Positions 1-64,000 of a DNA stretch of 64,000 bases are shown piece by piece; the first letter of the stretch is position 1, and each line of letters opens with the position of its first letter. A program made the position numbers and the translations under genes. The DNA is from a marine gamma proteobacterium HTCC2148. Lineage in GTDB: Bacteria; Pseudomonadota; Gammaproteobacteria; Pseudomonadales; Halieaceae. The stretch is taken from the NCBI GenBank assembly GCA_000156295.1, contig DS999227.1:14730-78729 (forward strand), written 5' to 3'. A model generated the notes under the pieces. The model searched no databases, had not been told where the DNA came from, and was given only the letters and a program-made list of their open reading frames with translations.

Positions 1-737
1 ACGGCCATCGCGAATCTTGTATTCACCCTCTTCCAGTCCAAGACTGAGGTCACGGTGGCGTCGTAGCTAAAGCCTTGACCAAAGCGTCCTGTGCCGGCCA
101 AACCGCCTTCCCACCAGGTCGCAGGAATAATGTTCTTCTCTACAGGGTTACGCTCTACCCCATAAAAGGTGGGCGGCTCGTGCGTTTCATTCATCAAACC
201 GACAGGCATCAGGAACAAGCCCGCCTTCACGCTATGGTTGTTGAGATAGTCGTGCTCTACATAAGCCTGTTCCAGTTCGACTTCGCCCGGCTTGCCGTCG
301 CCAGACAGTGAGTGTTCCAGCTCCAGCTCACTGAAGAAGCGCGTATTCTCGTTGAATTCGTGACCCAGGTAGAGAACAAAGCGGTGAAAATCTAATTCGG
401 TTTTCTCACCATCACTGTTCTGATCTTCCAGATTGTTATAGTGCATTTCCCCATAACCGCCCAGCGTGGTGTTACCTCCGGCATTACTGATGGGAGGCCT
501 CATTTCGGCAACCTGTACCACTGCATCGGCAGTATCGTCCAGGCGCTCTTCAACCACTAAAAACTGGTTTTCTCGAATGGCAGCCTCAGCCTTCAGTGCT
601 TCAATCTCCTGCTGCTGTTGCTGAATTAACTCCCACATCTCTTCCAGGTTGGGGGTTTGCGCGGCAGCGGTTGCACCAACACTGGCAGCGCTCAGCAGTA
701 AAAATGTGGAGGCCTTGTAAAGGCTCGATTTGGTCAT
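1..737 (-). CDS. Porin of the phosphate-selective porin O/P type, 3' part outside the window
   Basis: Read leftward from an ATG at 737 to the window edge. Residues 1-22 form a signal peptide ending in an alanine-rich cleavage region. A short glutamine/glutamate-rich coiled coil follows, and then beta-strand sequence typical of OprP-like porins (GGYGEMHYN, LYLGHEFNENTRFFSELELEH). The protein should be an outer-membrane trimeric channel. The family motif TSGL...KIRDGR is present, but the frame changes just before it, near positions 42-47, so the reading frame looks broken by one missing base. The promoter side carries a Fur-like box, suggesting iron control. The family call is fairly secure; the transported solute is unknown. 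Confidence 0.72.
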   Translation of the reverse strand, partial: MTKSSLYKASTFLLLSAASVGATAAAQTPNLEEMWELIQQQQQEIEALKAEAAIRENQFLVVEERLDDTADAVVQVAEMRPPISNAGGNTTLGGYGEMHYNNLEDQNSDGEKTELDFHRFVLYLGHEFNENTRFFSELELEHSLSGDGKPGEVELEQAYVEHDYLNNHSVKAGLFLMPVGLMNETHEPPTFYGVERNPVEKNIIPATWWEGGLAGTGRFGQGFSYDATVTSVLDWKRVNTRFAMA

Positions 738-807
738 TGTGTCCCCTTTTACGTTGTAAATCAGATTGGCTCTCGCCAGCTGGGAAGGACTTTAGCCAAA
801 GATTGAT

Positions 808-826
808 CTAAATGCAAATCATTCTT
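808..826. promoter_or_regulatory. Putative Fur box upstream of the porin
   Basis: The 19-mer CTAAATGCAAATCATTCTT matches 12 of 19 positions of the classical Fur consensus, including the central AATCATT core. It lies about 70 bases upstream of the porin ATG at 737 in a short AT-rich gap between aceE and the porin. Iron-dependent repression of the porin is inferred. Confidence 0.5.
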
Positions 827-873
827 ATTAAGAATTGTAATTAAGTTGAGGACTGCCCTTCACGCGGGCAAAG

Positions 874-3552
874 TCAGCGAGCGGCAGGGTCGGGCTTGTT
901 GTGCTTAATACCCAGCGGCGTCAATTGCAGCATAAGGGTTTTTTCGTCAATCAGGCCCTGCCGGAACAGTGCAACCAGAACTGTTTGAACAATGTGTTTG
1001 GCGCTCACCTCGAAGTAATCACGCAATTCCGGGCGTGTGCCACTGACCCCAAAGCCATCAGTGCCCAGCGCGGTGTAGGATGCAGGCATCCATTTGGCGA
1101 TAGAACCTGCCAGACTCTTCTGGTAATCACTCACGGCTACGATTGGACCTGTCAGGTCACCAAAAATCTTCTGCAGATGGCAATCAGGGGCTGCTAACAG
1201 TGGATTCAGTCGCGCCTCACGTTCACAGGACTCGGCTTCGCGTGCCAATTCTGTATAACTGGTGATACTCCATATAGCCGGAGCATAGCCAAGCGCTGAC
1301 AACATAGAAGCGGCTTCAATCGCCTGCTCCATTAGTGCGCCACTGGCCAGCAAGTCGACCGCCTGCCCCGCACCCTCGCGTGGCTGGAAACAATAAGCGC
1401 CTCTGATGATGCCCTCCTGCACATGCTTGTGTGTTGGCATGGCGGGCATCTTCTGGTTTTCGTTATACAGGGTAATGTAATAGAAAATATTATCGCCCTG
1501 CTGATACATGCGCCTTATTCCCTCACGAACAATAACCGCCAGTTCATAGGCAAAAGCAGGGTCGTAGCATTTGAGGTTGGGCAGCGTGCTGGCAAGAACA
1601 TGGGAGTGCCCATCTTCATGCTGCAGGCCTTCACCATTAAGCGTGGTCCGCCCCGCCGTGCCACCCAATAAAAAACCCCGAGTCATCATATCGGCGCAGG
1701 CCCAGATCATATCGCCCACTCGCTGGAACCCAAACATAGAGTAAAAAATGTAGAAAGGGATGGTCGGCACACCGTGCACCGCGTAAGCGCTGCCTGCCGC
1801 CATGAACGAAGCCATCGCCCCTGTCTCGCAAATACCTTCTTGCAAAATTTGCCCGTCTACCGCTTCCCTGTAGGACAACAGGGAATCTGCATCCACAGGC
1901 GTATAGTTCTGGCCTTGTGGTGAAAAGATTCCTGCCACCTTGAACAAAGCGTCCATACCAAAGGTACGCGCTTCGTCAGGCACTATCGGAACAACATAAC
2001 GCCCGATGGACTCATCCTTCATCAGTTGCGCCAACATTCGCACCATGGCCATGGTCGTAGACGCCGATCGTTCACCTGTTCCCTCTATAAAACTCTGAAA
2101 TAAACTCAGATCTGGAGGCGACAGCTTAGGACAGTTTATCGAGCGTGCCGGCACAAACCCGCCCAGGCGCTGTCGCTGCTGTTGCAAGTACCGCATTTCT
2201 TGACTGTCTTGGGCCGGCCGATAAAACTCGGCTCGCGCTATGGCTTCGTCATCCAGGGGAATGCCATAGGAGCGAGCACATTCGATACGTTCCTGGACGT
2301 TGAGATCCTTTTTCTGGTGAGCAGTATTCCTACCTTGTGCCGCCGGCCCCATGCCGTCGCCCTTCACCGTTTTAATCAGTATCACCGTGGGTTTATCACT
2401 GGCCTCACTGGCCATCTTGAACGCAGCGTAGATTTTTTTGGGATCCTGTCCTCCCCGCTTTATCTGCTTGAGTTCCTCATCAGTCAGGGAGTTCATCATA
2501 CGTTCCAATGCAGGGTCACCATGGACCCAGTGCTCGCGCTGGGCATCCCCATCTAATATCGAATAACGCTGATAGTCGCCATCAACACATTCCTCCATGC
2601 GCCGTCGCAGTACGCCCTCACTGTCCATCGCCAGCAGGGCGTCCCAACCGCTACCCCAAATCACTTTGATCACGTTCCAGTCTGCACCGCGAAAAGATCG
2701 CTCCAGTTCCTGAATTATTTTTCCATTGCCCCGGACAGGACCATCAAGGCGCTGCAGATTGCAATTAGCCACCAATACCAGGTTATCCAGTTTTTCACGC
2801 GCGGCGATATTGATTGTTCCCAACACCTCTGGCTCGTCGGATTCACCATCACCAATAAAGCACCAGAATTTACCGCCGCTATCAGGCTTCAGGCCGCGGT
2901 TCTCCAGATACTTGGCAAAGCGGGCCTGGTAAATTGCCGAGGGCGTTGAAAGCCCCATCGAAGCGTTAGGCATTTGCCAGAAGTTTGGCATTGATCGCGG
3001 GTGGGGATAGGAAGACAGCCCTCCCCCTGGCTTGGTTTCCCGACGGAAGTTTTTCAGCTGTTGTTCGTCCAGGCGACCTTCGACAAATGCCCGGGCATAA
3101 ATTCCAGGGGCCGCATGAGGTTGTGGCATTACCATGTCTCCGCCATAACCTTCTCCACGCGCGCGGAAAAAATGCTGAAAGCCGACCTCCAGCATTGTTG
3201 CTGCAGAGGCGTAGGTAGCAATATGGCCTCCGACCCCGGTACCCTCATCCTGGCCGCGCAATACCATTGCCATAGCGTTCCAGCGGATGATATTTTCTAT
3301 GCGTTTTTCGATGGCAATATCGCCCGGGTATACCGGCTGATCGGCCACCGAAATCGTATTGGTATACGCTGTATTGAGCGTCGCCTCACTCAGGGCGACG
3401 CCTCGACCAAGTGCGTGGTTTTGCAGAGCGCGCAGCATTTCCCGCACCCCAGCTTCACCAAATTCATACTGCAGCGCGTCCAATGCCTCAACCCATTCGC
3501 GGCGGTCGTCCGCCAGCGCGTCCAGTAAAGCTGGATCCCGTTTCTCGTTCAT
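874..3552 (-). CDS. aceE: Pyruvate dehydrogenase E1 component, homodimeric type
   Basis: About 892 residues, matching the 887 of Escherichia coli AceE. The thiamine-diphosphate motif runs from GDGESDEPE to NCNLQRLDGPV around residues 230-265, and the central HEDGHSH region is present. The enzyme decarboxylates pyruvate (or a close 2-oxo acid) and passes the acyl group to an E2 lipoyl protein. The ATG at 3552 (MNEKRDPALL) is preferred over an in-frame upstream start because it clears the upstream gene, which ends at 3587, and has an AGG-type ribosome site. No aceF or lpd is adjacent, so E2 and E3 must come from elsewhere. A role in using pyruvate or 2-oxobutyrate from the neighbouring catabolic genes is possible but unproven. 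Confidence 0.93.
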   Translation of the reverse strand: MNEKRDPALLDALADDRREWVEALDALQYEFGEAGVREMLRALQNHALGRGVALSEATLNTAYTNTISVADQPVYPGDIAIEKRIENIIRWNAMAMVLRGQDEGTGVGGHIATYASAATMLEVGFQHFFRARGEGYGGDMVMPQPHAAPGIYARAFVEGRLDEQQLKNFRRETKPGGGLSSYPHPRSMPNFWQMPNASMGLSTPSAIYQARFAKYLENRGLKPDSGGKFWCFIGDGESDEPEVLGTINIAAREKLDNLVLVANCNLQRLDGPVRGNGKIIQELERSFRGADWNVIKVIWGSGWDALLAMDSEGVLRRRMEECVDGDYQRYSILDGDAQREHWVHGDPALERMMNSLTDEELKQIKRGGQDPKKIYAAFKMASEASDKPTVILIKTVKGDGMGPAAQGRNTAHQKKDLNVQERIECARSYGIPLDDEAIARAEFYRPAQDSQEMRYLQQQRQRLGGFVPARSINCPKLSPPDLSLFQSFIEGTGERSASTTMAMVRMLAQLMKDESIGRYVVPIVPDEARTFGMDALFKVAGIFSPQGQNYTPVDADSLLSYREAVDGQILQEGICETGAMASFMAAGSAYAVHGVPTIPFYIFYSMFGFQRVGDMIWACADMMTRGFLLGGTAGRTTLNGEGLQHEDGHSHVLASTLPNLKCYDPAFAYELAVIVREGIRRMYQQGDNIFYYITLYNENQKMPAMPTHKHVQEGIIRGAYCFQPREGAGQAVDLLASGALMEQAIEAASMLSALGYAPAIWSITSYTELAREAESCEREARLNPLLAAPDCHLQKIFGDLTGPIVAVSDYQKSLAGSIAKWMPASYTALGTDGFGVSGTRPELRDYFEVSAKHIVQTVLVALFRQGLIDEKTLMLQLTPLGIKHNKPDPAAR

Positions 3553-3586
3553 AGACAGACCTATACAGGTACGACGGTAATCCGCC

Positions 3587-4357
3587 TTATTCTTCGATAT
3601 GACCCCCGGCCCTGGGCAATCCCAGCAGCCCCGGTACACGGCGAGGTGCAGGAATGTTATCCCGGCACCAGGGCGCAGGCATGCGCATCCCGAAGGAGGC
3701 GGCTAGCAGCGCCGTCGTTTGCAAACCAATAAAAAGCCAATAATTCTCGTACACCACTAACCAGATCAGACAGAACGTCATATTCGGTATATGCGTGCGC
3801 GGAACCTTCTGGCGAATGGATTGCGGTGTGTCATGCTCGGGCGAAACGTAGATGTCCCAGTACATATCCATAAACAGTGCCTGCCACAGGGAAATCAGGA
3901 AGTAGGCCAGCAAGCCAACCCCCCAACGCGGCCAGCCCGCCCCTATCCACAGAGCAAGATGCCACCAACACAGAAACAGCAGCCCGGTGCAAAAACCCCA
4001 ACCTAGGCCGAAAATCAGCTGCGGGAAAAAATCCAGACGCCGGCCGAAGCGCAAGGTATTACGGTACCAATAACCCCAGTACGCAACGATGATGAACAGG
4101 AAAAGAGCACATGTTGTTATCAACCACCAAGGGTCTTGCAGCTGTCCAGGATAAACCAGAGGGCTGGACAAGGTTGTTTCCATCGCCCCGCTGACGTCAG
4201 CAAAAATAAGACACAGGCAGCAGTAAATAGCCCAGCGACTCCATGCCGCAGGCGGCGACCATACCGCAGGATCGTGACCTTTGTAACGCAACACATACAG
4301 AACAACGATTGGCACTAGCACAGCGAGCAAAGCAATGATTTCGATAATGACCACCAT
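3587..4357 (-). CDS. Polytopic membrane protein of unknown function
   Basis: 256 residues with about six hydrophobic helices (near residues 3-23, 40-60, 77-97, 110-130, 143-163 and 203-225), rich in tryptophan and tyrosine. A charged loop with SPEHDTPQSIRQKVPRTH lies before the last helix. No family was recognised. It ends 34 bases before the aceE start on the same strand, so the two may be cotranscribed, and it is divergent from the aldehyde dehydrogenase at 4478. It could be a transporter subunit or a membrane-bound redox partner; nothing in the sequence decides. Confidence 0.7.
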   Translation of the reverse strand: MVVIIEIIALLAVLVPIVVLYVLRYKGHDPAVWSPPAAWSRWAIYCCLCLIFADVSGAMETTLSSPLVYPGQLQDPWWLITTCALFLFIIVAYWGYWYRNTLRFGRRLDFFPQLIFGLGWGFCTGLLFLCWWHLALWIGAGWPRWGVGLLAYFLISLWQALFMDMYWDIYVSPEHDTPQSIRQKVPRTHIPNMTFCLIWLVVYENYWLFIGLQTTALLAASFGMRMPAPWCRDNIPAPRRVPGLLGLPRAGGHIEE

Positions 4358-4477
4358 AGGGCGAACGGATCAAAACCAAATTGTAATACCTGACCAATTT
4401 CCAAAATTGACAATACGCAAAGAAGCCCCGCTGCCTGTAAACGACACTACGCAAAAAGGGACAATTGAACTTAATTT

Positions 4478-5968
4478 GTGGGACAACTAAAACACCAGGG
4501 ACCGGCCAGCGAAAGCTCTGTGCTTCCGGAACTACTGAACTACATCGACGGTGGCGTATCCGTTCCGCTCAGTAGCAGGGGCACTTCTCTGCACAACCCA
4601 AACACATTAGAGCCGTTGCAAGAACAACTTTCATGCAGCGAGGAGCAGGTCGCCCGTGCACTATGCGCCTCGGAGCAAGCCAACGAAACTCGCCTGTGGG
4701 AAAATACGCCCGCCGAAGAAAGAGCCGCCGTACTCGACCAAATCGCAGACAGGCTCAACGATGCAGAGGTACGCGAATCCATCGCCCGAGTTGACTCGCT
4801 CACAACCGGTGCAATTATTTCGGTCACTCGCACAATGGCGGAACTGGCACCTTTCAGCTTTCGGGCTGCTGCGCAATACCTTCGCGAAGGCCACCTGGAA
4901 CAGCGCTTTCCCGGAAAAGCCGGTGAAGTAGAGTACTTCAGGCGCCCCTGGGGGCCGGCGTTGCTAATCAGCCCCTGGAACGGCCCTACCGCGATAAGCT
5001 CACACAAAGTCGCCAGTGCTCTGGCAGCGGGTGCTCCCTGCATCTTGAAACCTTCTGAATGGGCTCCCCATTTCGCAGTTACTATGGCTGGAATTATTCA
5101 TGACATGGACCTGCCTGAAGGAACTTTTCAATTGACCTGCGGCAACCGGATTGCGGGGGGCATGATGGTGGGAGATTCACGGATAAAATCCATCTCGTTC
5201 ACTGGTGGAACTGCGGGTGGCCGAGCAATAAGCCAGGCTTGCGCAGAATCGTTTACCCCGCTGCAGCTGGAATTGGGCGGCAACAACCCTATGGTGATTT
5301 TTGCCGACGCAGACCTCGAAAAAGCTGCCAGGGGTATAGCCTTTGGCTTGACCAATCTCAACGCCCAATGGTGTCGCGCTTTGGGCCGAGTTATTGTGCA
5401 TCGCTCGATCAAGCAAGAGTTACTGGAACGAGTGAAAGTCGAATTCGGCAAAGTTATTCTAGGTGATTCTCTGGACAATAATTCCACCATGGGTCCGCAA
5501 ATTCATGCCCAGCAGTATCAAAGTATTTTGGCAGCAATAGATCGCCTGCAGTCGCTAGGCGGTAAGCTTTTGCAAAACACAGCGATGCCAGACCTACCCG
5601 GCTACTTTATACCGCCAACGCTTATCGATGACTGTCGGCCTGAAGACACGACCCACGAGATATTTGGTCCGGTGGCAACTGTGCACTGCTTCGATACTGA
5701 TGCGGAGGCACTAAAACTGGCTAACGGCACCGACTACGGTCTGGCTGCCTACGTTTACGGAGAAAATGAGGAAAAGGTCTTTGCTTTTTCCAGGCAACTG
5801 CGCACCGGTGGTGTGAAAATCAACGGCTATAACCTGTTGTCACTGAGTCCAGCTGTGCCTCGCGCGGCCTGGGGCATATCGGGTCTGGGTGAAGAGGGAA
5901 CGGCGCACACTATTGAGTTTTTCACGGGTGCCTGCGTGGTTGGCTCGGCACCCAGTCCGGCTGGCTAG
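4478..5968 (+). CDS. NAD(P)-dependent aldehyde dehydrogenase
   Basis: 496 residues of the ALDH superfamily. Motifs in order are PWNGP (oxyanion Asn), KPSEWAP (cofactor phosphate), FTGGTAGG, LELGGNNP (general base Glu), a catalytic Cys in NAQWCRALGR, and EIFGP near the C terminus. The catalytic segment is unusual: the common GQxC is AQWC. It probably oxidises an aldehyde from the local catabolic pathway to an acid. The start is a GTG at 4478 with only a distant purine-rich site, so the exact N terminus is uncertain. It overlaps the convergent DUF2141 gene by 4 bases. A second, distinct ALDH lies at 29538-30977. Confidence 0.88.
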   Translation: MGQLKHQGPASESSVLPELLNYIDGGVSVPLSSRGTSLHNPNTLEPLQEQLSCSEEQVARALCASEQANETRLWENTPAEERAAVLDQIADRLNDAEVRESIARVDSLTTGAIISVTRTMAELAPFSFRAAAQYLREGHLEQRFPGKAGEVEYFRRPWGPALLISPWNGPTAISSHKVASALAAGAPCILKPSEWAPHFAVTMAGIIHDMDLPEGTFQLTCGNRIAGGMMVGDSRIKSISFTGGTAGGRAISQACAESFTPLQLELGGNNPMVIFADADLEKAARGIAFGLTNLNAQWCRALGRVIVHRSIKQELLERVKVEFGKVILGDSLDNNSTMGPQIHAQQYQSILAAIDRLQSLGGKLLQNTAMPDLPGYFIPPTLIDDCRPEDTTHEIFGPVATVHCFDTDAEALKLANGTDYGLAAYVYGENEEKVFAFSRQLRTGGVKINGYNLLSLSPAVPRAAWGISGLGEEGTAHTIEFFTGACVVGSAPSPAG

Positions 5969-6414
5969 ATTTCTGTCATTTCAATGCGCTGAGTCATGCC
6001 CTCTGCGGTCAATGAAAACACTGCATCTTTATACTTTGGCGGGCCAAATTTCGCCTTGGCATTATTGGACAAGGCCACCGGCTCCTTTGGAATACCAATA
6101 AAATTGGTATCTAATTCGCCGTTCCCATTAACGTCATAATAAATAGAAATCGCATAATTTCCCGGCGGGAGTTCCATGTTGGCTACCACCAAATCATCGA
6201 CCAGAGCATCAACAATACTAACGGCCATTCCATCAGCAGTTGACTCTCCGAGCCAATCATCAGGATTATCATAAACCGCAATATAGACATTTCCTTCCAC
6301 TTGGGAGAGTCCACTGAGTTCAATGTTCAGCATCGCATTTTCCGCTGCGTTCACTTTCGCAGCAGCCATCAACAGTAATAGACCCAGGGCAATGACGTTT
6401 CTCATAGACTTCAT
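5965..6414 (-). CDS. Secreted DUF2141 family protein
   Basis: 149 residues. A cleavable signal peptide (MRNVIALGLLLLMAAAKVNA) is followed by a single beta-sandwich domain with the DUF2141 pattern: GNVYIAVYDNPDDW, PPGNYAISIYYDVNGNGELDTN, and FGPPKYKDAVFSL. The acidic DVNGNGELD loop resembles a calcium-binding turn. It is periplasmic or outer-membrane-associated, and the function of the family is unknown. It may start at 6414 or at the second ATG at 6405. It is divergent from the DUF169 gene, with a perfect 18-base palindrome between them. Confidence 0.82.
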   Translation of the reverse strand: MKSMRNVIALGLLLLMAAAKVNAAENAMLNIELSGLSQVEGNVYIAVYDNPDDWLGESTADGMAVSIVDALVDDLVVANMELPPGNYAISIYYDVNGNGELDTNFIGIPKEPVALSNNAKAKFGPPKYKDAVFSLTAEGMTQRIEMTEI

Positions 6415-6427
6415 CCTTGTTTCACAA

Positions 6428-6445
6428 TTATGCTAGCTAGCATAA
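6428..6445. promoter_or_regulatory. Perfect 18-base palindrome, putative operator
   Basis: TTATGCTAGCTAGCATAA is a perfect inverted repeat in the roughly 70-base divergent gap between the DUF2141 gene and the DUF169 gene. Its size and symmetry suit a dimeric repressor of the TetR type. No TetR gene is present in the window, so the cognate regulator is unknown. Confidence 0.5.
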
Positions 6446-6482
6446 CTCAGCTGTGGCGCATGGCAACTCGTTGGTGACTGAA

Positions 6483-7493
6483 ATGAACACAAAAGAAATT
6501 TGCCGCGTGTTAGAAGGCAAAGTAAGAGGCAGGCCGGTGGCCATTGCGCGCTTTACTGATACGCCTCCTCAAAGTTGTCAGGGTATGAAGGTAGATCCGT
6601 GCCAGATCCTGAGGCATGCCATGGACGACGGCAAAGCCGTGTATTTCGACAGGCAACACCAAGACTGCCTGCATGGCGCCTACATTACTGGCGTTCATCC
6701 TGGCAATGAGCAGATCAGCAGCGGACGACTGCTTACGGACTATATTCCGGTTTACAATCAAGAGGCAGCCTACGCCTTTAACAGTGGCGAATACATCCTT
6801 CCCCAGGGCACGGTAAACGGCTTCTGTGCCGCTCCTCTCGATGCCGTCCCAGACGATCTAACGCCAGAATGGATAGTGCTCGTATGCACGCCCTCAGTGG
6901 CTGCCCTGGCCGGAGCGGCGCGCGCTGTCAAGGATGGCACTCGGCCCGATACCGCCGCGGGAAACTCTTTTTGCAGCGATCTTTTTGTCACGCCGGTCTA
7001 CAGCGATAATGTGCTTGTCACCACCGGGGATATGGGGGGCCGGATGAACAACCGGCTGCGCGAGTCTGAGATGTTTGTCATTATACCGGTGCAGTGGGCC
7101 GACTCGCTGATTGAACTGATCGGTGAGATTCCAGACGTCAAGGGAATCTACGAGGCTACTCGCCCGGACGAATCGGCCTACTGGCAGCGCAAGCGCAGCC
7201 GCTCCGAGAATAGCGACGCCAGGCTAAAGAAAGCCCGGGACGAATATGGACTGGAAATTACTATGCCCTGGGACGATGAAGCACTTCGCGAGGTAAGGCG
7301 GGCACCGGGCTTTATTCGCGCCATGGCAGTGGCTAATGTGGAGGAGTACGCAGCAGAACATGATGCTCCCATGATAACGCTGGCGGTGGTTAAAGCTCAG
7401 GCCGAAAGCGTAGGGATGGGGAAGTTTCTGAGTTCGGCCAAGGCCAGTTCAGGCTTTCTGGGCAGGCTCTTAGGCCGCATCAAGCGCGGGTAG
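6483..7493 (+). CDS. DUF169 protein with C-terminal protochlorophyllide-reductase-like (PCP_red) domain
   Basis: 336 residues from the ATG at 6483, which has GGTGA seven bases upstream. A GTG start at 6453 is less likely. Residues 1-225 follow the DUF169 pattern: ARFTDTPP, the cysteine segments VDPCQILRHA and QDCLHGAYITG, and further Cys near 115, 135 and 164. Residues 255-312 (MPWDDEALREVRRAPGFIRA, NVEEYA, ITLAVVKAQAESVGM) resemble the small C-terminal domain of light-independent protochlorophyllide reductase subunit B. Cofactor or tetrapyrrole binding is inferred from that domain. This fits the RCCR-like genes elsewhere in the window, but the DUF169 family has no established function. Confidence 0.78.
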   Translation: MNTKEICRVLEGKVRGRPVAIARFTDTPPQSCQGMKVDPCQILRHAMDDGKAVYFDRQHQDCLHGAYITGVHPGNEQISSGRLLTDYIPVYNQEAAYAFNSGEYILPQGTVNGFCAAPLDAVPDDLTPEWIVLVCTPSVAALAGAARAVKDGTRPDTAAGNSFCSDLFVTPVYSDNVLVTTGDMGGRMNNRLRESEMFVIIPVQWADSLIELIGEIPDVKGIYEATRPDESAYWQRKRSRSENSDARLKKARDEYGLEITMPWDDEALREVRRAPGFIRAMAVANVEEYAAEHDAPMITLAVVKAQAESVGMGKFLSSAKASSGFLGRLLGRIKRG

Positions 7494-8165
7494 TCACACC
7501 AGGCGAACATCCCATCGCCGGGATTCGTCCTGCTGCCAACAATAGCGCTGCAAACGACCGTCAGCACTCAGCCAAAACCGGGCATCGGAACTATATTGAC
7601 CGCCTGTAAAACGCCACAAGGTGCAATCAATTGTCTCACCGTTTATTCGCTCTACTTCACAATCACCTTCGGCAACAGCTCGCCGCGTCGTAATTTCGGG
7701 CGACAACAGCTTTTGTGTGTTTTTCGGATCTGCAATAAAGGGTACTAACACCTGAGCTTCTCCGCCGAGTTCTGCGAGCTGGCGAATTACTGTTCCCGTA
7801 AATATTCTCATTAGCGGATAGAGTAGTGGCTTTGCATAATCGGTAGTAACGATCGATGATGGCTGGCATGCAGTGTCGCCAATTTGCCGCGAATATGTGA
7901 GCGCTTCAGCTTCGAGCGCACAGCTGGCTGCGATTGCCGGCGAACGATCCGTGGACCAGCAAACATCGAACGCATGAACACCCACCGAATCAATTCGTGC
8001 CAGCACTGAAATCGTTAAACCCGGCACCTTGCGAACGCTATTAACCGCAAGCTGACCATCAGCCTGCGGCTCACAGTGGAAGGTTTCATCTACATCCGCT
8101 ATTTCGTCATTAAGAAAATAACGATAACGCCCCTTATCTGCAGACAACTCATTCAATGTCAGCAT
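7494..8165 (-). CDS. Hypothetical protein
   Basis: 223 residues, no signal peptide, no membrane segment and no recognised domain. It is predicted to be mostly beta strand, with a C-terminal part rich in Trp, Tyr and Arg (TLWRFTGGQYSSDARFWLS, then LQRYCWQQDESRRWDVRLV) that suggests a barrel or lipocalin-like fold. Its start overlaps the end of the VOC gene by 17 bases, and the nitrilase, VOC and this gene run in one direction without gaps. It is therefore probably translated from the same message and linked to the nitrilase reaction. Confidence 0.7.
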   Translation of the reverse strand: MLTLNELSADKGRYRYFLNDEIADVDETFHCEPQADGQLAVNSVRKVPGLTISVLARIDSVGVHAFDVCWSTDRSPAIAASCALEAEALTYSRQIGDTACQPSSIVTTDYAKPLLYPLMRIFTGTVIRQLAELGGEAQVLVPFIADPKNTQKLLSPEITTRRAVAEGDCEVERINGETIDCTLWRFTGGQYSSDARFWLSADGRLQRYCWQQDESRRWDVRLV

Positions 8166-8616
8166 CCAACTCTTCGATCAGCTCCACTAAAAGACCGCCA
8201 GTGCTAGCCGGGTCAAGATAAACCATCCGTTTACTGCCAATCGTAATGACACCATCAGGAGTCACATAGCCTGGAATAACGCCGTGACTTGCCGCCAGCT
8301 TCACGGCACTCTCTATATCCCTTACCTTCCAGGCAACGTGATTAATACCCCCACCGCCGCTGGGCGAAGCTAACAGTAGCTCACGAAAATATTCGTCGCA
8401 GGGCTCGATGTATTCAAACTCAAGGCCACCGACAGAAAAAAAAGCAAAGCGCGTTGGTGCTTTCACGCCAGGCGCAGGCTCGTAGCGCACAGCATCAGAT
8501 GAAACGCCATAAAGACGGCAGGCCTGCTCGATGGCCAAGTCTATATTTTCTACCACAAAGCCAACGTGTGCTGGCGCAAGAATGTAATCCTTGAGCATTC
8601 GAGATGGATCAATCAT
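8149..8616 (-). CDS. VOC (glyoxalase/epimerase) family metalloenzyme
   Basis: About 155 residues from the ATG at 8616, which has GGGAG seven bases upstream. It has two beta-alpha-beta-beta-beta units: HVGFVVENIDLAIEQ in the first half and INHVAWKVRDIESAVKLA in the second. Candidate metal ligands are His in AHVGF, Glu in FEYIEP, His in INHVAW and Glu in LLVELIEE, the pattern of methylmalonyl-CoA epimerase and glyoxalase I. It could be an epimerase, isomerase or lyase acting on a small organic acid or its CoA ester. It overlaps the nitrilase end by 8 bases, showing tight coupling. Confidence 0.82.
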   Translation of the reverse strand: MIDPSRMLKDYILAPAHVGFVVENIDLAIEQACRLYGVSSDAVRYEPAPGVKAPTRFAFFSVGGLEFEYIEPCDEYFRELLLASPSGGGGINHVAWKVRDIESAVKLAASHGVIPGYVTPDGVITIGSKRMVYLDPASTGGLLVELIEELDADIE

Positions 8617-10306
8617 CGACTGTCTCCCTGACAAGCTCACCGCTGAGTCGCCATGGGCGATCCAGGATGAGGTCTGTTTGTTCTGACATCAGTTTATTAT
8701 TTGCAGCGGGCAAATTAACCCGGCCGCTGGTAATGTTCTGCCCGGGCTGTTGCAAAGTGATTAATGGTTGGTTGATGTAACCATCGAATTCCCGCTCTGC
8801 CCATGGGGTCATCAACGTAAAGTCCTGAGGTAAATCAGCGATCATTCCGGCGCAATTTTTTGCAGCCAGATTACTGTAAATGAGACATATGCGATTCTCA
8901 GCCGCCCGACTAGGCAGCGCCAGAGCCGCTTCCCAGGGTTCTAAATCTCTTCCCGGCACGGCGAGCAAATGAGCACCTTTGATGGCAGCCAGCTTGGCCA
9001 TCTCAGGATGACGCACATCCTCCGCGGTTAGTAAGGCAAGACGCCCCCAGGGTAAATCAATACACTCAAAAGACTCGGCCTGTTGTAAGCCATCAAAGCG
9101 AGCCCCAGAATGCAATTGTCCCTGACTGGCCAACAGACCAGACTCGCCAACTAACACCGCAAAGAGGCCTATGCCCTCCCCTTGTGACATTGGTAACGAA
9201 GTACAAATCAGTAGCTCTTCTCGTGCTTTGCAAGCCAAGGCCAGCTCTTCGATCACTCTCATGGAGCAGTCTGGCATAGTGTCACCTGAACTCCATGGCA
9301 TACAGAAAAGCTCAGGTAATACTGCCAGGCGCGTGCCTCTTGGCAGTCGGGATATGAGCTCGCAAGCCTCCGCTATCGCCCCCTCGCCCCGCTGCTCCGG
9401 CGACAAACACGCCACAGCGATGGGCTGGGCATCAGGCACCGAGACAGACAATGGAGCAGTCGCAATCGGCCCATAAAGTGCTGGGCGCCTGGTTTCGAAG
9501 CAGTCAGTAGCATCCTTAAAACGCTTCTCGTCAGCCTCCGCTAGTTCCACATCCGCCCACACGACTGCCTGGTCATCGCGAGGCCCTTTGGCAAGGACCT
9601 GCCCATCCGGAGAAACAATTTGGCTCTCTCCTGCGCCGTAGAGGTATCTCAGCGGGATATGAGTATCGTCGCTGACCTGCTGCAATAGATCTTCGGGTAT
9701 GAGCGGACCTACTTTATTCGCTGCCACCAGAAAACAACGATTTTCAGGAGCACGCGCAGGCACGTGCAGACTGGCTTCATCCAGCGCAAATGAGTTGAGT
9801 GAATCGCAAAATAACTGCGCGCCGCGTAAGGCAAGCCCGCGAGGTGTTTCAAAAGTAACGCCATCCCGGCAGGGGAACATGGCCAGGCGACCGATACTGG
9901 CATGAATTACCGGGCTGAGTTGGTCCGCCCTCCTGAACCAGAAATTTTCATGGCCCATCAAAGTTTGCTTATCAGCCTGGGCCAATAGACTACCCTCTGG
10001 CCCGTACATCAACGAAGTTATAGTCAGCGACCCGTCTTGCCTTCGCAGTGACACATTAATGACTAGATGGCTTTTATGGTGGGCCGCTTGCTCGGCAATC
10101 GACCGCAAGAACACGCCATCTAGCTCTAGTGAGACCTCCCATGCATGGTCCGCGTCGTCATACCAGGAAATATGGTTACAAAATTCAGGTAACACCATCA
10201 CATCGGGTTTATGTTCGGCGGCGCGTTCAATCATCTCAATGCAGGTAGCCAGGTTAGTGTCGACGCTGGTACCGCTAGCAAACTGTAGCGCTGCAACTCG
10301 GGTCAT
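8609..10306 (-). CDS. Tandem-domain carbon-nitrogen hydrolase (nitrilase superfamily), copy A
   Basis: 565 residues with two nitrilase-fold domains. The first (about 1-275) has the full triad: Glu41 in VLPEFCNH, Lys113 in ADKQTLMGHE, and Cys146 in FPCRDG. The second (about 290-545) keeps the fold (VLPELFCMPW, SRAAENRICLIYSN) but has TAEDVRHPE where the catalytic Cys should be. It is therefore probably non-catalytic and may regulate, bind substrate or stabilise. The likely reaction is hydrolysis of an amide or N-carbamoyl compound to acid and ammonia. A paralogue lies at 33138-34820. It is divergent from an SDR and heads a nitrilase-VOC-hypothetical operon. Confidence 0.86.
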   Translation of the reverse strand: MTRVAALQFASGTSVDTNLATCIEMIERAAEHKPDVMVLPEFCNHISWYDDADHAWEVSLELDGVFLRSIAEQAAHHKSHLVINVSLRRQDGSLTITSLMYGPEGSLLAQADKQTLMGHENFWFRRADQLSPVIHASIGRLAMFPCRDGVTFETPRGLALRGAQLFCDSLNSFALDEASLHVPARAPENRCFLVAANKVGPLIPEDLLQQVSDDTHIPLRYLYGAGESQIVSPDGQVLAKGPRDDQAVVWADVELAEADEKRFKDATDCFETRRPALYGPIATAPLSVSVPDAQPIAVACLSPEQRGEGAIAEACELISRLPRGTRLAVLPELFCMPWSSGDTMPDCSMRVIEELALACKAREELLICTSLPMSQGEGIGLFAVLVGESGLLASQGQLHSGARFDGLQQAESFECIDLPWGRLALLTAEDVRHPEMAKLAAIKGAHLLAVPGRDLEPWEAALALPSRAAENRICLIYSNLAAKNCAGMIADLPQDFTLMTPWAEREFDGYINQPLITLQQPGQNITSGRVNLPAANNKLMSEQTDLILDRPWRLSGELVRETVDD

Positions 10307-10388
10307 GAGTTCTCAATCCAGTCCTGATCAAATCTGTAAGCTTCTTTTGGCATTTAACAGAACCCCACTTCGTTGTTCCGGCTTTGTG

Positions 10389-10414
10389 ATAATGATATGG
10401 TTTTAAGTCATTAT
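10389..10414. promoter_or_regulatory. Inverted repeat in the divergent nitrilase/SDR promoter region
   Basis: ATAATGA and TCATTAT form 7-base perfect arms separated by 12 bases, midway in the 203-base gap between nitrilase A and the SDR. A second short dyad, CGGTG-N6-CACCG, follows at 10429-10444. Either could be an operator; no regulator gene is adjacent. Confidence 0.35.
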
Positions 10415-10509
10415 AAACAGAATAAACCCGGTGTGTTATCACCGTCTTCAGATGGCAAGTTCATGAAACTAAACTGGCAGTGGCAGCTTCCGACAGTGGG
10501 TGAAACGGC

Positions 10510-11307
10510 ATGAGTAATATTGTAATCACAGGCAGCACTCAGGGTATTGGTTTGGGCCTGGCAAAAGAGTTTAGCGGCAGGGGCCACCAGGTCGTGATAT
10601 GCGGGCGTGATTTGCAGCGTGTGTCAAAAGCAGTCGATTCCCTGCAGGCACAAACCGGGCGGGTGATTGGACAGCCCTGCGATGTTGCCGACATTAATGC
10701 AGTTGAGTCGCTCTGGCAGCGGGCCGTCACCGAATTCGGTTCAGTCGATATCTGGATTAACAATGCGGGGCTCGCCAAAACTGTCTGGCCTATACTGGAC
10801 ATCTCTCAAGATGACATGGAAAGCATGCTGACAACGAATATGCTGGGCACCATGAACGGTTGTCGCGTCGCCGCTCGGGGTATGCGAGCGCAAGGCAAAG
10901 GAAAACTCTTTAACATGCTGGGAGGTGGCAGCAACGGAGAATACTTCCCAGGCCTGGGTATCTACGGTAGCACCAAGCGCGGGCTGGATTACTTTACCAA
11001 CGCTCTGCAGAAAGAGCTGAAAGACAGTGGCGTCATCATCGCCAAAATTCGCCCCGGTATGATCGTCACAGAAGCGGTCGTGCGCGAAGCACGCGACAAT
11101 CCCGAGTACTTTGAAAAATCGCGAAAAGCAATGAATAACCTGGTAGACACTGTCGATACCGTTGCACCTTTCCTTGTAGACGGTATCCTCAGTACCCATC
11201 GCAGTGGCACCATGGTTCGCTGGCTCACCGGCGGCAAAATGGCCCGGCGATTTGCAATGGGTATGATCCGCAAACGGCCAGACCAGTTCGAAGCTTTTGG
11301 GCTATAA
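10510..11307 (+). CDS. Short-chain dehydrogenase/reductase, copy A
   Basis: 265 residues. The Rossmann motif TGSTQGIGLGLA is at the N terminus, followed by INNAG and the active-site pair in YGSTKRG with a preceding Ser in GGGSNG. It is a classical NAD(P)-dependent oxidoreductase for a hydroxy or keto group. It is about as similar as a paralogue to the SDR at 37026-37820 (shared MxxVxTGSTxGIGxGLA start and similar C terminus RFAMGMIRKRP versus RFMTAGFNKRD). The MFS transporter follows directly, its ATG one base after this stop codon, so transport and oxidation are likely coupled. Confidence 0.88.
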   Translation: MSNIVITGSTQGIGLGLAKEFSGRGHQVVICGRDLQRVSKAVDSLQAQTGRVIGQPCDVADINAVESLWQRAVTEFGSVDIWINNAGLAKTVWPILDISQDDMESMLTTNMLGTMNGCRVAARGMRAQGKGKLFNMLGGGSNGEYFPGLGIYGSTKRGLDYFTNALQKELKDSGVIIAKIRPGMIVTEAVVREARDNPEYFEKSRKAMNNLVDTVDTVAPFLVDGILSTHRSGTMVRWLTGGKMARRFAMGMIRKRPDQFEAFGL

Positions 11308-11308
11308 C

Positions 11309-12571
11309 ATGGTAACGCGTTTCCTTGGCATTGATCTGAGTGATGGCGTCAAACGACATCACTTAATCGCTTACTTTTTTGCAGCATTTATCTCCTCAAG
11401 TTACGCTGGCGCCCTGGCAATGCTACAGCCTGGCTTGCTGCAGGTAATGGGCATTGAACGGTCAGCACAGGCAATGCTCACTGGCAATCTTTCGGCATTA
11501 CAGGAAATCATCCTTATTTTATTCTTTGGTCCTGTGGGCGCACTGGCCGACCGCTATGGAAGAAAGCCGGTGTACATCTTTGGGCTACTAATGACCTCGC
11601 TGGGCTTCAGCCTCTACCCTCACGCCAATTCGATGACTACCCTGATTGCCTATAGAGTCATTGTGGCTTTCGGCAGCGCGGCAATGATAGGCATGATGGT
11701 CACCGTTATTGCCGACTACACTTGCGACAGTACGCGTGGCAAAGCCAACGGCTTACAGGCACTGATAGCGACGCTGGGGGCATTTTTACCTCCCGCCCTG
11801 GGAGCTCTTCCCCAGGTATTCGCCAACCAGGGTTACGACCAACTGGCAGCGCAACAAATGACATTTGGTATTGCCGGCAGCCTCGGCGTGATCGGCGCCC
11901 TGGTAGTGCTTGTTGGCCTTGCGCCGCATGTTGGTAAAGTAAGCCATGAAACCGGTGAGTCGATTACCACCATGCTCCGTGAAGGGTGCAAGGCCTCGCG
12001 CGACCCGGGTATTGCGCTCTCTTACGGCGCAGCCTTCATATCCCGGGGCGACCTGGCTGTCACCGGTGCATTTCTGAGCCTTTGGCTGGTGCAGTACGGC
12101 ACAGGCAATTTGGGCTTACAGCCCAGCGAGGCCATGTTCCAGCTGGCCGTCCCCAGAGTTATGGCGGTGGTGTCCGGTGCGCTAGTGGGGGCCCTCGTCA
12201 TGGGCTACATTAACGACAAAGTCAGTCGCATCACCGCCGTTAGCATCGCCTCTGGACTGGCCGCGGCAGTGTACTTGTCTATTTTCCTGGTCGAGGACCC
12301 GACTGCGCCCTGGGTATTGGGCCTGCTCGCCATAATGGGTGTCGCCGAAATCAGTGCCTTCGTCAGCAGCCAGGCGCTGGTAGGAGAACGTGCAGCAGCC
12401 AACCGCAGAGGCGCGATCATCGGCTTGTTTGGCGTGGCAGGTGCCATTGGCATCTTGGTCGGCACTGCCGGTGGGGGCTGGCTATTTGCCAACTTCGGGC
12501 CATCTACACCCTTCGTGCTTTTCGGTTGCCTCAATGCGGTAGTATTTTTCTGGTCGCTCAGGGTACGCTAA
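11309..12571 (+). CDS. MFS transporter, copy A
   Basis: About 420 residues with twelve predicted membrane helices. The loop 2-3 signature GALADRYGRKPVY is clear, and there is a long central loop near residues 205-225. The N terminus TRFLGIDLSDGVKRHHL is matched by the MFS protein at 35700 (SRFLGIALNDGVARGHM), so the two are paralogues, probably for related solutes. The ATG at 11309 begins one base after the SDR stop codon. Substrate import or product export is inferred; the substrate is unknown. Confidence 0.87.
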   Translation: MVTRFLGIDLSDGVKRHHLIAYFFAAFISSSYAGALAMLQPGLLQVMGIERSAQAMLTGNLSALQEIILILFFGPVGALADRYGRKPVYIFGLLMTSLGFSLYPHANSMTTLIAYRVIVAFGSAAMIGMMVTVIADYTCDSTRGKANGLQALIATLGAFLPPALGALPQVFANQGYDQLAAQQMTFGIAGSLGVIGALVVLVGLAPHVGKVSHETGESITTMLREGCKASRDPGIALSYGAAFISRGDLAVTGAFLSLWLVQYGTGNLGLQPSEAMFQLAVPRVMAVVSGALVGALVMGYINDKVSRITAVSIASGLAAAVYLSIFLVEDPTAPWVLGLLAIMGVAEISAFVSSQALVGERAAANRRGAIIGLFGVAGAIGILVGTAGGGWLFANFGPSTPFVLFGCLNAVVFFWSLRVR

Positions 12572-12780
12572 CATCCTCAGGATAAGGCCTCGATTATTCT
12601 GCCCTTCTGTGCTCTGACAAAAGCCTCAACCGTATTTAATATTCGACCCACATCAAGCTGAGACTTTAACTTATTAGCTAGCTTCTGGTTTAATAGACAG
12701 CGTTCCGGGCACGCAAACTATATCGAAGACCACATATCGATACAGGATGACACAGCCAATAAATTAAGGACCTGATAAAT

Positions 12781-13725
12781 ATGGCGATAAACTGGTATCC
12801 AGGCCATATGCACAAAGCCAATAAAGAGATGACGAAAATTCTACCTGACGTAGATCTAGTCATTGAGCTTCTGGATTGTCGCCTTCCTTACAGCAGTCAG
12901 AACCCGGCCATTACCAAGCTGGCCCAAAATAAGCCCTGTATCAAAATACTCAGTAAGTCTGACCTGGCCGATCCTGAGATGACCGAACAATGGCAGGACT
13001 ATTTCGAGCGCGTCAAGTCGGTAAAAACCTTGCTCACTACGCTGGACCAGCCTGAAACAATACAAAGGCTGATGAGTTTGGTACGCGAGCTGGTTCCGCA
13101 TAAATCAAAATCGCGCACTCACGTCCTGGCCATGATCACGGGCATTCCCAATGTTGGAAAATCCAGTCTCATTAATATCCTCGCAGGTCGCAAAGTGGCA
13201 AAAACCGGTAACGAGCCAGCCATCACCAAAGGCTTGCAGCGAATTCGCATTCAGGATGAACTTATATTACTCGACACGCCCGGGATTTTATGGCCGAAGA
13301 TTCACAACGAAAACAGTGGCTACAGACTCGCAGTTTCGGGCGCGATAAGAGATACGGCGACAGAAGTAGAAGACCTCGCATTCTATTTGACGGCTTATTT
13401 GCTTGAATATCACCCCGGCCTACTGGTGGATCGTTACAATCTTGACGCCATCCCCAAAAGCGATGTCGAGTTTCTGGAAGAGTTGGGCGCCCGGCGCGGC
13501 TGCTTAAGAGCCGGTGGCCATGTAGACCTGGAAAAAGTTTCCAGCATTCTGGTCAATGAATTTCGTTCAGGAACTTTAGGACGAATCAGTTTGGAAACTC
13601 CCAATATGATTCTGGCCGAAGAAAAAATCGTAAAGGCGAGGCAGGATATTGAGGCTGCGAAGCAAGAGCAGAAAAAGCGCAACAAGCAATCATCCCGGGG
13701 CTCAGGGAAGAAAAACCAGTCTTAG
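12781..13725 (+). CDS. ylqF: Ribosome biogenesis GTPase YlqF/RbgA
   Basis: 314 residues with the circularly permuted GTPase order: G4 as SKSD near residue 58, then G1 GIPNVGKSS near 122, G2 around the conserved Thr, and G3 DTPG near 162. The opening INWYPGHMHKA is characteristic. The family acts in late 50S subunit assembly. The C terminus is a lysine/glutamine-rich tail likely to touch rRNA. It is a housekeeping gene that separates the left accessory block from the right one. Confidence 0.93.
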   Translation: MAINWYPGHMHKANKEMTKILPDVDLVIELLDCRLPYSSQNPAITKLAQNKPCIKILSKSDLADPEMTEQWQDYFERVKSVKTLLTTLDQPETIQRLMSLVRELVPHKSKSRTHVLAMITGIPNVGKSSLINILAGRKVAKTGNEPAITKGLQRIRIQDELILLDTPGILWPKIHNENSGYRLAVSGAIRDTATEVEDLAFYLTAYLLEYHPGLLVDRYNLDAIPKSDVEFLEELGARRGCLRAGGHVDLEKVSSILVNEFRSGTLGRISLETPNMILAEEKIVKARQDIEAAKQEQKKRNKQSSRGSGKKNQS

Positions 13726-13809
13726 TCGATTGCAACTCACCCGCTGCTGAAGCGCAAGACGCCCTGGCAACACTATACGAGAAGTTAGCACCTAAATACG
13801 GCGATGGTA

Positions 13810-15069
13810 TTAATTGTCGCTAAGCTGCTCGGCGAGCCTATTTTTCACTTCAATCCACTGCGACATGTATTGAGTGCTCTTGTGTTGATGATGGCGCAAC
13901 ATGGCACCAGTAAAATTCTGCAGCCGATGATCGTCTAGTTGTCCCTGTAACTGCGTAATACGATTGAATAACCCCCGGTTGTGAATTCGCTGATCAAAGC
14001 GCTGGCGAACAATGCAATAACCGTTCCTTTGTGCCACTGCCCACTGCTCTTCATCCTGGTGAAGTGCCACCGCCTCGCTGGCAATTCCAAGTGGACAATC
14101 ACTGACTCCACCAGCAAAGGGGAGATTACCGGCCATACCCTCAGCACCTATGGAAGTTGTAATACTCGGCGTTCCACAAAGCATTGCCTCCGCCAACTTG
14201 CCTTTAAGCCCTGCCCCGAAACGCAGAGGGGCCAGGTTTACGCGAGCAGATTGCATCACTGTTCTGGCATCGCTAGCCCAACCCATAATATGAAAGCCCT
14301 GCTCCGGCTTGTGTAACGCAGTGGCCTTAGGTGGGGTATACGCTCCATAGATTCGACACTGGGCGCCAGGAAGCAACAGCCGAATTTCCGGCCAGATCGC
14401 TTCTTTTAGCCAACGTACTGCGTCCCAGTTTGGCGGGTGCCTGTAATTTCCTATCGCGATAAAACCGTCACGATCTTCCAGTGGCGGCCTTGTCTGAGCG
14501 ATCGCCTCGGGTGAAAAGCACAGTGGATAATACTGCAACAATGACGGAGCAACTTTAAAGAGGTCTATGAGCAACTGTAACTCCACTTCCGACACTATCA
14601 GAGATAAGTCGCAGCGCAAGATGCTGGCAACTTCACGCTGTGCCAGTTCCGAAAATAATAACGAAGGGCTCAACAACGGATTAATAAGGCCGGTATCTTT
14701 GAACGCCTGCTGACGAGCGTGGCGCAAACAAAAAAGGTCTTCTGTATCAAGCACGCGCAGCGCTTGCGGACAGCTCTTTTCGACCCGCCAGCCGAACTGC
14801 TCTTCAGTCATAAAACGATCAAATAAAACAACACTGGGTTGCAACTGCTCGACAAATTTGTCAAAGCTGCTGCTATTGAGCGCAATATCAACGCAGGTGA
14901 CATTGTGGCTTTTAAGATCATCCATCTGCTCGCTGCGCGCCGCCGCGCTGGCAAATGTAATCTCCCACCCCTGGCTAATGAACGCATGCAGTATCGACAG
15001 CATGTGTGAGCCAGCAGCAGTAGACAGAGATTCAGGCCAGACGTAGCCGATGACAAGCAATTGGGACAT
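13810..15069 (-). CDS. Glycosyltransferase family 4-like protein
   Basis: About 419 residues from the ATG at 15069 (MSQLLVIGYVWPES). It has the GT-B architecture: an N-terminal acceptor domain with a glycine-rich start (AAGSHMLSIL), and a C-terminal donor-binding domain with GFIAIGNYRHPPNWDAV, HIMGWASDARTVMQSARVNL and KLAEAMLCGTPSITT. The nucleotide-sugar glutamate region is in FGAGLKGKLAEAM. It probably modifies a surface glycan or a protein. The neighbours give no pathway information. The gene is convergent with ylqF. Confidence 0.82.
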   Translation of the reverse strand: MSQLLVIGYVWPESLSTAAGSHMLSILHAFISQGWEITFASAAARSEQMDDLKSHNVTCVDIALNSSSFDKFVEQLQPSVVLFDRFMTEEQFGWRVEKSCPQALRVLDTEDLFCLRHARQQAFKDTGLINPLLSPSLLFSELAQREVASILRCDLSLIVSEVELQLLIDLFKVAPSLLQYYPLCFSPEAIAQTRPPLEDRDGFIAIGNYRHPPNWDAVRWLKEAIWPEIRLLLPGAQCRIYGAYTPPKATALHKPEQGFHIMGWASDARTVMQSARVNLAPLRFGAGLKGKLAEAMLCGTPSITTSIGAEGMAGNLPFAGGVSDCPLGIASEAVALHQDEEQWAVAQRNGYCIVRQRFDQRIHNRGLFNRITQLQGQLDDHRLQNFTGAMLRHHQHKSTQYMSQWIEVKNRLAEQLSDN

Positions 15070-15328
15070 GCAAAAACGCTGTTTTGAGGGGGTCGCCGCC
15101 AAGCGCACCCGATTTTAGAGTAAGAGCAAGATTGTCCTACGTTCGCAGGTCACTGACAATAAGGCGTTGTCACCCTTATGGTGCTCCTGCCTGCAACAGC
15201 TTGCGGGTCTTGTGCATTATTTTCTTCTATCCGCGTTTGGGATTCCAATTGTTAAGTTTTTCCCCGAAGGCTTGTCCGTCAGACATCTTGCGCTTTACTA
15301 TGATGGAAACTTTCAGAAGGAGCTGCCC

Positions 15329-15868
15329 TTGACGCGTAAACAACTGCTGACACTGCATATGTACCTGGCAGCTTTCTTTGCACCCGCAGTTTTCCTGGTC
15401 GCCATATCTGGCGGTCTCTATCTCGCCGGCGTCAAAGGCTCAGTCGAGCAAGATACTATCTACAGCAGCGAGGACGTGGCTATAAGCGCTGACTCCAGCA
15501 CGCTTAAAGCCGATGTGACAGCCTTGCTTGTGAATGCTGGTGTTGAGTCCTACGACTACGAATATATCAAAGTGAAAGGCAACAGCCTTTACACGCGTCC
15601 CACCTCCAAGGATTACTATGTAATCGAGCTACTACAGACAGGCGTTGAGGTCGTTCATGTAAGACCTAACCTGCAAAGCCGGTTGATGGAACTTCATAAA
15701 GGTCACGGCCCATCTGCATTCAAGATCTTTCAAACCGCCTTTTCGGTCGGGCTTCTGTTCGTCATTATCAGTGGCTTGTTCTTGGGAGTGTCCGCCGCAC
15801 GGCTTCGCCGGCCCACACTGCTGACTGTCTCGGCCGGTGCGCTGATTTTTGCTATGCTGCTTGTTTAA
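15329..15868 (+). CDS. PepSY-associated membrane protein
   Basis: About 180 residues from a TTG at 15329 with AAGGAG six bases upstream. Longer in-frame starts lack such a site. There is an N-terminal membrane helix (residues 12-33), then a periplasmic PepSY-like domain of about 90 residues, then two helices at the C terminus after the sequence ELHKGHGPSAFKIFQ. The HxGHG element before the second helix is typical of PepSY membrane proteins associated with iron reduction or uptake. The role is unproven. It is convergent with the NYN gene, with 11 bases between. Confidence 0.75.
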   Translation: MTRKQLLTLHMYLAAFFAPAVFLVAISGGLYLAGVKGSVEQDTIYSSEDVAISADSSTLKADVTALLVNAGVESYDYEYIKVKGNSLYTRPTSKDYYVIELLQTGVEVVHVRPNLQSRLMELHKGHGPSAFKIFQTAFSVGLLFVIISGLFLGVSAARLRRPTLLTVSAGALIFAMLLV

Positions 15869-15879
15869 ATCAAGAACCA

Positions 15880-16356
15880 CTAGCTCAACAATAAAGCGGC
15901 GTCGATGGGAACAAATCGACTTGCGGCTGAGATGAGTATGTCCGATGTGAGAGCAGGCACCCCGTAGACCTCGCAGTTGGTATCAAAACGCCGTTTTATT
16001 CGATCGAGCAGCAACCCAAAGTCACCGTCGCCCGTAAGCAACACCACAGTGTCACACTGCTGTGCAGCTTCGTAGACGTCCAGGGCTATACCAATATCCC
16101 AGTCGGCTTTGGTACTACCGTCGCGTCGCTTGAGTACAGGTTTGAGCTTTACCGTAAAACCTATCGCATGCAAGATGCTCTGGAACTGCATTTGTTTGGC
16201 GTCACCGCGATCAGTCGCATAGGCGTAGGCTCCAACCAACTCACGATTTTGAGTGACCTCTGCCCAGAACTTATTGTAATCAAAATTGCGACCGTAGGTT
16301 TGACGGCAAGTGTAGTAAATATTCTGCACGTCTACGAAAATAGTGATCTTTTCCAC
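15880..16356 (-). CDS. NYN domain ribonuclease-like protein (LabA/DUF88 family)
   Basis: About 158 residues from a GTG at 16356 with AAGGGGG just upstream; the longer reading frame above it looks non-coding. Conserved acidic residues of the PIN-like fold are visible: IFVDVQNIYY at the N terminus, KADWDIGIALD in the middle, and TVVLLTGDGDF. These would bind a metal ion for RNA cleavage. It is a single-domain protein without the C-terminal OST-HTH seen in some relatives. Its substrate is unknown. Confidence 0.85.
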   Translation of the reverse strand: MEKITIFVDVQNIYYTCRQTYGRNFDYNKFWAEVTQNRELVGAYAYATDRGDAKQMQFQSILHAIGFTVKLKPVLKRRDGSTKADWDIGIALDVYEAAQQCDTVVLLTGDGDFGLLLDRIKRRFDTNCEVYGVPALTSDILISAASRFVPIDAALLLS

Positions 16357-16549
16357 ATTACCCCCTTCAGGCAGTTGCTTGAGCAGCGCAAGTTTACGCG
16401 AGCTCACGCAAAATACGAGAGGATACTGCTCGCGACGCTGCGAAAGTTCTGAAGTTCGCACACCCCCCAGCAGATCCGCCATCTTGAGCCTTTCTACTCC
16501 ATCTGGCATGCGCTAAACTTTTCGTTCACGAAAAGACAGTGAGTCACCA

Positions 16550-18250
16550 ATGAAGCCATATTCTCGATGGATTGCCCTGGCAGCGATGTTTTTTACAGGC
16601 TTTGCCCGTGCCGAAACCGCCGATCTTAATGCCGTGCACCTGATAAAGCAGGAGGCCTATTTTCATTCCCAGGTGATGGACTATATACACCTCATTGCAG
16701 ATGAGCACGGATCTCGCATGGCGGGTTCTCCGAGCTACCGAAGTGCCGCCGACAAAGCGGTTGCGGCTTTCAAAGAGGCCGGAATCGAACAAGTCGAGGT
16801 GGAAGCCTGGGGCAAATTTGGACGCGGCTGGGACTGGTCCAGGGTGCATGTGCAAATGAAAACCCCACAAGAGACAACCTTGAGTGCCTATCCCGCTGAC
16901 TTCGCTCCCGGGACTGATGGGCCGGTATCAGGCGAGGTCGTGTTCGCACCGCTCTGGGACCACCCCAGTATGGCGTCGGTGAACGATGATATTGAAAAAA
17001 CGGCGCATCAGATTGAACGCTGGAAAAGTAAGTATCGTGGTCAACTAGAGGGAAAAATCGTGATGCTGGATCATCCTCACTCGTTCAAGATACCGGCAGA
17101 GCCCGAGACCTATCGTCTGGGAGAACAAGAAATTGCCTCTGGGGTTGCCAACGATTATGACATGCCCCTGAAACCCGGCCGGGTGCCCACACTGGAATGG
17201 CCAATGCTGGCCTATCCCATTGACAAAGAAGAGAGCTCTCAGGTGTGGAACGTCATTCCTATCGAGTTCGCTACAGATCGCTGGCGCCTCAATGCTCGAA
17301 TTATGTCCCGTATGGGGGAATTTCTCGTTGAGGAAGGAGTGGGCGCCGCTCTTGTATCAGGCGGCGCTGGCATCGCCGGAGTCATAATGCACAGCGACTA
17401 TGGTTCGCCCTATTCGGGCGATTCGCTACCACCACCCTCCGTCGCTCTCATGCCGGAACACTACAATCGAATTCATCGACTGCTAAACCGCGGTGTCCCG
17501 GTGACAGTGGAAGTGGACGTCGATGCAGAAATTTATGAAGACGTCGATGGTCTTAATATCATTGCAGAATTGCCGGGCACTGACCGCAAAAATGAAGTGG
17601 TTATGTTGGGAGCGCATTTTGACTCATGGCACGGCGCTACCGGCGCTACTGATAATGCTGCAGGCAGTGCGATAGTCATGGAAGCAATGCGCATTTTGAA
17701 AAAGCTTAAGCTACCTATGAAGCGTAACGTCAGAGCCGCGCTTTGGGGTGAAGAGGAAACCTGTTTTTGTGGCTCCCGTGGTTACGTGGAAGACCATTTC
17801 GCCGACCCCATCACAATGAAACTCAAACCCGAGCACGACAAGCTCTCAGTCTATTTCAACCTTGACGGTGGCGGCGGAAAGATCCGCGGTATTTATCTGC
17901 AACAAAATGATATGGCGCGACCTGTCCTGGAGGCTTGGCTTGCGCCTTTCGCTGATCAGGAGGTCGACATGTTCACCATCACCAACACGACCGGCACGGA
18001 TCACTTGTCCTTCGATGCAGTGGGTTTACCGGGATTTTCTTTTGTCCAAGATTCCCTGGATTACTACGTGAACACTCATCACAGCAACGTGGATCACGCC
18101 GACCACTTAATCCCGGGAGACTTGATGCAAGCCGCGGCTGTCATGGCAACAGCTGTATACCATGCTGCCAACAGCGACGAATTGATGCCCCGTAAAACGC
18201 TGCCCCGTTCATTGCCACCGAAAAATAAGCTACCCGATATACTGCAATAA
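16550..18250 (+). CDS. Secreted M28-family metallopeptidase
   Basis: 566 residues with a signal peptide of about 22 residues (MKPYSRWIALAAMFFTGFARA). A PA-like insert lies in the middle. The M28 zinc site follows: His in LGAHFDSW, bridging Asp in GATDNAAGS, catalytic Glu pair in LWGEEETC, Asp in FNLDGGGG, and His in YYVNTHHSNVD. It resembles the carboxypeptidase Q branch of the family. It should act in the periplasm or outside the cell on peptides. It is monocistronic between the NYN and DUF3820 genes, with its own upstream gap. Confidence 0.9.
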   Translation: MKPYSRWIALAAMFFTGFARAETADLNAVHLIKQEAYFHSQVMDYIHLIADEHGSRMAGSPSYRSAADKAVAAFKEAGIEQVEVEAWGKFGRGWDWSRVHVQMKTPQETTLSAYPADFAPGTDGPVSGEVVFAPLWDHPSMASVNDDIEKTAHQIERWKSKYRGQLEGKIVMLDHPHSFKIPAEPETYRLGEQEIASGVANDYDMPLKPGRVPTLEWPMLAYPIDKEESSQVWNVIPIEFATDRWRLNARIMSRMGEFLVEEGVGAALVSGGAGIAGVIMHSDYGSPYSGDSLPPPSVALMPEHYNRIHRLLNRGVPVTVEVDVDAEIYEDVDGLNIIAELPGTDRKNEVVMLGAHFDSWHGATGATDNAAGSAIVMEAMRILKKLKLPMKRNVRAALWGEEETCFCGSRGYVEDHFADPITMKLKPEHDKLSVYFNLDGGGGKIRGIYLQQNDMARPVLEAWLAPFADQEVDMFTITNTTGTDHLSFDAVGLPGFSFVQDSLDYYVNTHHSNVDHADHLIPGDLMQAAAVMATAVYHAANSDELMPRKTLPRSLPPKNKLPDILQ

Positions 18251-18287
18251 TGAGAGCACAGTCTTGCCTATGGAGTTTGCGGCCTGA

Positions 18288-18521
18288 ATGAATAACCGGG
18301 ACTTGGTAGACGCCATTAACCAGGTGATGCCCTATGGCAAATATAAGGGCCGACCGCTGCTTACCTTACCCGAACCCTATTTGGTCTGGTACCACGCCAA
18401 GGGATTTCCCCAGGGTAAGTTGGGCAGCCAAATGGCGTTAATCTATGAAGTTAAACTTAACGGCTTGGAAGGAATGCTGAAGCATTTTGTGAGGGACAAT
18501 AAAGCCAAGCACCGACCTTAG
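18288..18521 (+). CDS. DUF3820 family small protein
   Basis: 77 residues of the DUF3820 family, marked by MPYGKYKGRPLLTLPEPYLVW and the following YHAKGFPQGKLG. It is a soluble, basic protein with no membrane segment. The family is widespread in gammaproteobacteria, and a link to quorum-sensing-controlled virulence has been proposed for a relative. The function here is unknown. It starts 37 bases after the M28 peptidase stop. Confidence 0.85.
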   Translation: MNNRDLVDAINQVMPYGKYKGRPLLTLPEPYLVWYHAKGFPQGKLGSQMALIYEVKLNGLEGMLKHFVRDNKAKHRP

Positions 18522-18642
18522 GGACTATTCGCCTGCAGGTGGCTTCCTAAGTGTCTATTGTCCATGGTCGCCATGAACTCCTGGCGGGCGCCAGGCAGCA
18601 CCACAGACCTATCGACTTGGGCAATACACTTGGGTTTACGCC

Positions 18643-18861
18643 CTACTCTATAGCCAGATCTGGTGCCGCAGACTCGTTGTGCCAGAGGATTGGGTCTCGG
18701 TCAATTCCACCATAGACAAAAGCGGGATGACTCCCCCGGCCGAAGCCGGAATCTCGCCCTGATCGACCTTGCGAATCCGAGTTATCACGCTCGTCAATGT
18801 CTACCACCGTCCAGGTGGGAGATGTTCTATCCAACCCGCCATGGGTAAACGCCGCGCTCAT
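18643..18861 (-). CDS. Possible small protein overlapping the csrA stop codon
   Basis: 72 codons beginning with an ATG that overlaps the csrA TGA as ATGA, the layout expected for translational coupling. The product is rich in Asp, Gly, Arg and Ser, with no recognised domain and no signal peptide. No clear ribosome site lies inside the end of csrA apart from an AGG about nine bases upstream. It may be only a chance open frame. Confidence 0.28.
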
Positions 18862-19121
18862 ACTCGTTCGCCTGCCTTTCTTCTTCGTAACTGATTCTTG
18901 GTGCGCAACTCTCTGTGAACCTGGTCAAGTGTTGGCATCTCTGCTGGGGTCCTAAAACCTTCAGCGGCAATACGCTCGTACACTTCTTCTCTGTGCACTT
19001 CTACTTCACGAGGTGCACTGACTCCGATTCGGATTTGTTGGCCTTTGATCTCCAGTACAGTGACGACTACGTCGTCTCCTATGATCAGGGATTCCCCTAC
19101 TTTTCGCGACAGTACTAGCAT
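18858..19121 (-). CDS. csrA: Carbon storage regulator CsrA, C-terminally extended
   Basis: 87 residues from the ATG at 19121 with GGAG upstream; an in-frame ATG at 19151 is less likely. The N-terminal 55 residues are canonical ([40 protein letters not shown]), including the RNA-contacting residues near the start and the GVxAPxxVxVHREE segment. The usual length is about 61, and here a basic tail of about 27 residues ends in [12 protein letters not shown]. The protein is a post-transcriptional regulator that binds GGA motifs in mRNA leaders. It is not next to alaS, so it may be an additional csrA copy. Confidence 0.9.
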
Positions 19122-19463
19122 AATGAACTCCGTTCGTTTTTTGTTATTCACAGGCGATTCGGCAATAGTCCGAATTCCTCCCCGCGCTTAAACTCATGCA
19201 TAATGTGTGCCATCAAAGAAACCCTTATACTTTAGGGTTATTAAGAGGCCCTGGCGCTCCATATACGCACTGCCTCGCATCTCGAATCGCATATTAAGTT
19301 GCATTTTGCAATTTATTCTGAGGTGCTTCGATGGGTCACTCATCAAACTGGCAACGGCAGGAGCACAGTTACATCGTGTTTATGCCTATAATCCCAAGCT
19401 TGCTGACGGCATGTTTGCCATGGGTGAGTTTGGCTGGACAGTCTTTACAAAGGGAGCAGAAAT
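19122..19463. other. Intergenic region between csrA and the KstD-like gene
   Basis: A 342-base gap that should hold the divergent promoters of csrA and the flavoprotein gene. It contains a short 10-codon frame from ATG 19203, the dyad GATG-N7-CATC near 19329, and a strong AGGGAG ribosome site at 19451-19456 for the downstream TTG start. An 86-codon frame across it was not accepted as a gene. Confidence 0.5.
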
Positions 19464-21167
19464 TTGAACGCTGGGGACGTAAAAACGTGGAATCATGAAT
19501 TCGATGTCGTTGTCGTGGGTTCTGGCAACGGCGCACTCACCGCTGCTATTGCCGCAGCGGATGGTGGTGCAGAAACACTTGTTATCGAAAAATCCGAGAA
19601 GTTCGGTGGCACCAGCGCGAGTTCCGGTGGTGGGGTCTGGATTCCAAACAATCGCTATGCTGTAGCGGAAAAAGCAGACGACTCTCTAGAGGATGCCAGG
19701 GCTTATCTGGATCACGTGACTCCGTCGAACACAATTAATCACGCCCTGCTGGAAGCTTATCTTGCGAGAGGCCCGGCAGTGATTGATTACCTGCACGAAC
19801 ACACCGACTGGGTGCGTTATCGTAATCTCGCTTATTATCCAGATTATTTTCCCGATGGCCCCGGAGGCAAGACTGGCAATCGCTCTATGGAACCAGAGCC
19901 ATTGCATGCCAGCGCAATGGGTGAAGACTTTTATAACCTTGCGCCTCAACACCCGCAGACACAAATGCCTGGGGGCATCAACTTTACCCAGGTAGAGGGA
20001 GCTGTTGTCCTGGCGGCGACGCGAGGCTGGTTTAGTCTGGCCGCCAAATTGGTTCTCAAATACCTGATTGATTTCCCGACTCGACTAAAGACCCTGCGAG
20101 ATGCCAGGCTCACCATGGGCAATGCAGGCGTGGCGCGCCTTTTCCTGGCGTTGCGGGATCGACAGATTCCCCTGTGGCGCGGCACCACCATGCTTGATCT
20201 TGTGCAGGAGGATGGGCGTGTAATTGGAATCGTCATAGAACGTAACAATCAACGTGAGTTCGTGCGAGCCCGCAAGGGCGTGGTGCTCGCAGCTGGCGGG
20301 TTTGAGCGTAACCAGGCGATGCGAGAGCAATACCTACCCTCCCCCACCAATACACAATGGAGTGCAGGCAACCTGCAAAATACCGGCGATGCAATAATTG
20401 CCGCCCAGAAATTAGGCGCAGACACTGCCCAGATGGACTGGGGCTGGTGGTTTACCACTGCCACAGTACCCGGCAAGCCAAAGGCCTATCTGAGCCAGGT
20501 AGAAAAAGGCATGGCCGGCTCCATTACCGTAAACAGGAAGGGAGCGCGCTTCAGTAATGAATCGCAGAATTATGTGAGCTTTGTTGCCGATATGATCAAG
20601 GACGAAGCAAACACCCCCAGTTACATGATTTTCGATGCCGACTTCCGACAGCAGCGTCCGGTCGCTTCCGTTCTTATTCAGGGGAAGTTTTTCCCCGACT
20701 GGATGATTCCCAAAGCCTGGTGGACGCCGGAGTTTCTTAGCAAAGCAGACAGCCTGGAAGAGTTAGCGAGCAAGGTCGGCATCGACTCGAGTGGCTTAGA
20801 AAATACCGTTGCGGGTTTTAATCAATATGCTGTTGATGGCAAAGACGCTGACTATCAGCGAGGTGACTCTAGCTATGACCGCTACTACGCCGACCCAGAG
20901 GTGAAGCCCAACCCCTGTCTTGCGCCTTTGCTAAAACCACCCTTCTACGCCCTCGCTCTTTATCCTGGAGAAATGGGAACAGCGGGAGGCCTGGTCATCG
21001 ACGACAACGCTCAAGTATTGAATGAGGATGGCGCAGTCATAGCTGGGCTCTATGCCTGCGGGAACACTACTGCTGCTCTGCTGCCCGCCTATCCGGGTCC
21101 GGGTGCCACTTTAGGACCTGCCATGGTGTTTGGCTTCATCGCAGGGGAGCGTGCGGCTCAAGGTTAA
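19464..21167 (+). CDS. FAD-dependent dehydrogenase, 3-ketosteroid Delta1-dehydrogenase/fumarate reductase-like
   Basis: 567 residues from a TTG at 19464 with AGGGAG seven bases upstream. The FAD site is VVVGSGNGALTAAIAAADG at the N terminus, with EKFGGTSASSGGGVWIPNN typical of the KstD/flavocytochrome c group. The C terminus has YPGEMGTAGGLVID and LYACGNTTAALLPAYPGPG, both characteristic of that family. It probably introduces or removes a carbon-carbon double bond next to a carbonyl. No other steroid ring-degradation genes (kstR, hsaA-D, kshAB) are present, so a steroid substrate is doubtful. Reduction of an unsaturated diacid or pyrrolic intermediate is an alternative. Confidence 0.83.
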   Translation: MNAGDVKTWNHEFDVVVVGSGNGALTAAIAAADGGAETLVIEKSEKFGGTSASSGGGVWIPNNRYAVAEKADDSLEDARAYLDHVTPSNTINHALLEAYLARGPAVIDYLHEHTDWVRYRNLAYYPDYFPDGPGGKTGNRSMEPEPLHASAMGEDFYNLAPQHPQTQMPGGINFTQVEGAVVLAATRGWFSLAAKLVLKYLIDFPTRLKTLRDARLTMGNAGVARLFLALRDRQIPLWRGTTMLDLVQEDGRVIGIVIERNNQREFVRARKGVVLAAGGFERNQAMREQYLPSPTNTQWSAGNLQNTGDAIIAAQKLGADTAQMDWGWWFTTATVPGKPKAYLSQVEKGMAGSITVNRKGARFSNESQNYVSFVADMIKDEANTPSYMIFDADFRQQRPVASVLIQGKFFPDWMIPKAWWTPEFLSKADSLEELASKVGIDSSGLENTVAGFNQYAVDGKDADYQRGDSSYDRYYADPEVKPNPCLAPLLKPPFYALALYPGEMGTAGGLVIDDNAQVLNEDGAVIAGLYACGNTTAALLPAYPGPGATLGPAMVFGFIAGERAAQG

Positions 21168-21293
21168 GGCGCAACGCGAGCCGCAAATCTGCTTTCCACC
21201 GTGAGCTGCGCAGACTTGCACCGGCTAACGACTCCAATGCACTAGGTCGCAGAGTCTGCATGCGGCGACATTGTAGTTATGCCATGAACTGGC

Positions 21294-23951
21294 TCAGAAC
21301 CGATAACGGAAGCGCGCGCCGAACGTTCTGGGATTAGGTAATACCAGGTTGGCACCAAAGGGAGGCACCTGACCCAGGGGCATGAACCCAAAGTTCACAT
21401 TACCAAGCCCACTGCGCACCTTGTCCTCGTCAGTAAAATTGTTCACGTAAGCAACGAGTGACCACTTTTCACCGTCCAGCCCTGCGGAAAAATCTGCGAT
21501 CAGCACGGAGTCGAGATAAGTCAGGTTACCTGCATCGAGGTACCTTTTGGATTGGTAGTTACCAAACAATTCAGTGAAGTAACCCCAACCATTGTTAAAC
21601 TGACCGTCATAGCGAATGGAGGCCACTGCCACGTCTTCAGGTGTATTGGGGAAGGATGTGCCACTGAAATCACCCTCCGCGTTGCCCGATTGAACTTTGT
21701 CATAAGTGCCCGGGTCGCCCACATCACTGATATTGAAATCGAGGTATTCGGTCTCAACATGGGTGTAGCCCAAAAAGAAGGTCCAGTTCGCTGACGGTCG
21801 ATAGGTAGCCTCGACCTCAGCGCCGTAAACTTCACTTTCACCAGCGTTGGTAATCGACACCTTATTGATGCCCAGCTCATTTCTGACAAAGTAAGGAACT
21901 TGTTGGTTGGTATAGTCGTTATAGAAAATGGCACCATTCAGTCGCAGCCGGTTTCCCATCAAATCAGTCTTACCGCCTAATTCATAGGCCCAAAGCTCTT
22001 CCGGCTCGTAATGGCCGGTAGTAATGTCGCCATTGCCGTCGGTAGTGGCAATGCCACCCGGCTTAAAACCTTTACCTGCTGACACATATGCAAAGATGTC
22101 ATCGGTCGCCTGCCAGTCGGCGCTGAACCTCGGCACGAACGCGGTTTCTTTAATAGTGTCTTTCTGCATTTCAGGATCAACTACTTCAAGATCGTCATTG
22201 AAATACGGCATATTTAACAGGCCGTTAACATAGGTATCCCTTGGTAATCCCTCATAATCGATCGTCTCTTCAAGGTAGCGACCTTCGGCAGTGAGTCGCC
22301 ATGCATCGCCGAGGTTGTAAACCATGGACCCTGCCACTGACCAGTGCTCAGTGTCTCGGTTAATTGGCGTTCGGTTGGGCAACATTTCTGTTTGAACGCC
22401 GGTAAAAAGCTCGCAGGTAGTGACGTCACCCGGCACTGTGCAAGTGGGATCCGCGATGAGAGACAATTTTGAGTTGTAGTAGTCCGTATCGATATAGCTG
22501 GAGACCCACCACATTTGGTTCATCACGGAATCCATGTCCTCTGCCCAATAGAGCACGTCACCCATCCACTCAATATCGCCTACGGCCCCCTGGAAACGAA
22601 ATTCCTGAGAAATCTGGTCGTAGTCAAAAGATGTATCGGAGTTGGTTTCTACACCGAACTGTGTAAGCACAGCTCCCGCTGGACCAATGTATGTGGGATC
22701 GAGGGCTGCCGAGCCCGGGAAAAATCCGTCGAGGGTGTAATTTGTCTTATCAAAGTCCTCTTCGACACTGGTTTCGTTTTTTGTATAGCCAGTCAAAGAC
22801 TGCAGCTGTATTTCACCTATTTGCCAGTCCAGTTCCAGAGACAAGCGCGTGTTTTCGATTTTGGTGCCGACAAAATCTTTGCCGGTAGAGGGATCTGGCG
22901 AGAGATCAAGGTCATCCTCGCCGAAATCGCTGATATCACCTGTGAGCATAGTGGCACACGCCGGAGTAAATCCGGCCAAGTGCCGCCAGGCAGCATTGTC
23001 ATCACACTCCGCCTGAGTGGCTTCGGGGAGGCCCCGATCGCCTCCAGGTATTGGCACTTTCATGCTGTTGTCTGTCACGCTGCCCAACAAGAAAAAGTCG
23101 CTGGGTGCACTACCCAGCGGCCTCACCGAGGCTGCCATCACAACTGGCCTGGGTGTCGATTCATCCTTTATGTACTCACCCCGAAAATAAGCAGAAAAAT
23201 CACTTTCACCCTCAAAATTCAGGGCAATACTACCCCCGGTTTGCTCGTTAGCCCCCAAATCGCCGCCCGTTACCGGGTTTTCATAATGACCGTCAAAGTC
23301 AGAAGTGAGACCGGCGACATTCATCGCCAGTTGATCACTCAACGGGAAAGAAACTGCGCCTAAGCCGCGCCAGTAACCGTGTTCATCGACCTCTCCTTCC
23401 ACATAGCCAACTACGCCTTCGTCCGCTACAGGCCTCTTGGTCACATAGTTTACCGCCCCGGCAAAAGCCGACCGTCCATAAGTCACGCTCTGGGGCCCTT
23501 TGATAATCTCGATACGCTGTAGCTCTAGCAACCCCATGTTTGCATAAGCACCACCGCCCGCCACAGTCAGGGTTTCCGAGGAAATATCTACGCCATCGAC
23601 CAGGATCGCCACGTTGGGTCGACCACGAGTAATATTCATGCCGCGTATCGTTGGCCTTGTATCGTTCGGCAGTACGCCAGTCTCAAAGGTCAGGCTGGAT
23701 GAATACTTAGCGACATCCGCTAAACTGCTAATGGCCTTCTCTTGCAATTCAGCAGCTCCGATGGCGTCAATCGCTACAGGAACTGACTGCAGGTTTTCGA
23801 CTTTTTTACGAGCAGTGACCAGTACTTCCTCTAGCTGAAAATTTTCACCTCGTAATGACTCTACCTCGCGCTGTTTACTTTCCTGCGCTTGAGTCAGGTT
23901 GGCGACAGCGAGCGCAGCAATTACCAGCGCCAGGTTATGTTTCTTAAACAT
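21294..23951 (-). CDS. TonB-dependent outer-membrane receptor
   Basis: 885 residues with a signal peptide of about 22 residues. A TonB-box-like EEVLVTARKK segment is followed by a plug domain (RPTIRGMNITRGRPNVAILV, VEIIKGPQS-like IEIIKGPQSVTYG), and a long barrel ends in the sorting signal RTFGARFRYRF. It imports a large or scarce solute across the outer membrane using TonB energy. It sits at the end of the leftward catabolic run, 63 bases beyond the racemase-family gene. Import of the pathway's starting compound, such as a tetrapyrrole or other bulky molecule, is a reasonable inference. No iron-specific N-terminal signalling domain is present. Confidence 0.92.
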   Translation of the reverse strand: MFKKHNLALVIAALAVANLTQAQESKQREVESLRGENFQLEEVLVTARKKVENLQSVPVAIDAIGAAELQEKAISSLADVAKYSSSLTFETGVLPNDTRPTIRGMNITRGRPNVAILVDGVDISSETLTVAGGGAYANMGLLELQRIEIIKGPQSVTYGRSAFAGAVNYVTKRPVADEGVVGYVEGEVDEHGYWRGLGAVSFPLSDQLAMNVAGLTSDFDGHYENPVTGGDLGANEQTGGSIALNFEGESDFSAYFRGEYIKDESTPRPVVMAASVRPLGSAPSDFFLLGSVTDNSMKVPIPGGDRGLPEATQAECDDNAAWRHLAGFTPACATMLTGDISDFGEDDLDLSPDPSTGKDFVGTKIENTRLSLELDWQIGEIQLQSLTGYTKNETSVEEDFDKTNYTLDGFFPGSAALDPTYIGPAGAVLTQFGVETNSDTSFDYDQISQEFRFQGAVGDIEWMGDVLYWAEDMDSVMNQMWWVSSYIDTDYYNSKLSLIADPTCTVPGDVTTCELFTGVQTEMLPNRTPINRDTEHWSVAGSMVYNLGDAWRLTAEGRYLEETIDYEGLPRDTYVNGLLNMPYFNDDLEVVDPEMQKDTIKETAFVPRFSADWQATDDIFAYVSAGKGFKPGGIATTDGNGDITTGHYEPEELWAYELGGKTDLMGNRLRLNGAIFYNDYTNQQVPYFVRNELGINKVSITNAGESEVYGAEVEATYRPSANWTFFLGYTHVETEYLDFNISDVGDPGTYDKVQSGNAEGDFSGTSFPNTPEDVAVASIRYDGQFNNGWGYFTELFGNYQSKRYLDAGNLTYLDSVLIADFSAGLDGEKWSLVAYVNNFTDEDKVRSGLGNVNFGFMPLGQVPPFGANLVLPNPRTFGARFRYRF

Positions 23952-24014
23952 TTGTCACTCCGGTATTATTCATATTTTTATACTCTCAAGACTACCATCG
24001 CTGGAAGTTTTCGT

Positions 24015-24791
24015 CTAAAACTCTTCCAACAATCGTCCCTTGCCAATTACTTTGTCTGCCACACCACAGGCGCGCAGTGCATGCCATGCAGTTGCCACGT
24101 TAATAGGAATTAAAGGCTTCTCGAGCACGTGCTCCAGCGTTGGAAAAAGATCTACAGTGGATAGATTGGTTCCGGCCTGAACGATCACATCGACGTCGTC
24201 ACCATCCACTTCGTGGACAGCGGAAATCACATCCTGGATATCGGTTTCTGCGATAGCGGTTGCCGAGGGCCTGTTCAAGCCTTTCACCTGTTTTACTGTG
24301 TATCCCAACTCCTCGAAATATTGGCGCACGTTCGCATCACCGACAGGTGGGTAAGGCGTGATCACCGACAGCGACTTGGCGCCAAAGCATTCCAGAGCGT
24401 CGCGGGTGGCCTGGGCACCAGTAGTGAGACCCAAATCGCCAATGTGCTCGCGAATGCCTGCTTCGAACTGCACACTTCCCTCCACGCCTCCCCAGAAGGT
24501 TTCCGCGGACATCCCCAGCATAATGTGACTGACCTTGGCGGAAATTACGTTGCGCAGGGAGATCGGAATTTCTCCCCGCATTATGTCCAAAAAGCGCTCA
24601 AACACAGTATCTGTATCATCGCCCGTGCTCTCGACCTCATCCGCCCAATTGCGCAGCTCGATCCAAAATCGAGAGGGATGCCATGTGACTCCGTCCAGAT
24701 TCAGTTTTTGCAGGTCGTACTCGACTCCGGTATTCGTAGAGGGAATGATCACCCCTATCTGGGCTCGCCTGGCAATCTGATAGTTATCCAT
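24015..24791 (-). CDS. Maleate isomerase/Asp-Glu racemase family protein, copy A, without the usual catalytic cysteines
   Basis: 258 residues with the family start IGVIIPSTNTGVEYD and end INVATAWHALRACGV. Known maleate isomerases use two cysteines. At the first site this protein reads MLGMSAETFWGG (residues 91-102), and at the second QAGTNLST, so both cysteines are replaced. The fold and the dicarboxylate-binding Asn/Thr motif (STNT) are retained. The protein may isomerise, decarboxylate or hydrolyse a substituted maleate or related acid by another mechanism. A closely related copy lies at 26051-26884, and the two flank DUF420 and an exported protein. Confidence 0.8.
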   Translation of the reverse strand: MDNYQIARRAQIGVIIPSTNTGVEYDLQKLNLDGVTWHPSRFWIELRNWADEVESTGDDTDTVFERFLDIMRGEIPISLRNVISAKVSHIMLGMSAETFWGGVEGSVQFEAGIREHIGDLGLTTGAQATRDALECFGAKSLSVITPYPPVGDANVRQYFEELGYTVKQVKGLNRPSATAIAETDIQDVISAVHEVDGDDVDVIVQAGTNLSTVDLFPTLEHVLEKPLIPINVATAWHALRACGVADKVIGKGRLLEEF

Positions 24792-24802
24792 TACACAATT
24801 CC

Positions 24803-25282
24803 CTACTTCACGAATCCCAGATAATACAGTGGCAACGCACTAAACCCTGACAGCATCATCAATGCCATTCCCATGCGCCCCCAGAATCGATGCCTGGGTC
24901 CGAATGCACCTGGCACAGGGGGATTGCCAAAACGTTTCAATGAAACAACGATCAACGGCACCCACACCAACACCGAGGCGACAGCCACCAGGGTATGGCC
25001 GTAGATAATGCTATTGAGCAGATCAGTACCGGAATAAGCGCTACCCCGGGTCAACTCAAATATTCCTCCAGACAACCTCAAGTCCAATTCAAACAGACCA
25101 ACGGCCACAGCCAGTATCACCGCAAGACCAATTTGCAAGTGACGGTGATGGGCGTAATGCTTGTTTCTGGCATATCTCCAGGAAATCACCAGAAGCGGGA
25201 GAATGGCGATAAAAGACAGGATGACCAGATCGATCAACACGTCTCCTCTCGAGCCCAAAAAACCCTCAGGCAACATCAACAA
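24803..25282 (-). CDS. DUF420 family membrane protein
   Basis: 159 residues with four membrane helices and the family's conserved histidines (HYAHHRHLQIG near residue 42; YGHTLVAVASV near 94; RHRFWGRMGM near 130). The family includes cytochrome-oxidase assembly-type proteins and is often near heme enzymes. Here it lies between the two racemase-family genes in a leftward operon, 11 bases from copy A. A role in electron transfer or membrane redox chemistry is possible but unsupported by direct motifs. Confidence 0.78.
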   Translation of the reverse strand: MLMLPEGFLGSRGDVLIDLVILSFIAILPLLVISWRYARNKHYAHHRHLQIGLAVILAVAVGLFELDLRLSGGIFELTRGSAYSGTDLLNSIIYGHTLVAVASVLVWVPLIVVSLKRFGNPPVPGAFGPRHRFWGRMGMALMMLSGFSALPLYYLGFVK

Positions 25283-25370
25283 AACCGCCAGTAATCAAAG
25301 CTATTTTTATAACCCGACTAGAGCCGCCGGTTGATGACATTTATCAAGTTTCAAACCAAAGTGCTGTGGT

Positions 25371-26054
25371 CTAGGGAAACTTAACCATTCCGCGTACCAT
25401 AGCCTCCAGGTATTGCGGACTCACCAGATGGCAATAGTAATTACCTAAGAAGCGCTCAGGCATTGGAACCCACCACGCATGGGGTGCGTACAAGGCCCTG
25501 GTATGCAACCGATACAGGCCACCTTGGTCTCGACTGACAGGGTTGAAAGGCCAGGGCTTCAACCACCTGGGGCCAATGAATCGCATGTCTTCAGGCTCCA
25601 CTATCCAGTCTGCAGTATCCAGCGCACGCTCGGGCACAGGAACCGACGCGACAGTTCCAGCTAACACCAGGCGGTGAACCTCGTCACAGCTGAATTCAGC
25701 TTCTGCAACCGGTACAGCGCCCGCCTCGTTATCGTGGGCGGCATTGATGCGTTCAGCCGTTCGCAACTTACAGGAAACAACCGTATTAATAGCCATTGTA
25801 GAATGCAGGGGAGCGCTATCGTATCGGTGAATAACAAAAGGTTGATCCGTAGGCTTTGACGCTACAAAAGCCTCGTAATTAGTGTGGCGCATCACTTCGG
25901 GCTCAAGCTCAGTGCCGGCTATAATCTTCTGCGCCTGCGAACAGTAATCGCCTGCTCCCGGTGTATAGTCGCTGGCCCAGGCCCAGGTAGGACTCAATAA
26001 CAGCAGTGCGCAGGCCCTATAAAAGCTGGCTGAAACTTGCATAATCGGCTTCAA
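25371..26054 (-). CDS. Exported protein of unknown function
   Basis: 227 residues with a signal peptide of about 27 residues ending at AWA. The mature part has four cysteines (DYCSQAQ, VVSCKLRT, FSCDEVH, YYCHLVS) that could form disulfides, and two tryptophan-rich segments near the C terminus (GPRWLKPWPFNPVSRDQGG, HAWWVPMPERFLG). No family was recognised. Its ATG overlaps the end of the copy B racemase gene by 4 bases, so it is translated with it and likely belongs to the same process, in the periplasm. Confidence 0.72.
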   Translation of the reverse strand: MKPIMQVSASFYRACALLLLSPTWAWASDYTPGAGDYCSQAQKIIAGTELEPEVMRHTNYEAFVASKPTDQPFVIHRYDSAPLHSTMAINTVVSCKLRTAERINAAHDNEAGAVPVAEAEFSCDEVHRLVLAGTVASVPVPERALDTADWIVEPEDMRFIGPRWLKPWPFNPVSRDQGGLYRLHTRALYAPHAWWVPMPERFLGNYYCHLVSPQYLEAMVRGMVKFP

Positions 26055-26884
26055 TGCTCCTCGAACAAACGCCCCAAATGATCATATTGATCCCGCACCC
26101 CGCAACTGCGCAATGCGTGCCAGGCGGTTGCAACGTTAATAGGCAGCACCGGTTTTTCAAGCCATTTTTCAATCACCGGGAATGAGGTGGCAGTCGAGAG
26201 ATTAGTGCCTACCTGAATAATGGCGTCGATGTCATCGGCGTCAACCTGTCGCACCATATCCATGACCTGATGATCAGGGACCAAAGCAATAGCGTCGTGC
26301 GCATTCTCGCAACGCAGGCCAAGCACCTGCTTCACGTTGTAACCGGAATCCTCAAAAAACAAGTGAACATTTTTGTCACCGATCGGCTGATAAGGTGTGA
26401 TCACGGCGATATTTTTACCCACGTTGCCCGGCACATCCAACGCTTCAAGAGCCGCAATGACCGCGTTGGCACCCGTTGTCAGACCAACGTCACCCACCGC
26501 TTCCTGAATTTTTTCCACAAAGCCATCGTTTCCCTCTATGCCACCCCAGAACGTTTCTGCTGACATACCCATCATCACGTGATCAGGCTTACAGGTCATC
26601 AGGCTTTCGATCGAAGCGCCTATGGTTTGGCGTAACATTTCCAAAAAGCGAATAAAATTATCATCGTCGCTCAGGTCGGCATGCTCGATCATAAAGCGAC
26701 TGAAGTGCCAACTGACACCGCGGGGAATAAGCCGCTGGCAATCATACTCAACCGAGGTATTGGTCGACGGAATGATCACGCCTATCTTGGCACGATGACC
26801 AATATAATTGTCGAGGTGGCCGTCGGTTCGCTGATCCCGATCGCGGGTTCTGGATAAATCTATAGTCGCGTGAGTCAGACTCAT
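26051..26884 (-). CDS. Maleate isomerase/Asp-Glu racemase family protein, copy B, without the usual catalytic cysteines
   Basis: 277 residues, clearly paralogous to copy A: IGVIIPSTNTSVEYDCQRL, MMGMSAETFWGGIEG, GLTTGANAV, VITPYQPIGDKNV, VGTNLST and INVATAWHALRSCGV. Both cysteine positions of maleate isomerase are again replaced, by Met/Ser and Gly. An N-terminal extension of about 30 residues (TRDRDQRTDGHLDNYIGHR) is not in copy A. Conservation of the same replacement in both copies suggests a distinct reaction rather than decay. The gene follows the FAD monooxygenase in the same leftward run. Confidence 0.8.
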   Translation of the reverse strand: MSLTHATIDLSRTRDRDQRTDGHLDNYIGHRAKIGVIIPSTNTSVEYDCQRLIPRGVSWHFSRFMIEHADLSDDDNFIRFLEMLRQTIGASIESLMTCKPDHVMMGMSAETFWGGIEGNDGFVEKIQEAVGDVGLTTGANAVIAALEALDVPGNVGKNIAVITPYQPIGDKNVHLFFEDSGYNVKQVLGLRCENAHDAIALVPDHQVMDMVRQVDADDIDAIIQVGTNLSTATSFPVIEKWLEKPVLPINVATAWHALRSCGVRDQYDHLGRLFEEH

Positions 26885-26908
26885 TTTACTCTCCTTATTA
26901 ATGTTCGC

Positions 26909-28125
26909 TCAGGCAACTTGCAGGCTATCGCGAACACAGTTGATCATTGCGCGCTCAAGTAGAAAGGCCTTTGCCTTAACAGGATCAGCGGCTGAATCCA
27001 TTAGCATTGTTTGCCGCGATTGCTGCGTTTCCTCGTCCGTCGCTTCCATAAGTTTTTTGTTAGCAATGGTATGGTCTTGGACAAACTTCACTGCAAGATC
27101 TCGCCGCTGGCGGTTGTAGCGTTCAAATAGTGGCTGGTATGGCGCACCGTCACGAACAATATGCACAAGTTTTTCTCCCAGGTTATTGGCATCGTGCAGC
27201 CCACCATTCATTCCCATGCCGCCCAGTGGATTATTGATATGACAGGCGTCTCCAACCAACAACACCCTGCCCTTGAAATAAGTCTCAGCGACTCTTTGAT
27301 TAACGTTATATAGCGTGCGGTGCCCAATATCATAGGCGCCCTCTTTGTCCAGAGATGATGCAGACGCTGTTGAATAAATTCGTCCGACAACAAGTAAGCT
27401 TCGTCTTCGACATTCTCTGGCCGTGTGGGAAACAGCACCCGCCATATTTTTTCGGTGCGCAAAATGACGCACCATTCGTCCGGGTCCGACACGTAGTTCA
27501 CCCAGGAAAGGTCATCAAACACTTCTTCAAAAGGAAATTGGGTACTCACCACGAGGAATTTTTCGTCATAGGTAAACCCCAGGTAGTCAATCCCTGCGGC
27601 TTTGCGAATCTGGCTGCGGGCGCCTTCAGCAGTGACCAAAAAAGATGCCGGGAGCTGTTCCTCTCCTGTCGCTGTATCCAATTGAACGATGACCTGGCCT
27701 GCAGTTTCAGTGAAGCCCTTGGCTTCTACATTAAAACGCAGGTCTGCACAGTCGATACCCTCAAGCACAGCGGCCACCAGCCGCGTGAACTCGTACTGTT
27801 CGAGTTGCAAGCGAAACGGATAGCGTGTGCTATCGGCCAATAAATCCATTTCAAAGTTGGCCACCTCACCACTGCGGCGATCACGATACTGATAGCGGTC
27901 AGCGATCAGGCCTTTGTGTAACATTTCATCAATAATCCCAAAGCCAAGATCGGCAATCATTTCTAGGCTGGGCGGATGAAAAGTAGATGCGCGCAGGTCG
28001 ACCGGCAGTTCTGGCTCTTTTTCTAACAGAACCACAGACACATCTCTGCTCGCCAGGTATAGCGCCAACAGACAGCCGGCCGGGCCAGCGCCTGCAATAA
28101 CGATGGGAGCTTGCGAATTACTCAC
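26909..28125 (-). pseudogene. FAD-dependent aromatic-ring monooxygenase, frame broken once
   Basis: The N-terminal part, from the ATG at 28125, has the FAD motif IAGAGPAGCLLALYLASR and TAEGARSQIRKAAGI. The C-terminal part, in another frame, has the second FAD motif GRVLLVGDACHINNPLGG and MNGGLHDANNLGEKL. The two frames join near 27345-27352, where one base is missing relative to an uninterrupted protein of about 405 residues. The family (PF01494, like 4-hydroxybenzoate and 6-hydroxynicotinate monooxygenases) hydroxylates activated rings with NAD(P)H and oxygen. All motifs are otherwise intact, so the break is recent or is an assembly error. It starts 4 bases after the isochorismatase gene. 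Confidence 0.82.
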
Positions 28126-28128
28126 GGG

Positions 28129-28725
28129 TCAACTCACCCCTTCGAGCGCAGTTAAAACATCCGCCAGATTCCAAACATCTGCGTATTTTGCGTGCATGTC
28201 AAAAAGGTTCGCCTCGTGCGCGTCACTATTGCGATCACCTACCGCCTCTCGTGGAACCACCACCCGGTAGTCGTACTGCAATCCGTCGACCACGGTGGCT
28301 CGCACGCATCCACTTGTTGTAAGTCCGGTAACCACCAGAGAGTCGACCCCCTTTGCCCTTAACATGCTATCGATATCAGTTGCTCTGAAAGCGCTTGCCC
28401 AGTGTTTCTCAATCACCGGCTCGCCAGGCTCAGGGCTCAAGCGCTGATCCACTTTCACCCAGCGGGAGTCAGCAGTCAGTACGTTCAATGCTGGCACACG
28501 ATCCCGAAAAACACGCGCCTGGCTCTCGTTGTGGTAGACCACAGAAGTAAAAAACACCGGGCGCTGCTGCCGCCGAAATGTCTCCAACAACATTTTATTG
28601 GCAGCCACCACCTCGGGGCAGGCGCACCCGAGAGGGCAGTCAGGGTTGGTAAAACCCTCGATCATATCCACTAGCAAGAGTGCTGGACTTTTGCCCAAGC
28701 CAAGAGACTCCCTGTTAAGATCCAT
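28129..28725 (-). CDS. Isochorismatase-family amidohydrolase (N-carbamoylsarcosine amidase/maleamate amidase-like), copy 1
   Basis: 198 residues with the catalytic triad Asp20 (LLLVDMIEGF), Lys107 (EKHWASAF) and Cys140 (TTSGCVRAT). The arrangement fits N-carbamoylsarcosine amidase, maleamate amidase and ring-opening ureide hydrolases rather than true isochorismatase. It would release ammonia (and carbon dioxide if a carbamoyl group) from an amide. Its position between an alpha/beta hydrolase and a FAD monooxygenase, with racemase-family genes downstream, recalls the lower nicotinate pathway. However, the 2,5-dihydroxypyridine dioxygenase expected there is absent. Confidence 0.86.
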   Translation of the reverse strand: MDLNRESLGLGKSPALLLVDMIEGFTNPDCPLGCACPEVVAANKMLLETFRRQQRPVFFTSVVYHNESQARVFRDRVPALNVLTADSRWVKVDQRLSPEPGEPVIEKHWASAFRATDIDSMLRAKGVDSLVVTGLTTSGCVRATVVDGLQYDYRVVVPREAVGDRNSDAHEANLFDMHAKYADVWNLADVLTALEGVS

Positions 28726-28728
28726 GCT

Positions 28729-29541
28729 CTAGTACTCCCTGGATTTATTTCGAGTGCTAAAAAATTCACGAAGAATCACTGCCATTTCTGGCGCATGCTG
28801 CTCACAAGCATAAGTGCCCGCACCTTGCGGCAACGTCGCCGTATGCCCATCACGCAACAGCGCAAGGGTTGGGGCTACTGCGGTTTTCAGCAAGTCCTCA
28901 TCACCCGCAAAAGCGAGTACCGGGCAGGTAACGGCAGCCACCTGCCCAGCGAAATCCTGGGCGCATACCGCGCGGTACGAGGCCTGGTAGGCGTCTCCAC
29001 AGGACAATGCACTGAGCACTTCCCGCTGGATAAGCTGCACAGGCACACAGCGCTCCTTGCCTGAAATTCGTTGCCACATCGCCAACAAATGACTGCCGTC
29101 AACCTGCGCCGGCAAAGTGCTGGCTTTTGCAGGTAATGCCTGACGTTGCGATTCGCTCAACAATGTAGGTCCACAAAGGGCGAGCGCAGCAAAACGCTGG
29201 GGTTGTTCCACCGCCATCTGTACGCCGATAGCAGCGCCAGTGTGGTGACCAAAGAGCATGCACTCCTCGACGCCCACTGCCTGCAGGAACTCCAGCAATT
29301 GATTGGCAAAAGCAGCGACAGTGCACTCTTGCGTCAGAGCATCGCTCAGGCCAAAACCCGGTGTATCGGGGGCGATAAGATGAAATTGATCGGCCAATTG
29401 CGACATCAACGAAAGATACATTGCCGAGTGGCTAGGCGTCTGGTGCAATAAAACCAGCCGCGGACTGCGCGGGTCACCCGCATAACGATAATGAACCTGC
29501 CCACTACCGGTTTGCGCGTAGGCTCGCCCGATAGATTTCAC
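28729..29541 (-). CDS. Alpha/beta-fold hydrolase with histidine at the nucleophile position
   Basis: 270 residues of the alpha/beta hydrolase fold. The oxyanion region is LLHQTPSHS and the late acid is in FAGDEDLL. At the nucleophile elbow the usual GxSxG reads GHHTG, so residue 100 is His instead of Ser. A candidate general-base His follows in EQHAPEM. The protein may be a lyase, a cofactor-independent oxygenase-like enzyme or an inactive member. Its end is 3 bases before the isochorismatase start, and it overlaps the ALDH end by 4 bases, so it is part of the same operon. Confidence 0.8.
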   Translation of the reverse strand: MKSIGRAYAQTGSGQVHYRYAGDPRSPRLVLLHQTPSHSAMYLSLMSQLADQFHLIAPDTPGFGLSDALTQECTVAAFANQLLEFLQAVGVEECMLFGHHTGAAIGVQMAVEQPQRFAALALCGPTLLSESQRQALPAKASTLPAQVDGSHLLAMWQRISGKERCVPVQLIQREVLSALSCGDAYQASYRAVCAQDFAGQVAAVTCPVLAFAGDEDLLKTAVAPTLALLRDGHTATLPQGAGTYACEQHAPEMAVILREFFSTRNKSREY

Positions 29542-30977
29542 TGTTCTTCCAGCGCCAGGCTAACCCACTTGAGCTCAGTAAATTCTTCTGTGCTGTATTT
29601 ACCGCCGCTGCGGCCAATACCTGACATCCCATAACCTCCTATGGGTGCCAGGGCATTGCTCTGGAAAGAGTGCATGCCTATGTGCACGCTGCCCGCGCGA
29701 ATCTGTTTTGCTGCGGTGAATCCCCACTGCACGTTATGGGTCAGCACCGCTGCAGATAATCCGAAGTCGCTGTCATTGGCGACAGCAATAGCTTGTTCGA
29801 GGTCATCAACCGCCACCACCGATGCCAGCGGACCAAAGCTTTCATCGCGCCACAAAGTGCTGTCTCTCGCGGGTTCCAGCACCACGGTAGGTTGCAAGGT
29901 CAAACCATGCTCAACCTCACCTCCGGTAAGTAGCGTCGCCCCTGAGGCCAGAGCAGACTCGATATGCGCTAACACCTTCTCCAGCGCGCTTCGGTTTATC
30001 AGCGGGCCGTAACGGCTTTTTTCGTCACGAAGATCACCCAGTTGGATATTTTCACAATGAGCTTTGAGCGCCGCCAGGAAAGCCTGCTCAATCTCTCGTT
30101 CAACGACGATCCTCGAATTGGCCATGCATATTTGTCCGGCATGGGTAAAAATTCCCTGGGCTGCTATTTCTGCGGCCTTCACCGGATCCGCATCACGCAA
30201 CACCAACAGCGCACTCTTGCCACCCAGTTCGAGCTGGCAGCGACGCATATGTTTCATGGACTGAGCACCAATGGCAATTCCCGTCTGCGTTGATCCCGTA
30301 AGGGCAATGCAATCAACCTGCGGATGATCTACCAGAGGTGCGCCGCACTCCTCGCCGAAACCAGTGATCACACTCACTGCTGCAGAAGGCACTCCCGCAT
30401 CGAGCAGTAATTGCCCAAAAGCCAAGGCGGTGAGCGGCGTTTCCTCAGAGGGTTTAATTACCACACTGTTGCCAGCCGCCAGCGGGAATGCCGTCATTTT
30501 AGTAAGCAGCGACAAGGGGGCATTGTAAGGGGAAATAACAGCGACAACTCCCATTGGCTCACGAAACACCATGGAAATGCGCCCAGGACTATCATTGGGA
30601 AAAGTGTCACCGTAAAGGCGCCGGGCCTCCCCCGCCGCTGTTCGCAACAAATCGATCGTGTAGGCAATCTCTCCCTTCGCCTTAAGAATAACGCTACCAC
30701 TCTCATCGATCAGCTTATCAAGAAATCGACCTTCGCCCTCAGCTGCTACGATATCGGCAGCTCGCAAAAGGCATGCTTCGCGTTCTCGTGGTGCCAATGC
30801 TGACCAGGACTCGAAACCCCGTCGAGCGCAGGTAACCGCAGCGCTTACATCATCGGTCGCAGCCTGCGCCACACGAGCCATCGGTGTCTCGGTTGCGGGA
30901 GCCAATACATCAAAATACAGTCCAGATGCTGAAGGCTGCGTTATTCCGCCGATAATCAGATCATGTTGATCCATCAA
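29538..30977 (-). CDS. Aldehyde dehydrogenase, vanillin/salicylaldehyde dehydrogenase-like
   Basis: 479 residues with SPYNAPL (Asn), KPSEETP, TGSTQTG, LELGGKSA (Glu), GQICMANSR (catalytic Cys), and ESFGPLASV. The C-terminal GMSGIGRSGGKYSTEEFTELK is typical of aromatic or short-chain aldehyde dehydrogenases. It oxidises an aldehyde to an acid with NAD(P). It overlaps the alpha/beta hydrolase start by 4 bases and follows the acyl-CoA dehydrogenase-like gene by 13 bases. It is different in sequence from the ALDH at 4478-5968, so the window has two aldehyde oxidation steps or two substrates. Confidence 0.91.
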   Translation of the reverse strand: MMDQHDLIIGGITQPSASGLYFDVLAPATETPMARVAQAATDDVSAAVTCARRGFESWSALAPREREACLLRAADIVAAEGEGRFLDKLIDESGSVILKAKGEIAYTIDLLRTAAGEARRLYGDTFPNDSPGRISMVFREPMGVVAVISPYNAPLSLLTKMTAFPLAAGNSVVIKPSEETPLTALAFGQLLLDAGVPSAAVSVITGFGEECGAPLVDHPQVDCIALTGSTQTGIAIGAQSMKHMRRCQLELGGKSALLVLRDADPVKAAEIAAQGIFTHAGQICMANSRIVVEREIEQAFLAALKAHCENIQLGDLRDEKSRYGPLINRSALEKVLAHIESALASGATLLTGGEVEHGLTLQPTVVLEPARDSTLWRDESFGPLASVVAVDDLEQAIAVANDSDFGLSAAVLTHNVQWGFTAAKQIRAGSVHIGMHSFQSNALAPIGGYGMSGIGRSGGKYSTEEFTELKWVSLALEEQ

Positions 30978-30990
30978 AGTAATGCCTTAC

Positions 30991-32262
30991 TTAACGTGTG
31001 CCGAATTGTGCCTGCTCGCTGCCTTCAATTTCCATCTGGGCAGCCATTAGTCTACCGCGTTCCGCTGGAAAAGCCTGAACCAGTCCCATACACAGATCTC
31101 GCAAGGCACGAGCGGGCACGCCATGGTTCCCAGTACCTCCACCTGTGCCGTTGGCCTTGACGCAATAGGTTGCCAACTTAAAGGCTGACTCCGCCACCAC
31201 GCCTTTGCATAGGCGCCAACGCTTGACCACTTCTTCCTTAGAAAGAATCGGAGAATCGCTGCTCTCTAGGTCAACCTGACGACGCAGCCAGATAGAGGCG
31301 GTCTCGAGCTCGACCAACATATGCCCTATAAGCTCTTGCTGGAATGGCGCTGTACCCACCGGTTTGTCGCTGTCAGCAAATGTTTTAGTGCGCAGTTGAT
31401 CAATTGTGTAATTGTAAAGGCTATGTGCCGCTCCAAGATAGCAGGCGATTCCCGCTACCTGGTTGCCCACAAAGCTACCCCGGCTCATTTGCATGCAGCG
31501 CGTAAATGCCGCCGGTATTGCCAGCGCATCAACTGCAGCAACAAAAACGTCCTCGAGGATAATGCCGTGAGTCGCGGTACCACGCATTCCAATGGCATCC
31601 CAGTGTTCTCTCTCGCTGACGCCCTGGGCATCCTTGTCCACAAAAAATGTGCACAAACCCGCCGCCGTATCATGTCCCTCGAGCGAGGCAGTGACCAGAT
31701 ATCGATCCGCCACTCCGGTTGCGCAGCCAAAAGACTTCACGCCCGTAAGGCGGTATCCGCCCTCTACGGGCTTGGCGCGAGTACCAATGGTGATCGCCGC
31801 ATTTTCTGACTTTACTGATTCACTGGCAAAATTAGCCAACCACTTGCCCTCGGTTCCCATGGTGTGCAGTACCTGTTCTGCAAACGCGCGTACCGCAGGA
31901 GCTTCCTCTTCGTTAAAAAGGCCTTCATCAAGTGCCTCCAGCGCCAGAAGGCCCCGCGAAGCAGAGCTGCAATGAAAGAAGAATGTTAATGCCGTTGAGG
32001 GACAGGCGGTTGCGATGGCAAATGTGGCTGCACACAAGTCTCGCAAGCCGCCGCCAAGGCCGCCATAAGATTCAGGCACAATAAGCCCAAGCAACCCCGC
32101 CTCACTCAGCGTTTTAATATGAGGCACATGGAACTCACCCTCTGCATCCACCGCGGCAGCCTGTTGCGCCAGTGCGGGCAATACGCTCTCGACTCGCTGC
32201 GCCCTGGCGAGTTCCTCCGCTGACATGTTTTCAATAAATGCCTGACCGGTAAGTTGCTGCAT
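30991..32262 (-). CDS. Acyl-CoA dehydrogenase-fold flavoprotein
   Basis: 423 residues with the three-domain acyl-CoA dehydrogenase layout: an N-terminal helical part (LGLIVPESYGGLGGGL), a middle beta domain (KSFGCATGVADRYLVTASLEG, MRGTATHGIILEDVFV) and a C-terminal helical domain with KANGTGGGTGNHGVPARALRD. The usual catalytic Glu is not obvious, and the GTGG segment resembles the flavin monooxygenase branch (DszC/HpaB-like) of this superfamily. It could oxygenate a ring or dehydrogenate a thioester. It sits between an RCCR-like protein and an ALDH in a tight operon. Confidence 0.82.
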   Translation of the reverse strand: MQQLTGQAFIENMSAEELARAQRVESVLPALAQQAAAVDAEGEFHVPHIKTLSEAGLLGLIVPESYGGLGGGLRDLCAATFAIATACPSTALTFFFHCSSASRGLLALEALDEGLFNEEEAPAVRAFAEQVLHTMGTEGKWLANFASESVKSENAAITIGTRAKPVEGGYRLTGVKSFGCATGVADRYLVTASLEGHDTAAGLCTFFVDKDAQGVSEREHWDAIGMRGTATHGIILEDVFVAAVDALAIPAAFTRCMQMSRGSFVGNQVAGIACYLGAAHSLYNYTIDQLRTKTFADSDKPVGTAPFQQELIGHMLVELETASIWLRRQVDLESSDSPILSKEEVVKRWRLCKGVVAESAFKLATYCVKANGTGGGTGNHGVPARALRDLCMGLVQAFPAERGRLMAAQMEIEGSEQAQFGTR

Positions 32263-32280
32263 AGCCTAATTCTCCTTGGC

Positions 32281-33033
32281 TTACTCGTCTTCGCCGATGA
32301 GCAGTGCCCGCTGCGCGGCCACAGCATCTTCACCGATCATGGATGTAATACGCTCCCAAACTGGATCTACGTCCGGGTTGAAAATAATCTGCTTGTTCGC
32401 CAGGTTGCGAGCTCGCAACTGTGCGGTATTGATACCGGCACATGCCGACTCCGACACGCCCTTATTCAACACGTTAAACCAGTGTTTCATATAGGCTTGT
32501 ACCGTCGATTCAATACCACTAAAGGCTTCTTCTGTTGCTCGCTTTGCCAGCATCCAGGGCGACATGATTGCATTCTGCCGCGGCGAAAGATGCGCCACGC
32601 TCAGGCCATCTATGGCACCTCCTGTTTCAAAGGCATCGGTGAGCGGTGCAAATACCTCGTCCATATAGGCAAGGTTGCTACCTAAATCCAGCCGCGGAAT
32701 AAGGTCGAGGTGAAAAGCGAAATGCTCTCCTGCTTTTACCGAGTCCAGTGTGAAGTGAGGTACTGCACTGTCTCCCGGCGTAAACGCAAACAGCATGTGG
32801 CTGTCCAACTGAATAGGCTCCACTGCCAAGGAACAGGTCACCACTCGAAACAGGGGACTGCCGGTAAACAAACGCACATTGCCAACCTCTCCCTGCACCA
32901 TAGGCAATTGACTCAACAGAGGCATCCACGGCCTGTCTCCCTCGCTTTTGCACTCAGTCAGGCCCAGCTCGGTCACCACGCTGTGCAGCGTATCGCTGAA
33001 CAACTTTTCCGGCAGAGATCGCTTATCACTCAT
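32281..33033 (-). CDS. RCCR/ferredoxin-dependent bilin reductase superfamily protein, copy 1
   Basis: About 250 residues from the ATG at 33033 with GGAG seven bases upstream. The core PHFTLDSVKAGEHFAFHLDL followed by IPRLDLGSNLAYMDEVF matches the plant RCCR/bilin reductase pattern. Arabidopsis RCCR has PNF...E, then L-DLPHRKDL-NPDYL. At the acidic position that RCCR fills with Glu, this protein has Asp. The downstream segment SPRQNAIMSPWMLAKRATEE and a C-terminal NPDVDPVWERI parallel the RCCR C terminus. These enzymes reduce linear tetrapyrroles with electrons from ferredoxin. Bacterial RCCR-like proteins outside photosynthetic organisms are little studied. The substrate here is not known. 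Confidence 0.7.
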   Translation of the reverse strand: MSDKRSLPEKLFSDTLHSVVTELGLTECKSEGDRPWMPLLSQLPMVQGEVGNVRLFTGSPLFRVVTCSLAVEPIQLDSHMLFAFTPGDSAVPHFTLDSVKAGEHFAFHLDLIPRLDLGSNLAYMDEVFAPLTDAFETGGAIDGLSVAHLSPRQNAIMSPWMLAKRATEEAFSGIESTVQAYMKHWFNVLNKGVSESACAGINTAQLRARNLANKQIIFNPDVDPVWERITSMIGEDAVAAQRALLIGEDE

Positions 33034-33137
33034 TATTTTCTCCATTGAGGGGGCACTGGAAACAGTAACTAATATTGCCGTTCAGTCTGAACCGGGCAGC
33101 GTTATGCAGCCTTGATATTTCTCAATTGTGCTGCGCG

Positions 33138-34820
33138 CTATGGACAGCGCACTATTGCTGAAGCCAGGTCCCAGGGACGATTGGCCAGCAAGTCTGTATT
33201 TTGTGAAACCACTTTATGCGCAGCGTTTGCCGGACGCAGGGTCACTGCATTAACACCGGCCGCGCTATCACAGCGATGCCAGATTGGCTGGCTCAGCAAA
33301 CCGTCAAACTCTCGTTCTTGCCACTCTGTCATCACTGTAAAATCTGTTTGCAACTCGGTAGCAAAACCCGGGCCGTGCACCAAGCTGTCAGCAGCTACCA
33401 GCAAGTTAATGCGATTCTCGGCGGAGCGTTCCAACAAACCATTGTGTAACTCCCAGTCTTCCAGCGGCGACAGCGGCACTGCCGCAACTTCCACCCCCGA
33501 CATCGCCAGCAAACGGAAAGTCTCAGGGTAAATCGAATCATCGCTGGTAAGCACTGCCAACCGCCCAAAAGGCAATTCAAGAGAAATAAACTCATCTGCC
33601 AACTCGCTCCAGGCAAAGCGCTGTGAATGATGCACCTGACCCTGGCGCAGCAGTAAGCCGTCGCTACCCAGAACCACTGCACAGTGTTGCCAACCATCGT
33701 TATTTGCGGGTAACACCAGGGACGTAGTAAGGAAAGCCTCCCCACAAAGCAACGGCAATGTGGCCAGCACTTTTAAAGAAAAATCTGCAGCACGCTCAGG
33801 GTCTGAGGGATCTGGAATCATAGGCGGCAAAGCGATCAGTTGCGCACCCTGCGCGCGGGCAGTAGCAATATGTTCCATTGTTTCATCAAGGTTTATAGCA
33901 CTGTGCGACGTCACCACGGCAGCGTGTAATACACTCACCCCGTTCATTGCTGGCAGTGACTGCCCAGCCGGATCCTCGGCGATGGCGATATATAATTCTG
34001 GTCGACGGCTGGCAAAAACATCCGTCCCATCGGGCCTGCGCTTGTTATCGGCCAACGCAGGCTCGATATCAGCGAACACAAAACCTTCCTCGTCAGGTGA
34101 CGCCATTGCGAGCACTGTTCCATCCGGCGCAACAATCTGACTCTCGCCGGCACCGTTTAAAAACTGCGGTGGAATACCGGTGCCCGCACTAATGGCACCC
34201 ACCATCGCTTCCGGCACCAGCGGTCCCACCTTGTTTGCTGCAACCACAAACACCTTGTTTTCGCCAGCTCTAACCGGAATATGCAGGGAGGCCTCGTCGG
34301 TAGCAAAGGAATTAAGGCTGTTAAGAATGAGCTGAGCACCTTCGAGAGCGAGGCAGCGCGGAGTTTCGTTAATAACCCCATCCATACAGGCGTAAAGACC
34401 TACTCTGCCTACAGCAGTTTCAACGACTGGACCCTCACTGCTCGCACGTTGAAGAAAATCATTTTCGTGCCCGATATAAATCTGCTTGGTATTGTCTGCG
34501 AGCAATTTTCCGGTATCGGAATACAAAAGACTGGAACCGGTCGCTTCACCGTGCTCTCGCTGCACGGTACAGTTAACCACTACGTGAATTTTTAGCTCTG
34601 CCGCTTTGCTAGCGATCGCTTCAAGAAAAGATCCATCCAAGGGCACTGACACATCGAAGCAATGCTGTTTATCGTCATACCAGGATAAGTGGTTACAAAA
34701 TTCGGGCAGCACCACCAAATCAGGATCGCAGCTCTTAGTTTGCTCCAGCCAATGCAGGCAGCTTGCCAGGTTGGTCTCAAGATTTGCCCCAATATGAAAT
34801 TGCGCCACTGCAACACGCAC
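33138..34820 (-). CDS. Tandem-domain carbon-nitrogen hydrolase, copy B
   Basis: About 560 residues from a GTG at 34820 (VRVAVAQFHIGANLETNLAS) with GAAGG about eight bases upstream; a longer frame above this has non-coding composition. The first nitrilase domain has Glu40 (VVLPEFCNHLSWYDD), Lys112 (NTKQIYIGHEN) and Cys145 (LYACMDGV). In the second domain both Glu (ALPPM) and Cys (TSDDSIYPE) are lost. It parallels copy A (8609-10306) across its whole length, including ANKVGPL, GAGESQIV and the C-terminal NxxLMSEQTDL/KVVSQNTDL ending. Amide hydrolysis of a pathway intermediate is likely. It heads the leftward run that ends at the TonB receptor. Confidence 0.85.
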   Translation of the reverse strand: MRVAVAQFHIGANLETNLASCLHWLEQTKSCDPDLVVLPEFCNHLSWYDDKQHCFDVSVPLDGSFLEAIASKAAELKIHVVVNCTVQREHGEATGSSLLYSDTGKLLADNTKQIYIGHENDFLQRASSEGPVVETAVGRVGLYACMDGVINETPRCLALEGAQLILNSLNSFATDEASLHIPVRAGENKVFVVAANKVGPLVPEAMVGAISAGTGIPPQFLNGAGESQIVAPDGTVLAMASPDEEGFVFADIEPALADNKRRPDGTDVFASRRPELYIAIAEDPAGQSLPAMNGVSVLHAAVVTSHSAINLDETMEHIATARAQGAQLIALPPMIPDPSDPERAADFSLKVLATLPLLCGEAFLTTSLVLPANNDGWQHCAVVLGSDGLLLRQGQVHHSQRFAWSELADEFISLELPFGRLAVLTSDDSIYPETFRLLAMSGVEVAAVPLSPLEDWELHNGLLERSAENRINLLVAADSLVHGPGFATELQTDFTVMTEWQEREFDGLLSQPIWHRCDSAAGVNAVTLRPANAAHKVVSQNTDLLANRPWDLASAIVRCP

Positions 34821-34895
34821 GCTCTTTGCCTTCACCCTCTGATATCCTTTTATGCCTATTAAACGCCAGCTTAATGGGGCCCGACACCGTCCCGA

Positions 34896-34909
34896 ATGAC
34901 ATTTGTCAA
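34896..34909. promoter_or_regulatory. Fnr-like dyad between nitrilase B and the divergent membrane gene
   Basis: ATGACATTTGTCAA contains the symmetric TGAC-N4-GTCA. It is centred about 82 bases upstream of the nitrilase B GTG and 84 bases upstream of the ATG at 34986. Three similar sites with the same offset lie in the 38.5-40.8 kb region, suggesting a common Crp/Fnr-family regulator. Confidence 0.42.
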
Positions 34910-34985
34910 AAGCACCGGAGGCGCCAGGGCTATAATCCATTGACGAGAATAAAAGGGCCGCCCAAGGCCTGCAACCGGAATCCGG

Positions 34986-35648
34986 ATGAACGAGTACCTG
35001 CTGTTAAAATTTGCCCACATCCTGGCCTTTGTCTACTGGCTTGGTGGCGACCTGGGTACCTTCCTGGCGAGCCGTCAGGTCGTTAACCGCGAGAACTCCC
35101 CAGAGGCCCGCCATGTAGCCCTGAAGATCATGTTGGCCTGCGACATGGGACCAAAACTTTCCATGCCTTTGATACTGCCCCTAGGCATTCACCTGGCAGC
35201 CTACGGCGGATGGCTACCGATTTCGTTCGCTGCGCTGTCGGCTATCTGGCTGCTGGGTCTTTATTGGTTCACAGTGGTACTGGTGCTATACCTTAACGAA
35301 GGCAAGTCGTTTACCGCTCGTTTATCCCGTGCGGACTTCTGGTTTCGTATCGTTTTTGCCAGTTCCCTGGGTCTATGGACTCTGGTCTCCCTCGCTTCTA
35401 GTCTGGGCATGGCGCCCTGGATCGCTACAAAACTATTAATTTTTGTAGCTCTGGTTGCCTGTGGTGTATTTATCCGCATTAACCTTGCCCCCTTTGTCAG
35501 CGCATTTGCTGATTTGATGACTCATGGCCCCAGTGAAGACAACAACAGCACCATGGAGCGGTCTATCGCCCGCTGCCGACCCTGGGTTTGGTGCATCTGG
35601 GGTGGCCTGTTCATTAATGCCGCTCTAGGCCTGCGTATCGTCGGTTGA
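34986..35648 (+). CDS. Membrane protein of the CopD/DUF2269 type
   Basis: 220 residues with five or six hydrophobic helices. The first carries LKFAHILAFVYWLGGDLG, where the histidine is the kind of residue used as a heme or metal ligand in CopD-like and DUF2269 proteins. Other helices lie near residues 56-76, 82-103, 118-140, 143-165 and 200-218. The function is unknown. It starts a rightward pair with the MFS transporter (gap of about 50 bases) and is divergent from nitrilase B. Confidence 0.68.
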   Translation: MNEYLLLKFAHILAFVYWLGGDLGTFLASRQVVNRENSPEARHVALKIMLACDMGPKLSMPLILPLGIHLAAYGGWLPISFAALSAIWLLGLYWFTVVLVLYLNEGKSFTARLSRADFWFRIVFASSLGLWTLVSLASSLGMAPWIATKLLIFVALVACGVFIRINLAPFVSAFADLMTHGPSEDNNSTMERSIARCRPWVWCIWGGLFINAALGLRIVG

Positions 35649-35699
35649 TCCAAGCCAATACACAGGGCGTAGCAACAACAAAACCAGTTGGACAATAAT

Positions 35700-37019
35700 A
35701 TGACAAGTATCAGTGCTGGCACGGTTGCACAGTCCCGCTTTCTCGGCATCGCACTCAATGACGGCGTAGCCCGCGGCCATATGCAAAGCTTCTACCTTGC
35801 CTGCTATGCAGCGATCATGCTCGCTACCTTCATACCGCAAACACAACCCTTCCTCCTCGACGAGGTACTGGGTCTGGAGCGCTCTCGCCAGGGTGTTGTT
35901 AGCGGCAACCTGAATTTCTGGGGTGAAATTGTCATCATCCTGACGGTAGGATTGTGGGGCGGACTTTCCGATCGAATAGGACGCAGGGCCGTCACCGGTA
36001 TGGGCTTTATGCTGATCGCAGCAGGAATTCTTCTCTATGGTTTGGTAGAGGATATTCCCAGCCTACTTCTGGCAAGGGTGGTGTATTCGGCCGGGATTGC
36101 CGCAGTCAGTACCATGATTATCACTCTGATGGCGGATTACGCTAGTAATGCAAGCCGTGGCAAAGCCACCGGTTATCTGGGCATTATGAACGGGCTGGGC
36201 GCTATGACTGCAGCCCTCTTCTTGTTGAAATTGCCCGCCATCTTTAAGGGACGCGGCCTGGATGCAAGTGAGTCGGCCCTGGCTACGTATGGCAGCATGG
36301 CCATTGTGACCTTGCTCATCGGACTGGTGATGTTCATCGGTCTACGCAAAGGTAAAACCCATGCGTCTGAAGAAAGAGCTCCGCTACTGAAGCAAATGCG
36401 TGAAGGCCTGGCGGAAGCCCGCCGGCCATTGATTGCCCTCGCTTATGCTGCATCATTCGTTTCCCGGGGAAACCTGGCGGTAGTCGGTACCTTTTTTACC
36501 CTGTGGGCATCGGTTTATGGCACTCAGGAATTGGGCATGAGCTCCGCTGAGGCTCTGAGTAAAGGTGGTGGCGTGCTGGCGATTTCCTATATGGCATCGC
36601 TGCTCTCAGCACCCATATTTGGCATTATGTCAGATCGCATAAAGCGCACCAGCGCGCTGGCGATCACACTGCTGATTGGAGCTGTAGGCTACGGCAGTAC
36701 TTTCTTTTTACAAGATCCGTTCAGTGTCGCAACGATTGCCTGCCTGATTCTGATCGGCATGGCGGAAGTCGGCTGTATCATCACCAGTGGCGTACTTATT
36801 GCCGAACAAGCCCCGGACAGACTCCGCGGTTCAATAGTGGGTTTGTTCACGCTCTGCGGCGCGGTGGGCATTCTGGTCGCCAGCATTGTGGGTGGCTACC
36901 TGTTCGACCACTGGATGAAAACTGGACCCTTTGTCTTCTTCGGTGCCATTTCAGCCCTGGTACTGGTCTGGACCTTAGCTCTGCAATTTCGTCATCCAGA
37001 CGCAGCGCCCAGCACCTGA
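35700..37019 (+). CDS. MFS transporter, copy B
   Basis: About 440 residues with twelve predicted helices. The loop 2-3 motif is GGLSDRIGRRAVTG, and the N terminus SRFLGIALNDGVARGHM matches the MFS copy A N terminus. The central loop is charged (KGKTHASEERAPLLKQMREG). Substrate import or product export is inferred. The ATG at 35700 is preferred over the in-frame TTG at 35688, because a GGAC element lies just upstream of it. It ends 6 bases from the convergent SDR copy B. Confidence 0.87.
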   Translation: MTSISAGTVAQSRFLGIALNDGVARGHMQSFYLACYAAIMLATFIPQTQPFLLDEVLGLERSRQGVVSGNLNFWGEIVIILTVGLWGGLSDRIGRRAVTGMGFMLIAAGILLYGLVEDIPSLLLARVVYSAGIAAVSTMIITLMADYASNASRGKATGYLGIMNGLGAMTAALFLLKLPAIFKGRGLDASESALATYGSMAIVTLLIGLVMFIGLRKGKTHASEERAPLLKQMREGLAEARRPLIALAYAASFVSRGNLAVVGTFFTLWASVYGTQELGMSSAEALSKGGGVLAISYMASLLSAPIFGIMSDRIKRTSALAITLLIGAVGYGSTFFLQDPFSVATIACLILIGMAEVGCIITSGVLIAEQAPDRLRGSIVGLFTLCGAVGILVASIVGGYLFDHWMKTGPFVFFGAISALVLVWTLALQFRHPDAAPST

Positions 37020-37025
37020 AGCAGG

Positions 37026-37820
37026 CTAGAGATCAGCGAACAAATCCCGTTTGTTGAAACCGGCGGTCATAAAGCGAGAGAACGCTTTGCCACCGGTTAA
37101 CCAGACTACCTTAGCGCCGCTTTTATCGGCGTTGAGAATCCCATCCACCAAATAAGGTGTCACCGTTGCGACCGTGTCACCAAGGATGTTAAATATCTTT
37201 TTGCTCTTCTCCCACTCCGGGGAGGATGTGTCGTAATCTCCAAGTAACAGATCAGTAATCACAATACCCGGACTGAGGGTACAAACTTGCACCTCAGTAC
37301 CCTTCACCTCTTTCTGCAGTGCTTTATTGACATAATTCACTGCTCGTTTGGTAGCACCATAGGCGCACATTCCGGGCTGCACCTGGTTACCGCTGCCAAA
37401 GCCTTCCATGTTCCAGATCTGTCCATTACCCTGGGAAAACATACCCGCCAACGCTACTCGATTGGCCAGTAACAGGCCCGTTAAATTAACGCCAACAATG
37501 GCTTCCAGATCTGCAGAGCTTGTTTCTGCCAGATTTTTCCGGGGAATACTCATACCCGCGTTATTGACCCAGACGTCGATCTGGCCAAATTTAGCCACCC
37601 CCATGTCCCAGAGGTTTTGCAGTTGACCGGCATCAGTGATCTCGCAAGCAACGCCCAACAGCTTGTCAGCGCCGCCAGCGACAGACAACTGCGTTACTAC
37701 CTCATCAACACTTTCCTGCTTCCTGCCCGACACCACGACGTTGCAGCCACGCTGCAAAAACTGTTGAGCAAGCCCCCTGCCGATCCCCCGGGTACTGCCA
37801 GTAACAACCACTGTTTTCAT
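37026..37820 (-). CDS. Short-chain dehydrogenase/reductase, copy B
   Basis: 264 residues with VTGSTRGIGRGLAQQF, VNNAGMS and YGATKRAVNYV (Tyr/Lys pair). It resembles SDR copy A at 10510-11307 across its length, so nitrilase, SDR and MFS each occur as a pair in the two blocks. It is NAD(P)-dependent oxidation or reduction of a keto or hydroxy group. It is divergent from the gene at 37910, with an 89-base promoter gap that contains ATGATCCTGCTCAA at 37870-37883, a weak Fnr-like match. Confidence 0.88.
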   Translation of the reverse strand: MKTVVVTGSTRGIGRGLAQQFLQRGCNVVVSGRKQESVDEVVTQLSVAGGADKLLGVACEITDAGQLQNLWDMGVAKFGQIDVWVNNAGMSIPRKNLAETSSADLEAIVGVNLTGLLLANRVALAGMFSQGNGQIWNMEGFGSGNQVQPGMCAYGATKRAVNYVNKALQKEVKGTEVQVCTLSPGIVITDLLLGDYDTSSPEWEKSKKIFNILGDTVATVTPYLVDGILNADKSGAKVVWLTGGKAFSRFMTAGFNKRDLFADL

Positions 37821-37909
37821 TTTTTGACCTCACCTGAATAATCTAACTGCAAGCCAGTTTTAACCTGTTATGATCCTGCTCAAGTCGCGCAAACTACAAG
37901 GATTGAACC

Positions 37910-38530
37910 ATGAGCACCCCCTTTCCGGTTTTCCCCGTCGGTTCGGTTGGCCACAACTTGATGCTGCTGCGCGGCACCTGGCACGATCATATCGAACTCT
38001 ATAACCTTGATGGCACACCACTGGAAGATGACTCTTGCGCCGGCAGCGGCTCGCCAGGACCCGGTCCTTTCGACAACCTGGTGTACATCGACTTTGATGG
38101 TCACAAACTCTCTCTTACCAACGTGCACATTCGCGGCCGCGAACCGGCAGCAAAAACGTTCACCGGAAAAATCCGGGGCGACCTCCTTGTCTTTGACCCC
38201 CTTGGACCCGGTGCCTATGAAAACGTCGGCATGTCAGGGGGGCCTGGCATTTTAACCTTCAATGCCCGCAAGCTTGATGCCGCCAGCGAAGTTTACATGG
38301 AGCCCGACTTCATTATGCTCACTGCACCCGGAGAGCGAGTGCGCCACACGGTGCTTTATCGACACGGAGAAGCCGTGCGTACACTCACCGCTAAAGGCAC
38401 TCGACTTTGGCCGACTTGCGACCAACGACATCCCCTGGACCCTAGGGGCAGTGACGGCCTGGTTCATGAACCCCCCTTTTCTTCGTCAATCTGGGCGCAC
38501 CTCGCAGACAAGGCCAATGTAGAGGAATGA
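37910..38530 (+). CDS. Predicted beta-barrel (lipocalin-like) protein of unknown function
   Basis: 206 residues with no signal peptide and no membrane helix. The sequence alternates polar and hydrophobic residues and has a motif near the start, LMLLRGTWHDHIELYN, that recalls the GxW of lipocalin-type barrels. Later strands include VYIDFDGHKLSLTNVHIRG and LLVFDPLGP. A small-ligand carrier or ligand-modifying barrel is a possible role. Bilin lyases and heme-binding barrels share this fold, which would suit a tetrapyrrole context, but sequence identity to those families was not seen. It lies directly upstream of the RCCR gene on the same strand. Confidence 0.65.
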   Translation: MSTPFPVFPVGSVGHNLMLLRGTWHDHIELYNLDGTPLEDDSCAGSGSPGPGPFDNLVYIDFDGHKLSLTNVHIRGREPAAKTFTGKIRGDLLVFDPLGPGAYENVGMSGGPGILTFNARKLDAASEVYMEPDFIMLTAPGERVRHTVLYRHGEAVRTLTAKGTRLWPTCDQRHPLDPRGSDGLVHEPPFSSSIWAHLADKANVEE

Positions 38531-38543
38531 GCGACAATCCAAT

Positions 38544-38557
38544 TTGATTTTAGTCAA
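38544..38557. promoter_or_regulatory. Fnr-like site upstream of the RCCR-like gene
   Basis: TTGATTTTAGTCAA matches the Fnr consensus TTGAT-N4-ATCAA at all but one defined position. It is centred about 82 bases upstream of the ATG at 38633, close to positions typical of class II or class I activation. The local Crp/Fnr gene at 41891 is the natural candidate regulator. Confidence 0.55.
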
Positions 38558-38632
38558 GCGGCAGTGTTTGGCTGTAACCTATGATGCGATCAACAATTTT
38601 AATAGTGCCGCCCAGGCCACTTGGACGAATTT

Positions 38633-39454
38633 ATGAGCGAACGCATTCTCACCCCCATCATTGATCTGGTGGAGGCTAGTCCCGACGTCGATAACCGAGA
38701 GGTCTTCAACCATCTCTGGGAAATACTGGGCGAGATGAATGAGCGCATCCAATCTCGATTCGAGCTTACCAGGGACCCCTGCAGTGAGCGCTTCGATGAT
38801 TACAGCAATCTCGGTGGCACAGGAACAGGGGCAGAGGGCTCCCTGAAAGCCTACTCCGGTCCAGAGATAGACTGGTATGTGCACTCCTATATCGGCTCTC
38901 CGGAATCCAGTTTCACCAATATGCACATCACCATTAGCTTGGGTCCCCAGTACCTGGTGCCTAATTTTGGATTCGCCCTGGGCACGGTTCCAGATTTATT
39001 TATGTACATGGACTACATTCCTCGCGTCGAACTCATGGCCAACGCCCAGTACACGGACAAGTATTACGCCGAGGTCAACGATGAGTTTCTCGACCTGCAG
39101 GAAGACGATCGCTTTAATCCCTTCATCAGCCGTGATCTCTATACTCGAGTGGCCATGACGCCGACTGCAGTAGGCTACACAGCCAAAGCCGAGGAAGATG
39201 TGCTCCATAAGGTCAAGGGGATTGCCCTGTCTCGACTGGATCGGTGGTTAAAATGGGTCGACGAGGCAGTCCCAACTCCCGCTGCCGAACGAGCTGCCAT
39301 CGCGGCCAGAGATGAATTGATTCGCAAAACCATCTGCCAAAGAGACCCTGCCAACAACCTGGGGGACAAACTGTTTGGCAAAGAAGCAGCCGAGGCCATG
39401 GTCGCTACCCTGTGGGGCGGCAGCCGCACCCTACCAAGGCCGATGGGAGACTAA
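38633..39454 (+). CDS. Red chlorophyll catabolite reductase (RCCR)-like protein, copy 2
   Basis: 273 residues from the ATG at 38633. The pattern follows plant RCCR: VHSYIGSPESSFTNMHIT, then LVPNFGFALG (plant PNF-V-E-L), DLFMYMDYIPRVELMANAQY then TDKYY (plant DLPHRKDL, NPDYL, YY), FISRDLYTRVAMTPTA, and a C-terminal RKTICQRDPANN...LFGKEA matching RRKSI-DD...MFGEE. Plant RCCR reduces red chlorophyll catabolite with ferredoxin after the Rieske oxygenase PAO opens the ring. The catalytic Glu position (Glu154 in Arabidopsis) is Ala here. It may reduce a tetrapyrrole-type product. A Rieske fragment and a chlorophyllase-like hydrolase follow within 1 kb. Confidence 0.82.
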   Translation: MSERILTPIIDLVEASPDVDNREVFNHLWEILGEMNERIQSRFELTRDPCSERFDDYSNLGGTGTGAEGSLKAYSGPEIDWYVHSYIGSPESSFTNMHITISLGPQYLVPNFGFALGTVPDLFMYMDYIPRVELMANAQYTDKYYAEVNDEFLDLQEDDRFNPFISRDLYTRVAMTPTAVGYTAKAEEDVLHKVKGIALSRLDRWLKWVDEAVPTPAAERAAIAARDELIRKTICQRDPANNLGDKLFGKEAAEAMVATLWGGSRTLPRPMGD

Positions 39455-39486
39455 CCGGTCGCATCATAAGAATCCTCAGATCGCGG

Positions 39487-39630
39487 TTAGGAACTGCCTC
39501 TGCAATCGTTCAGCCTTGTTCGTTCTTCGTCAAGAAACAGAACAGAGCGTTGGCCCAGCATGTTGACCCGCACGGGGTCCTTATCCAGCTTTGCCGCCCA
39601 CTCAGCTACATACCAAATATTAATGAGCAA
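39487..39630 (-). pseudogene. Remnant of a Rieske oxygenase N terminus
   Basis: A 47-codon frame from a TTG at 39630, with AAGGAT seven bases upstream, encodes MLINIWYVAEWAAKLDKDPV and then a further 15 similar residues. It closely follows the first 35 residues of the Rieske protein at 47148-48314 (MLVNLWYVAEWANKVKDQPV). After that the similarity ends and a stop follows. The rest of the gene, including the iron-sulfur Cys/His pairs, is missing. This is the truncated start of a second, lost copy that faced the RCCR gene. It occupies much of the otherwise gene-free stretch 39455-39778. Confidence 0.75.
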
Positions 39631-39701
39631 CCACGTTATCCTTTAACACTACAGCGATGACTATTGATACCGTATTATTCTGAGAATGCAGCCTCAGGTT
39701 G

Positions 39702-39715
39702 GTGATATAAATCAA
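39702..39715. promoter_or_regulatory. Fnr-like site upstream of the chlorophyllase-like gene
   Basis: GTGATATAAATCAA differs from the TTGAT-N4-ATCAA consensus at one defined base. It is centred about 70 bases upstream of the ATG at 39779. The remainder of the 324-base gap holds the Rieske remnant and AT-rich sequence. Confidence 0.55.
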
Positions 39716-39778
39716 ATTTTTCTGAGCCATTGATGGCAGCATTGTTCAACCTTCAGCAGTTAATGGAACAAAGCCATT

Positions 39779-40762
39779 ATGATACCTAGAGCCATTTATC
39801 GGGCCACCTCACTCCCCGGGGCAAAACCACCCTATGACAGGGTTTCTTTAAAAATTTTCTACCCGGCAAACTATGGCGACAGCGAGGAAGAGCGTAACGC
39901 GGGCGTCGTGCCCGCAGATACGTCTGGGGCACCCTTCCCAGTCGTTATCATACTGCCCGGTATCAACCTGGGTCCTGAAGCCTATACCTGGCTAGCGAGA
40001 GAACTTGCCTGCGCGGGTATCGCCAGCGTCACCTACACACTGGTTGCAGAAGAAATGCCTGGGTATATCAGTCAAACTCCAGGACTTGACCTAACAGCCC
40101 TAAGCAGCGACGAATATGGTCGGCACCCTTCAGCGACCGCTATAGGTCCGATCCTGGAGGAGTTACACAAGCTCAACAAGGAAGGCCTGCTAGCGGGTGC
40201 CCTGGATATGAACAGCGTCATTCTGGCAGGCCATTCCGCGGGGGGCACAGTTGCTTTGCTCAACGCACAACCACAGTGGTTCGCGGGTGTTTGCGGCGCA
40301 CTGGCCTATGGCGCTCACACCGGAGCGGCAACTGCACTGGGGTATCCGGAGGACTCGATGTTTACGTTACCCAACCAGCTGCCGCTGCTGGTTATGGGCG
40401 GTACTCGGGACGGTTGCATTGCCAACAGCAGTGCTCGCTATGGTGAAGCAAACGGCTCCCCCACCGCCCGGGTGGAGCGCACCTTCGACGAGGCACTGGA
40501 TAGCAATCGCGGCGATTGCTATTTGGCAATAATAGAAGGCGCCAACCATTTCTCATTCGCTCATCCGCTGGATGACAGCACAGGCCGACCATTCATTGAT
40601 ATGACGACCACTGAGCCAGACGAGGAACTGCGGAGTATGCTTGCAAGCCTGGTCAAAAATTTCACTCTGGCTGTGGCTCGAAACCATCCAGAGTCTCGAG
40701 ATCAACTCAATGCTTTGTTGCTTGGAGAAAACCCGCTGATAAAACGGGGAGCGAGACGTTGA
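39779..40762 (+). CDS. Chlorophyllase/dienelactone hydrolase-like alpha/beta hydrolase
   Basis: 327 residues with no signal peptide. The fold motifs are VVIILPGINLGPEAYTWLA (oxyanion region), a nucleophile elbow GHSAGGTVALL with Ser153, an acidic residue in GGTRDGC and a late His in EGANHFSFAHP. The arrangement of a long loop (LDLTALSSDEYGRHPSAT) between the first strand block and the nucleophile is like plant chlorophyllase, which removes phytol from chlorophyll, and like bacterial dienelactone-type hydrolases. Ester cleavage is the safe statement; the substrate is inferred from context. It has its own Fnr-like site. Confidence 0.75.
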   Translation: MIPRAIYRATSLPGAKPPYDRVSLKIFYPANYGDSEEERNAGVVPADTSGAPFPVVIILPGINLGPEAYTWLARELACAGIASVTYTLVAEEMPGYISQTPGLDLTALSSDEYGRHPSATAIGPILEELHKLNKEGLLAGALDMNSVILAGHSAGGTVALLNAQPQWFAGVCGALAYGAHTGAATALGYPEDSMFTLPNQLPLLVMGGTRDGCIANSSARYGEANGSPTARVERTFDEALDSNRGDCYLAIIEGANHFSFAHPLDDSTGRPFIDMTTTEPDEELRSMLASLVKNFTLAVARNHPESRDQLNALLLGENPLIKRGARR

Positions 40763-40772
40763 AGGCCTCGAT

Positions 40773-40786
40773 TTGACAAAAAGCAA
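40773..40786. promoter_or_regulatory. Fnr-like site upstream of the second barrel protein
   Basis: TTGACAAAAAGCAA differs from the Fnr consensus at two defined bases. It is centred about 78 bases upstream of the ATG at 40858. It fits the spacing of the other sites but is the weakest of the set by symmetry. Confidence 0.42.
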
Positions 40787-40857
40787 GGCTGTCCCCACGC
40801 TTTTAGCCACAATAGGCCGCTGCCGCACCAATAACAGACATTTTCAAGGAATTATGC

Positions 40858-41826
40858 ATGTCAGACCAGCAACCCAGTAACTGGCAACAGGCAATCAATG
40901 GCGAATGGCATGGTTGCCCATCCCTGTTTGAACACGATGGCACCCACGTGGGCACCAATAAAGTCAGCCGAGCAAGCGAATTCAAAGATGGTCGCACCAC
41001 CTACTGGATGGATACCTGCTTTGATGCGACCGGCCCGCTTATGGATCGCTTTGAAATTGGCGCTCGAATGGAATTTGGCGTCATTGACTCAGACCAGGAC
41101 CGAATATACACCGGGCCAGATTTTGTTGGCTCTGGCAGACCTTTCGGCTTACTCGTAGACTCAAACTATTACTCGCCAGGCTGGAACGTCAACCTGCGCA
41201 CAGTGAACCATGTTGTGCCCGAACTCGGCATGCAGGTCTACAGCTCGCAGCTCTTTGAAGCCGACACTCTGGTAGGCGTTTTCAATGGACTTTATGTCGT
41301 CACCCAGGACCACGAAAGTAATCCGGAGACCCAGAAAATGGTCGCCGAGTGGCTGGCTAAAGAAAAACAAGAGGGCAAAAAACCCTACAACCTACCAGTC
41401 AAGCACGAAGGTGTTTTTCGAGGGGAATTCGAGGTTTATGATGCGAATCAGCAGCGCGTAGGAATCAATACGGTGACTGTTACGCACAGGCCGATCAACC
41501 TACTGCACTCCGAGCAAACCATCGAGATTGAAGGCGTTATCAATCGCAAGTGGACATCCATGCGAACTCGCAATGGCAATAGCCACCAGTACCATGGGCC
41601 CGATATGTTCGGCAACGGCAAATCTTATGGCCGCTACCTCTATTCCGTTCGCCATGTGTTCGGTGAGGCCCTCAAAATGTGGTCCCGCGAGGCAGTGGTG
41701 GACGATAACGGCACTCAAGTGTGCGTATGGCAGTTTCTTGAATCCCAGAAAGAACAATACACCACATTTGGCGTGCTTCGCTTTGAGGCGGGTGAAAACG
41801 TGCTGGCGCCAACTTACGTTGAGTAG
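40858..41826 (+). CDS. Predicted beta-barrel (lipocalin/DUF3598-like) protein
   Basis: 322 residues, soluble, with AAGGA eight bases upstream of the ATG. The opening SNWQQAINGEWHGCPSLFEH has the GxW barrel signature, and a second similar unit begins near residue 180 (HEGVFRGEFEVYDANQQRVG), so the protein may be a double barrel. A family resembling DUF3598 is suspected but not certain. It could bind or modify an amphiphilic ligand. It lies between the chlorophyllase-like hydrolase and the Crp/Fnr gene. Confidence 0.65.
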   Translation: MSDQQPSNWQQAINGEWHGCPSLFEHDGTHVGTNKVSRASEFKDGRTTYWMDTCFDATGPLMDRFEIGARMEFGVIDSDQDRIYTGPDFVGSGRPFGLLVDSNYYSPGWNVNLRTVNHVVPELGMQVYSSQLFEADTLVGVFNGLYVVTQDHESNPETQKMVAEWLAKEKQEGKKPYNLPVKHEGVFRGEFEVYDANQQRVGINTVTVTHRPINLLHSEQTIEIEGVINRKWTSMRTRNGNSHQYHGPDMFGNGKSYGRYLYSVRHVFGEALKMWSREAVVDDNGTQVCVWQFLESQKEQYTTFGVLRFEAGENVLAPTYVE

Positions 41827-41890
41827 CCATTAGCTCAGTACGGGGGTGGCCATCACCGTCCCGACTCTTTAACATGAGGGCTTACTTCTA

Positions 41891-42574
41891 TTGGTATGCC
41901 CCTTGAACCCTGAACATAAGCAACCACTGACCATTTACTCTGGCCTCTGCCCGAGTGACATGCAGCGGCTGGATGCTATGGTGATCTATCGCAACCTGGA
42001 CTCAGGGGACTACCTGTTTCACCAGCACACCCCCGCCCGCTCTGTCTATGTACTGGAAGAAGGGATCATGATGATGGAGCGATCGTCATCCACGGGGCGA
42101 CGCCAGGTCATGGCGTTTATGCAACCTGGAAATTTTATCGGTATTCCACACAATCAGCACTACGACTACACGGTATCAGCCCTGCAAACCTCTCGCGTCC
42201 AGGAAATGGCGTTAAAACCCTTCGTCGAGTTACAGGACGACATCAGCCAACTGAAAGAAAATGTTAGAGGGATTGGTGGCAATATTCTGGCGCATACCCT
42301 GGACCAGGTGTTTGCACTGGGACAGAAGAAAGCCCACGAACGGGTCTGCTTTCTGCTCAAGCAGCTGTCCGACCGCGCTCTGGTGCCGGGTTCAAGAAGT
42401 ATCGAATTAGTGATGACCCGTCAGGACATCGCTGACTACCTCGGGCTCACCATTGAGACTGTGAGCCGGGCCTTCGGCAAGCTCAAACGCGAGAAAGTTA
42501 TCGACATCTTCTCTGCACATACCGTGGAAATAATCGACATGGAAGCCGTCGAAGAGATGGCTCTCGCTGACTAA
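41891..42574 (+). CDS. Crp/Fnr-family transcriptional regulator
   Basis: About 227 residues. A cNMP-binding-like beta-roll (residues 25-115) is followed by a dimerisation helix (LDQVFALGQKKAHERVCFLL) and a winged helix with TRQDIADYLGLTIETVSRAF. The recognition helix has the Fnr-type ExxSR, which reads TTGAT half-sites. Only two cysteines occur near the N terminus, so the four-cysteine cluster of true Fnr is missing. A ligand or redox signal other than the classical iron-sulfur switch is likely. The start is a TTG at 41891 or 41903 without a strong ribosome site. It convergently overlaps the GST end by 4 bases. Confidence 0.88.
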   Translation: MVCPLNPEHKQPLTIYSGLCPSDMQRLDAMVIYRNLDSGDYLFHQHTPARSVYVLEEGIMMMERSSSTGRRQVMAFMQPGNFIGIPHNQHYDYTVSALQTSRVQEMALKPFVELQDDISQLKENVRGIGGNILAHTLDQVFALGQKKAHERVCFLLKQLSDRALVPGSRSIELVMTRQDIADYLGLTIETVSRAFGKLKREKVIDIFSAHTVEIIDMEAVEEMALAD

Positions 42575-43215
42575 GAGCCAAACAATTTAGCCACGGCATC
42601 GCACATTTCGCTGGAACTTCCCGCCACAGCAGGATCCTCTTTGGCCCAGTTAAACCATCCTTCGCTCATTGGGTATTTTGACAGTGGCGCAGGTTCGCCA
42701 AAAAGCGGCCCCAGCAGAAGAACAAAGTCCATATGTGGCACCAGCGCCATATCACCAAGATGAATCGCCCGTTCGCGAAAGTCCGGCAACACAGTCAATA
42801 TCCGCTCTAGACGCGCCAACTCTGCATGCAGGGCTGCCAACTCTTCCTCTGCCGAATGCGCACCGCCACCCTGGCCGACCAGCTTAAACAGCCCAAACAG
42901 GCCGCCCGGAGAAAGGTAAGTATCTGCGTAACGGGCGAACATCTGCATTTGAGCGCGTTCGAGTGGATTTTCTGGGCTATTGCTACCACCGCAGGCAGTC
43001 TCGTTCAGGTACTCCATAATGACCCACGAGTCAGGCAACTGTGAGCCGTCAGCCAATTCCAACACGGGAATTTTCCCCATGGGGAAATGGTCTACAAACT
43101 CGGGCGTACGCAGGGCCTCCTCTGGATGACAAATCTCAATATCCAATGCCGCTTTAGCAATTAAAGTGCGAACACGGGTAGCGTACGGTGAGTGGGCAAG
43201 ACTGTAGAGTTTCAT
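42571..43215 (-). CDS. Glutathione S-transferase family protein
   Basis: 214 residues. The thioredoxin-fold N-terminal domain starts KLYSLAHSPYATRVRTLIA and carries the cis-Pro motif GKIPVLELADG followed by DSWVIMEYL. An all-helical C-terminal domain follows. The Ser at SPYATR could be the catalytic residue that activates glutathione. A role in conjugation or isomerisation (maleylacetate- or maleylpyruvate-type) is possible, given the maleate-like chemistry in the window, but is not shown. It is divergent from the lyase gene at 43297. Confidence 0.85.
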   Translation of the reverse strand: MKLYSLAHSPYATRVRTLIAKAALDIEICHPEEALRTPEFVDHFPMGKIPVLELADGSQLPDSWVIMEYLNETACGGSNSPENPLERAQMQMFARYADTYLSPGGLFGLFKLVGQGGGAHSAEEELAALHAELARLERILTVLPDFRERAIHLGDMALVPHMDFVLLLGPLFGEPAPLSKYPMSEGWFNWAKEDPAVAGSSSEMCDAVAKLFGS

Positions 43216-43296
43216 TAATGGTCCTTAAACAGTGACTTCAGCAACTCGCAGGATAGAATGAATCCAAAGAATAAAAAACCGCACAACGGGGTATAA

Positions 43297-44166
43297 ATGA
43301 TTGAAAGCCTGAAACAACGTCTTACAAGGCCGTCAATAGTGCAGGCGCCCGGGGTTTACGACGGCCTTTCTGCACTGTTAGTCGAGCAAGCGGGATTTGA
43401 AGCTGCCTTCCTGTCCGGGGCCTGCCTTTCATTTGCTCGTTTTGGACGGCCCGACATGGGGCTGGTGACCGCTGCCGAAGTGTCTGAGACCGTTGCCGTT
43501 ATCCGCGACCGGATCAGCCTGCCGCTGATTGTCGATATAGACACTGGCTTTGGCAACGCCCTCAACGTTCAACGCACAGTCAGGGACTTTGAACGTGCGG
43601 GCGCCAGCGCCCTGCAACTGGAAGACCAGCAAGCACCTAAACGCTGTGGCCATATGTCAGGAAAGTCTGTCATCAGCTCACAGGAAATGGTTGGCAAAAT
43701 TAAAGCTGCGCTAGACAGTCGGCACTCAGACGAAACCCTGCTTTTCGCCCGAACTGACGCCCTGGGAGTTAACGGCTTTGATGATGCTATGGAACGGGCA
43801 CAACGCTACCTGGAGGCGGGCGCAGACGCATTGTTCATAGAAGCCCCGCAGAATCGCGAGCAAATGGAAAAAATCTCAGCTCAGTTCGCAGCAGAGGCCC
43901 CATTGATTCACAACCTCGTAGAAGGCGGCGATACCCCGATTGAAAAGCCCGCCGAACTCGAAGCGCTGGGCTATCGGATTGCATTGTATCCGGCCGCGCT
44001 GCTTCACCAGTTCACGCCTCAGGCCCAGCGCCTGCTTACACACATCCGTAAAGAAGGGGATACCCGCAAATATCGCAACGAAATGTATAGCTTGTCAGAC
44101 ATGAACAGAGTGCTGGGCGCAGATGCTCTGTTAAAGGATGGCCAACATTACGACGCCAAGAGCTGA
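43297..44166 (+). CDS. Isocitrate lyase/PEP mutase-family C-C lyase
   Basis: 289 residues of the ICL/PEP mutase barrel family. The catalytic loop reads KRCGHMSGK with Cys117, and the metal ligands lie in IVDIDTGFG (Asp82) and LQLEDQ (Glu109, Asp110). The Cys loop places it with the lyases (methylisocitrate lyase, 2,3-dimethylmalate lyase, oxaloacetate hydrolase group) rather than the mutases. A 2,3-dimethylmalate-lyase-like reaction would give pyruvate plus a short acid. With a LeuCD hydratase also in the window, this pairs as in nicotinate fermentation. It heads a rightward operon with two hydrolases. Confidence 0.86.
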   Translation: MIESLKQRLTRPSIVQAPGVYDGLSALLVEQAGFEAAFLSGACLSFARFGRPDMGLVTAAEVSETVAVIRDRISLPLIVDIDTGFGNALNVQRTVRDFERAGASALQLEDQQAPKRCGHMSGKSVISSQEMVGKIKAALDSRHSDETLLFARTDALGVNGFDDAMERAQRYLEAGADALFIEAPQNREQMEKISAQFAAEAPLIHNLVEGGDTPIEKPAELEALGYRIALYPAALLHQFTPQAQRLLTHIRKEGDTRKYRNEMYSLSDMNRVLGADALLKDGQHYDAKS

Positions 44167-44169
44167 ATC

Positions 44170-45123
44170 GTGAGGACTGCGCTGCGACTATTAACGCGTG
44201 TCTTGAGCGCCATACTGCTCTTAACCCTCGTCGGTATCAGTTGGCTTTGGTGGGCTAATCGCGACATTCCTGTGGAGACTCTCGAGCTTCGTTATGGCGG
44301 CGATAATTTACAGCAGCTAAATATCGACGGCGTCCAGTTACGCTACAAAGTCGAGGGAACAGGCCCGCCGCTGGTATTGATTCACTCTCACTTTTACAAC
44401 ATGCGCCAGTGGCAACCCTGGGTAGACAAACTCTCAGAAAAATTCACCCTGATACGCTATGACCTTACCAGTCATGGATTAACAGGCCCCGACCCCAGCG
44501 AAGACTACTCCCGTCAGCGCGGAACAGACCTTCTGGATGCGCTTCTACAGCACCTCGAAGTCGATCGTGCCGCTATTGTCGGCTCGTCCACTGGCGGCGC
44601 GTTGGCGTGGTACTACGCAGCAAGATTTCCAGACAAGGTATCGCATCTGGTGCTAATCAATGCGCCGGGAATGCCCAGGGTCACCAACAAGTATATGGAA
44701 ACTCCCCTACCTGACTGGTTCGGATATGTACTTTACCTGCTGCCCGAATCATTATTTCGGCCATTTCTACAAGCACCGGTGGTCGATAACACCCTCATCA
44801 CTGCCAAACTACTGGAAGAATTTCACAGGATGTATCGCCGCCAGGGAAATCGCATGGCAGAATTCCATCGACTCCGGGCCTGGGAACGCGGTGATATCAC
44901 CACTACGCTGGAAAGGATTACCGCACCGGTGCTGATTCTGTGGGGTGAGGAGAACCCACAACTACCTGTAGAACATGCCGAGCAATATGCACAGGCCCTG
45001 AAAAATGCTGATCGCATAAAAATTCATATTTATCCCGAAATAGGCCATGTCATTCCCCTGGAAGCGCCGGCCCGATCCGCCGCCGATACCGCTGTTTTTA
45101 TCGAAGGGAGCTATCTTGAATAA
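44170..45123 (+). CDS. Membrane-anchored alpha/beta hydrolase
   Basis: 317 residues from a GTG at 44170, three bases after the lyase stop. One membrane helix (residues 9-29) anchors an external catalytic domain. The nucleophile elbow is VGSSTGGALAW, the oxyanion region LIHSHFYNMRQW, the acid is near LWGEENPQLP and the His is in EIGHVIPLEAP. It hydrolyses an ester, thioester or C-C bond at the periplasmic face of the membrane. It is in one operon with the lyase and the lipoprotein hydrolase. Confidence 0.84.
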   Translation: MRTALRLLTRVLSAILLLTLVGISWLWWANRDIPVETLELRYGGDNLQQLNIDGVQLRYKVEGTGPPLVLIHSHFYNMRQWQPWVDKLSEKFTLIRYDLTSHGLTGPDPSEDYSRQRGTDLLDALLQHLEVDRAAIVGSSTGGALAWYYAARFPDKVSHLVLINAPGMPRVTNKYMETPLPDWFGYVLYLLPESLFRPFLQAPVVDNTLITAKLLEEFHRMYRRQGNRMAEFHRLRAWERGDITTTLERITAPVLILWGEENPQLPVEHAEQYAQALKNADRIKIHIYPEIGHVIPLEAPARSAADTAVFIEGSYLE

Positions 45124-46126
45124 GTACCTGTTAACGTTGTTATGTTTGTTGGTAACAGCTTGCGGCCCAGACCCGGAGCTACCTGCCGCGCAACCACTGA
45201 CCGTCGCACCGGAGGTTATTAATGACGTGCACGGCGCAGTGCCCGGCCCCTACTCAGTGATCGCCCATAAAGTGCTTAGCATTGAGGGTGAGGATGGGGC
45301 AGCATTGGCGACAAGTCTCTACTACCCGGCTGAAGATTCACAACACCCGCTGCTACTGTTCTCTCACGGCAATTGGTCTGATCGACTCAGCTACGACCGC
45401 CTGATTGAACATTGGGTCAGCCACGGTTATGTGGTGCTTGCGGCAAATCACTCAGATTGCTGCAGCCCGGTAAAAGGTATTTTTAATAGCCTTCGCTTCG
45501 GGCAGTTAGGGTTGATCAACCGACGAGTGAGGGATCTGGAACTGCTGCTGGCGAACGTGACAACATTGGAGGGCCAAATTCCCGCATTCGCCGGCAAAGC
45601 AGATGTGTCGAAAGTGGCCGCTACAGGCCACTCATTCGGAGCGTTCAGCGCGCAGCAACTCGGTGGCGCCAGTGCCCTCAACCCCGATAACGATGAATAT
45701 CAGTACCATCCAAACCCCCGGGTGTCGGCCGTTGTGGCTCTGAACCCACCCGGCCCCATGTTCGACACCATTACTGCCGACAGTTGGCGCGGAATGACAG
45801 CACCTACGCTTATCAGCACCGGCACCTGGGATGTTCAAAAAGGATTTTGGGAAGACTGGAAAATGCACTTAATGTCCTGGGAAAACAGCCCAGCCGGCAA
45901 TAAGTACGCTCTGGTTGTGAACGGTGCTGATCACTACCTGGGGAACCTGATATGTCGCACCGAACGTGAGCATCCGCCACAGGAGGACGCGCTGAAAATG
46001 GTGCAACTGACCACCACGGCCTTTCTCGACACAATACTCAAAAACGACAAAGGCGCAGGTTTAATTTTTGCGGACAACTACCTGGCGGAAAAGACACAGG
46101 GTTATGCCAAAATTTTACGCCGTTAA
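45116..46126 (+). CDS. Lipoprotein alpha/beta hydrolase (dienelactone hydrolase/PAF-acetylhydrolase-like)
   Basis: About 336 residues from a TTG at 45116 with GAAGGGAG five bases upstream, overlapping the previous gene by 8 bases. The N terminus is a lipoprotein signal with the lipobox LVTAC, so it is likely membrane-attached. Motifs are LFSHGNWSDRLSY, ANHSDCC, the elbow TGHSFGAF and a late His in NGADHY. It resembles predicted dienelactone hydrolases and chlorophyllase-type enzymes. Hydrolysis of an extracellular ester is the likely role; three hydrolases of this fold in 6 kb suggest an ester-rich substrate. Confidence 0.83.
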   Translation: MNKYLLTLLCLLVTACGPDPELPAAQPLTVAPEVINDVHGAVPGPYSVIAHKVLSIEGEDGAALATSLYYPAEDSQHPLLLFSHGNWSDRLSYDRLIEHWVSHGYVVLAANHSDCCSPVKGIFNSLRFGQLGLINRRVRDLELLLANVTTLEGQIPAFAGKADVSKVAATGHSFGAFSAQQLGGASALNPDNDEYQYHPNPRVSAVVALNPPGPMFDTITADSWRGMTAPTLISTGTWDVQKGFWEDWKMHLMSWENSPAGNKYALVVNGADHYLGNLICRTEREHPPQEDALKMVQLTTTAFLDTILKNDKGAGLIFADNYLAEKTQGYAKILRR

Positions 46127-46183
46127 CTTTCACCCTCGAGATGGCGATAGCTGTCATTGGACGTCTGCCAGAGGCACCGCCCC

Positions 46184-47146
46184 TTGACGATTTCGTCTCA
46201 CTTGTGGGGCATTCTGGGATGCCTGCTGGTCATGGCGTTTATCGTCGCCGTCGGTCCCTACAGCCACCCGGGCATGTTTCTTGAAGACCAGGGTTTCAGT
46301 TGGTACTACTGGAAACTCCCGTCGCCGGATTTCTGGACTCGGTTCAGTGCATGGGGACTTTACGGGTTACACCAGCTAGGGCTTTGGGGCCTGATCGCCT
46401 GGGCTCAGCATCAGCGTCTTCAATATGCCAAGACCCTGCACCCCGTAAATCTGCTCGCACTGGCATTCAATCTGTTGTTTGTCATGCTGCATATACTTCA
46501 AACCCGCGTTTTCTATGATGGGCTCGCCCAGGATACCTCGGTATTTTCATCCCAATTTTCGGTCATCTTCATGTTGGTGTTTGTGCTGATTATGGAGAAC
46601 CGGCGCCGAGGACTGTTGTTCGGCTATCGTGCGGGCTTCATGGAACCTGCCGGGGGTTTCCTGCGCCGATATCACGGCTACTACTTCAGCTGGGCCATAA
46701 TTTACACATTCTGGTTCCATCCCATAGAAGACAACGTCGGCCACTTACTGGGCACCTTTTATATTTTATTGCTGTTGTTACAGGGCAGCCTGTTTCTTAC
46801 ACGATTTCATCGAGACCGTGCCTGGACGATGCTGCTCGAGGTGTTCGTACTGTTTCACGGTGCGATGGTGGCTTGGCTTTCCTTCCAGAACGACCACTGG
46901 CAAATGTTTGCCTTCGGCTTTTTAACCTTGTTCATTGTGACTCAAATGCACGGCATCGGGCTGGGCAGGCGTTCAAAAATACTACTAATCGCCCTATACA
47001 CACTGGCGGTGTTGGTCAATTACTGGGGCAGGGAGTGGGAAGTGCTGGAGGTGCTGCGCATACCCTCTGCTGAATTGGGATTGGCTGTGCTGATTGGCTT
47101 AGCGAGCTGGCTGGCCCTGCGATTACGCAAGGCCAGACAGGCATAA
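46184..47146 (+). CDS. Polytopic membrane protein of unknown function
   Basis: About 320 residues with eight to nine membrane helices, several carrying histidines (VMLHILQTR, WFHPIEDNVGHLLG, HRDRAWTML, VLFHGAMVAW, TQMHGIG). Histidine-bearing helices could ligate heme or metal. The start is uncertain: a TTG at 46184 has AGAGG nine bases upstream, and another TTG at 46157 extends it. No family was recognised. It follows the lipoprotein hydrolase and is convergent with the Rieske oxygenase, so it may provide electrons to or transport for that enzyme, but this is only positional. Confidence 0.68.
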   Translation: MTISSHLWGILGCLLVMAFIVAVGPYSHPGMFLEDQGFSWYYWKLPSPDFWTRFSAWGLYGLHQLGLWGLIAWAQHQRLQYAKTLHPVNLLALAFNLLFVMLHILQTRVFYDGLAQDTSVFSSQFSVIFMLVFVLIMENRRRGLLFGYRAGFMEPAGGFLRRYHGYYFSWAIIYTFWFHPIEDNVGHLLGTFYILLLLLQGSLFLTRFHRDRAWTMLLEVFVLFHGAMVAWLSFQNDHWQMFAFGFLTLFIVTQMHGIGLGRRSKILLIALYTLAVLVNYWGREWEVLEVLRIPSAELGLAVLIGLASWLALRLRKARQA

Positions 47147-47147
47147 A

Positions 47148-48314
47148 TCAGGCGGTACGGTCGTCATTATCAACCACATTGAGAGGATTACTCGTAGGGG
47201 CAACCAGCGGCACAGAATCCAGCGCCCACCTCAACTCTGGATTAGTGCGCCGTGCGGGCGATGGGATCGTAAAAACCTTCTCCCCTGCAAACGGCAGCAT
47301 GGCCTTTGAATCGATCTTCCAGCCTTTTTCTTCCACATGAGTCTTACGAACTTTCCGCCATGCACCCATAAACTTATCCTGCTCCACAGACACCTCATTC
47401 TCGAGGCTCTCTGGCAGATAATGCGGCGATATGGCCTCGACAATATTAGCGTCCTCCTGAAACACTTTCAGAGTACGCTTGACGGAGCCCGCATCGAACA
47501 TGCCCCACTTGAAGAAATTCCTCACTTGCACCACAAATGATCGGGTGGTGTGTTCGTCAATGGGCGTATTGGCATCAAATATAATCATCTCCATCCAGGA
47601 ATTCACCTGAATGTGCAAACGCACTGTATGGCCCGACAGATAAAAGCCCGGGTGAACATGAGTCTCCGCTTTATCCCTGCGCGCAAACTTCATCAATCCT
47701 AAATTACCTTCCATTGGTGGCGGGTAAAGCACGCAAGAGGATGAACCAGAGTGTTCGTCGCGTTGGATTTTGACGATATGGTTCTTGTCTGCCATTTCCT
47801 TGTAGCCGAAGCCAGGGTGAACAAAAGAGGTGTGCGCAATGTCTATACCATTTTCGACCACCCGACTTACGTCCGCATCCCAGGTAAATTCCGTATAAAT
47901 CGGCCTCCAGTTCTCCCTATCATCATACTCAGGGAATGGTGGAATCGGATATCGCCGAGACTCCTCGAGGTCGCCCATGAACACCCAAATCATGCCGTAC
48001 CGTTCTTCCGTGGGATAAGCGTCAATGCGGGCTCGTTCCGGAACATCCGCACCCTCTCCCCGTGAGGGTATGAACTGTACTTTACCGTCCGGGTCGAATT
48101 CCCATCCATGGTAAGGGCAGGCGACGCAATCGCGTTCCGTTGTCCACCCACCGGACAAGGATCCTCCTCGATGGATACAGATGTCGGATAAACAATGAAC
48201 TTCGCCTTTGCTATCGCGAAACAACACGAAGTTTTGCCCCAACAGCTTTGCTTTTACCGGTTGATCCTTAACCTTGTTTGCCCATTCGGCCACATACCAG
48301 AGGTTTACCAGCAT
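47148..48314 (-). CDS. Rieske non-heme iron oxygenase, alpha-subunit type
   Basis: 388 residues. The Rieske 2Fe-2S site has Cys46 and His48 (ICIHRGGS) and Cys66 and His69 (ACPYHGWEF). The mononuclear iron site has Asn155, Asp158, His161 and His166 (ENGIDIAHTSFVHPG). This is the single-component layout shared by vanillate demethylase, phenoxybenzoate-type oxygenases and plant pheophorbide a oxygenase (PAO). The C-terminal CxxC of PAO was not seen. The reductase partner is not in the window. A TTGAT-N5-GTCAA sequence lies at 48367-48381 in its upstream gap. A decayed N-terminal copy is at 39487-39630. Confidence 0.9.
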   Translation of the reverse strand: MLVNLWYVAEWANKVKDQPVKAKLLGQNFVLFRDSKGEVHCLSDICIHRGGSLSGGWTTERDCVACPYHGWEFDPDGKVQFIPSRGEGADVPERARIDAYPTEERYGMIWVFMGDLEESRRYPIPPFPEYDDRENWRPIYTEFTWDADVSRVVENGIDIAHTSFVHPGFGYKEMADKNHIVKIQRDEHSGSSSCVLYPPPMEGNLGLMKFARRDKAETHVHPGFYLSGHTVRLHIQVNSWMEMIIFDANTPIDEHTTRSFVVQVRNFFKWGMFDAGSVKRTLKVFQEDANIVEAISPHYLPESLENEVSVEQDKFMGAWRKVRKTHVEEKGWKIDSKAMLPFAGEKVFTIPSPARRTNPELRWALDSVPLVAPTSNPLNVVDNDDRTA

Positions 48315-48472
48315 CCTTTTATTCTCCTTATTTTCTACTTTCTTACGTAAAAGCGCTGTTCATAGATTGATAGTAGGTCAAATTCTGGACAAAACGAAAA
48401 TTATCCACACAAACTGAACCGCTAGTCGCACTCCGTCGTACAAATCATCAAACCACCGCTTTGGAGCTTAAT

Positions 48473-48889
48473 ATGAAACGCGCCCTGATCAAATCTACCC
48501 TCGCCTTGATTGTTATGACTACGTCATTTTGGGCAGCTGCGGGGTCTCCGCAGGCAGCAGACGAAGCCACCATTGTTGTGTACCGCGCCGATGAGTCATT
48601 CAAAACACAGCGGGTCAACTTGGACGTGCACGTTGATACAGCCAGTTTGGGACGGCTCGATGCCCAGGATGTGCTGCTCGCGTCCGGCAAACCAGGAACG
48701 TACACGCTCGCGACCAGTCTTCCGGGCGATGTGTCCCTGCAACTAGAGTTGCAGCCTGGCTCTACACACTATGTACACACTCGGCTGCGGATGATCGGCA
48801 ACCGCGTCGTCGTTGAACTCGTCGAGGTTGAAGAGCAAGTTGCTAAACTCCACCAGGCAGGCGCTGCCGGGGAGTTGATCGCTATCTAA
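48473..48889 (+). CDS. Exported DUF2846-like small protein
   Basis: About 138 residues from the ATG at 48473 (MKRALIKSTLALIVM). The signal peptide ends near AAAGSPQAA. The mature domain is a small beta sandwich: TIVVYRADESFKTQR, ASLGRLDAQDVLLASGKPGT, and SLQLELQPGSTHYVHTRLR. It resembles the DUF2846 pattern of periplasmic or lipid-facing proteins. The function is unknown. A strong rho-independent terminator follows at once, so the gene is monocistronic and sits in its own unit. Confidence 0.75.
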   Translation: MKRALIKSTLALIVMTTSFWAAAGSPQAADEATIVVYRADESFKTQRVNLDVHVDTASLGRLDAQDVLLASGKPGTYTLATSLPGDVSLQLELQPGSTHYVHTRLRMIGNRVVVELVEVEEQVAKLHQAGAAGELIAI

Positions 48890-48913
48890 CCTCGAGGTCC
48901 ACCTCATCCTTAG

Positions 48914-48936
48914 GGGCGCTCCGGCGCCCTTTTTTT
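48914..48936 (+). terminator. Rho-independent terminator after the DUF2846-like gene
   Basis: A stem of GGGCGC and GCGCCC with a TCCG loop is followed by seven T residues. It lies 25 bases after the stop codon at 48889. Confidence 0.88.
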
Positions 48937-49014
48937 GTGCCCGCTGAATTCGGTTGCACACTGCTCAAGCCTCGTTTTCGGCCTCGCTTGACTAAAATTT
49001 CCTCACCTGTTGGT

Positions 49015-49034
49015 TATAATGACATAATGTTATA
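49015..49034. promoter_or_regulatory. AT-rich dyad upstream of the amidase-imidase operon
   Basis: TATAA and TTATA form an inverted repeat separated by 10 bases, within a stretch that also contains the direct repeat ATAATG. It is 32 bases upstream of the ATG at 49066. The GntR gene at the end of this operon is a candidate binder. It shares the element GTTATA with the two near-identical operators at 53381 and 56698. Confidence 0.35.
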
Positions 49035-49065
49035 CCTTTTGCAGTGATGGTACTGAGGAACCACT

Positions 49066-49731
49066 ATGGAAATGTCTAGTAAAACCGCACGGCAAATCTA
49101 CCAGGATGTCATCAACAATCCTGCTCGCAAGAAATTTGGGTTCGGCAACAAAGCTGTATTGGTCAACATTGACCTGCAAAAGTCATATACCCGCACTGAC
49201 TTGTTCGCCACCGCTTATGAGACTGACCCTTTGCAACTTAAGTATGTGAACGAGCTAGCCAGTGAGTTCCGCCGATTGAATTGGCCGGTTGTATGGACAC
49301 AAGTCGCCTATATGAATTCCGGTGAAGACGCGGGCATCTGGGGCACCAGAACGGACACCCCCGATTCATTGCAAAACATCAAGTTCGGCTCCGAGCGCGG
49401 CGAGTTCGACGACCGCCTGACTATCCTGAAAGACCAGGACGTGATCTATCTGAAAAAAATGCCCTCTGCCTTCTTCGAAACTCAGTTGCAGTCTCTGCTG
49501 GTCTGGCATCAGGTGGATACAGTCATTTTGACCGGCGGTTCTACATCAGGGTGTATTCGCGCAACCGCGGTCGAGAGTCTGTCGCGCGGCTACAGGACGA
49601 TCGTGCCCGAGGAGTGCGTCGCGGATAAGCACGAGAGCTATCATTTCTCTAATCTCACTGATCTGTCTCTAAAATACGCTGACGTTCTCAAAGTAGCCGA
49701 GGTTAAGCACTGGCTGGGCCAGCAAAAATGA
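49066..49731 (+). CDS. Isochorismatase-family amidohydrolase, copy 2 (maleamate/ureide amidase-like)
   Basis: 221 residues with TGAGGAA five bases upstream of the ATG. The catalytic triad is Asp36 (VNIDLQKSYTRTD), Lys131 (LKKMPSAFFET) and Cys163 (STSGCIRATAV). An N-terminal extension of about 25 residues (ARQIYQDVINNPARKKFGFG) resembles those of N-carbamoylsarcosine amidase relatives. It overlaps the first imidase-like gene as ATGA. In the proposed scheme it would cleave a maleamate formed by the imidase-like enzymes to the diacid plus ammonia. Copy 1 is at 28129-28725. Confidence 0.86.
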   Translation: MEMSSKTARQIYQDVINNPARKKFGFGNKAVLVNIDLQKSYTRTDLFATAYETDPLQLKYVNELASEFRRLNWPVVWTQVAYMNSGEDAGIWGTRTDTPDSLQNIKFGSERGEFDDRLTILKDQDVIYLKKMPSAFFETQLQSLLVWHQVDTVILTGGSTSGCIRATAVESLSRGYRTIVPEECVADKHESYHFSNLTDLSLKYADVLKVAEVKHWLGQQK

Positions 49732-50669
49732 AGTCGGATCCGGGATTCTACGACTACTGGCCCTACGAAAAAAGGCCGAATATTCAATGGCCGGGGGGTG
49801 CCCGTCTAGCATTCTGGGTTGCGCCAAACATCGAGTTTTATGAACTGGACCCGCCAGCTAACCCACAAAGAAAAGCATGGCCGCAGCCTTATCCAGCATT
49901 GCCGGGGTACGGAATTCGTGACTATGGCAATCGGGTAGGCCACGTCAGACAAATGGAAGTGCTGGACCGGTATGGCATTCGCGGTTCCATATCCCTGTCT
50001 ACGGCCCTTTGCGACCACCATCCTGAAATCATTGCCCAATGTGCACAGCGCGACTGGGAGTTCTTTAGCCACGGCATCTACAACACGCGCTATACCTATG
50101 GCATGAGTGAAGAACAGGAAAAAGAAATGATCCTGGATTCGCTAAGCAGCATCAAAAAGCATACCGGTCAACATTGCGCTGGCTATCTCGCTCCCGCTTT
50201 GTCTCATTCGGAGAACACACTGGACTTGTTTGCAGAAGCAGGCTCTGAGCTGGCGGGCGACGAGGCGGGCTTTTACACCTGCGATCTTTTTCATGACGAC
50301 CAGCCCACTCCCATTCGATTACGCAGCGGTAAACGCTTCGTATCTATTCCATACTCACTGGAAATGAACGACACCATTGCCTACGTCGTCAATAAAGTCG
50401 AACCAAGACGTTATGGCCAAATGCTCAGAGACAACTTTGACAGGCTATATGCAGAGGGAGCCCAATCGGGCACAGTAATGTGCATCCCTACCCACAATTA
50501 CCAAGTTAGCTGTCCTCACCGATTGAAAGCGTTTGAAGAAGCGCTGGAATACATTACTGGCCACAGTGACGTATGGGTCACCACTGGCCGGGAAATTGCC
50601 AGCCACTTCCTGGACACCCAATACGATACGGCGCTTGCCAACATCGCTTCCAAACAGGGAGCTTGCTAA
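49728..50669 (+). CDS. Polysaccharide-deacetylase-fold hydrolase, allantoinase/cyclic-imidase-like, copy A
   Basis: 313 residues. The NodB-homology fold is shown by RLAFWVAPNIEFYELDPP, GIRDYGNRVGHVRQMEVLDR, SHGIYNTRYTYGMSEEQ, and GYLAPALSHSENTLDLFAEAG. The subgroup is that of metal-poor PuuE allantoinase and cyclic imide hydrolases, not chitin deacetylases. These enzymes open a cyclic amide or imide ring. The Glu in NIEFYE, conserved in the subgroup, is present. Its start overlaps the amidase gene by 4 bases, and a related gene follows at 50672, so the operon encodes amidase, imidase and imidase. Ring opening of a maleimide or a hydantoin-like ring is inferred. Confidence 0.83.
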   Translation: MKSDPGFYDYWPYEKRPNIQWPGGARLAFWVAPNIEFYELDPPANPQRKAWPQPYPALPGYGIRDYGNRVGHVRQMEVLDRYGIRGSISLSTALCDHHPEIIAQCAQRDWEFFSHGIYNTRYTYGMSEEQEKEMILDSLSSIKKHTGQHCAGYLAPALSHSENTLDLFAEAGSELAGDEAGFYTCDLFHDDQPTPIRLRSGKRFVSIPYSLEMNDTIAYVVNKVEPRRYGQMLRDNFDRLYAEGAQSGTVMCIPTHNYQVSCPHRLKAFEEALEYITGHSDVWVTTGREIASHFLDTQYDTALANIASKQGAC

Positions 50670-50671
50670 AT

Positions 50672-51601
50672 ATGGCCCTGGACCCCGAGCATCTGCAATA
50701 CCCGAATCGCACCTATGGTATGGACCACGATCGTTACGAATGGAGCATGCTTAGCGATCGTCGCCCGGTACAATGGCCCGGAAGCGCAAAGCTCGCCGTT
50801 TGGGTGAACGTAAGTTTGCAGTTCTACCCACTCAACCAAGAGGGCAAGCCCTTTGCCGTTCCTGGTGGCATGACCATGCCCTACCCTGATCTAAGGCATT
50901 ATTCCCTGCGCGACTATGGCAATCGAGTAGGCATTTATCGATTCCTGAATGCGTTCGATCAGTACGGAATCAGGCCAAGCTTCGCAATCAGCACTGAACT
51001 TGCAGAGCGCGCACCCTATCTACTGCAGCGTATTTGTGAGCGCGAAGATGAGCTCATCTGTCATGGGTGGAATATGGATAGCCTGCACTACGGCGGCCAG
51101 CCACTTGCGGAAGAGTCTGAACTGGTGGAGCGCTCCATCACTCGCCTGCGGGAGCTCAGTGGTCAGGAGATTAGCGGCTGGATTAGCCCCGCGCGCAATG
51201 AAAGTGAAAACACACCCGAATTGCTGGTTCAGAATGGAATTCGCTATTTCTGCGATTGGGTCAACGATGACATGCCCTACTCATTTCACACCAAGTCCGG
51301 CGACCTGACCGCAATGCCGCTGTCAAACGAATTGGAGGACCGTTTTGTACTAATGAACAATTTGCATTCAGAACAGTCATGGCTGGAGCAAGTGTGTGAT
51401 GCATGCGATTTCCTGCTACAGGAAGCGGAATCCAGCGGCGGGCGAATCCTTGCCCTTAATATCCATCCCTGGGTGCTCGGGCAGCCTCATCGCATTGCCA
51501 GGCTGGAGCAGGCACTGGCATACATCAGTTCATGCGCCGGCGTGTGGAACGCTCCTGCCGGTGAAATATTGCAACACTGGATGGCCCAGCAGGGAGGGTA
51601 G
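50672..51601 (+). CDS. Polysaccharide-deacetylase-fold hydrolase, allantoinase/cyclic-imidase-like, copy B
   Basis: 309 residues from the ATG at 50672, 2 bases after the previous stop. It is paralogous to copy A: KLAVWVNVSLQFYPLN, SLRDYGNRVGIYRFLNAFDQ, CHGWNMDSLHYGGQ, SGWISPARNESENTPELL. The Glu of copy A (NIEFYE) is Gln here (VSLQFYP), and other polar positions differ. Thus copy B may have another substrate or serve as a partner subunit. Both precede the GntR regulator by 3 bases or fewer, so it belongs to the same message. Confidence 0.83.
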   Translation: MALDPEHLQYPNRTYGMDHDRYEWSMLSDRRPVQWPGSAKLAVWVNVSLQFYPLNQEGKPFAVPGGMTMPYPDLRHYSLRDYGNRVGIYRFLNAFDQYGIRPSFAISTELAERAPYLLQRICEREDELICHGWNMDSLHYGGQPLAEESELVERSITRLRELSGQEISGWISPARNESENTPELLVQNGIRYFCDWVNDDMPYSFHTKSGDLTAMPLSNELEDRFVLMNNLHSEQSWLEQVCDACDFLLQEAESSGGRILALNIHPWVLGQPHRIARLEQALAYISSCAGVWNAPAGEILQHWMAQQGG

Positions 51602-51604
51602 ATC

Positions 51605-52387
51605 ATGGAATCACTCGCAGAAATTTTCCCCGACGCCCAATTGCAGACAAGGGATAGGGAAGCACCTACCCCACTCTACTTTCGCCTTTATAGTCTGCTC
51701 AGGGCCGCCATTCTTGATGGCACTATTATTCACCGCGCTCAAATGCCGACGGAACAGCAGCTTTCTGAATACTTCAAGGTCTCTCGCATTACCGCTAAAC
51801 GCGCTATGGATGAGTTGGCGAGCGAGAGCCTGGTAGAACGACAACGCGGTCGCGGTAGTCATGTGATCTACCAGTACCGGCCACAGCCGGTGAAAGCGCC
51901 GCTGGTCGGCATGCTCGAAGAAATAGAAAGTATGGCGAGACATTCTGAAGTAATGGTTCTGGCGTGCAAGCGCTTGTTACCGCCGGCTAATATTCGCTCT
52001 GCCCTGGGGCTAGCCGAGGGCGAGAAAGCCCTGTTACTGCAGCGGGTGCGCTCTCGTAGCGGACAGCCCTTCGCGTATTACAACAGCTGGACAGCGGGCC
52101 TGACCAAAACAGTTTCACGTCGTCAATTCACTCGTTCCACGCGTTTGGAGATATTTCGCAAACAGGGTCTGGATATCACCCATGTCACCCAAACCATTAC
52201 CGCTGTAGCCGCCACAACTGAGCTAGCAAACCACTTGAACACCCACGTTAATGCGCCCGTTCTCAACCTGATTCGACAATCATTCATTACCAAGGCTAAG
52301 ACTGAAAAACTAGTGGATGTGCTGGAGGTGTTCTACCACCCAGAGCGATTCCAATATCAAATGGATCTGCAGTTGGATAACAAATAA
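51605..52387 (+). CDS. GntR-family regulator, HutC subfamily
   Basis: 260 residues with GGGAGGG upstream of the ATG. The N-terminal winged helix reads LYFRLYSLLRAAILDGTI, then QMPTEQQLSEYFKVSRITAK and RAMDELASESLVERQRGRGS. The C-terminal UTRA-type ligand-binding domain includes LLLQRVRSRSGQPFAYYNSW and ATTELANHLNTHVNAPVLNL. HutC-type repressors bind small organic acids or imidazole-type compounds. It is the last gene of the amidase-imidase operon and likely senses a pathway intermediate. It is convergent with the lyase gene, with 2 bases between. Confidence 0.9.
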   Translation: MESLAEIFPDAQLQTRDREAPTPLYFRLYSLLRAAILDGTIIHRAQMPTEQQLSEYFKVSRITAKRAMDELASESLVERQRGRGSHVIYQYRPQPVKAPLVGMLEEIESMARHSEVMVLACKRLLPPANIRSALGLAEGEKALLLQRVRSRSGQPFAYYNSWTAGLTKTVSRRQFTRSTRLEIFRKQGLDITHVTQTITAVAATTELANHLNTHVNAPVLNLIRQSFITKAKTEKLVDVLEVFYHPERFQYQMDLQLDNK

Positions 52388-52389
52388 TT

Positions 52390-53352
52390 TTATTGTAGCG
52401 TCGCTGCGGAAAACCCTTTGGGTAAGCCTGCTTCAGGCGTAAACCCGTAAAGCTCAACATTAGGGAGCGCCTCCGCCAGCACCTGGCGGGCAGTAAACAT
52501 CGCTTCAAAATTGACGCCGGTGGACAAGCCCATGCTCTCCAGCAAGAACACCAGGTCTTCAGTAACGATATTGCCGCTAGCACCCGGGGCAAACGGACAA
52601 CCACCAATACCGCCCATCGAAGAGTCAATGGTGGTCAGACCCGCGTCCAGTGCCGCCATTACATTAGCAAGGCCCTGCCCACGAGTATTATGAAGATGAA
52701 TCCCTGTGAGTTTATCCTTGCCCAGCAGTCGATGAATTTCGCGAGTGTATTGACCCACCTGAGTTGGACTGGCAAAACCGGTGGTATCCGATAGCCCGAC
52801 CTCATCGCAGCCAGCGGCCAGCAATTTCTCAGCCATTTCCATCACCTTGCTCTGCGGTACTGCACCTTCCAGCGTGCAGCCAAAAGCAGTCGACAGCGAA
52901 CCTTCAAGTTTGGGCCTATCCTTATTTGGAAGTCCGTTAATTGCAGCACGAATTCCCCTTACCTCCGCCAGCAACTGCTCATGCGTTCGCTTGAGATTTT
53001 TAAGACAGTGACTTTCGCTGACCGACAGCGGTACCGTCATTTTGTTTGGTCGAACAGCCAGCGCATTTTCGGCGCCTCGCAGGTTTGGCACCAACACAGC
53101 CACAGAAAGCCCACTGATTGACTTGGCGTGAGACACTAATTCTGCCGTGTCAGCCAGCTGCGGTAACACGGAGGCTGGCACAAAAGACCCTACCTCGATT
53201 TCGGGAATACCGGCCGCAGCGAGCGCGCTTATCCACGCCATTTTGGCTGCTGTGGGCATAATGGGAGATATACTTTGCAAACCATCTCGCGGTCCCACCT
53301 CACTGATTTCAATATCGACACCTGGCAAAATTAGCTCTCCGGTTACGGTCAC
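52390..53352 (-). CDS. HMG-CoA lyase-like acyl-CoA lyase (possible citramalyl-CoA lyase)
   Basis: About 320 residues from a GTG at 53352. A longer frame would run through the operator at 53381, so this start is preferred, although an ATG at 53406 is possible. Family motifs are EISEVGPRDGLQ, AFGCTLEGAVP, GLSDTTGFASP, IHLHNTRGQGLANV and SMGGIGGCPFAPGASGN with the catalytic Cys. The family cleaves 3-hydroxy-3-methylglutaryl-CoA or similar tertiary alcohols such as (R)-citramalyl-CoA. With a CoA transferase divergent from it and a LeuCD hydratase nearby, citramalyl-CoA-type cleavage to pyruvate and acetyl- or propionyl-CoA is a good fit. Confidence 0.87.
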   Translation of the reverse strand: MTVTGELILPGVDIEISEVGPRDGLQSISPIMPTAAKMAWISALAAAGIPEIEVGSFVPASVLPQLADTAELVSHAKSISGLSVAVLVPNLRGAENALAVRPNKMTVPLSVSESHCLKNLKRTHEQLLAEVRGIRAAINGLPNKDRPKLEGSLSTAFGCTLEGAVPQSKVMEMAEKLLAAGCDEVGLSDTTGFASPTQVGQYTREIHRLLGKDKLTGIHLHNTRGQGLANVMAALDAGLTTIDSSMGGIGGCPFAPGASGNIVTEDLVFLLESMGLSTGVNFEAMFTARQVLAEALPNVELYGFTPEAGLPKGFSAATLQ

Positions 53353-53380
53353 GCAGTATTCTGATATTCCGCGCTTTTTT

Positions 53381-53406
53381 CTATATATGTTATATTGATA
53401 TATCAT
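53381..53406. promoter_or_regulatory. AT-rich operator shared with the leuCD promoter
   Basis: A 26-base element with TGTTATATT at its centre differs at only three positions from the element at 56698-56723. It lies between the lyase gene and the CoA transferase gene, 38 bases upstream of the CoA transferase ATG. A common regulator (GntR at 51605 or LysR at 56730) is inferred. Confidence 0.55.
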
Positions 53407-53443
53407 ATTATCATTTAAAGCATCATTAAGGAATCTGATCACC

Positions 53444-54628
53444 ATGGCAGAAGCAGCCAGACCTCTCGCCGGCCTTAAAGTCGCAGAATTCACCCATATG
53501 GTCATGGGACCTACCGCCGGACTGCTGCTCGCTGACCTGGGAGCGGACGTTATCAAGATAGAACCGCTGGCAGGAGACAATACCCGCCGACTAAAAGGCT
53601 CTGGCGGCGGATATTTCGCGATGTACAATCGCAATAAGTCTAGCGTCTGCCTGGACTTGAAATCCCCCCAAGGCATCAACCTGGCAAAAGACATCGTCAC
53701 CAGCAGTGACATCCTGATAGAAAATTTTCGCCCTGGTGCGATGGATAAGCTGGGACTGGGATACGCAACGCTGAGCGAATCAAACCCTGGCCTGATCTAC
53801 CTTTCACTGAAGGGTTTTTTATCTGGGCCCTATGAGCATCGCACCGCCCTAGATGAAGTCGCACAAATGATGGGGGGGCTCGCTTATATGACAGGACTGC
53901 CAGACCGGCCAATGCGTGCTGGAAGCTCAGTGATTGATATTAGCGGCGGAATGTTTGGCGTCATAGGTGTGCTCTCCGCGTTGCAAGAACGTCATAGCAC
54001 CGGCAAGGGAAAACATGTCACCAGTTCATTGTTCGAAACGACAGCATTTATGGTTGGGCAGCACATTGCACAGCAGGGAGTGCTGGGCGAAGAACCCCCG
54101 CCGATGTCGGTGCGGCGCAGCGCCTGGTCAATCTACGATATTTTTACTGCCGGGGACGGCGCTCGAATTTTCGTGGGCGTAGTCAGCGATTCGCTGTGGC
54201 AGCGCTTCTGTGCAGAATTTCATTTTATAGAATGGGCTGCCGACCCCCAGCTAAAAAGCAATAACCAAAGAGTGCTTCACAGAGACAGCTTGATACCGAC
54301 TATTCAGGCCCTGTTCGATACCCTGAATAAAGACCAGTTGATGCAACGACTGGATAATGCCGGGGTTCCTTTCGCTCCCATCAATAAGCCCATAGACCTG
54401 ACTGACGACCCGCACATGAATGCAGGTGGCCTGCTAAGTATCACATTGAGCAATGGTGAAAAAATCAAACTGCCAGCCTTGCCGATAGAGTTCGATGGGG
54501 AGAAGCCCGACCTACAACGAGACCTGCCAGCACCCGGTGCCGGTGCCAGGGAGTACCTTGAAAAACTTGGCCTGCAAAAAGACCAGATAACGCAACTAAT
54601 AGCCGACGGCGTGATGATCGCCGATTGA
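53444..54628 (+). CDS. CaiB/BaiF-type CoA transferase, copy 1
   Basis: 394 residues of the class III CoA transferase family: LAGLKVAEFTHMVMGPTAGL, LGADVIKIEPLAGDNTR, NRNKSSVCLDLKSPQG, IENFRPGAMDKLGLGY, and the catalytic Asp165 in SSVIDISGG. It moves CoA between carboxylic acids, for example from succinyl-CoA to an alkylmalate. It is divergent from the lyase at 52390, with the shared operator between them, and convergent with leuD, with 1 base between. In the scheme it activates the hydratase product for the lyase. Confidence 0.89.
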   Translation: MAEAARPLAGLKVAEFTHMVMGPTAGLLLADLGADVIKIEPLAGDNTRRLKGSGGGYFAMYNRNKSSVCLDLKSPQGINLAKDIVTSSDILIENFRPGAMDKLGLGYATLSESNPGLIYLSLKGFLSGPYEHRTALDEVAQMMGGLAYMTGLPDRPMRAGSSVIDISGGMFGVIGVLSALQERHSTGKGKHVTSSLFETTAFMVGQHIAQQGVLGEEPPPMSVRRSAWSIYDIFTAGDGARIFVGVVSDSLWQRFCAEFHFIEWAADPQLKSNNQRVLHRDSLIPTIQALFDTLNKDQLMQRLDNAGVPFAPINKPIDLTDDPHMNAGGLLSITLSNGEKIKLPALPIEFDGEKPDLQRDLPAPGAGAREYLEKLGLQKDQITQLIADGVMIAD

Positions 54629-54629
54629 G

Positions 54630-55250
54630 TCAATGCTGATAAAGCCAGGGGCGCAAACTCTGCCGGTGCCGGTGAAAACGATCAATGGTTTGCCATCGCG
54701 TCTGAGTCAGGGAAATTGCATCCAGACCTTCCACCAACATGCGTTTTGCCCAGGGTTCGATTTCAAAATTGAATGCCTCACCGGACGCCTGCAGCTGTTG
54801 CTCGGGAAGATCGACTAAAACTTTATTTTGACATGGGTCCTGCGCAACCCAAGCAGCAATTTCAGCAATAATATTTGCCCCCAACACCAACGGAAGCAGA
54901 CCATTTCTAATGCAATTGTTGGCGAAAATTGTCCCAAAACTTGGCGCTACTACAACCCGTATACCGTACTCCGCCAGGGCCCAAACCGCATGTTCACGCG
55001 AAGAACCACAACCGAAATTTGGGCCAGACAGAATAATGCTCGCATCGCGATAGGCATCCTGGTTAAGAACAAACTCGGGAGCGGCATCGCGGCCACCAGC
55101 TTGTAGATAGCGCCAGCCGGCAAAAAGCCCCTCCCCCAGCCCCTGCTTGGAAACCCGTTTCATCTCACGGGAGGGAATTATGGCATCGGTATCCACATTC
55201 GACCTTATCAGCGGCGCCGCTACTCCCAGGTGCTGTATAAACTTATCCAT
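54630..55250 (-). CDS. leuD: Isopropylmalate dehydratase small subunit-like (swivel) protein
   Basis: 206 residues with the swivel-domain motifs NVDTDAIIPSREMKRV and GPNFGCGSSREHAVWAL, then FGTIFANNCIRNGLLP. It pairs with the large subunit at 55254, whose stop is 3 bases away, to form an aconitase-family (de)hydratase. The genomic setting is catabolic, among a lyase, CoA transferases and imidases and without leuA or leuB. Hydration of a substituted maleate (citraconate- or dimethylmaleate-like) is therefore more likely than leucine synthesis. Leucine synthesis cannot be excluded. Confidence 0.9.
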   Translation of the reverse strand: MDKFIQHLGVAAPLIRSNVDTDAIIPSREMKRVSKQGLGEGLFAGWRYLQAGGRDAAPEFVLNQDAYRDASIILSGPNFGCGSSREHAVWALAEYGIRVVVAPSFGTIFANNCIRNGLLPLVLGANIIAEIAAWVAQDPCQNKVLVDLPEQQLQASGEAFNFEIEPWAKRMLVEGLDAISLTQTRWQTIDRFHRHRQSLRPWLYQH

Positions 55251-55253
55251 CGC

Positions 55254-56651
55254 CTACAGCATCTCCCGCGGGTCGGTAATAACACCGGTTACGGCAGATG
55301 CGGCTACTGTCGCCGGGCTGGCCAGGTGCGTACGAGTCTGCGGCCCCTGCCGGGACTCAAAGTTACGGTTGGTAGTACTCACGACTCGCTGCTGAAAATC
55401 AAAATGTTCGCCGCCTGCGAAGAAACACATAGAGCAACCGGAGGCGCGCCACTCAAAGCCAGCGTCAATAAAAATCCGATCCAAGCCCTCTGTTTCAGCC
55501 TGTGCTTTTACTTGCATAGAGCCCGGCACACAGATCGCTCGCATGCCAGGTCTGATCTTATTCCCTCGTAGGATGCTCGCTGCCAAACGCAGGTCACTTA
55601 TCCGGGCATTTGTGCAAGAACCGATGAAGACACAATCAATGGGCTGCCCAGCAATAGGCTGACCCGCAGTCAGGCCCATATATTCCAATGCCTTGTCGTA
55701 CCCTGAGGCCTGCGCCTCATGCCCGAAGGCGGTAGCAATCAATCCATTAATGGGTATTGCATGCTCCGGGCTGGTACCCCAGGTCACCTGCGGCTCAATA
55801 TCGGTGCAATCAATGACAATCTCGCGATCAAAAGTAGCATCCTTATCAGTCGATAATTGCTGCCAGTATTGAACCGCGTCATCCCACAGTGTACCTACGG
55901 GCGCATAAGGTTTTCCCCGTAGATAGTCGATGGTCTGATGGTCCGGTGCTATCAGCCCGGTGAAGGCAGAGAATTCCACCGCCATATTGCACAAGGTCAT
56001 TCTGCCCTCCATGCACAGATCAGCTACCGCAGATCCCGAAAACTCAAGCACGTAACCACTGCCACCACTGGCACCGAACCGGGCTATCAGATGAAGAATC
56101 ATGTCCTTGGCGCTGACACCAGCTGCCAACACTCCCTCAAAAGACACCCGCATACTCTTCGGCTTACTAACCCGCAGGGTCTTGGTTACCAGGGCATGCT
56201 CTGCCTCACTGGAGCCAATGCCCCAGGCAAGTGCGCCAAAAGCTCCCTGCGTGCAAGTGTGACTGTCTGGACACACCAATGTGATACCCGGCTGGACAAT
56301 GCCCTGTTCCGGGGACACGACGTGGACGATACCCTGGCGTGGATCGTCCAGGTCAAAAAGAGTGAGTCCCGCTTCGTGCGCTCCTTCACGAGTGGCAACA
56401 ATAAAGTCGCGGCCACTGGGCATAGTGGTCTCGTCACTGCGATCCGGATAGGTATCGACAATATGATCCATGCAACAGAACACCTGCTCGGGACAGAATA
56501 TTTCCCGGCCATCAGCTCGCAGACTGGACAAAGCAATAGACCCTGTGCGCTCGTGAAGAAACACGCGATCGATATAAATCAGGTCGGTTCCGTCACTTTG
56601 CTTCTCTACCAGGTGTTCTTGCCAGAGCTTTTCAAAAAGAGTTTGCGCCAT
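55254..56651 (-). CDS. leuC: Isopropylmalate dehydratase large subunit-like protein, 4Fe-4S
   Basis: 465 residues. The cluster cysteines are at 346 (GSCTNAR), 406 and 409 (GCSMC), almost exactly where Escherichia coli LeuC has them. Other motifs are CPDSHTCTQGAFGALAWGIG and TTNRNFESRQG. The N-terminal substrate region (HERTGSIALSSLRADG) differs from the biosynthetic HEVTSPQAFEGLR, which supports another substrate. With LeuD it should hydrate a cis-unsaturated diacid or dehydrate the matching malate. The promoter carries the operator at 56698. Confidence 0.9.
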   Translation of the reverse strand: MAQTLFEKLWQEHLVEKQSDGTDLIYIDRVFLHERTGSIALSSLRADGREIFCPEQVFCCMDHIVDTYPDRSDETTMPSGRDFIVATREGAHEAGLTLFDLDDPRQGIVHVVSPEQGIVQPGITLVCPDSHTCTQGAFGALAWGIGSSEAEHALVTKTLRVSKPKSMRVSFEGVLAAGVSAKDMILHLIARFGASGGSGYVLEFSGSAVADLCMEGRMTLCNMAVEFSAFTGLIAPDHQTIDYLRGKPYAPVGTLWDDAVQYWQQLSTDKDATFDREIVIDCTDIEPQVTWGTSPEHAIPINGLIATAFGHEAQASGYDKALEYMGLTAGQPIAGQPIDCVFIGSCTNARISDLRLAASILRGNKIRPGMRAICVPGSMQVKAQAETEGLDRIFIDAGFEWRASGCSMCFFAGGEHFDFQQRVVSTTNRNFESRQGPQTRTHLASPATVAASAVTGVITDPREML

Positions 56652-56697
56652 TAGTACCAGCCATCACAGTTGCGACACATGCACAGGTCGCGTCGTT

Positions 56698-56723
56698 CTA
56701 TATTTGTTATATTAACATATCAT
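56698..56723. promoter_or_regulatory. AT-rich operator upstream of leuCD
   Basis: It contains the perfect dyad TGTTA-TAT-TAACA at 56705-56717. Over 26 bases it matches the element at 53381-53406 except at three positions. It is centred about 60 bases upstream of the leuC start. Confidence 0.58.
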
Positions 56724-56729
56724 TATATT

Positions 56730-57698
56730 TTATTTGACCGCGTGTTTTAGCCGCTCTCGAATTTTTTTCATCGGCAAATGTGCCTCTGCCTCCTCAAGAA
56801 TGAAGTCCAAAAAGCTGCGAGCTACCTGCGACAACTGTTTCTGGCGCAAGTGAATAACATTCCATTGGGTCATGATGGGAAAACCACTTACACGCAGCTG
56901 TACCAGTTCATCTGCCTGCTCATTGACCAGCGCATAGGCCGACAGTATGCCTACGCCCATATCCGCCATGATAGACAGCCTGATCGCCTCGCTACTGGCC
57001 AGCGCAAGAGAGCGAGGAATGCTCTGTCCGCTGTCACTCAGGTATTCATCAAGCGCCAGGCGCGACCCAGAGCCCGGCTCACGAATAATGAGTAGCTCCG
57101 CCGCCAAGTCCTGCCACTGCAATTTTCGACGTCTTGCCAACGCGTGATCCGAACGCGCCGCAACAACCAGAGGATTAGGCAAAAACGGGTGATGAATAAT
57201 ATCCATGTCTTGAGGCACATGATTGAAGATATAAAGATCGTCACGATTCTCGTTCAACCGTTCAATCAGATCGCTGCGCTTGCCCTCGGTAAATTCAAGC
57301 TCTACTCCCGGATAACGCCGCAAGAAAGGCGCCAGTAGCTGGGGCAGGAAATACTTGGCACTGCTGTCCACTGCCAGGCGAAGACGCCCTGCTTTCAAGC
57401 CCTTCAGATCGTTGATATCTCCATCGAGCCGCTGGAGCGTATCCGCCACCTCTCTGCCGGCCGCAACAACCCGGTGACCCGCATCGGTCAGCTGGAGTCG
57501 TCGTCCGATAATTTCATACAGAGGGATACCGACCGCTTCGGCCAATTTACGCACCTGAATAGAGACGCTCGGTTGTGCCAGGTGCAATTGCTCTGCCGCC
57601 TGGGCAATACCACCTACCTCTGCAACCTTCATGAAAATTTCCAGTTGCCTCAGCGTTCCCAAACGGACTGATGCTTGAATTCCATCCCTGTCTGGCAT
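56730..57698 (-). CDS. LysR-family transcriptional regulator
   Basis: 322 residues. The N-terminal winged helix is TLRQLEIFMKVAEVGGIAQ followed by AAEQLHLAQPSVSIQVRKLA, and the C-terminal part is a two-lobed inducer domain (GRLRLAVDSSAKYFLPQLLA, PNPLVVAARSDHALARRR). It resembles the CbbR/CysB-type group. It is divergent from the bicupin gene, with an ATAG-N8-CTAT dyad at 57721-57736 between, and is followed downstream by leuCD. It probably controls the bicupin and may control leuCD in response to a pathway acid. Confidence 0.9.
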   Translation of the reverse strand: MPDRDGIQASVRLGTLRQLEIFMKVAEVGGIAQAAEQLHLAQPSVSIQVRKLAEAVGIPLYEIIGRRLQLTDAGHRVVAAGREVADTLQRLDGDINDLKGLKAGRLRLAVDSSAKYFLPQLLAPFLRRYPGVELEFTEGKRSDLIERLNENRDDLYIFNHVPQDMDIIHHPFLPNPLVVAARSDHALARRRKLQWQDLAAELLIIREPGSGSRLALDEYLSDSGQSIPRSLALASSEAIRLSIMADMGVGILSAYALVNEQADELVQLRVSGFPIMTQWNVIHLRQKQLSQVARSFLDFILEEAEAHLPMKKIRERLKHAVK

Positions 57699-57720
57699 GA
57701 AAATTTACCTTTATTTATAT

Positions 57721-57736
57721 ATAGCTATTAGTCTAT
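57721..57736. promoter_or_regulatory. Dyad in the LysR/bicupin divergent promoter
   Basis: ATAG-N8-CTAT, a LysR-type spaced dyad, lies in an AT-rich gap 22 bases from the regulator start and about 105 bases upstream of the bicupin ATG. It is a plausible site for the adjacent LysR protein. Confidence 0.4.
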
Positions 57737-57841
57737 GTATATATATTATATTTTCAATTTTTACTTATAGTTTATTTTCTCTACTCTGAGCACTCCTGAC
57801 CACCACGAACAACCAAAAACTCACTGTTGAGGATAGTAATA

Positions 57842-58741
57842 ATGCGAGCACATGTTGAGCTGGTCGACGAAAGAGACTTGATCTGGCATCCGGCCGAGTT
57901 TTCTCATTGCAGCGGCGATGCTCGGCAACAAAACCTGAGCTATGACGAAGAGGATGGCTCCGCCTCCCTGCGTATTGAGTTCACCTCAGACTGGAGCCGC
58001 CCCGCTGGCCTGCATAGCGCTTTCACCGAGTGGTACGTTCTACAGGGCGAGATGAACCTGGGCGATACGAAGCTGGTGGCCAATGACTACTGGGCAGCTC
58101 CAAAGGGAATTCTCACTCCCGAAATCACGGTAAAAGCAGGCACCATCATTCTGTTATTCCGTGAGTATGGAGATTGGTCGTTTAGCCCTGCAACTGAAAA
58201 TGGTCCTCAAGCAAGAGACTTCGATGAACTGACGATATGCCGCGCTGATGCCCAGGATTGGTTTGATGTAACAGACCCGGAGCATGGCAGCCCCATGGAC
58301 TTTGAACGCGGCGGTACGCCGGTGCCGGGGTTGTTCATCAAAATGCTTTACCACGATGTCGAGACCGGGTTTTACACTCGGCTAATCAAAGCCAAACCAG
58401 GCTGGAGAGAACACCCACTCGCCCATCACCCCTGCTTTGAGGAAGCTTACTGTCTGGATGGTACTTTCGACTATAACTTTGGTGAGATGGTCAAAGGCCA
58501 ATATTTTTTTCGCCCAAAAGGCATCCGTCACGGAGACTTCACCGCCGGGGAAAATGGCACTGTATGGATTTTGCGCTGTGACGGACAGCTGGTCGACTGG
58601 TATACAGATAACGCCAGCGTAGAGATGAAAGGGGATCCCGTAAACTGGGGTGAGGGCTACCCGGAAACAGAGCCGCCCGAATTTGTCCTACCCGTCAGAT
58701 CAACTTCAGTGGGGCCGATGAAGCGGCCAGACTATATGTGA
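57842..58741 (+). CDS. Bicupin protein (DUF4437/ChrR-like)
   Basis: 299 residues from the ATG at 57842 with GAGGA about nine bases upstream. There are two cupin barrels. The first has LHSAFTEWYVLQGEMNLGDT, and the second has WREHPLAHHPCFEEAYCLDG and YFFRPKGIRHGDFTAGENGT. The second has the better metal-ligand set (HHPCFEE and RHGDF). Such bicupins include ring-cleaving dioxygenases and acylmalonate- or ureidoglycolate-type hydrolases. The reaction is unknown. The adjacent LysR gene and divergent arrangement link it to the pathway. Confidence 0.76.
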   Translation: MRAHVELVDERDLIWHPAEFSHCSGDARQQNLSYDEEDGSASLRIEFTSDWSRPAGLHSAFTEWYVLQGEMNLGDTKLVANDYWAAPKGILTPEITVKAGTIILLFREYGDWSFSPATENGPQARDFDELTICRADAQDWFDVTDPEHGSPMDFERGGTPVPGLFIKMLYHDVETGFYTRLIKAKPGWREHPLAHHPCFEEAYCLDGTFDYNFGEMVKGQYFFRPKGIRHGDFTAGENGTVWILRCDGQLVDWYTDNASVEMKGDPVNWGEGYPETEPPEFVLPVRSTSVGPMKRPDYM

Positions 58742-58916
58742 GAAAACGCCGAAGGTCTGCAGAACCAGGCAGCAAACCTAGGCCCCCTGCAGCGCCTGCT
58801 ATCAATCAACGCGCAGATGCACAATTAGATGGACAACTGTCTTTAGTCACTTGCTGCAGACGCTTATACGTGCAAGCGCGCTGTGCCTGCTTTGGCAAAT
58901 GCCGACCCCGGGTTCT

Positions 58917-60131
58917 TTATTCTGGCTGTGCAGTAATAACCCCCGCTTCCAGCAACTGGGCCAGATCCTCGTCACCCAACTGCAGGATCCCTTTCAAAAC
59001 TTCATCATTGTGGCTGCCAATCTCGCCGCCGGGCCAGTCGGTGCGGCCAGGCGTCGACGACATCTTCGGCAGGATAGCGGGGATTTTCAATGGTTCACCG
59101 TTAATTTCAACGCTCTCGAACATGCCACGAGCATTGTAGTGCTCGTCCTCCACCATATCTTCCACGCTGTAAATAGGCCCGACGGGAACTCTCACCTCTT
59201 CCAACGCCCCAATCACGTGGGCCGATGAATGTACTGCACACCAATCAGACAACGCCTTGTCGATTTCCTCCTGATGTATAACGCGACCGGCGTTATCCGC
59301 CATTTGCGGGTTTTCGGCCATGTCTGAGCGACCCGCCACAACCATCAGGCGCTTGAATATTGAGTCTCCATTGCCACCAATCACCACGTGCTTGCCGTCA
59401 TCGCAGAGGTAGGTGTTGGTAGGCACGATGCCAGTTACTGTGGTTCCGGAGGGCCCGCGAATCGCAGCGCCGCCGTCGTATTCGGGCACAATGCCTTCCA
59501 TCAGGTTGAAGATAGATTCGTATAAAGCCACATCAATAACCTGCCCTTCCCCTCCGGGTTTACTGCGCTGAATAATCGCCAGGGCAATACCCAGGGCAGC
59601 GTGAATAGCCGACAGCGTATCCCCCATACTGATGTTAGTGCGAATCGGTGGTTTACCGGGTTCACCGTTAATGTAGCGAAAGCCTCCAAACCCTTCAGTT
59701 ACCGAGGCATATCCGGGCTTGCTTGCGTAGGGGCCATCCTGGCCATAGCCCGAAATACGCGCATAAATCAGCCCGGGCTTTTCGGCCCGCATTTCGTCGG
59801 GCCCAATACCCCACGTCTCGATCAGGCCCGGGCGAAAATTCTCCACCACGACATCAGCCGTCTTAATGAGCTCTTTGGCGAGCTGTTGCCCGCGCTCAGA
59901 CTTAAGATCCAGGCTAACGCTTTTTTTGTTGCGCCCCAGGCTGCGCCACCAAAAAGAGGTGCCACTCTCATCCAGCAAGCGCCAACCTCGAATGGGGTCG
60001 CCGGTGGGTGGCTCGACCTTAATCACTTCTGCACCAAAATAAGACAGAATTGTGCCGGTGAAAGGCCCCGCCAATAGCTGCCCCATTTCTATGACCCTTA
60101 TTCCCTCTAACGGTCTCTGTCCGTCCGACAT
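58917..60131 (-). CDS. CaiB/BaiF-type CoA transferase, copy 2
   Basis: 404 residues from the ATG at 60131 with GGAG seven bases upstream. Motifs are LEGIRVIEMGQLLAGPFTGT, FGAEVIKVEPPTGDPIRGW, GRNKKSVSLDLKSERGQ, VENFRPGLIETWGIG and the catalytic Asp171 in ISMGDTLSA. It is closer to succinyl-CoA:malate/citramalate and glutarate CoA transferases than copy 1. Activation of an alkylmalate or other diacid with CoA is inferred. It is divergent from the sodium/solute symporter. Confidence 0.9.
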   Translation of the reverse strand: MSDGQRPLEGIRVIEMGQLLAGPFTGTILSYFGAEVIKVEPPTGDPIRGWRLLDESGTSFWWRSLGRNKKSVSLDLKSERGQQLAKELIKTADVVVENFRPGLIETWGIGPDEMRAEKPGLIYARISGYGQDGPYASKPGYASVTEGFGGFRYINGEPGKPPIRTNISMGDTLSAIHAALGIALAIIQRSKPGGEGQVIDVALYESIFNLMEGIVPEYDGGAAIRGPSGTTVTGIVPTNTYLCDDGKHVVIGGNGDSIFKRLMVVAGRSDMAENPQMADNAGRVIHQEEIDKALSDWCAVHSSAHVIGALEEVRVPVGPIYSVEDMVEDEHYNARGMFESVEINGEPLKIPAILPKMSSTPGRTDWPGGEIGSHNDEVLKGILQLGDEDLAQLLEAGVITAQPE

Positions 60132-60187
60132 ATTCTTCTCCATCAATAACTGAAATCAGCGACAGCCTGGCCTGGGCGCATCTTTGA

Positions 60188-60199
60188 CCAATGCATTGG
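60188..60199. promoter_or_regulatory. 12-base palindrome between the CoA transferase and symporter genes
   Basis: CCAATGCATTGG is a perfect palindrome in the 158-base divergent gap. It is 57 bases upstream of the CoA transferase ATG and could be an operator. The chance of a random 12-base palindrome in the window is not negligible. Confidence 0.3.
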
Positions 60200-60289
60200 C
60201 TACCTCCCCGCCGCCTGTGATATGTATACAGCATGACATGAGGTGCCAGCCAGCCCTTTGAGAAACATCAATCCCATGAAGGAGTCACC

Positions 60290-61696
60290 TTGCTCGATAC
60301 CCGTGTAGTGCTTACTACCCTGATCGTTTACAAAGTTGTATTAATCCTGATCGGTTTCTGGGCACAGCGCAGGGTCAACAGCGAACAGGATTTTTTCCTC
60401 GCCGGCAGGCAACTAGGGCCCTGGGTTGCGGCGATCAGTTACGCGGCGAGTGCCGCCTCCGCCTGGACCCTATTGGGGATGAGCGGCCTTGCCTACAGCA
60501 TCGGCTTTTCGGCGCTATGGGTGGCACTGGGGGCTGTCCTGGGTTGCGCTGCGTCCTGGTTTGTACTTGCTCCCCGAATAATGCGTGAGGGCGAACAACA
60601 AAGCCTCCTGTCCGCTACAGAATTAATCGCCGGGAACACCCAGGGCACCGAGCGTAACCGCTTAATAGCGCTCGTATCACTGATTATTCTGTTTTGTTTT
60701 GTGGTTTACATAGCCTCCCAGTTCCAGGGTGCAGGGAACACCTTCGCCTCCACTTTTAACCTCGATGCCAGCCAAAGCATTCTGCTGGGCGGCTCCATCA
60801 TTTTGATCTATACCTTGCTCGGGGGGTTCTGGGCAGTAAGTATCACCGACACCTTGCAGGGGATGCTGATGATTTTCACTGCCATCCTGCTACCCGCAGC
60901 TGCAGTGCTCCATCTGGGCGGCCCCGCGCAGTTCTACCAAGCTCTGCTGGCAACAGACAGCAGCAATTTTGCAGCTCCTCTGGGCGGCAATGTTGGCCTT
61001 ATTGCCGCGGGAACAATAGCAGGCTCCCTGTCCGTTGGCCTGTCGTCCCTGGGCCAACCTCATCTGGTGGCGAGGTTTCTTGCCTTGCGGGACGAGCGCG
61101 CCTTGAAGCAAGGACAGCTGATCGCCACCGCCTGGTATACCGTGGTGTTTTTTGGCATGTGTGTAGTAGGGTTTGCCGGTAAAGTCCTGCTTCCGGAGCT
61201 GGAGAATAGTGAGCAAGTGTTCTTCGCACTCAATAGCGCCCTCTTTCCTTCCGTGGTCGCCGCCGTCTTGCTGGCGGCCGTGCTGTCAGCAATCATGTCA
61301 ACTGCGGACAGCATGTTACTGGTGACAGGAACAACCGTAGCCCACGACCTGGGGCTTACCCGACACTACCCGCAGCATGCGCTATTGGCATCTCGACTGA
61401 CCATTGCAGTCATATCCTTATTGGCAATGGCGGTAGCCATTTACCTACCGTCGACCATTTTCCAGCGAGTTCTGTTTGCCTGGGTCGCCATAGGCTCCGC
61501 GCTGGGCCCAGCGATTGTTTGTCACGCCCTCGGTGCCAGCATCCCTGCCGGCAGGCTATTGCCTGCAGTGGGCTGCGGCTTCCTCGCGGCAGTGGTCTGC
61601 TACTTGCTGCCCAACACCCCTGGCGACATCCTCGAGCGCACCGGTCCCTTTATGCTCGGGCTCGCTATATTATTGCTTGGACGCCCCAGGGGCTAA
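60290..61696 (+). CDS. Sodium/solute symporter (SSS family)
   Basis: 468 residues from a TTG at 60290 with AAGGAG five bases upstream; the upstream ATG is out of frame. About thirteen membrane helices are predicted. The sodium-site family signature is seen in GRQLGPWVAAISYAASAAS and in SVGLSSLGQPHLVARFLAL, and in SAIMSTADSMLLVTGT. It imports a carboxylate or similar small molecule with sodium. It lies at the right edge of the accessory region next to a CoA transferase, so it probably carries the diacid that the transferase activates. Confidence 0.9.
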   Translation: MLDTRVVLTTLIVYKVVLILIGFWAQRRVNSEQDFFLAGRQLGPWVAAISYAASAASAWTLLGMSGLAYSIGFSALWVALGAVLGCAASWFVLAPRIMREGEQQSLLSATELIAGNTQGTERNRLIALVSLIILFCFVVYIASQFQGAGNTFASTFNLDASQSILLGGSIILIYTLLGGFWAVSITDTLQGMLMIFTAILLPAAAVLHLGGPAQFYQALLATDSSNFAAPLGGNVGLIAAGTIAGSLSVGLSSLGQPHLVARFLALRDERALKQGQLIATAWYTVVFFGMCVVGFAGKVLLPELENSEQVFFALNSALFPSVVAAVLLAAVLSAIMSTADSMLLVTGTTVAHDLGLTRHYPQHALLASRLTIAVISLLAMAVAIYLPSTIFQRVLFAWVAIGSALGPAIVCHALGASIPAGRLLPAVGCGFLAAVVCYLLPNTPGDILERTGPFMLGLAILLLGRPRG

Positions 61697-61710
61697 CCGC
61701 GTCAGCACAA

Positions 61711-61737
61711 AAAAGGCCGCCTGATGGGCGGCCTTTT
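61711..61737. terminator. Bidirectional rho-independent terminator
   Basis: A perfect 11-base stem (AAAAGGCCGCC with GGCGGCCTTTT) and a 5-base loop lie between the symporter stop at 61696 and the convergent rpoS stop at 61755. The T and A tracts at the ends serve both directions. Confidence 0.88.
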
Positions 61738-61754
61738 CATGTCAGGGTAAAGTC

Positions 61755-62816
61755 TCAACTAAACAGCGATTCTCCACTGAGACCCTGCGTCTCCATAATG
61801 CCACGCAAGCGTTTGAGCGCCTCCACCTGAATTTGCCTCACTCGCTCACGGGTCAGGCCAATTTCCCGGCCCACTTCTTCAAGAGTGCTACTTTCGTACC
61901 CTCGCAGTCCAAAACGGCGCGCAACCACCTCCCGTTGCTTTTCAGACAACTCATCCAGCCACGAACCGATGCTGTCCTTGATGTCCGAATCCTGCAATAA
62001 CTGTGACGGGTCGCTCTCATGAGTATCGGCAATAGTATCGACTACCGCCTTGTCAGAGTCCGGACCCACCGGCGTGTCCATCGAGGTCACTCGCTCATTG
62101 AGGCCCAGCATACGTTTTACGTCGGCCGCTGGCCTGTCGAGCATGTCAGCTATTTCTTCGGCCGTAGGCTCATGATCCAGTTTCTGGGTTAATTCACGGG
62201 CGGCACGTAAATAAACATTGAGTTCTTTCACGACGTGGATGGGTAGGCGGATGGTGCGAGTCTGGTTCATGATGCCCCGTTCAATCGTCTGTCGGATCCA
62301 CCAGGTGGCATAGGTTGAAAAACGAAACCCTCGCTCGGGATCGAACTTCTCAACCGCTCGAATCAGGCCAAGATTCCCCTCTTCGATCAGGTCCAATAGG
62401 GTCAAGCCGCGATTGATGTACCGTCGGGATATTTTGACGACTAACCGCAGATTGCTTTCGATCATGCGCTTACGACCAGACTCGTCACCCTTGATGGCAA
62501 GACGGGCATAGTACTTTTCTTCGTCCGCTGTCAGCAGTGGCGAATAGCCAATTTCATTCAGGTAAAGTTGAGTGACGTCCAGCGACTTTCCGACTTTGCG
62601 TGCGGTGGCAGTTCGAGCCTTGGCTCGATCAAACTGAGCCTCTTCTGTCACCTGAGTGTCAACACCGGAGGCCTCAACCGCTGGCTTTACCTTGTTTGCA
62701 TTCGCTGCATCCTTGGTGCCGCAAGCTCGAGTCTTGGGCTTAGTGTTCGTCGCTGCTCTTGATTTTCGTCCCGATTTCGAATTCCGTTTCGGGCTGGCAG
62801 TGCTTTCCAGTTCCAT
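61755..62816 (-). CDS. rpoS: RNA polymerase sigma factor RpoS
   Basis: 353 residues. The sequence follows RpoS through all regions: [20 protein letters not shown] (region 1.2), [20 protein letters not shown] then [20 protein letters not shown] (region 2), [20 protein letters not shown] (region 3) and [20 protein letters not shown] (region 4.2). The N-terminal 70 residues are a low-complexity Lys/Ala/Thr-rich extension. It is the stationary-phase and general stress sigma factor. It is directly downstream of nlpD, as in most gammaproteobacteria. Confidence 0.96.
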
Positions 62817-62974
62817 GGCTATACCTCAAATCTTCTATTAGGTGTAGAGAGTATTTCCCGCCGGGCCGATCAGATTACCTCATCCTAAAGAACAATTACA
62901 AGCAGCTATGCAAAAAATTGCATCAACCGGCTTTCGGTCAAAATCGGGCGCCCGTGAATACTTTGCAACACCTG

Positions 62975-63775
62975 TTAGCGCTTGGGCAATAACCGAAGAG
63001 GGTCAATCGGCTTGCCCTCCTTGCGGATCTCAAAGTGCAACCTCACAGTATCAGTGCCACTGCTGCCCTTCTCTGCAATCTGCTGCCCGGCTTTCACCCC
63101 ATCGCCTTCTGAGACCAGCAGGCGACTGTTGTGCCCATAGGCACTGAGGTAAACTTCGTTGTGTTTGACAATGATTAGTTCACCGAGTCCGACAATGCCC
63201 GTGCCGGCGTACACCACCTGCCCTGCTGCGACGGCTTGCACCGAATCACCCCGGCTACCACCGATATCAATGCCTTTGTGCAAAGTGGATGAATAGCTAC
63301 GCACAACCTTTCCTGAAGTAGGCCAGCGCCAGGCCTTTACAGGACCAACCGACGAACTGCTTGCCGCAGTCGGGCGAGATGAGGGCGTTGTAGCCTTTGT
63401 TGATGAAGAGTGAGTGACCGTCGTGTTTGGTTTGGGCGCAGGGGTTTGCGACGTGGGCTTTGATGGTGCTGTCGCACTTTTAGTGCTACTGCTCGCACGG
63501 GTGACCTTCAGCGGCTTAGCCTCTTTCAGCTTCAGAGCTTGTCCCGGGAAGATGGTATAGGGGGCGGGAATACTATTCGCCGCGGCGAGGCCACGGTAAT
63601 CGAGACCATATCGGAATGCTATGGAATACAACGTATCGCCCTTCTGTACTCTGTACGCCGACCCTCCCGCAGCCGCGCCTGCCCTGGACTGACGATCCTC
63701 CACAGGCGCAGGCGGATTGCCACCACAGGCAACCACCAGGAGCAGAAGCAGTACACTGCAAATAAGCGCCCTGAT
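62975..63775 (-). CDS. nlpD: Lipoprotein NlpD, LysM plus M23 (degenerate) peptidase domain
   Basis: About 266 residues. A LysM domain (YRVQKGDTLYSIAFRYGLDY) precedes a Thr/Ser/Pro-rich linker and a peptidase M23 domain (WPTSGKVVRSYSS, GIDIGGSRGDSVQAVAAGQV, LHFEIRKEGKPIDP). The family activates the amidase AmiC in septal cell-wall splitting. No ATG, GTG or TTG precedes the lipobox in frame. The lipoprotein signal (RALICSVLLLLLVVAC) is in frame with an ATC at 63775 that has AAGGAG eight bases upstream, so the start is taken there. Confidence 0.88.
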   Translation of the reverse strand: MRALICSVLLLLLVVACGGNPPAPVEDRQSRAGAAAGGSAYRVQKGDTLYSIAFRYGLDYRGLAAANSIPAPYTIFPGQALKLKEAKPLKVTRASSSTKSATAPSKPTSQTPAPKPNTTVTHSSSTKATTPSSRPTAASSSSVGPVKAWRWPTSGKVVRSYSSTLHKGIDIGGSRGDSVQAVAAGQVVYAGTGIVGLGELIIVKHNEVYLSAYGHNSRLLVSEGDGVKAGQQIAEKGSSGTDTVRLHFEIRKEGKPIDPLRLLPKR

Positions 63776-63821
63776 AGCGCACTCTCCTTTTCAATGCCCG
63801 TCAAGCGGGCGAGTATCCGCC

Positions 63822-64000
63822 TTACTGTTCGGCGGGGTTCTCTTGCTTCCCACCCCAACGGGCATCGATGAGCCATACAAGGGCAAAGCCGACCACCATC
63901 AGGGACAGGCACAAGACCAGTTGCGAAGACTCCCCCGTGAGCACGGTAAATTCCAAGGGCATAACAGGAACTTGCTGCGCTGGTTTAAGCTGGCCATGAC
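63822..64000 (-). CDS. C-terminal end of a small membrane protein
   Basis: The open frame enters from the right edge and ends at 63822. The visible part has one membrane helix (QLVLCLSLMVVGFALVWLID) and an ends-in-charge tail (ARWGGKQENPAEQ). An ATG inside it could also make a 46-residue protein. It lies just upstream of nlpD, where surE and pcm occur in other gammaproteobacteria, but it resembles neither. No function is suggested. Confidence 0.5.
   Translation of the reverse strand, partial: HGQLKPAQQVPVMPLEFTVLTGESSQLVLCLSLMVVGFALVWLIDARWGGKQENPAEQ

Follow-up and report, generated by a model that had tools for sequence, protein, structure and literature searches.

The window analyzed here, a stretch of 64,000 nt from the marine gamma proteobacterium HTCC2148 (contig DS999227.1), carries a gene cluster that spans about 24-57 kb. 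It is larger than the interval 38544-48314 proposed in the initial annotation, whose borders were too narrow. The features are listed by window position and strand; all per-gene locus counts refer to 80 RCCR loci.

4478-5968 (+), aldehyde dehydrogenase ALDH-LL, away from the main run here (PF00171; 32/80 loci)
21294-23951 (-), TonB-dependent receptor, candidate importer (by homology)
24015-24791 (-), AMD2, paralogue of AMD1 (PF17645; 6/80 loci)
26051-26884 (-), AMD1, maleate isomerase/arylmalonate decarboxylase superfamily (41/80 loci)
26909-28125 (-), FAD monooxygenase (FAD_binding_3; 31/80 loci)
28129-28725 (-), isochorismatase-family amidohydrolase (PF00857, 1.3e-35; 3/80 loci)
28729-29541 (-), alpha/beta hydrolase (4/80 loci)
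29538-30977 (-), aldehyde dehydrogenase ALDH-L (PF00171; 35/80 loci)
30991-32262 (-), acyl-CoA dehydrogenase-like protein (31/80 loci)
32281-33045 (-), u254, second bilin-reductase-superfamily protein (hhalign, AF2, Foldseek)
33138-34940 (-), CNhyd-R, nitrilase-superfamily protein (CN hydrolase) with two matched stretches (PF00795, 2e-39; 50/80 loci)
35688-37019 (+), MFS transporter (15/80 loci)
37026-37820 (-), SDR (PF00106; 61/80 loci)
37910-38530 (+), barrel206, conserved protein, candidate barrel (15/80 loci)
38633-39454 (+), RCCR1, RCCR-like protein of the bilin-reductase superfamily (PF06405, 3agb)
39523-39630 (-), what is left of a second Rieske gene, roughly its first 35 codons (homology to locus L065)
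39779-40762 (+), abH327, conserved alpha/beta hydrolase with GHSAGG (67/80 loci)
40858-41826 (+), barrel322, double-lipocalin DUF3598/BFA1-like protein (AF2 model; 71/80 loci)
41891-42574 (+), Crp/Fnr regulator (PF00325, PF13545; 8/80 loci)
43297-44166 (+), lyase of the PEP mutase/isocitrate lyase family (PrpB-like, below the equivalog cut-off; 14/80 loci)
45047-46126 (+), chlorophyllase-like hydrolase, outside the conserved core (PF07224)
47148-48314 (-), Rieske non-haem iron oxygenase with VanA-type C-terminal domain (PF00355, VanA_C)
49066-49731 (+), isochorismatase-family amidohydrolase (PF00857; 3/80 loci)
49728-50669 (+), PDA1, PuuE-allantoinase-like, proposed cyclic imide hydrolase (3cl6)
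50657-51601 (+), PDA2, paralogue of PDA1 (by homology)
51605-52387 (+), GntR/UTRA regulator (6/80 loci)
52390-53334 (-), HMG-CoA-lyase-like aldol lyase (the ORF runs to 53712; start set by the length of relatives)
53444-54628 (+), family III CoA transferase (PF02515)
54630-56651 (-), LeuCD-type hydro-lyase, small and large subunits (by homology)

The RCCR-like protein, the Rieske oxygenase, the broken second Rieske start, the Crp/Fnr regulator, the chlorophyllase-like hydrolase and a beta-barrel protein named in the initial annotation are confirmed at their stated places. The open reading frame of RCCR1 extends from 38621 to 39454 (+), with the ATG at 38633 suggested by relatives, and its product matches PF06405 with 58 bits (E = 1.1e-15; curated cut-off 24.9) and the solved Arabidopsis RCCR 3agb with E = 6.3e-9. 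It is closer to RCCR than to the bilin reductases, for which the Fe_bilin_red model gave 0.0068. The position of plant RCCR Glu154 (numbering taken from the F218V mutant) is occupied by Ala in 25 of 29 bacterial alignment rows, and an Asp at 290/291 is retained in all 29, in a register uncertain by one column; Glu154 and Asp291 are acidic residues with a role in plant RCCR. Plant RCCR had no settled position in our tree.

We observed that these genes form one conserved, co-inherited cluster. A recurring core composed of RCCR, Rieske, abH327, barrel322, SDR, u254, the nitrilase-like hydrolase and the maleate-isomerase-like AMD1 adjoins RCCR, at times incompletely, in Gammaproteobacteria, Actinomycetota, Chloroflexi and one Myxococcota MAG. 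RCCR, Rieske, abH327 and barrel322 lie inside 10 kb in 56 of 63 full-length non-cyanobacterial loci and are co-directional in Actinomycetota. Within the order, RCCR, u254 and barrel322 occur in the identical 9 of 341 genomes; of the six genomes from the genus to which the window belongs, counting its own genome, three carry all of them and three carry none. In the family of Nocardia the same 2 of 91 genomes carry the three genes, adjacent to each other, one of the two (G350) being the centre that was picked because RCCR is present. PF06405 occurs in 9 of the 341 genomes of this order and in none of 14 control genomes, and the same gene set is kept in different phyla, so the cluster is not a product of chance. 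RCCR was also found without the core, namely in six cyanobacterial loci, in Actinoplanes (L115) and in genomes G068 (at 3565301) and G269 (at 592885). RCCR, Rieske, one barrel and the SDR do show the co-conservation in relatives on which the initial annotation had made its reading depend.

RCCR1 and u254 both belong to the bilin-reductase superfamily. Although u254 has no match in Pfam or NCBIfam, hhalign aligned it with RCCR1 (probability 97.9, E 4.5e-13); its PDB profile matches to HY2 (0.006), RCCR (0.012) and PebA (0.13) are each weak by themselves. The AF2 model (pLDDT 94.6) retrieved RCCR in Foldseek with 1.7e-10 and gave Z 22.7 with PebB and 22.2 with RCCR across 231-235 residues, the neighbours PebB, PebA, HY2, RCCR and PcyA (best 21.8) being spread over about 1 Z. 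Together, sequence profile and the shared alpha/beta/alpha arrangement of the model assign u254 a bilin-reductase fold, with an invariant Asp (27/27) at the position of plant RCCR Glu154. Among the matches listed, those with Z of at least 11 are bilin reductases, RCCR and coproporphyrinogen oxidases, all of which act on tetrapyrroles, and one FtsHi subunit; this Ycf2/Orf2971-FtsHi subunit, which also has the fold, has to our knowledge no role as a pigment enzyme. With u254 as a second protein of this fold, the tetrapyrrole reading is stronger than could be known initially.

The Rieske oxygenase at 47148-48314 (-) was recovered (PF00355 9.8e-22, VanA_C 7.8e-21), and CxH/CxxH and DxxHxxxxH are conserved. 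It occurs in 71 of the 80 RCCR loci and, at E ≤ 1e-60, in 11 of 341 genomes, all 9 RCCR genomes among them. The nearest solved structures are SxtDIOX, SxtT and NdmA, and by sequence it groups with VanA/NdmA/SxtT-type oxygenases. A likeness to plant PAO had been proposed, but that identity, Rieske together with PaO (PF08417), was rejected: the protein has VanA_C instead, and Pfam gave no PaO domain at E ≤ 0.01. The window's genome has no PaO match at E ≤ 0.001; across 30 genomes we found 6 with a match, 3 of them above the cut-off. The suspected broken start of a second Rieske gene proved real, as its roughly 35 aa are 69% identical (E = 4e-10) to the intact second Rieske of L065; it sits between RCCR and abH327, where L063-L065 have the intact gene. 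No ferredoxin or oxygenase-reductase domain was detected by Pfam in the 59 window proteins scanned, all of at least 120 aa, and a small-ferredoxin motif scan gave unconvincing frames only.

The chlorophyllase-like hydrolase is present, although its PF07224 match (E = 4.8e-8) covers model positions 28-130 of 301 and its nearest solved structures are PETase/esterase/cutinase-type hydrolases. It is found in 1 of the 80 loci, and a chlorophyllase identity, meaning a full-length match and a conserved pathway position, was rejected. The conserved hydrolase is instead abH327, whose profile is nearest, among solved structures, to PET hydrolases and cutinases (best 1.4e-12). Of the two beta barrels suggested initially, one is borne out: the AF2 model of barrel322 (pLDDT 95.6) has two barrels and resembles BFA1 (Z 19.7 across 263 residues) and DUF3598 2o62 (Z 19.2 across 249), and so shows the DUF3598/BFA1 two-barrel fold. 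Taken singly, its halves are similar to haem-binding nitrobindin and to a phycobiliprotein lyase; since outer-membrane barrels (Pla, Z 13.9) match the C-terminal half as well, these half-barrel matches are unspecific. The second candidate, barrel206, lies just outside the interval first proposed, has no relative in Pfam or NCBIfam and none of use in the PDB, and occurs in 14 Gammaproteobacteria and one deltaproteobacterial MAG. Against a single NYC1/NOL sequence, cluster SDRs and RCCR2-linked paralogues scored 95-159 bits, compared to at most 61 bits for the other SDRs of the loci and 52 for the cluster fragment L089; we take this resemblance to plant chlorophyll b reductase as a lead only.

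A pathway of the same type could instead serve linear tetrapyrroles of haem or phycobiliproteins (biliverdin, bilirubin, phycobilins), the Rieske enzyme converting a bilin to dipyrroles. We consider this unlikely: the narrow spread of the u254 neighbours, its invariant Asp, the lack of PaO in the Rieske and the failure to find the Staygreen Mg-dechelatase (PF12638) in 30 genomes, in a search whose controls were equally silent, speak for it, and haem, too, yields maleimides and hematinic acid according to PMC7318184. However, RCCR1 is nearer to RCCR than to Fe_bilin_red, the SDR lead points to NYC1/NOL, and Pfam scans of the 59 window proteins contained no haem oxygenase model.

The remaining genes are suggestive of ring breakdown. 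AMD1 is nearest to maleate isomerase 2xed (6.7e-10) and was found in 18 of 18 RCCR-positive versus 0 of 11 RCCR-negative genomes. PDA1 is nearest to PuuE allantoinase 3cl6 (8.3e-24), stays below the TIGR03212 cut-off (109.5 versus 424.6 bits), and occurs in 11 of 11 RCCR-positive Gammaproteobacteria versus 1 of 11 RCCR-negative relatives. A gene of the 49066-49731 isochorismatase type adjoins it in genomes G106, G095 and G269. None of the AMD, isochorismatase and PDA proteins exceeds an NCBIfam equivalog cut-off, and imide-arm orthologues were absent from the 7 RCCR-positive non-gamma genomes tested. A frameshift interrupts the FAD monooxygenase gene here, which is a single open frame in relatives. 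Relatives of the HMG-CoA-lyase-like protein (37% and 36%) and of the CoA transferase (33% and 49%) adjoin RCCR in Nevskiaceae L075 and Chloroflexi L082, respectively; for LeuCD we found 48% for the large subunit in L075, 31-37% for both subunits in L082 and 62-67% in L066. All three lie inside the RCCR run in L082 and in part in L075. The linked genes fit a route in which imide rings are opened, amide groups are removed, and substituted maleates are hydrated and cleaved. In PMC7318184, maleimides and hematinic acid are cited as breakdown products of chlorophyll and haem, and that study's own leaf data include hematinic acid and no maleimides. Relatives of the TonB receptor lie near the cluster in G106 (79%) and in G134, G229 and G269 (45-62%); of the 80 loci, 4 have a match, and a weak one (24-28%).

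FAD monooxygenase, isochorismatase, alpha/beta hydrolase and maleate isomerase stand in an order reminiscent of nicotinate (nic) degradation. These neighbours would also suit catabolism of an unrelated N-containing aromatic or heterocycle, for which the two bilin-reductase-fold proteins were recruited to a new reaction, as would the kinship of the Rieske to N- and O-demethylases, the frequent replacement of Glu154 and the fold of the Ycf2-FtsHi subunit. Two distinct proteins of this superfamily would then both need repurposing, and the u254 matches listed at Z of at least 11 are, FtsHi apart, tetrapyrrole enzymes, which makes this explanation rather improbable. With the nic and cyclic imide hydrolase/half-amidase routes the cluster has in common an FAD_binding_3 oxygenase, an alpha/beta hydrolase, an isochorismatase-type amidohydrolase, a maleate isomerase and a PuuE-like hydrolase; unlike those routes, it couples them to RCCR and u254, to the Rieske and to a LeuCD-type hydro-lyase. 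A non-catabolic role, in which a bilin-like chromophore or a secondary metabolite is made or modified, seems very improbable. The cluster is sporadic and also present in actinomycetes, which are known for secondary metabolism, but nitrilase-like hydrolases, aldehyde dehydrogenases, the acyl-CoA dehydrogenase, maleate isomerases, imide hydrolases, LeuCD-type hydro-lyase, CoA transferases and lyase point to degradation. Bacterial pre-PcyA bilin reductases do work in clusters with bilin-binding globins according to Rockwell et al. (2023, PMC10151467). Those clusters share superfamily and heterotrophic hosts with ours; they are described there with globins (BBAG), V4R and Fe-S proteins, whereas here we find Rieske, hydrolases, SDR and maleate/imide enzymes. 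The same paper had already placed Ca. Schekmanbacteria sequences within the RCCR outgroup, RCCRs serving there as no more than an outgroup.

With the plant PAO/phyllobilin pathway (NYC1/NOL, SGR, pheophytinase, PAO, RCCR) the cluster shares an RCCR homologue, a Rieske, an esterase-type hydrolase and, as a lead, an SDR resembling NYC1/NOL. It differs in its VanA/NdmA/SxtT-type Rieske, in the mostly missing Glu154, in that no Staygreen was found (control silent), in the second bilin-reductase-fold protein, and in downstream genes that suggest full mineralisation, whereas plants store phyllobilins. The parallel to the plant order of steps drawn initially is therefore an analogy and not a step-by-step homology, since the Rieske is not PAO, the chlorophyllase-like gene is confined to one locus and Glu154 is mostly replaced. 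Thomas et al. (2009, PMC2716323) knew bacterial RCCR homologues only from plant-symbiotic cyanobacteria and deemed acquisition of the cyanobacterial gene from the plant host more likely. Their Nostoc tandem pair recurs in our data (L094, L095, L098), but here the family extends across heterotrophic phyla, inside a catabolic cluster.

Taken together, we lean towards a bacterial pathway dedicated to the catabolism of a tetrapyrrole whose ring has been opened and which most likely stems from chlorophyll (pheophorbide or phyllobilin-like). This is favoured by the co-occurrence of RCCR, u254 and barrel322, the tight grouping of RCCR, Rieske, abH327 and barrel322, the fold of u254, AMD1 and PDA1 tracking RCCR, the nearest solved relatives of AMD1 and PDA1, the LeuCD, CoA-transferase and HMG-CoA-lyase relatives beside RCCR in L082 and L075, the citing of maleimides and hematinic acid as breakdown products, the barrel322 halves and the SDR lead. 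Against it speak the Ala at Glu154, the missing PaO and ferredoxin domains, the Staygreen search with its silent control, the chlorophyllase-like gene in a single locus, the imide arm absent from the seven non-gamma genomes tested, the core-less RCCR copies, the fold in an FtsHi subunit, the unspecific barrel322 half matches and the unsettled plant RCCR. The proposed tetrapyrrole catabolism thus gains a co-conserved cluster and a second bilin-reductase-fold protein, while its substrate stays an inference. In the chlorophyll-derived pathway, the TonB receptor and MFS protein would import the pigment, abH327 would take off ester groups, and the Rieske oxygenase would open or further cleave the macrocycle. 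RCCR1 and u254, fed by a ferredoxin from elsewhere in the genome, would reduce different methine or vinyl bonds, barrel322 may bind or pass on the pigment, and formyl or keto groups may be handled by the SDR and the aldehyde dehydrogenases. Breakdown to mono-pyrroles of the lactam or imide type would fall to the FAD monooxygenase and the nitrilase-like hydrolases. The Gammaproteobacteria would then open substituted maleimides with PuuE-like hydrolases and release ammonia with isochorismatase-type amidases; AMD1/AMD2 and the LeuCD-type hydro-lyase would convert substituted maleates, and CoA transferase and HMG-CoA-lyase-like (or PrpB-like) lyase would cleave substituted malates to central metabolites.

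Judged from its gene content, the cluster probably lets bacteria feed on opened-up chlorophyll or haem pigments. Our searches of open-licence papers brought up no report of such a cluster or of a bacterial gene set dismantling the tetrapyrrole skeleton to central metabolites; the novelty is at the pathway level, while the enzymes themselves add to superfamilies already known. The cluster supplies some twenty candidate genes, part of them in named cultured strains, together with a reaction order open to testing, and a role is suggested for the unannotated families u254, barrel322 and barrel206. The earlier view of bacterial RCCR as confined to plant-symbiotic cyanobacteria (PMC2716323) is questioned. 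There is a nearly even chance that heterotrophic bacteria of several phyla have in common an aerobic route that mineralises ring-opened tetrapyrroles, leading from chlorophyll or its catabolites to central metabolites by way of substituted maleimides and maleates; in that case RCCR may be an ancient catabolic enzyme of bacteria and the source of the plant one. According to PMC7318184, the yearly synthesis and destruction of chlorophyll are on the scale of 10^12 kg, and if true, the pathway would be a missing microbial step in its global turnover.

The RCCR homologue proposed in the initial annotation is present (PF06405, 1.1e-15; Arabidopsis RCCR 3agb, 6.3e-9), and so are the chlorophyllase-like hydrolase (PF07224 match), the Rieske oxygenase and the Crp/Fnr regulator; for the predicted beta-barrel proteins, one two-barrel protein (barrel322) was confirmed by its AF2 model. 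The suspected broken second Rieske start was located at 39630-39523, and an intact counterpart lies between RCCR and the alpha/beta hydrolase in three other loci (L063-L065). The interval originally proposed (38544-48314) is too narrow: linked genes span roughly positions 24,000-57,000 of the window, which occupies 14730-78729 of contig C26 in a genome of 4.33 Mb. The genes discussed here are:

24015-24791 (-), AMD2, and 26051-26884 (-), AMD1: maleate-isomerase-like paralogues near RCCR, nearest solved relative maleate isomerase
32281-33045 (-), u254: no Pfam or NCBIfam match
33138-34940 (-), CNhyd: nitrilase-superfamily protein
37026-37820 (-), SDR
37910-38530 (+), barrel206: putative barrel protein
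38633-39454 (+), RCCR1: RCCR-like protein
39779-40762 (+), abH327: alpha/beta hydrolase
40858-41826 (+), barrel322: two-barrel protein
47148-48314 (-), Rieske oxygenase
49728-50669 (+), PDA1, and 50657-51601 (+), PDA2: two PuuE-like hydrolases near RCCR, nearest solved relative PuuE allantoinase

Genome contigs were scanned with an RCCR alignment, which confirmed 88 places, and the best 80 of these were retained and grouped by hand from record titles. They comprise 23 loci of Gammaproteobacteria, 23 of Nocardia, 7 of Micromonosporaceae, 3 of Nonomuraea, 1 of Nocardioides, 14 of Acidimicrobiia and other Actinomycetota, 2 of Chloroflexi, 6 of cyanobacteria and 1 of a deltaproteobacterial MAG labelled Myxococcota. 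Neighbours were counted by tblastn (E<=1e-5, query coverage at least 30%) within at most 10 kb on each side, some loci being shorter. Among the best 80 of 88 loci, barrel322 and Rieske each occur in 71, abH327 in 67, SDR in 61, u254 in 58, CNhyd in 50, AMD1 in 41, two ALDHs in 35 and 32, and ACAD and the FAD monooxygenase in 31 each; the chlorophyllase-like gene was rejected as a core step, being found in 1 of 80. RCCR, Rieske, abH327 and barrel322 stand together within 10 kb in 56 of the 63 full-length non-cyanobacterial loci, and in actinomycetes the cluster genes are mostly co-directional. In 60 kb of control DNA away from RCCR (L056, L060, L061) we found no core gene and one ALDH match; loci adjoining the RCCR copies of G068 (L045, L050) and those fetched by PaO or RCCR searches (L142-L145, L018, L020) were left out of this control. 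Against a reading as pigment catabolism stand the 7 of 63 full-length loci in which at least one of the four commonest genes is absent within 10 kb (L062, L066, L068, L070, L071, L113, L115), the RCCR copies without core neighbours (the cyanobacterial loci, L115, G068 at 3565301 and G269 at 592885), and the presence of u254 within 10 kb of RCCR in only 8 of 23 gammaproteobacterial loci, yet in all 9 RCCR-positive genomes of the order. In Nostoc and Desmonostoc (L094, L095, L098) paired RCCR genes, separated by about 2 kb, stand without the other cluster genes. The copy in G174 (C2:2336870-2338447), with barrel322 in three pieces adjoining an RCCR match interrupted by a stop, is probably decaying. 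In the window, the FAD monooxygenase gene (26909-28125, -) is broken by a frameshift at about 27322-27352, either real decay or an assembly error, and its relatives have a single open frame. The two CN-hydrolase proteins (8609-10306 and 33138-34940, -; 565 and 600 aa) carry two matched CN_hydrolase stretches apiece.

The genes are also inherited together. In the order, 9 of 341 genomes matched PF06405, against none among 14 controls, and the u254 and barrel322 profiles (E<=1e-10), run on 341 genomes sampled alike, marked exactly the 9 RCCR genomes. Six genomes of the genus, the window's own included, divide into three with RCCR, u254 and barrel322 and three with none of them. In a second phylum, 91 genomes from the family of a Nocardia genome include two that carry all three genes, side by side, and none of the three is found in the remaining 89; one of the two was the search centre. 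The co-conservation that the initial annotation asked for in relatives is observed for RCCR, Rieske, barrel322 and the SDR. The Rieske profile (E<=1e-60) found all 9 RCCR genomes and, in addition, G280 and G290, two genomes without RCCR, a result that counts against pigment catabolism; the close orthologue in G280, of the same genus, lies at C1:2085413-2086537, and that of G290 is weaker. G158 holds a second Rieske copy distant from its cluster, and outside the cluster the oxygenase possibly has a distinct use. A paralogue, RCCR2, about 33% identical to RCCR1, stands between SDR-L and an MFS gene in G158 and G134; in the window these two are adjacent (10510-12571), and RCCR2 seems to have been lost, since this genome has a single PF06405 match. 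A DUF169 protein with a C-terminal protochlorophyllide-reductase-type PCP_red domain (6453-7493, +) has a 63% relative close to the RCCR2 cluster of G068.

Comparison of alignments by hhalign joined u254 to RCCR (probability 97.9, E 4.5e-13). The five best PDB sequences for its profile were phytochromobilin synthase (0.006), three RCCR (0.012-0.015) and PebA (0.13), matches that are individually weak and belong without exception to one superfamily. The AF2 model (pLDDT 94.6) matched RCCR in Foldseek at 1.7e-10 and superposed on PebB, PebA, HY2 and RCCR with Z 22.2-22.7 (2.9 A over 226-235 residues); lower-ranking matches included PcyA, PebS and coproporphyrinogen oxidases. By these alignments and this model, u254 is the second protein of the cluster with a bilin-reductase fold. 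The fold is no proof of a pigment substrate, because a Ycf2/Orf2971-FtsHi subunit also matches (Z 19.6 and 19.1). In a joint alignment both groups keep, in plant RCCR numbering, Asp168, Arg172 (25 of 27 u254 rows), Trp254 (28 of 29 RCCR rows) and an Asp at either 290 or 291. At the position of plant Glu154 the bacterial RCCR rows mostly have Ala (25 of 29), and all 27 u254 rows have Asp; RCCR1 and u254 therefore probably catalyse different reductions, and RCCR1 need not perform the plant reaction.

barrel322 is double lipocalin-like with a DUF3598/BFA1 fold (Z 19.7 and 19.2); its halves match haem-binding nitrobindin (Z about 12-13) and the phycobiliprotein lyase CpeS (Z 10.6), and one half also matches outer-membrane barrels (Z up to 13.9). 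A sequence search for PDB relatives of barrel206 and barrel322 gave none that were useful, and a single family for both was rejected (hhalign probability 0.6 out of 100). A pathway of the same kind for linear tetrapyrroles of haem or phycobiliproteins is a possible but rather improbable alternative to catabolism of a chlorophyll-derived one.

Among solved structures, abH327 is closest to PET hydrolases and cutinases, and the Rieske protein to SxtDIOX, SxtT, NdmA, NdmB and dicamba demethylase; membership of the PAO family was rejected for the latter protein. Among 30 genomes chosen by hand, PaO (PF08417) matched in 6 at E<=0.001 and exceeded its cut-off in 3: the Nostoc genome of L094, with five such matches, G221, and G134, where the match (C7:532882) is far from RCCR (C7:80242); the window's genome gave no match at E<=0.001. 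Staygreen matched in none of the 30, and its control likewise gave no match. No ferredoxin or oxygenase-reductase domain was found in the 59 window proteins scanned, all of at least 120 aa, and a six-frame motif scan for small ferredoxins produced three [2Fe-2S]-like frames, none of them convincing, and nothing resembling 4Fe-4S; a dedicated ferredoxin or reductase inside the window is not supported by these scans. The SDR has generic SDRs as its nearest PDB entries (88 bits). When a plant NOL sequence was compared, the best 81 of 100 matching entries, same-gene duplicates included, scored 95-159 bits (next 61) and are, by label or position and with few exceptions, the cluster SDR or an RCCR2-linked paralogue; the likeness to NOL may serve as a lead only. 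The suggested mirror of the plant pathway fails gene for gene: the Rieske protein has no PaO domain, the chlorophyllase-like gene is not conserved and Glu154 is mostly replaced.

Beside or near RCCR there are, besides AMD and PDA, isochorismatase-type amidohydrolases, a LeuCD-type hydro-lyase, CoA transferases, and HMG-CoA-lyase-like and PrpB-like lyases. Using family chemistry, including that of cyclic imide hydrolase and dimethylmalate lyase, we infer an arm in which an imide would be opened to a half-amide and converted through a substituted maleate to a malate, followed by aldol cleavage; the putative enzyme-by-enzyme assignment comes from that chemistry, and the order of reactions is speculative. 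Such a route is expected for maleimides and hematinic acid, which are cited as tetrapyrrole breakdown products in PMC7318184, where hematinic acid, and not maleimides, was detected in the samples. Among 29 genomes chosen by hand, AMD1 occurs in 18 of 18 with RCCR and 0 of 11 without. A PDA1 orthologue is present in all 11 RCCR-positive gammaproteobacteria (79-86% outside the window's own genome), including G158 despite its distance from RCCR. Among the genes accompanying RCCR in the Chloroflexi locus L082 are relatives (31-49%) of LeuCD, CoA transferase and HMGL, and the Nevskiaceae locus L075 has some of these. Several observations speak against pigment catabolism: PDA1 occurs in one of 11 RCCR-negative relatives (G221), PDA orthologues are absent from the 7 RCCR-positive non-gammaproteobacterial genomes tested, two of which hold a 38% relative, and AMD1 lies within 10 kb of RCCR in 0 of 14 MAG loci of Acidimicrobiia and other Actinomycetota, one of these genomes (G347) having it elsewhere. 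A TonB-dependent receptor (21294-23951, -), flanked by an FAD_binding_2 flavoprotein (19464-21167) and AMD2, is a candidate pigment importer; G106 has a 79% relative adjoining AMD2.

Searches of open-licence papers turned up no account of such a cluster. RCCR homologues have been described in Nostoc and Anabaena, with acquisition from plant hosts judged more likely (Thomas et al. 2009, PMC2716323). In our bacterial RCCR tree the plant sequence forms a long branch, and a nested placement for it is not supported. RCCR-related sequences outside cyanobacteria are not wholly new: Rockwell et al. (2023, PMC10151467), in their study of bilin reductases from bacteria, use RCCR as the outgroup and assign sequences of Ca. 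Schekmanbacteria to it. Staygreen homologues in non-photosynthetic bacteria are described in a 2021 paper (PMC8531759). The cluster and its co-inheritance are observed directly. A tetrapyrrole substrate of some kind, whether from chlorophyll or from haem and phycobilins, is likely; a chlorophyll origin is somewhat more probable than improbable, and catabolism of a ring-opened tetrapyrrole, probably derived from chlorophyll, is the best explanation of the cluster, with the balance tilting slightly in its favour.
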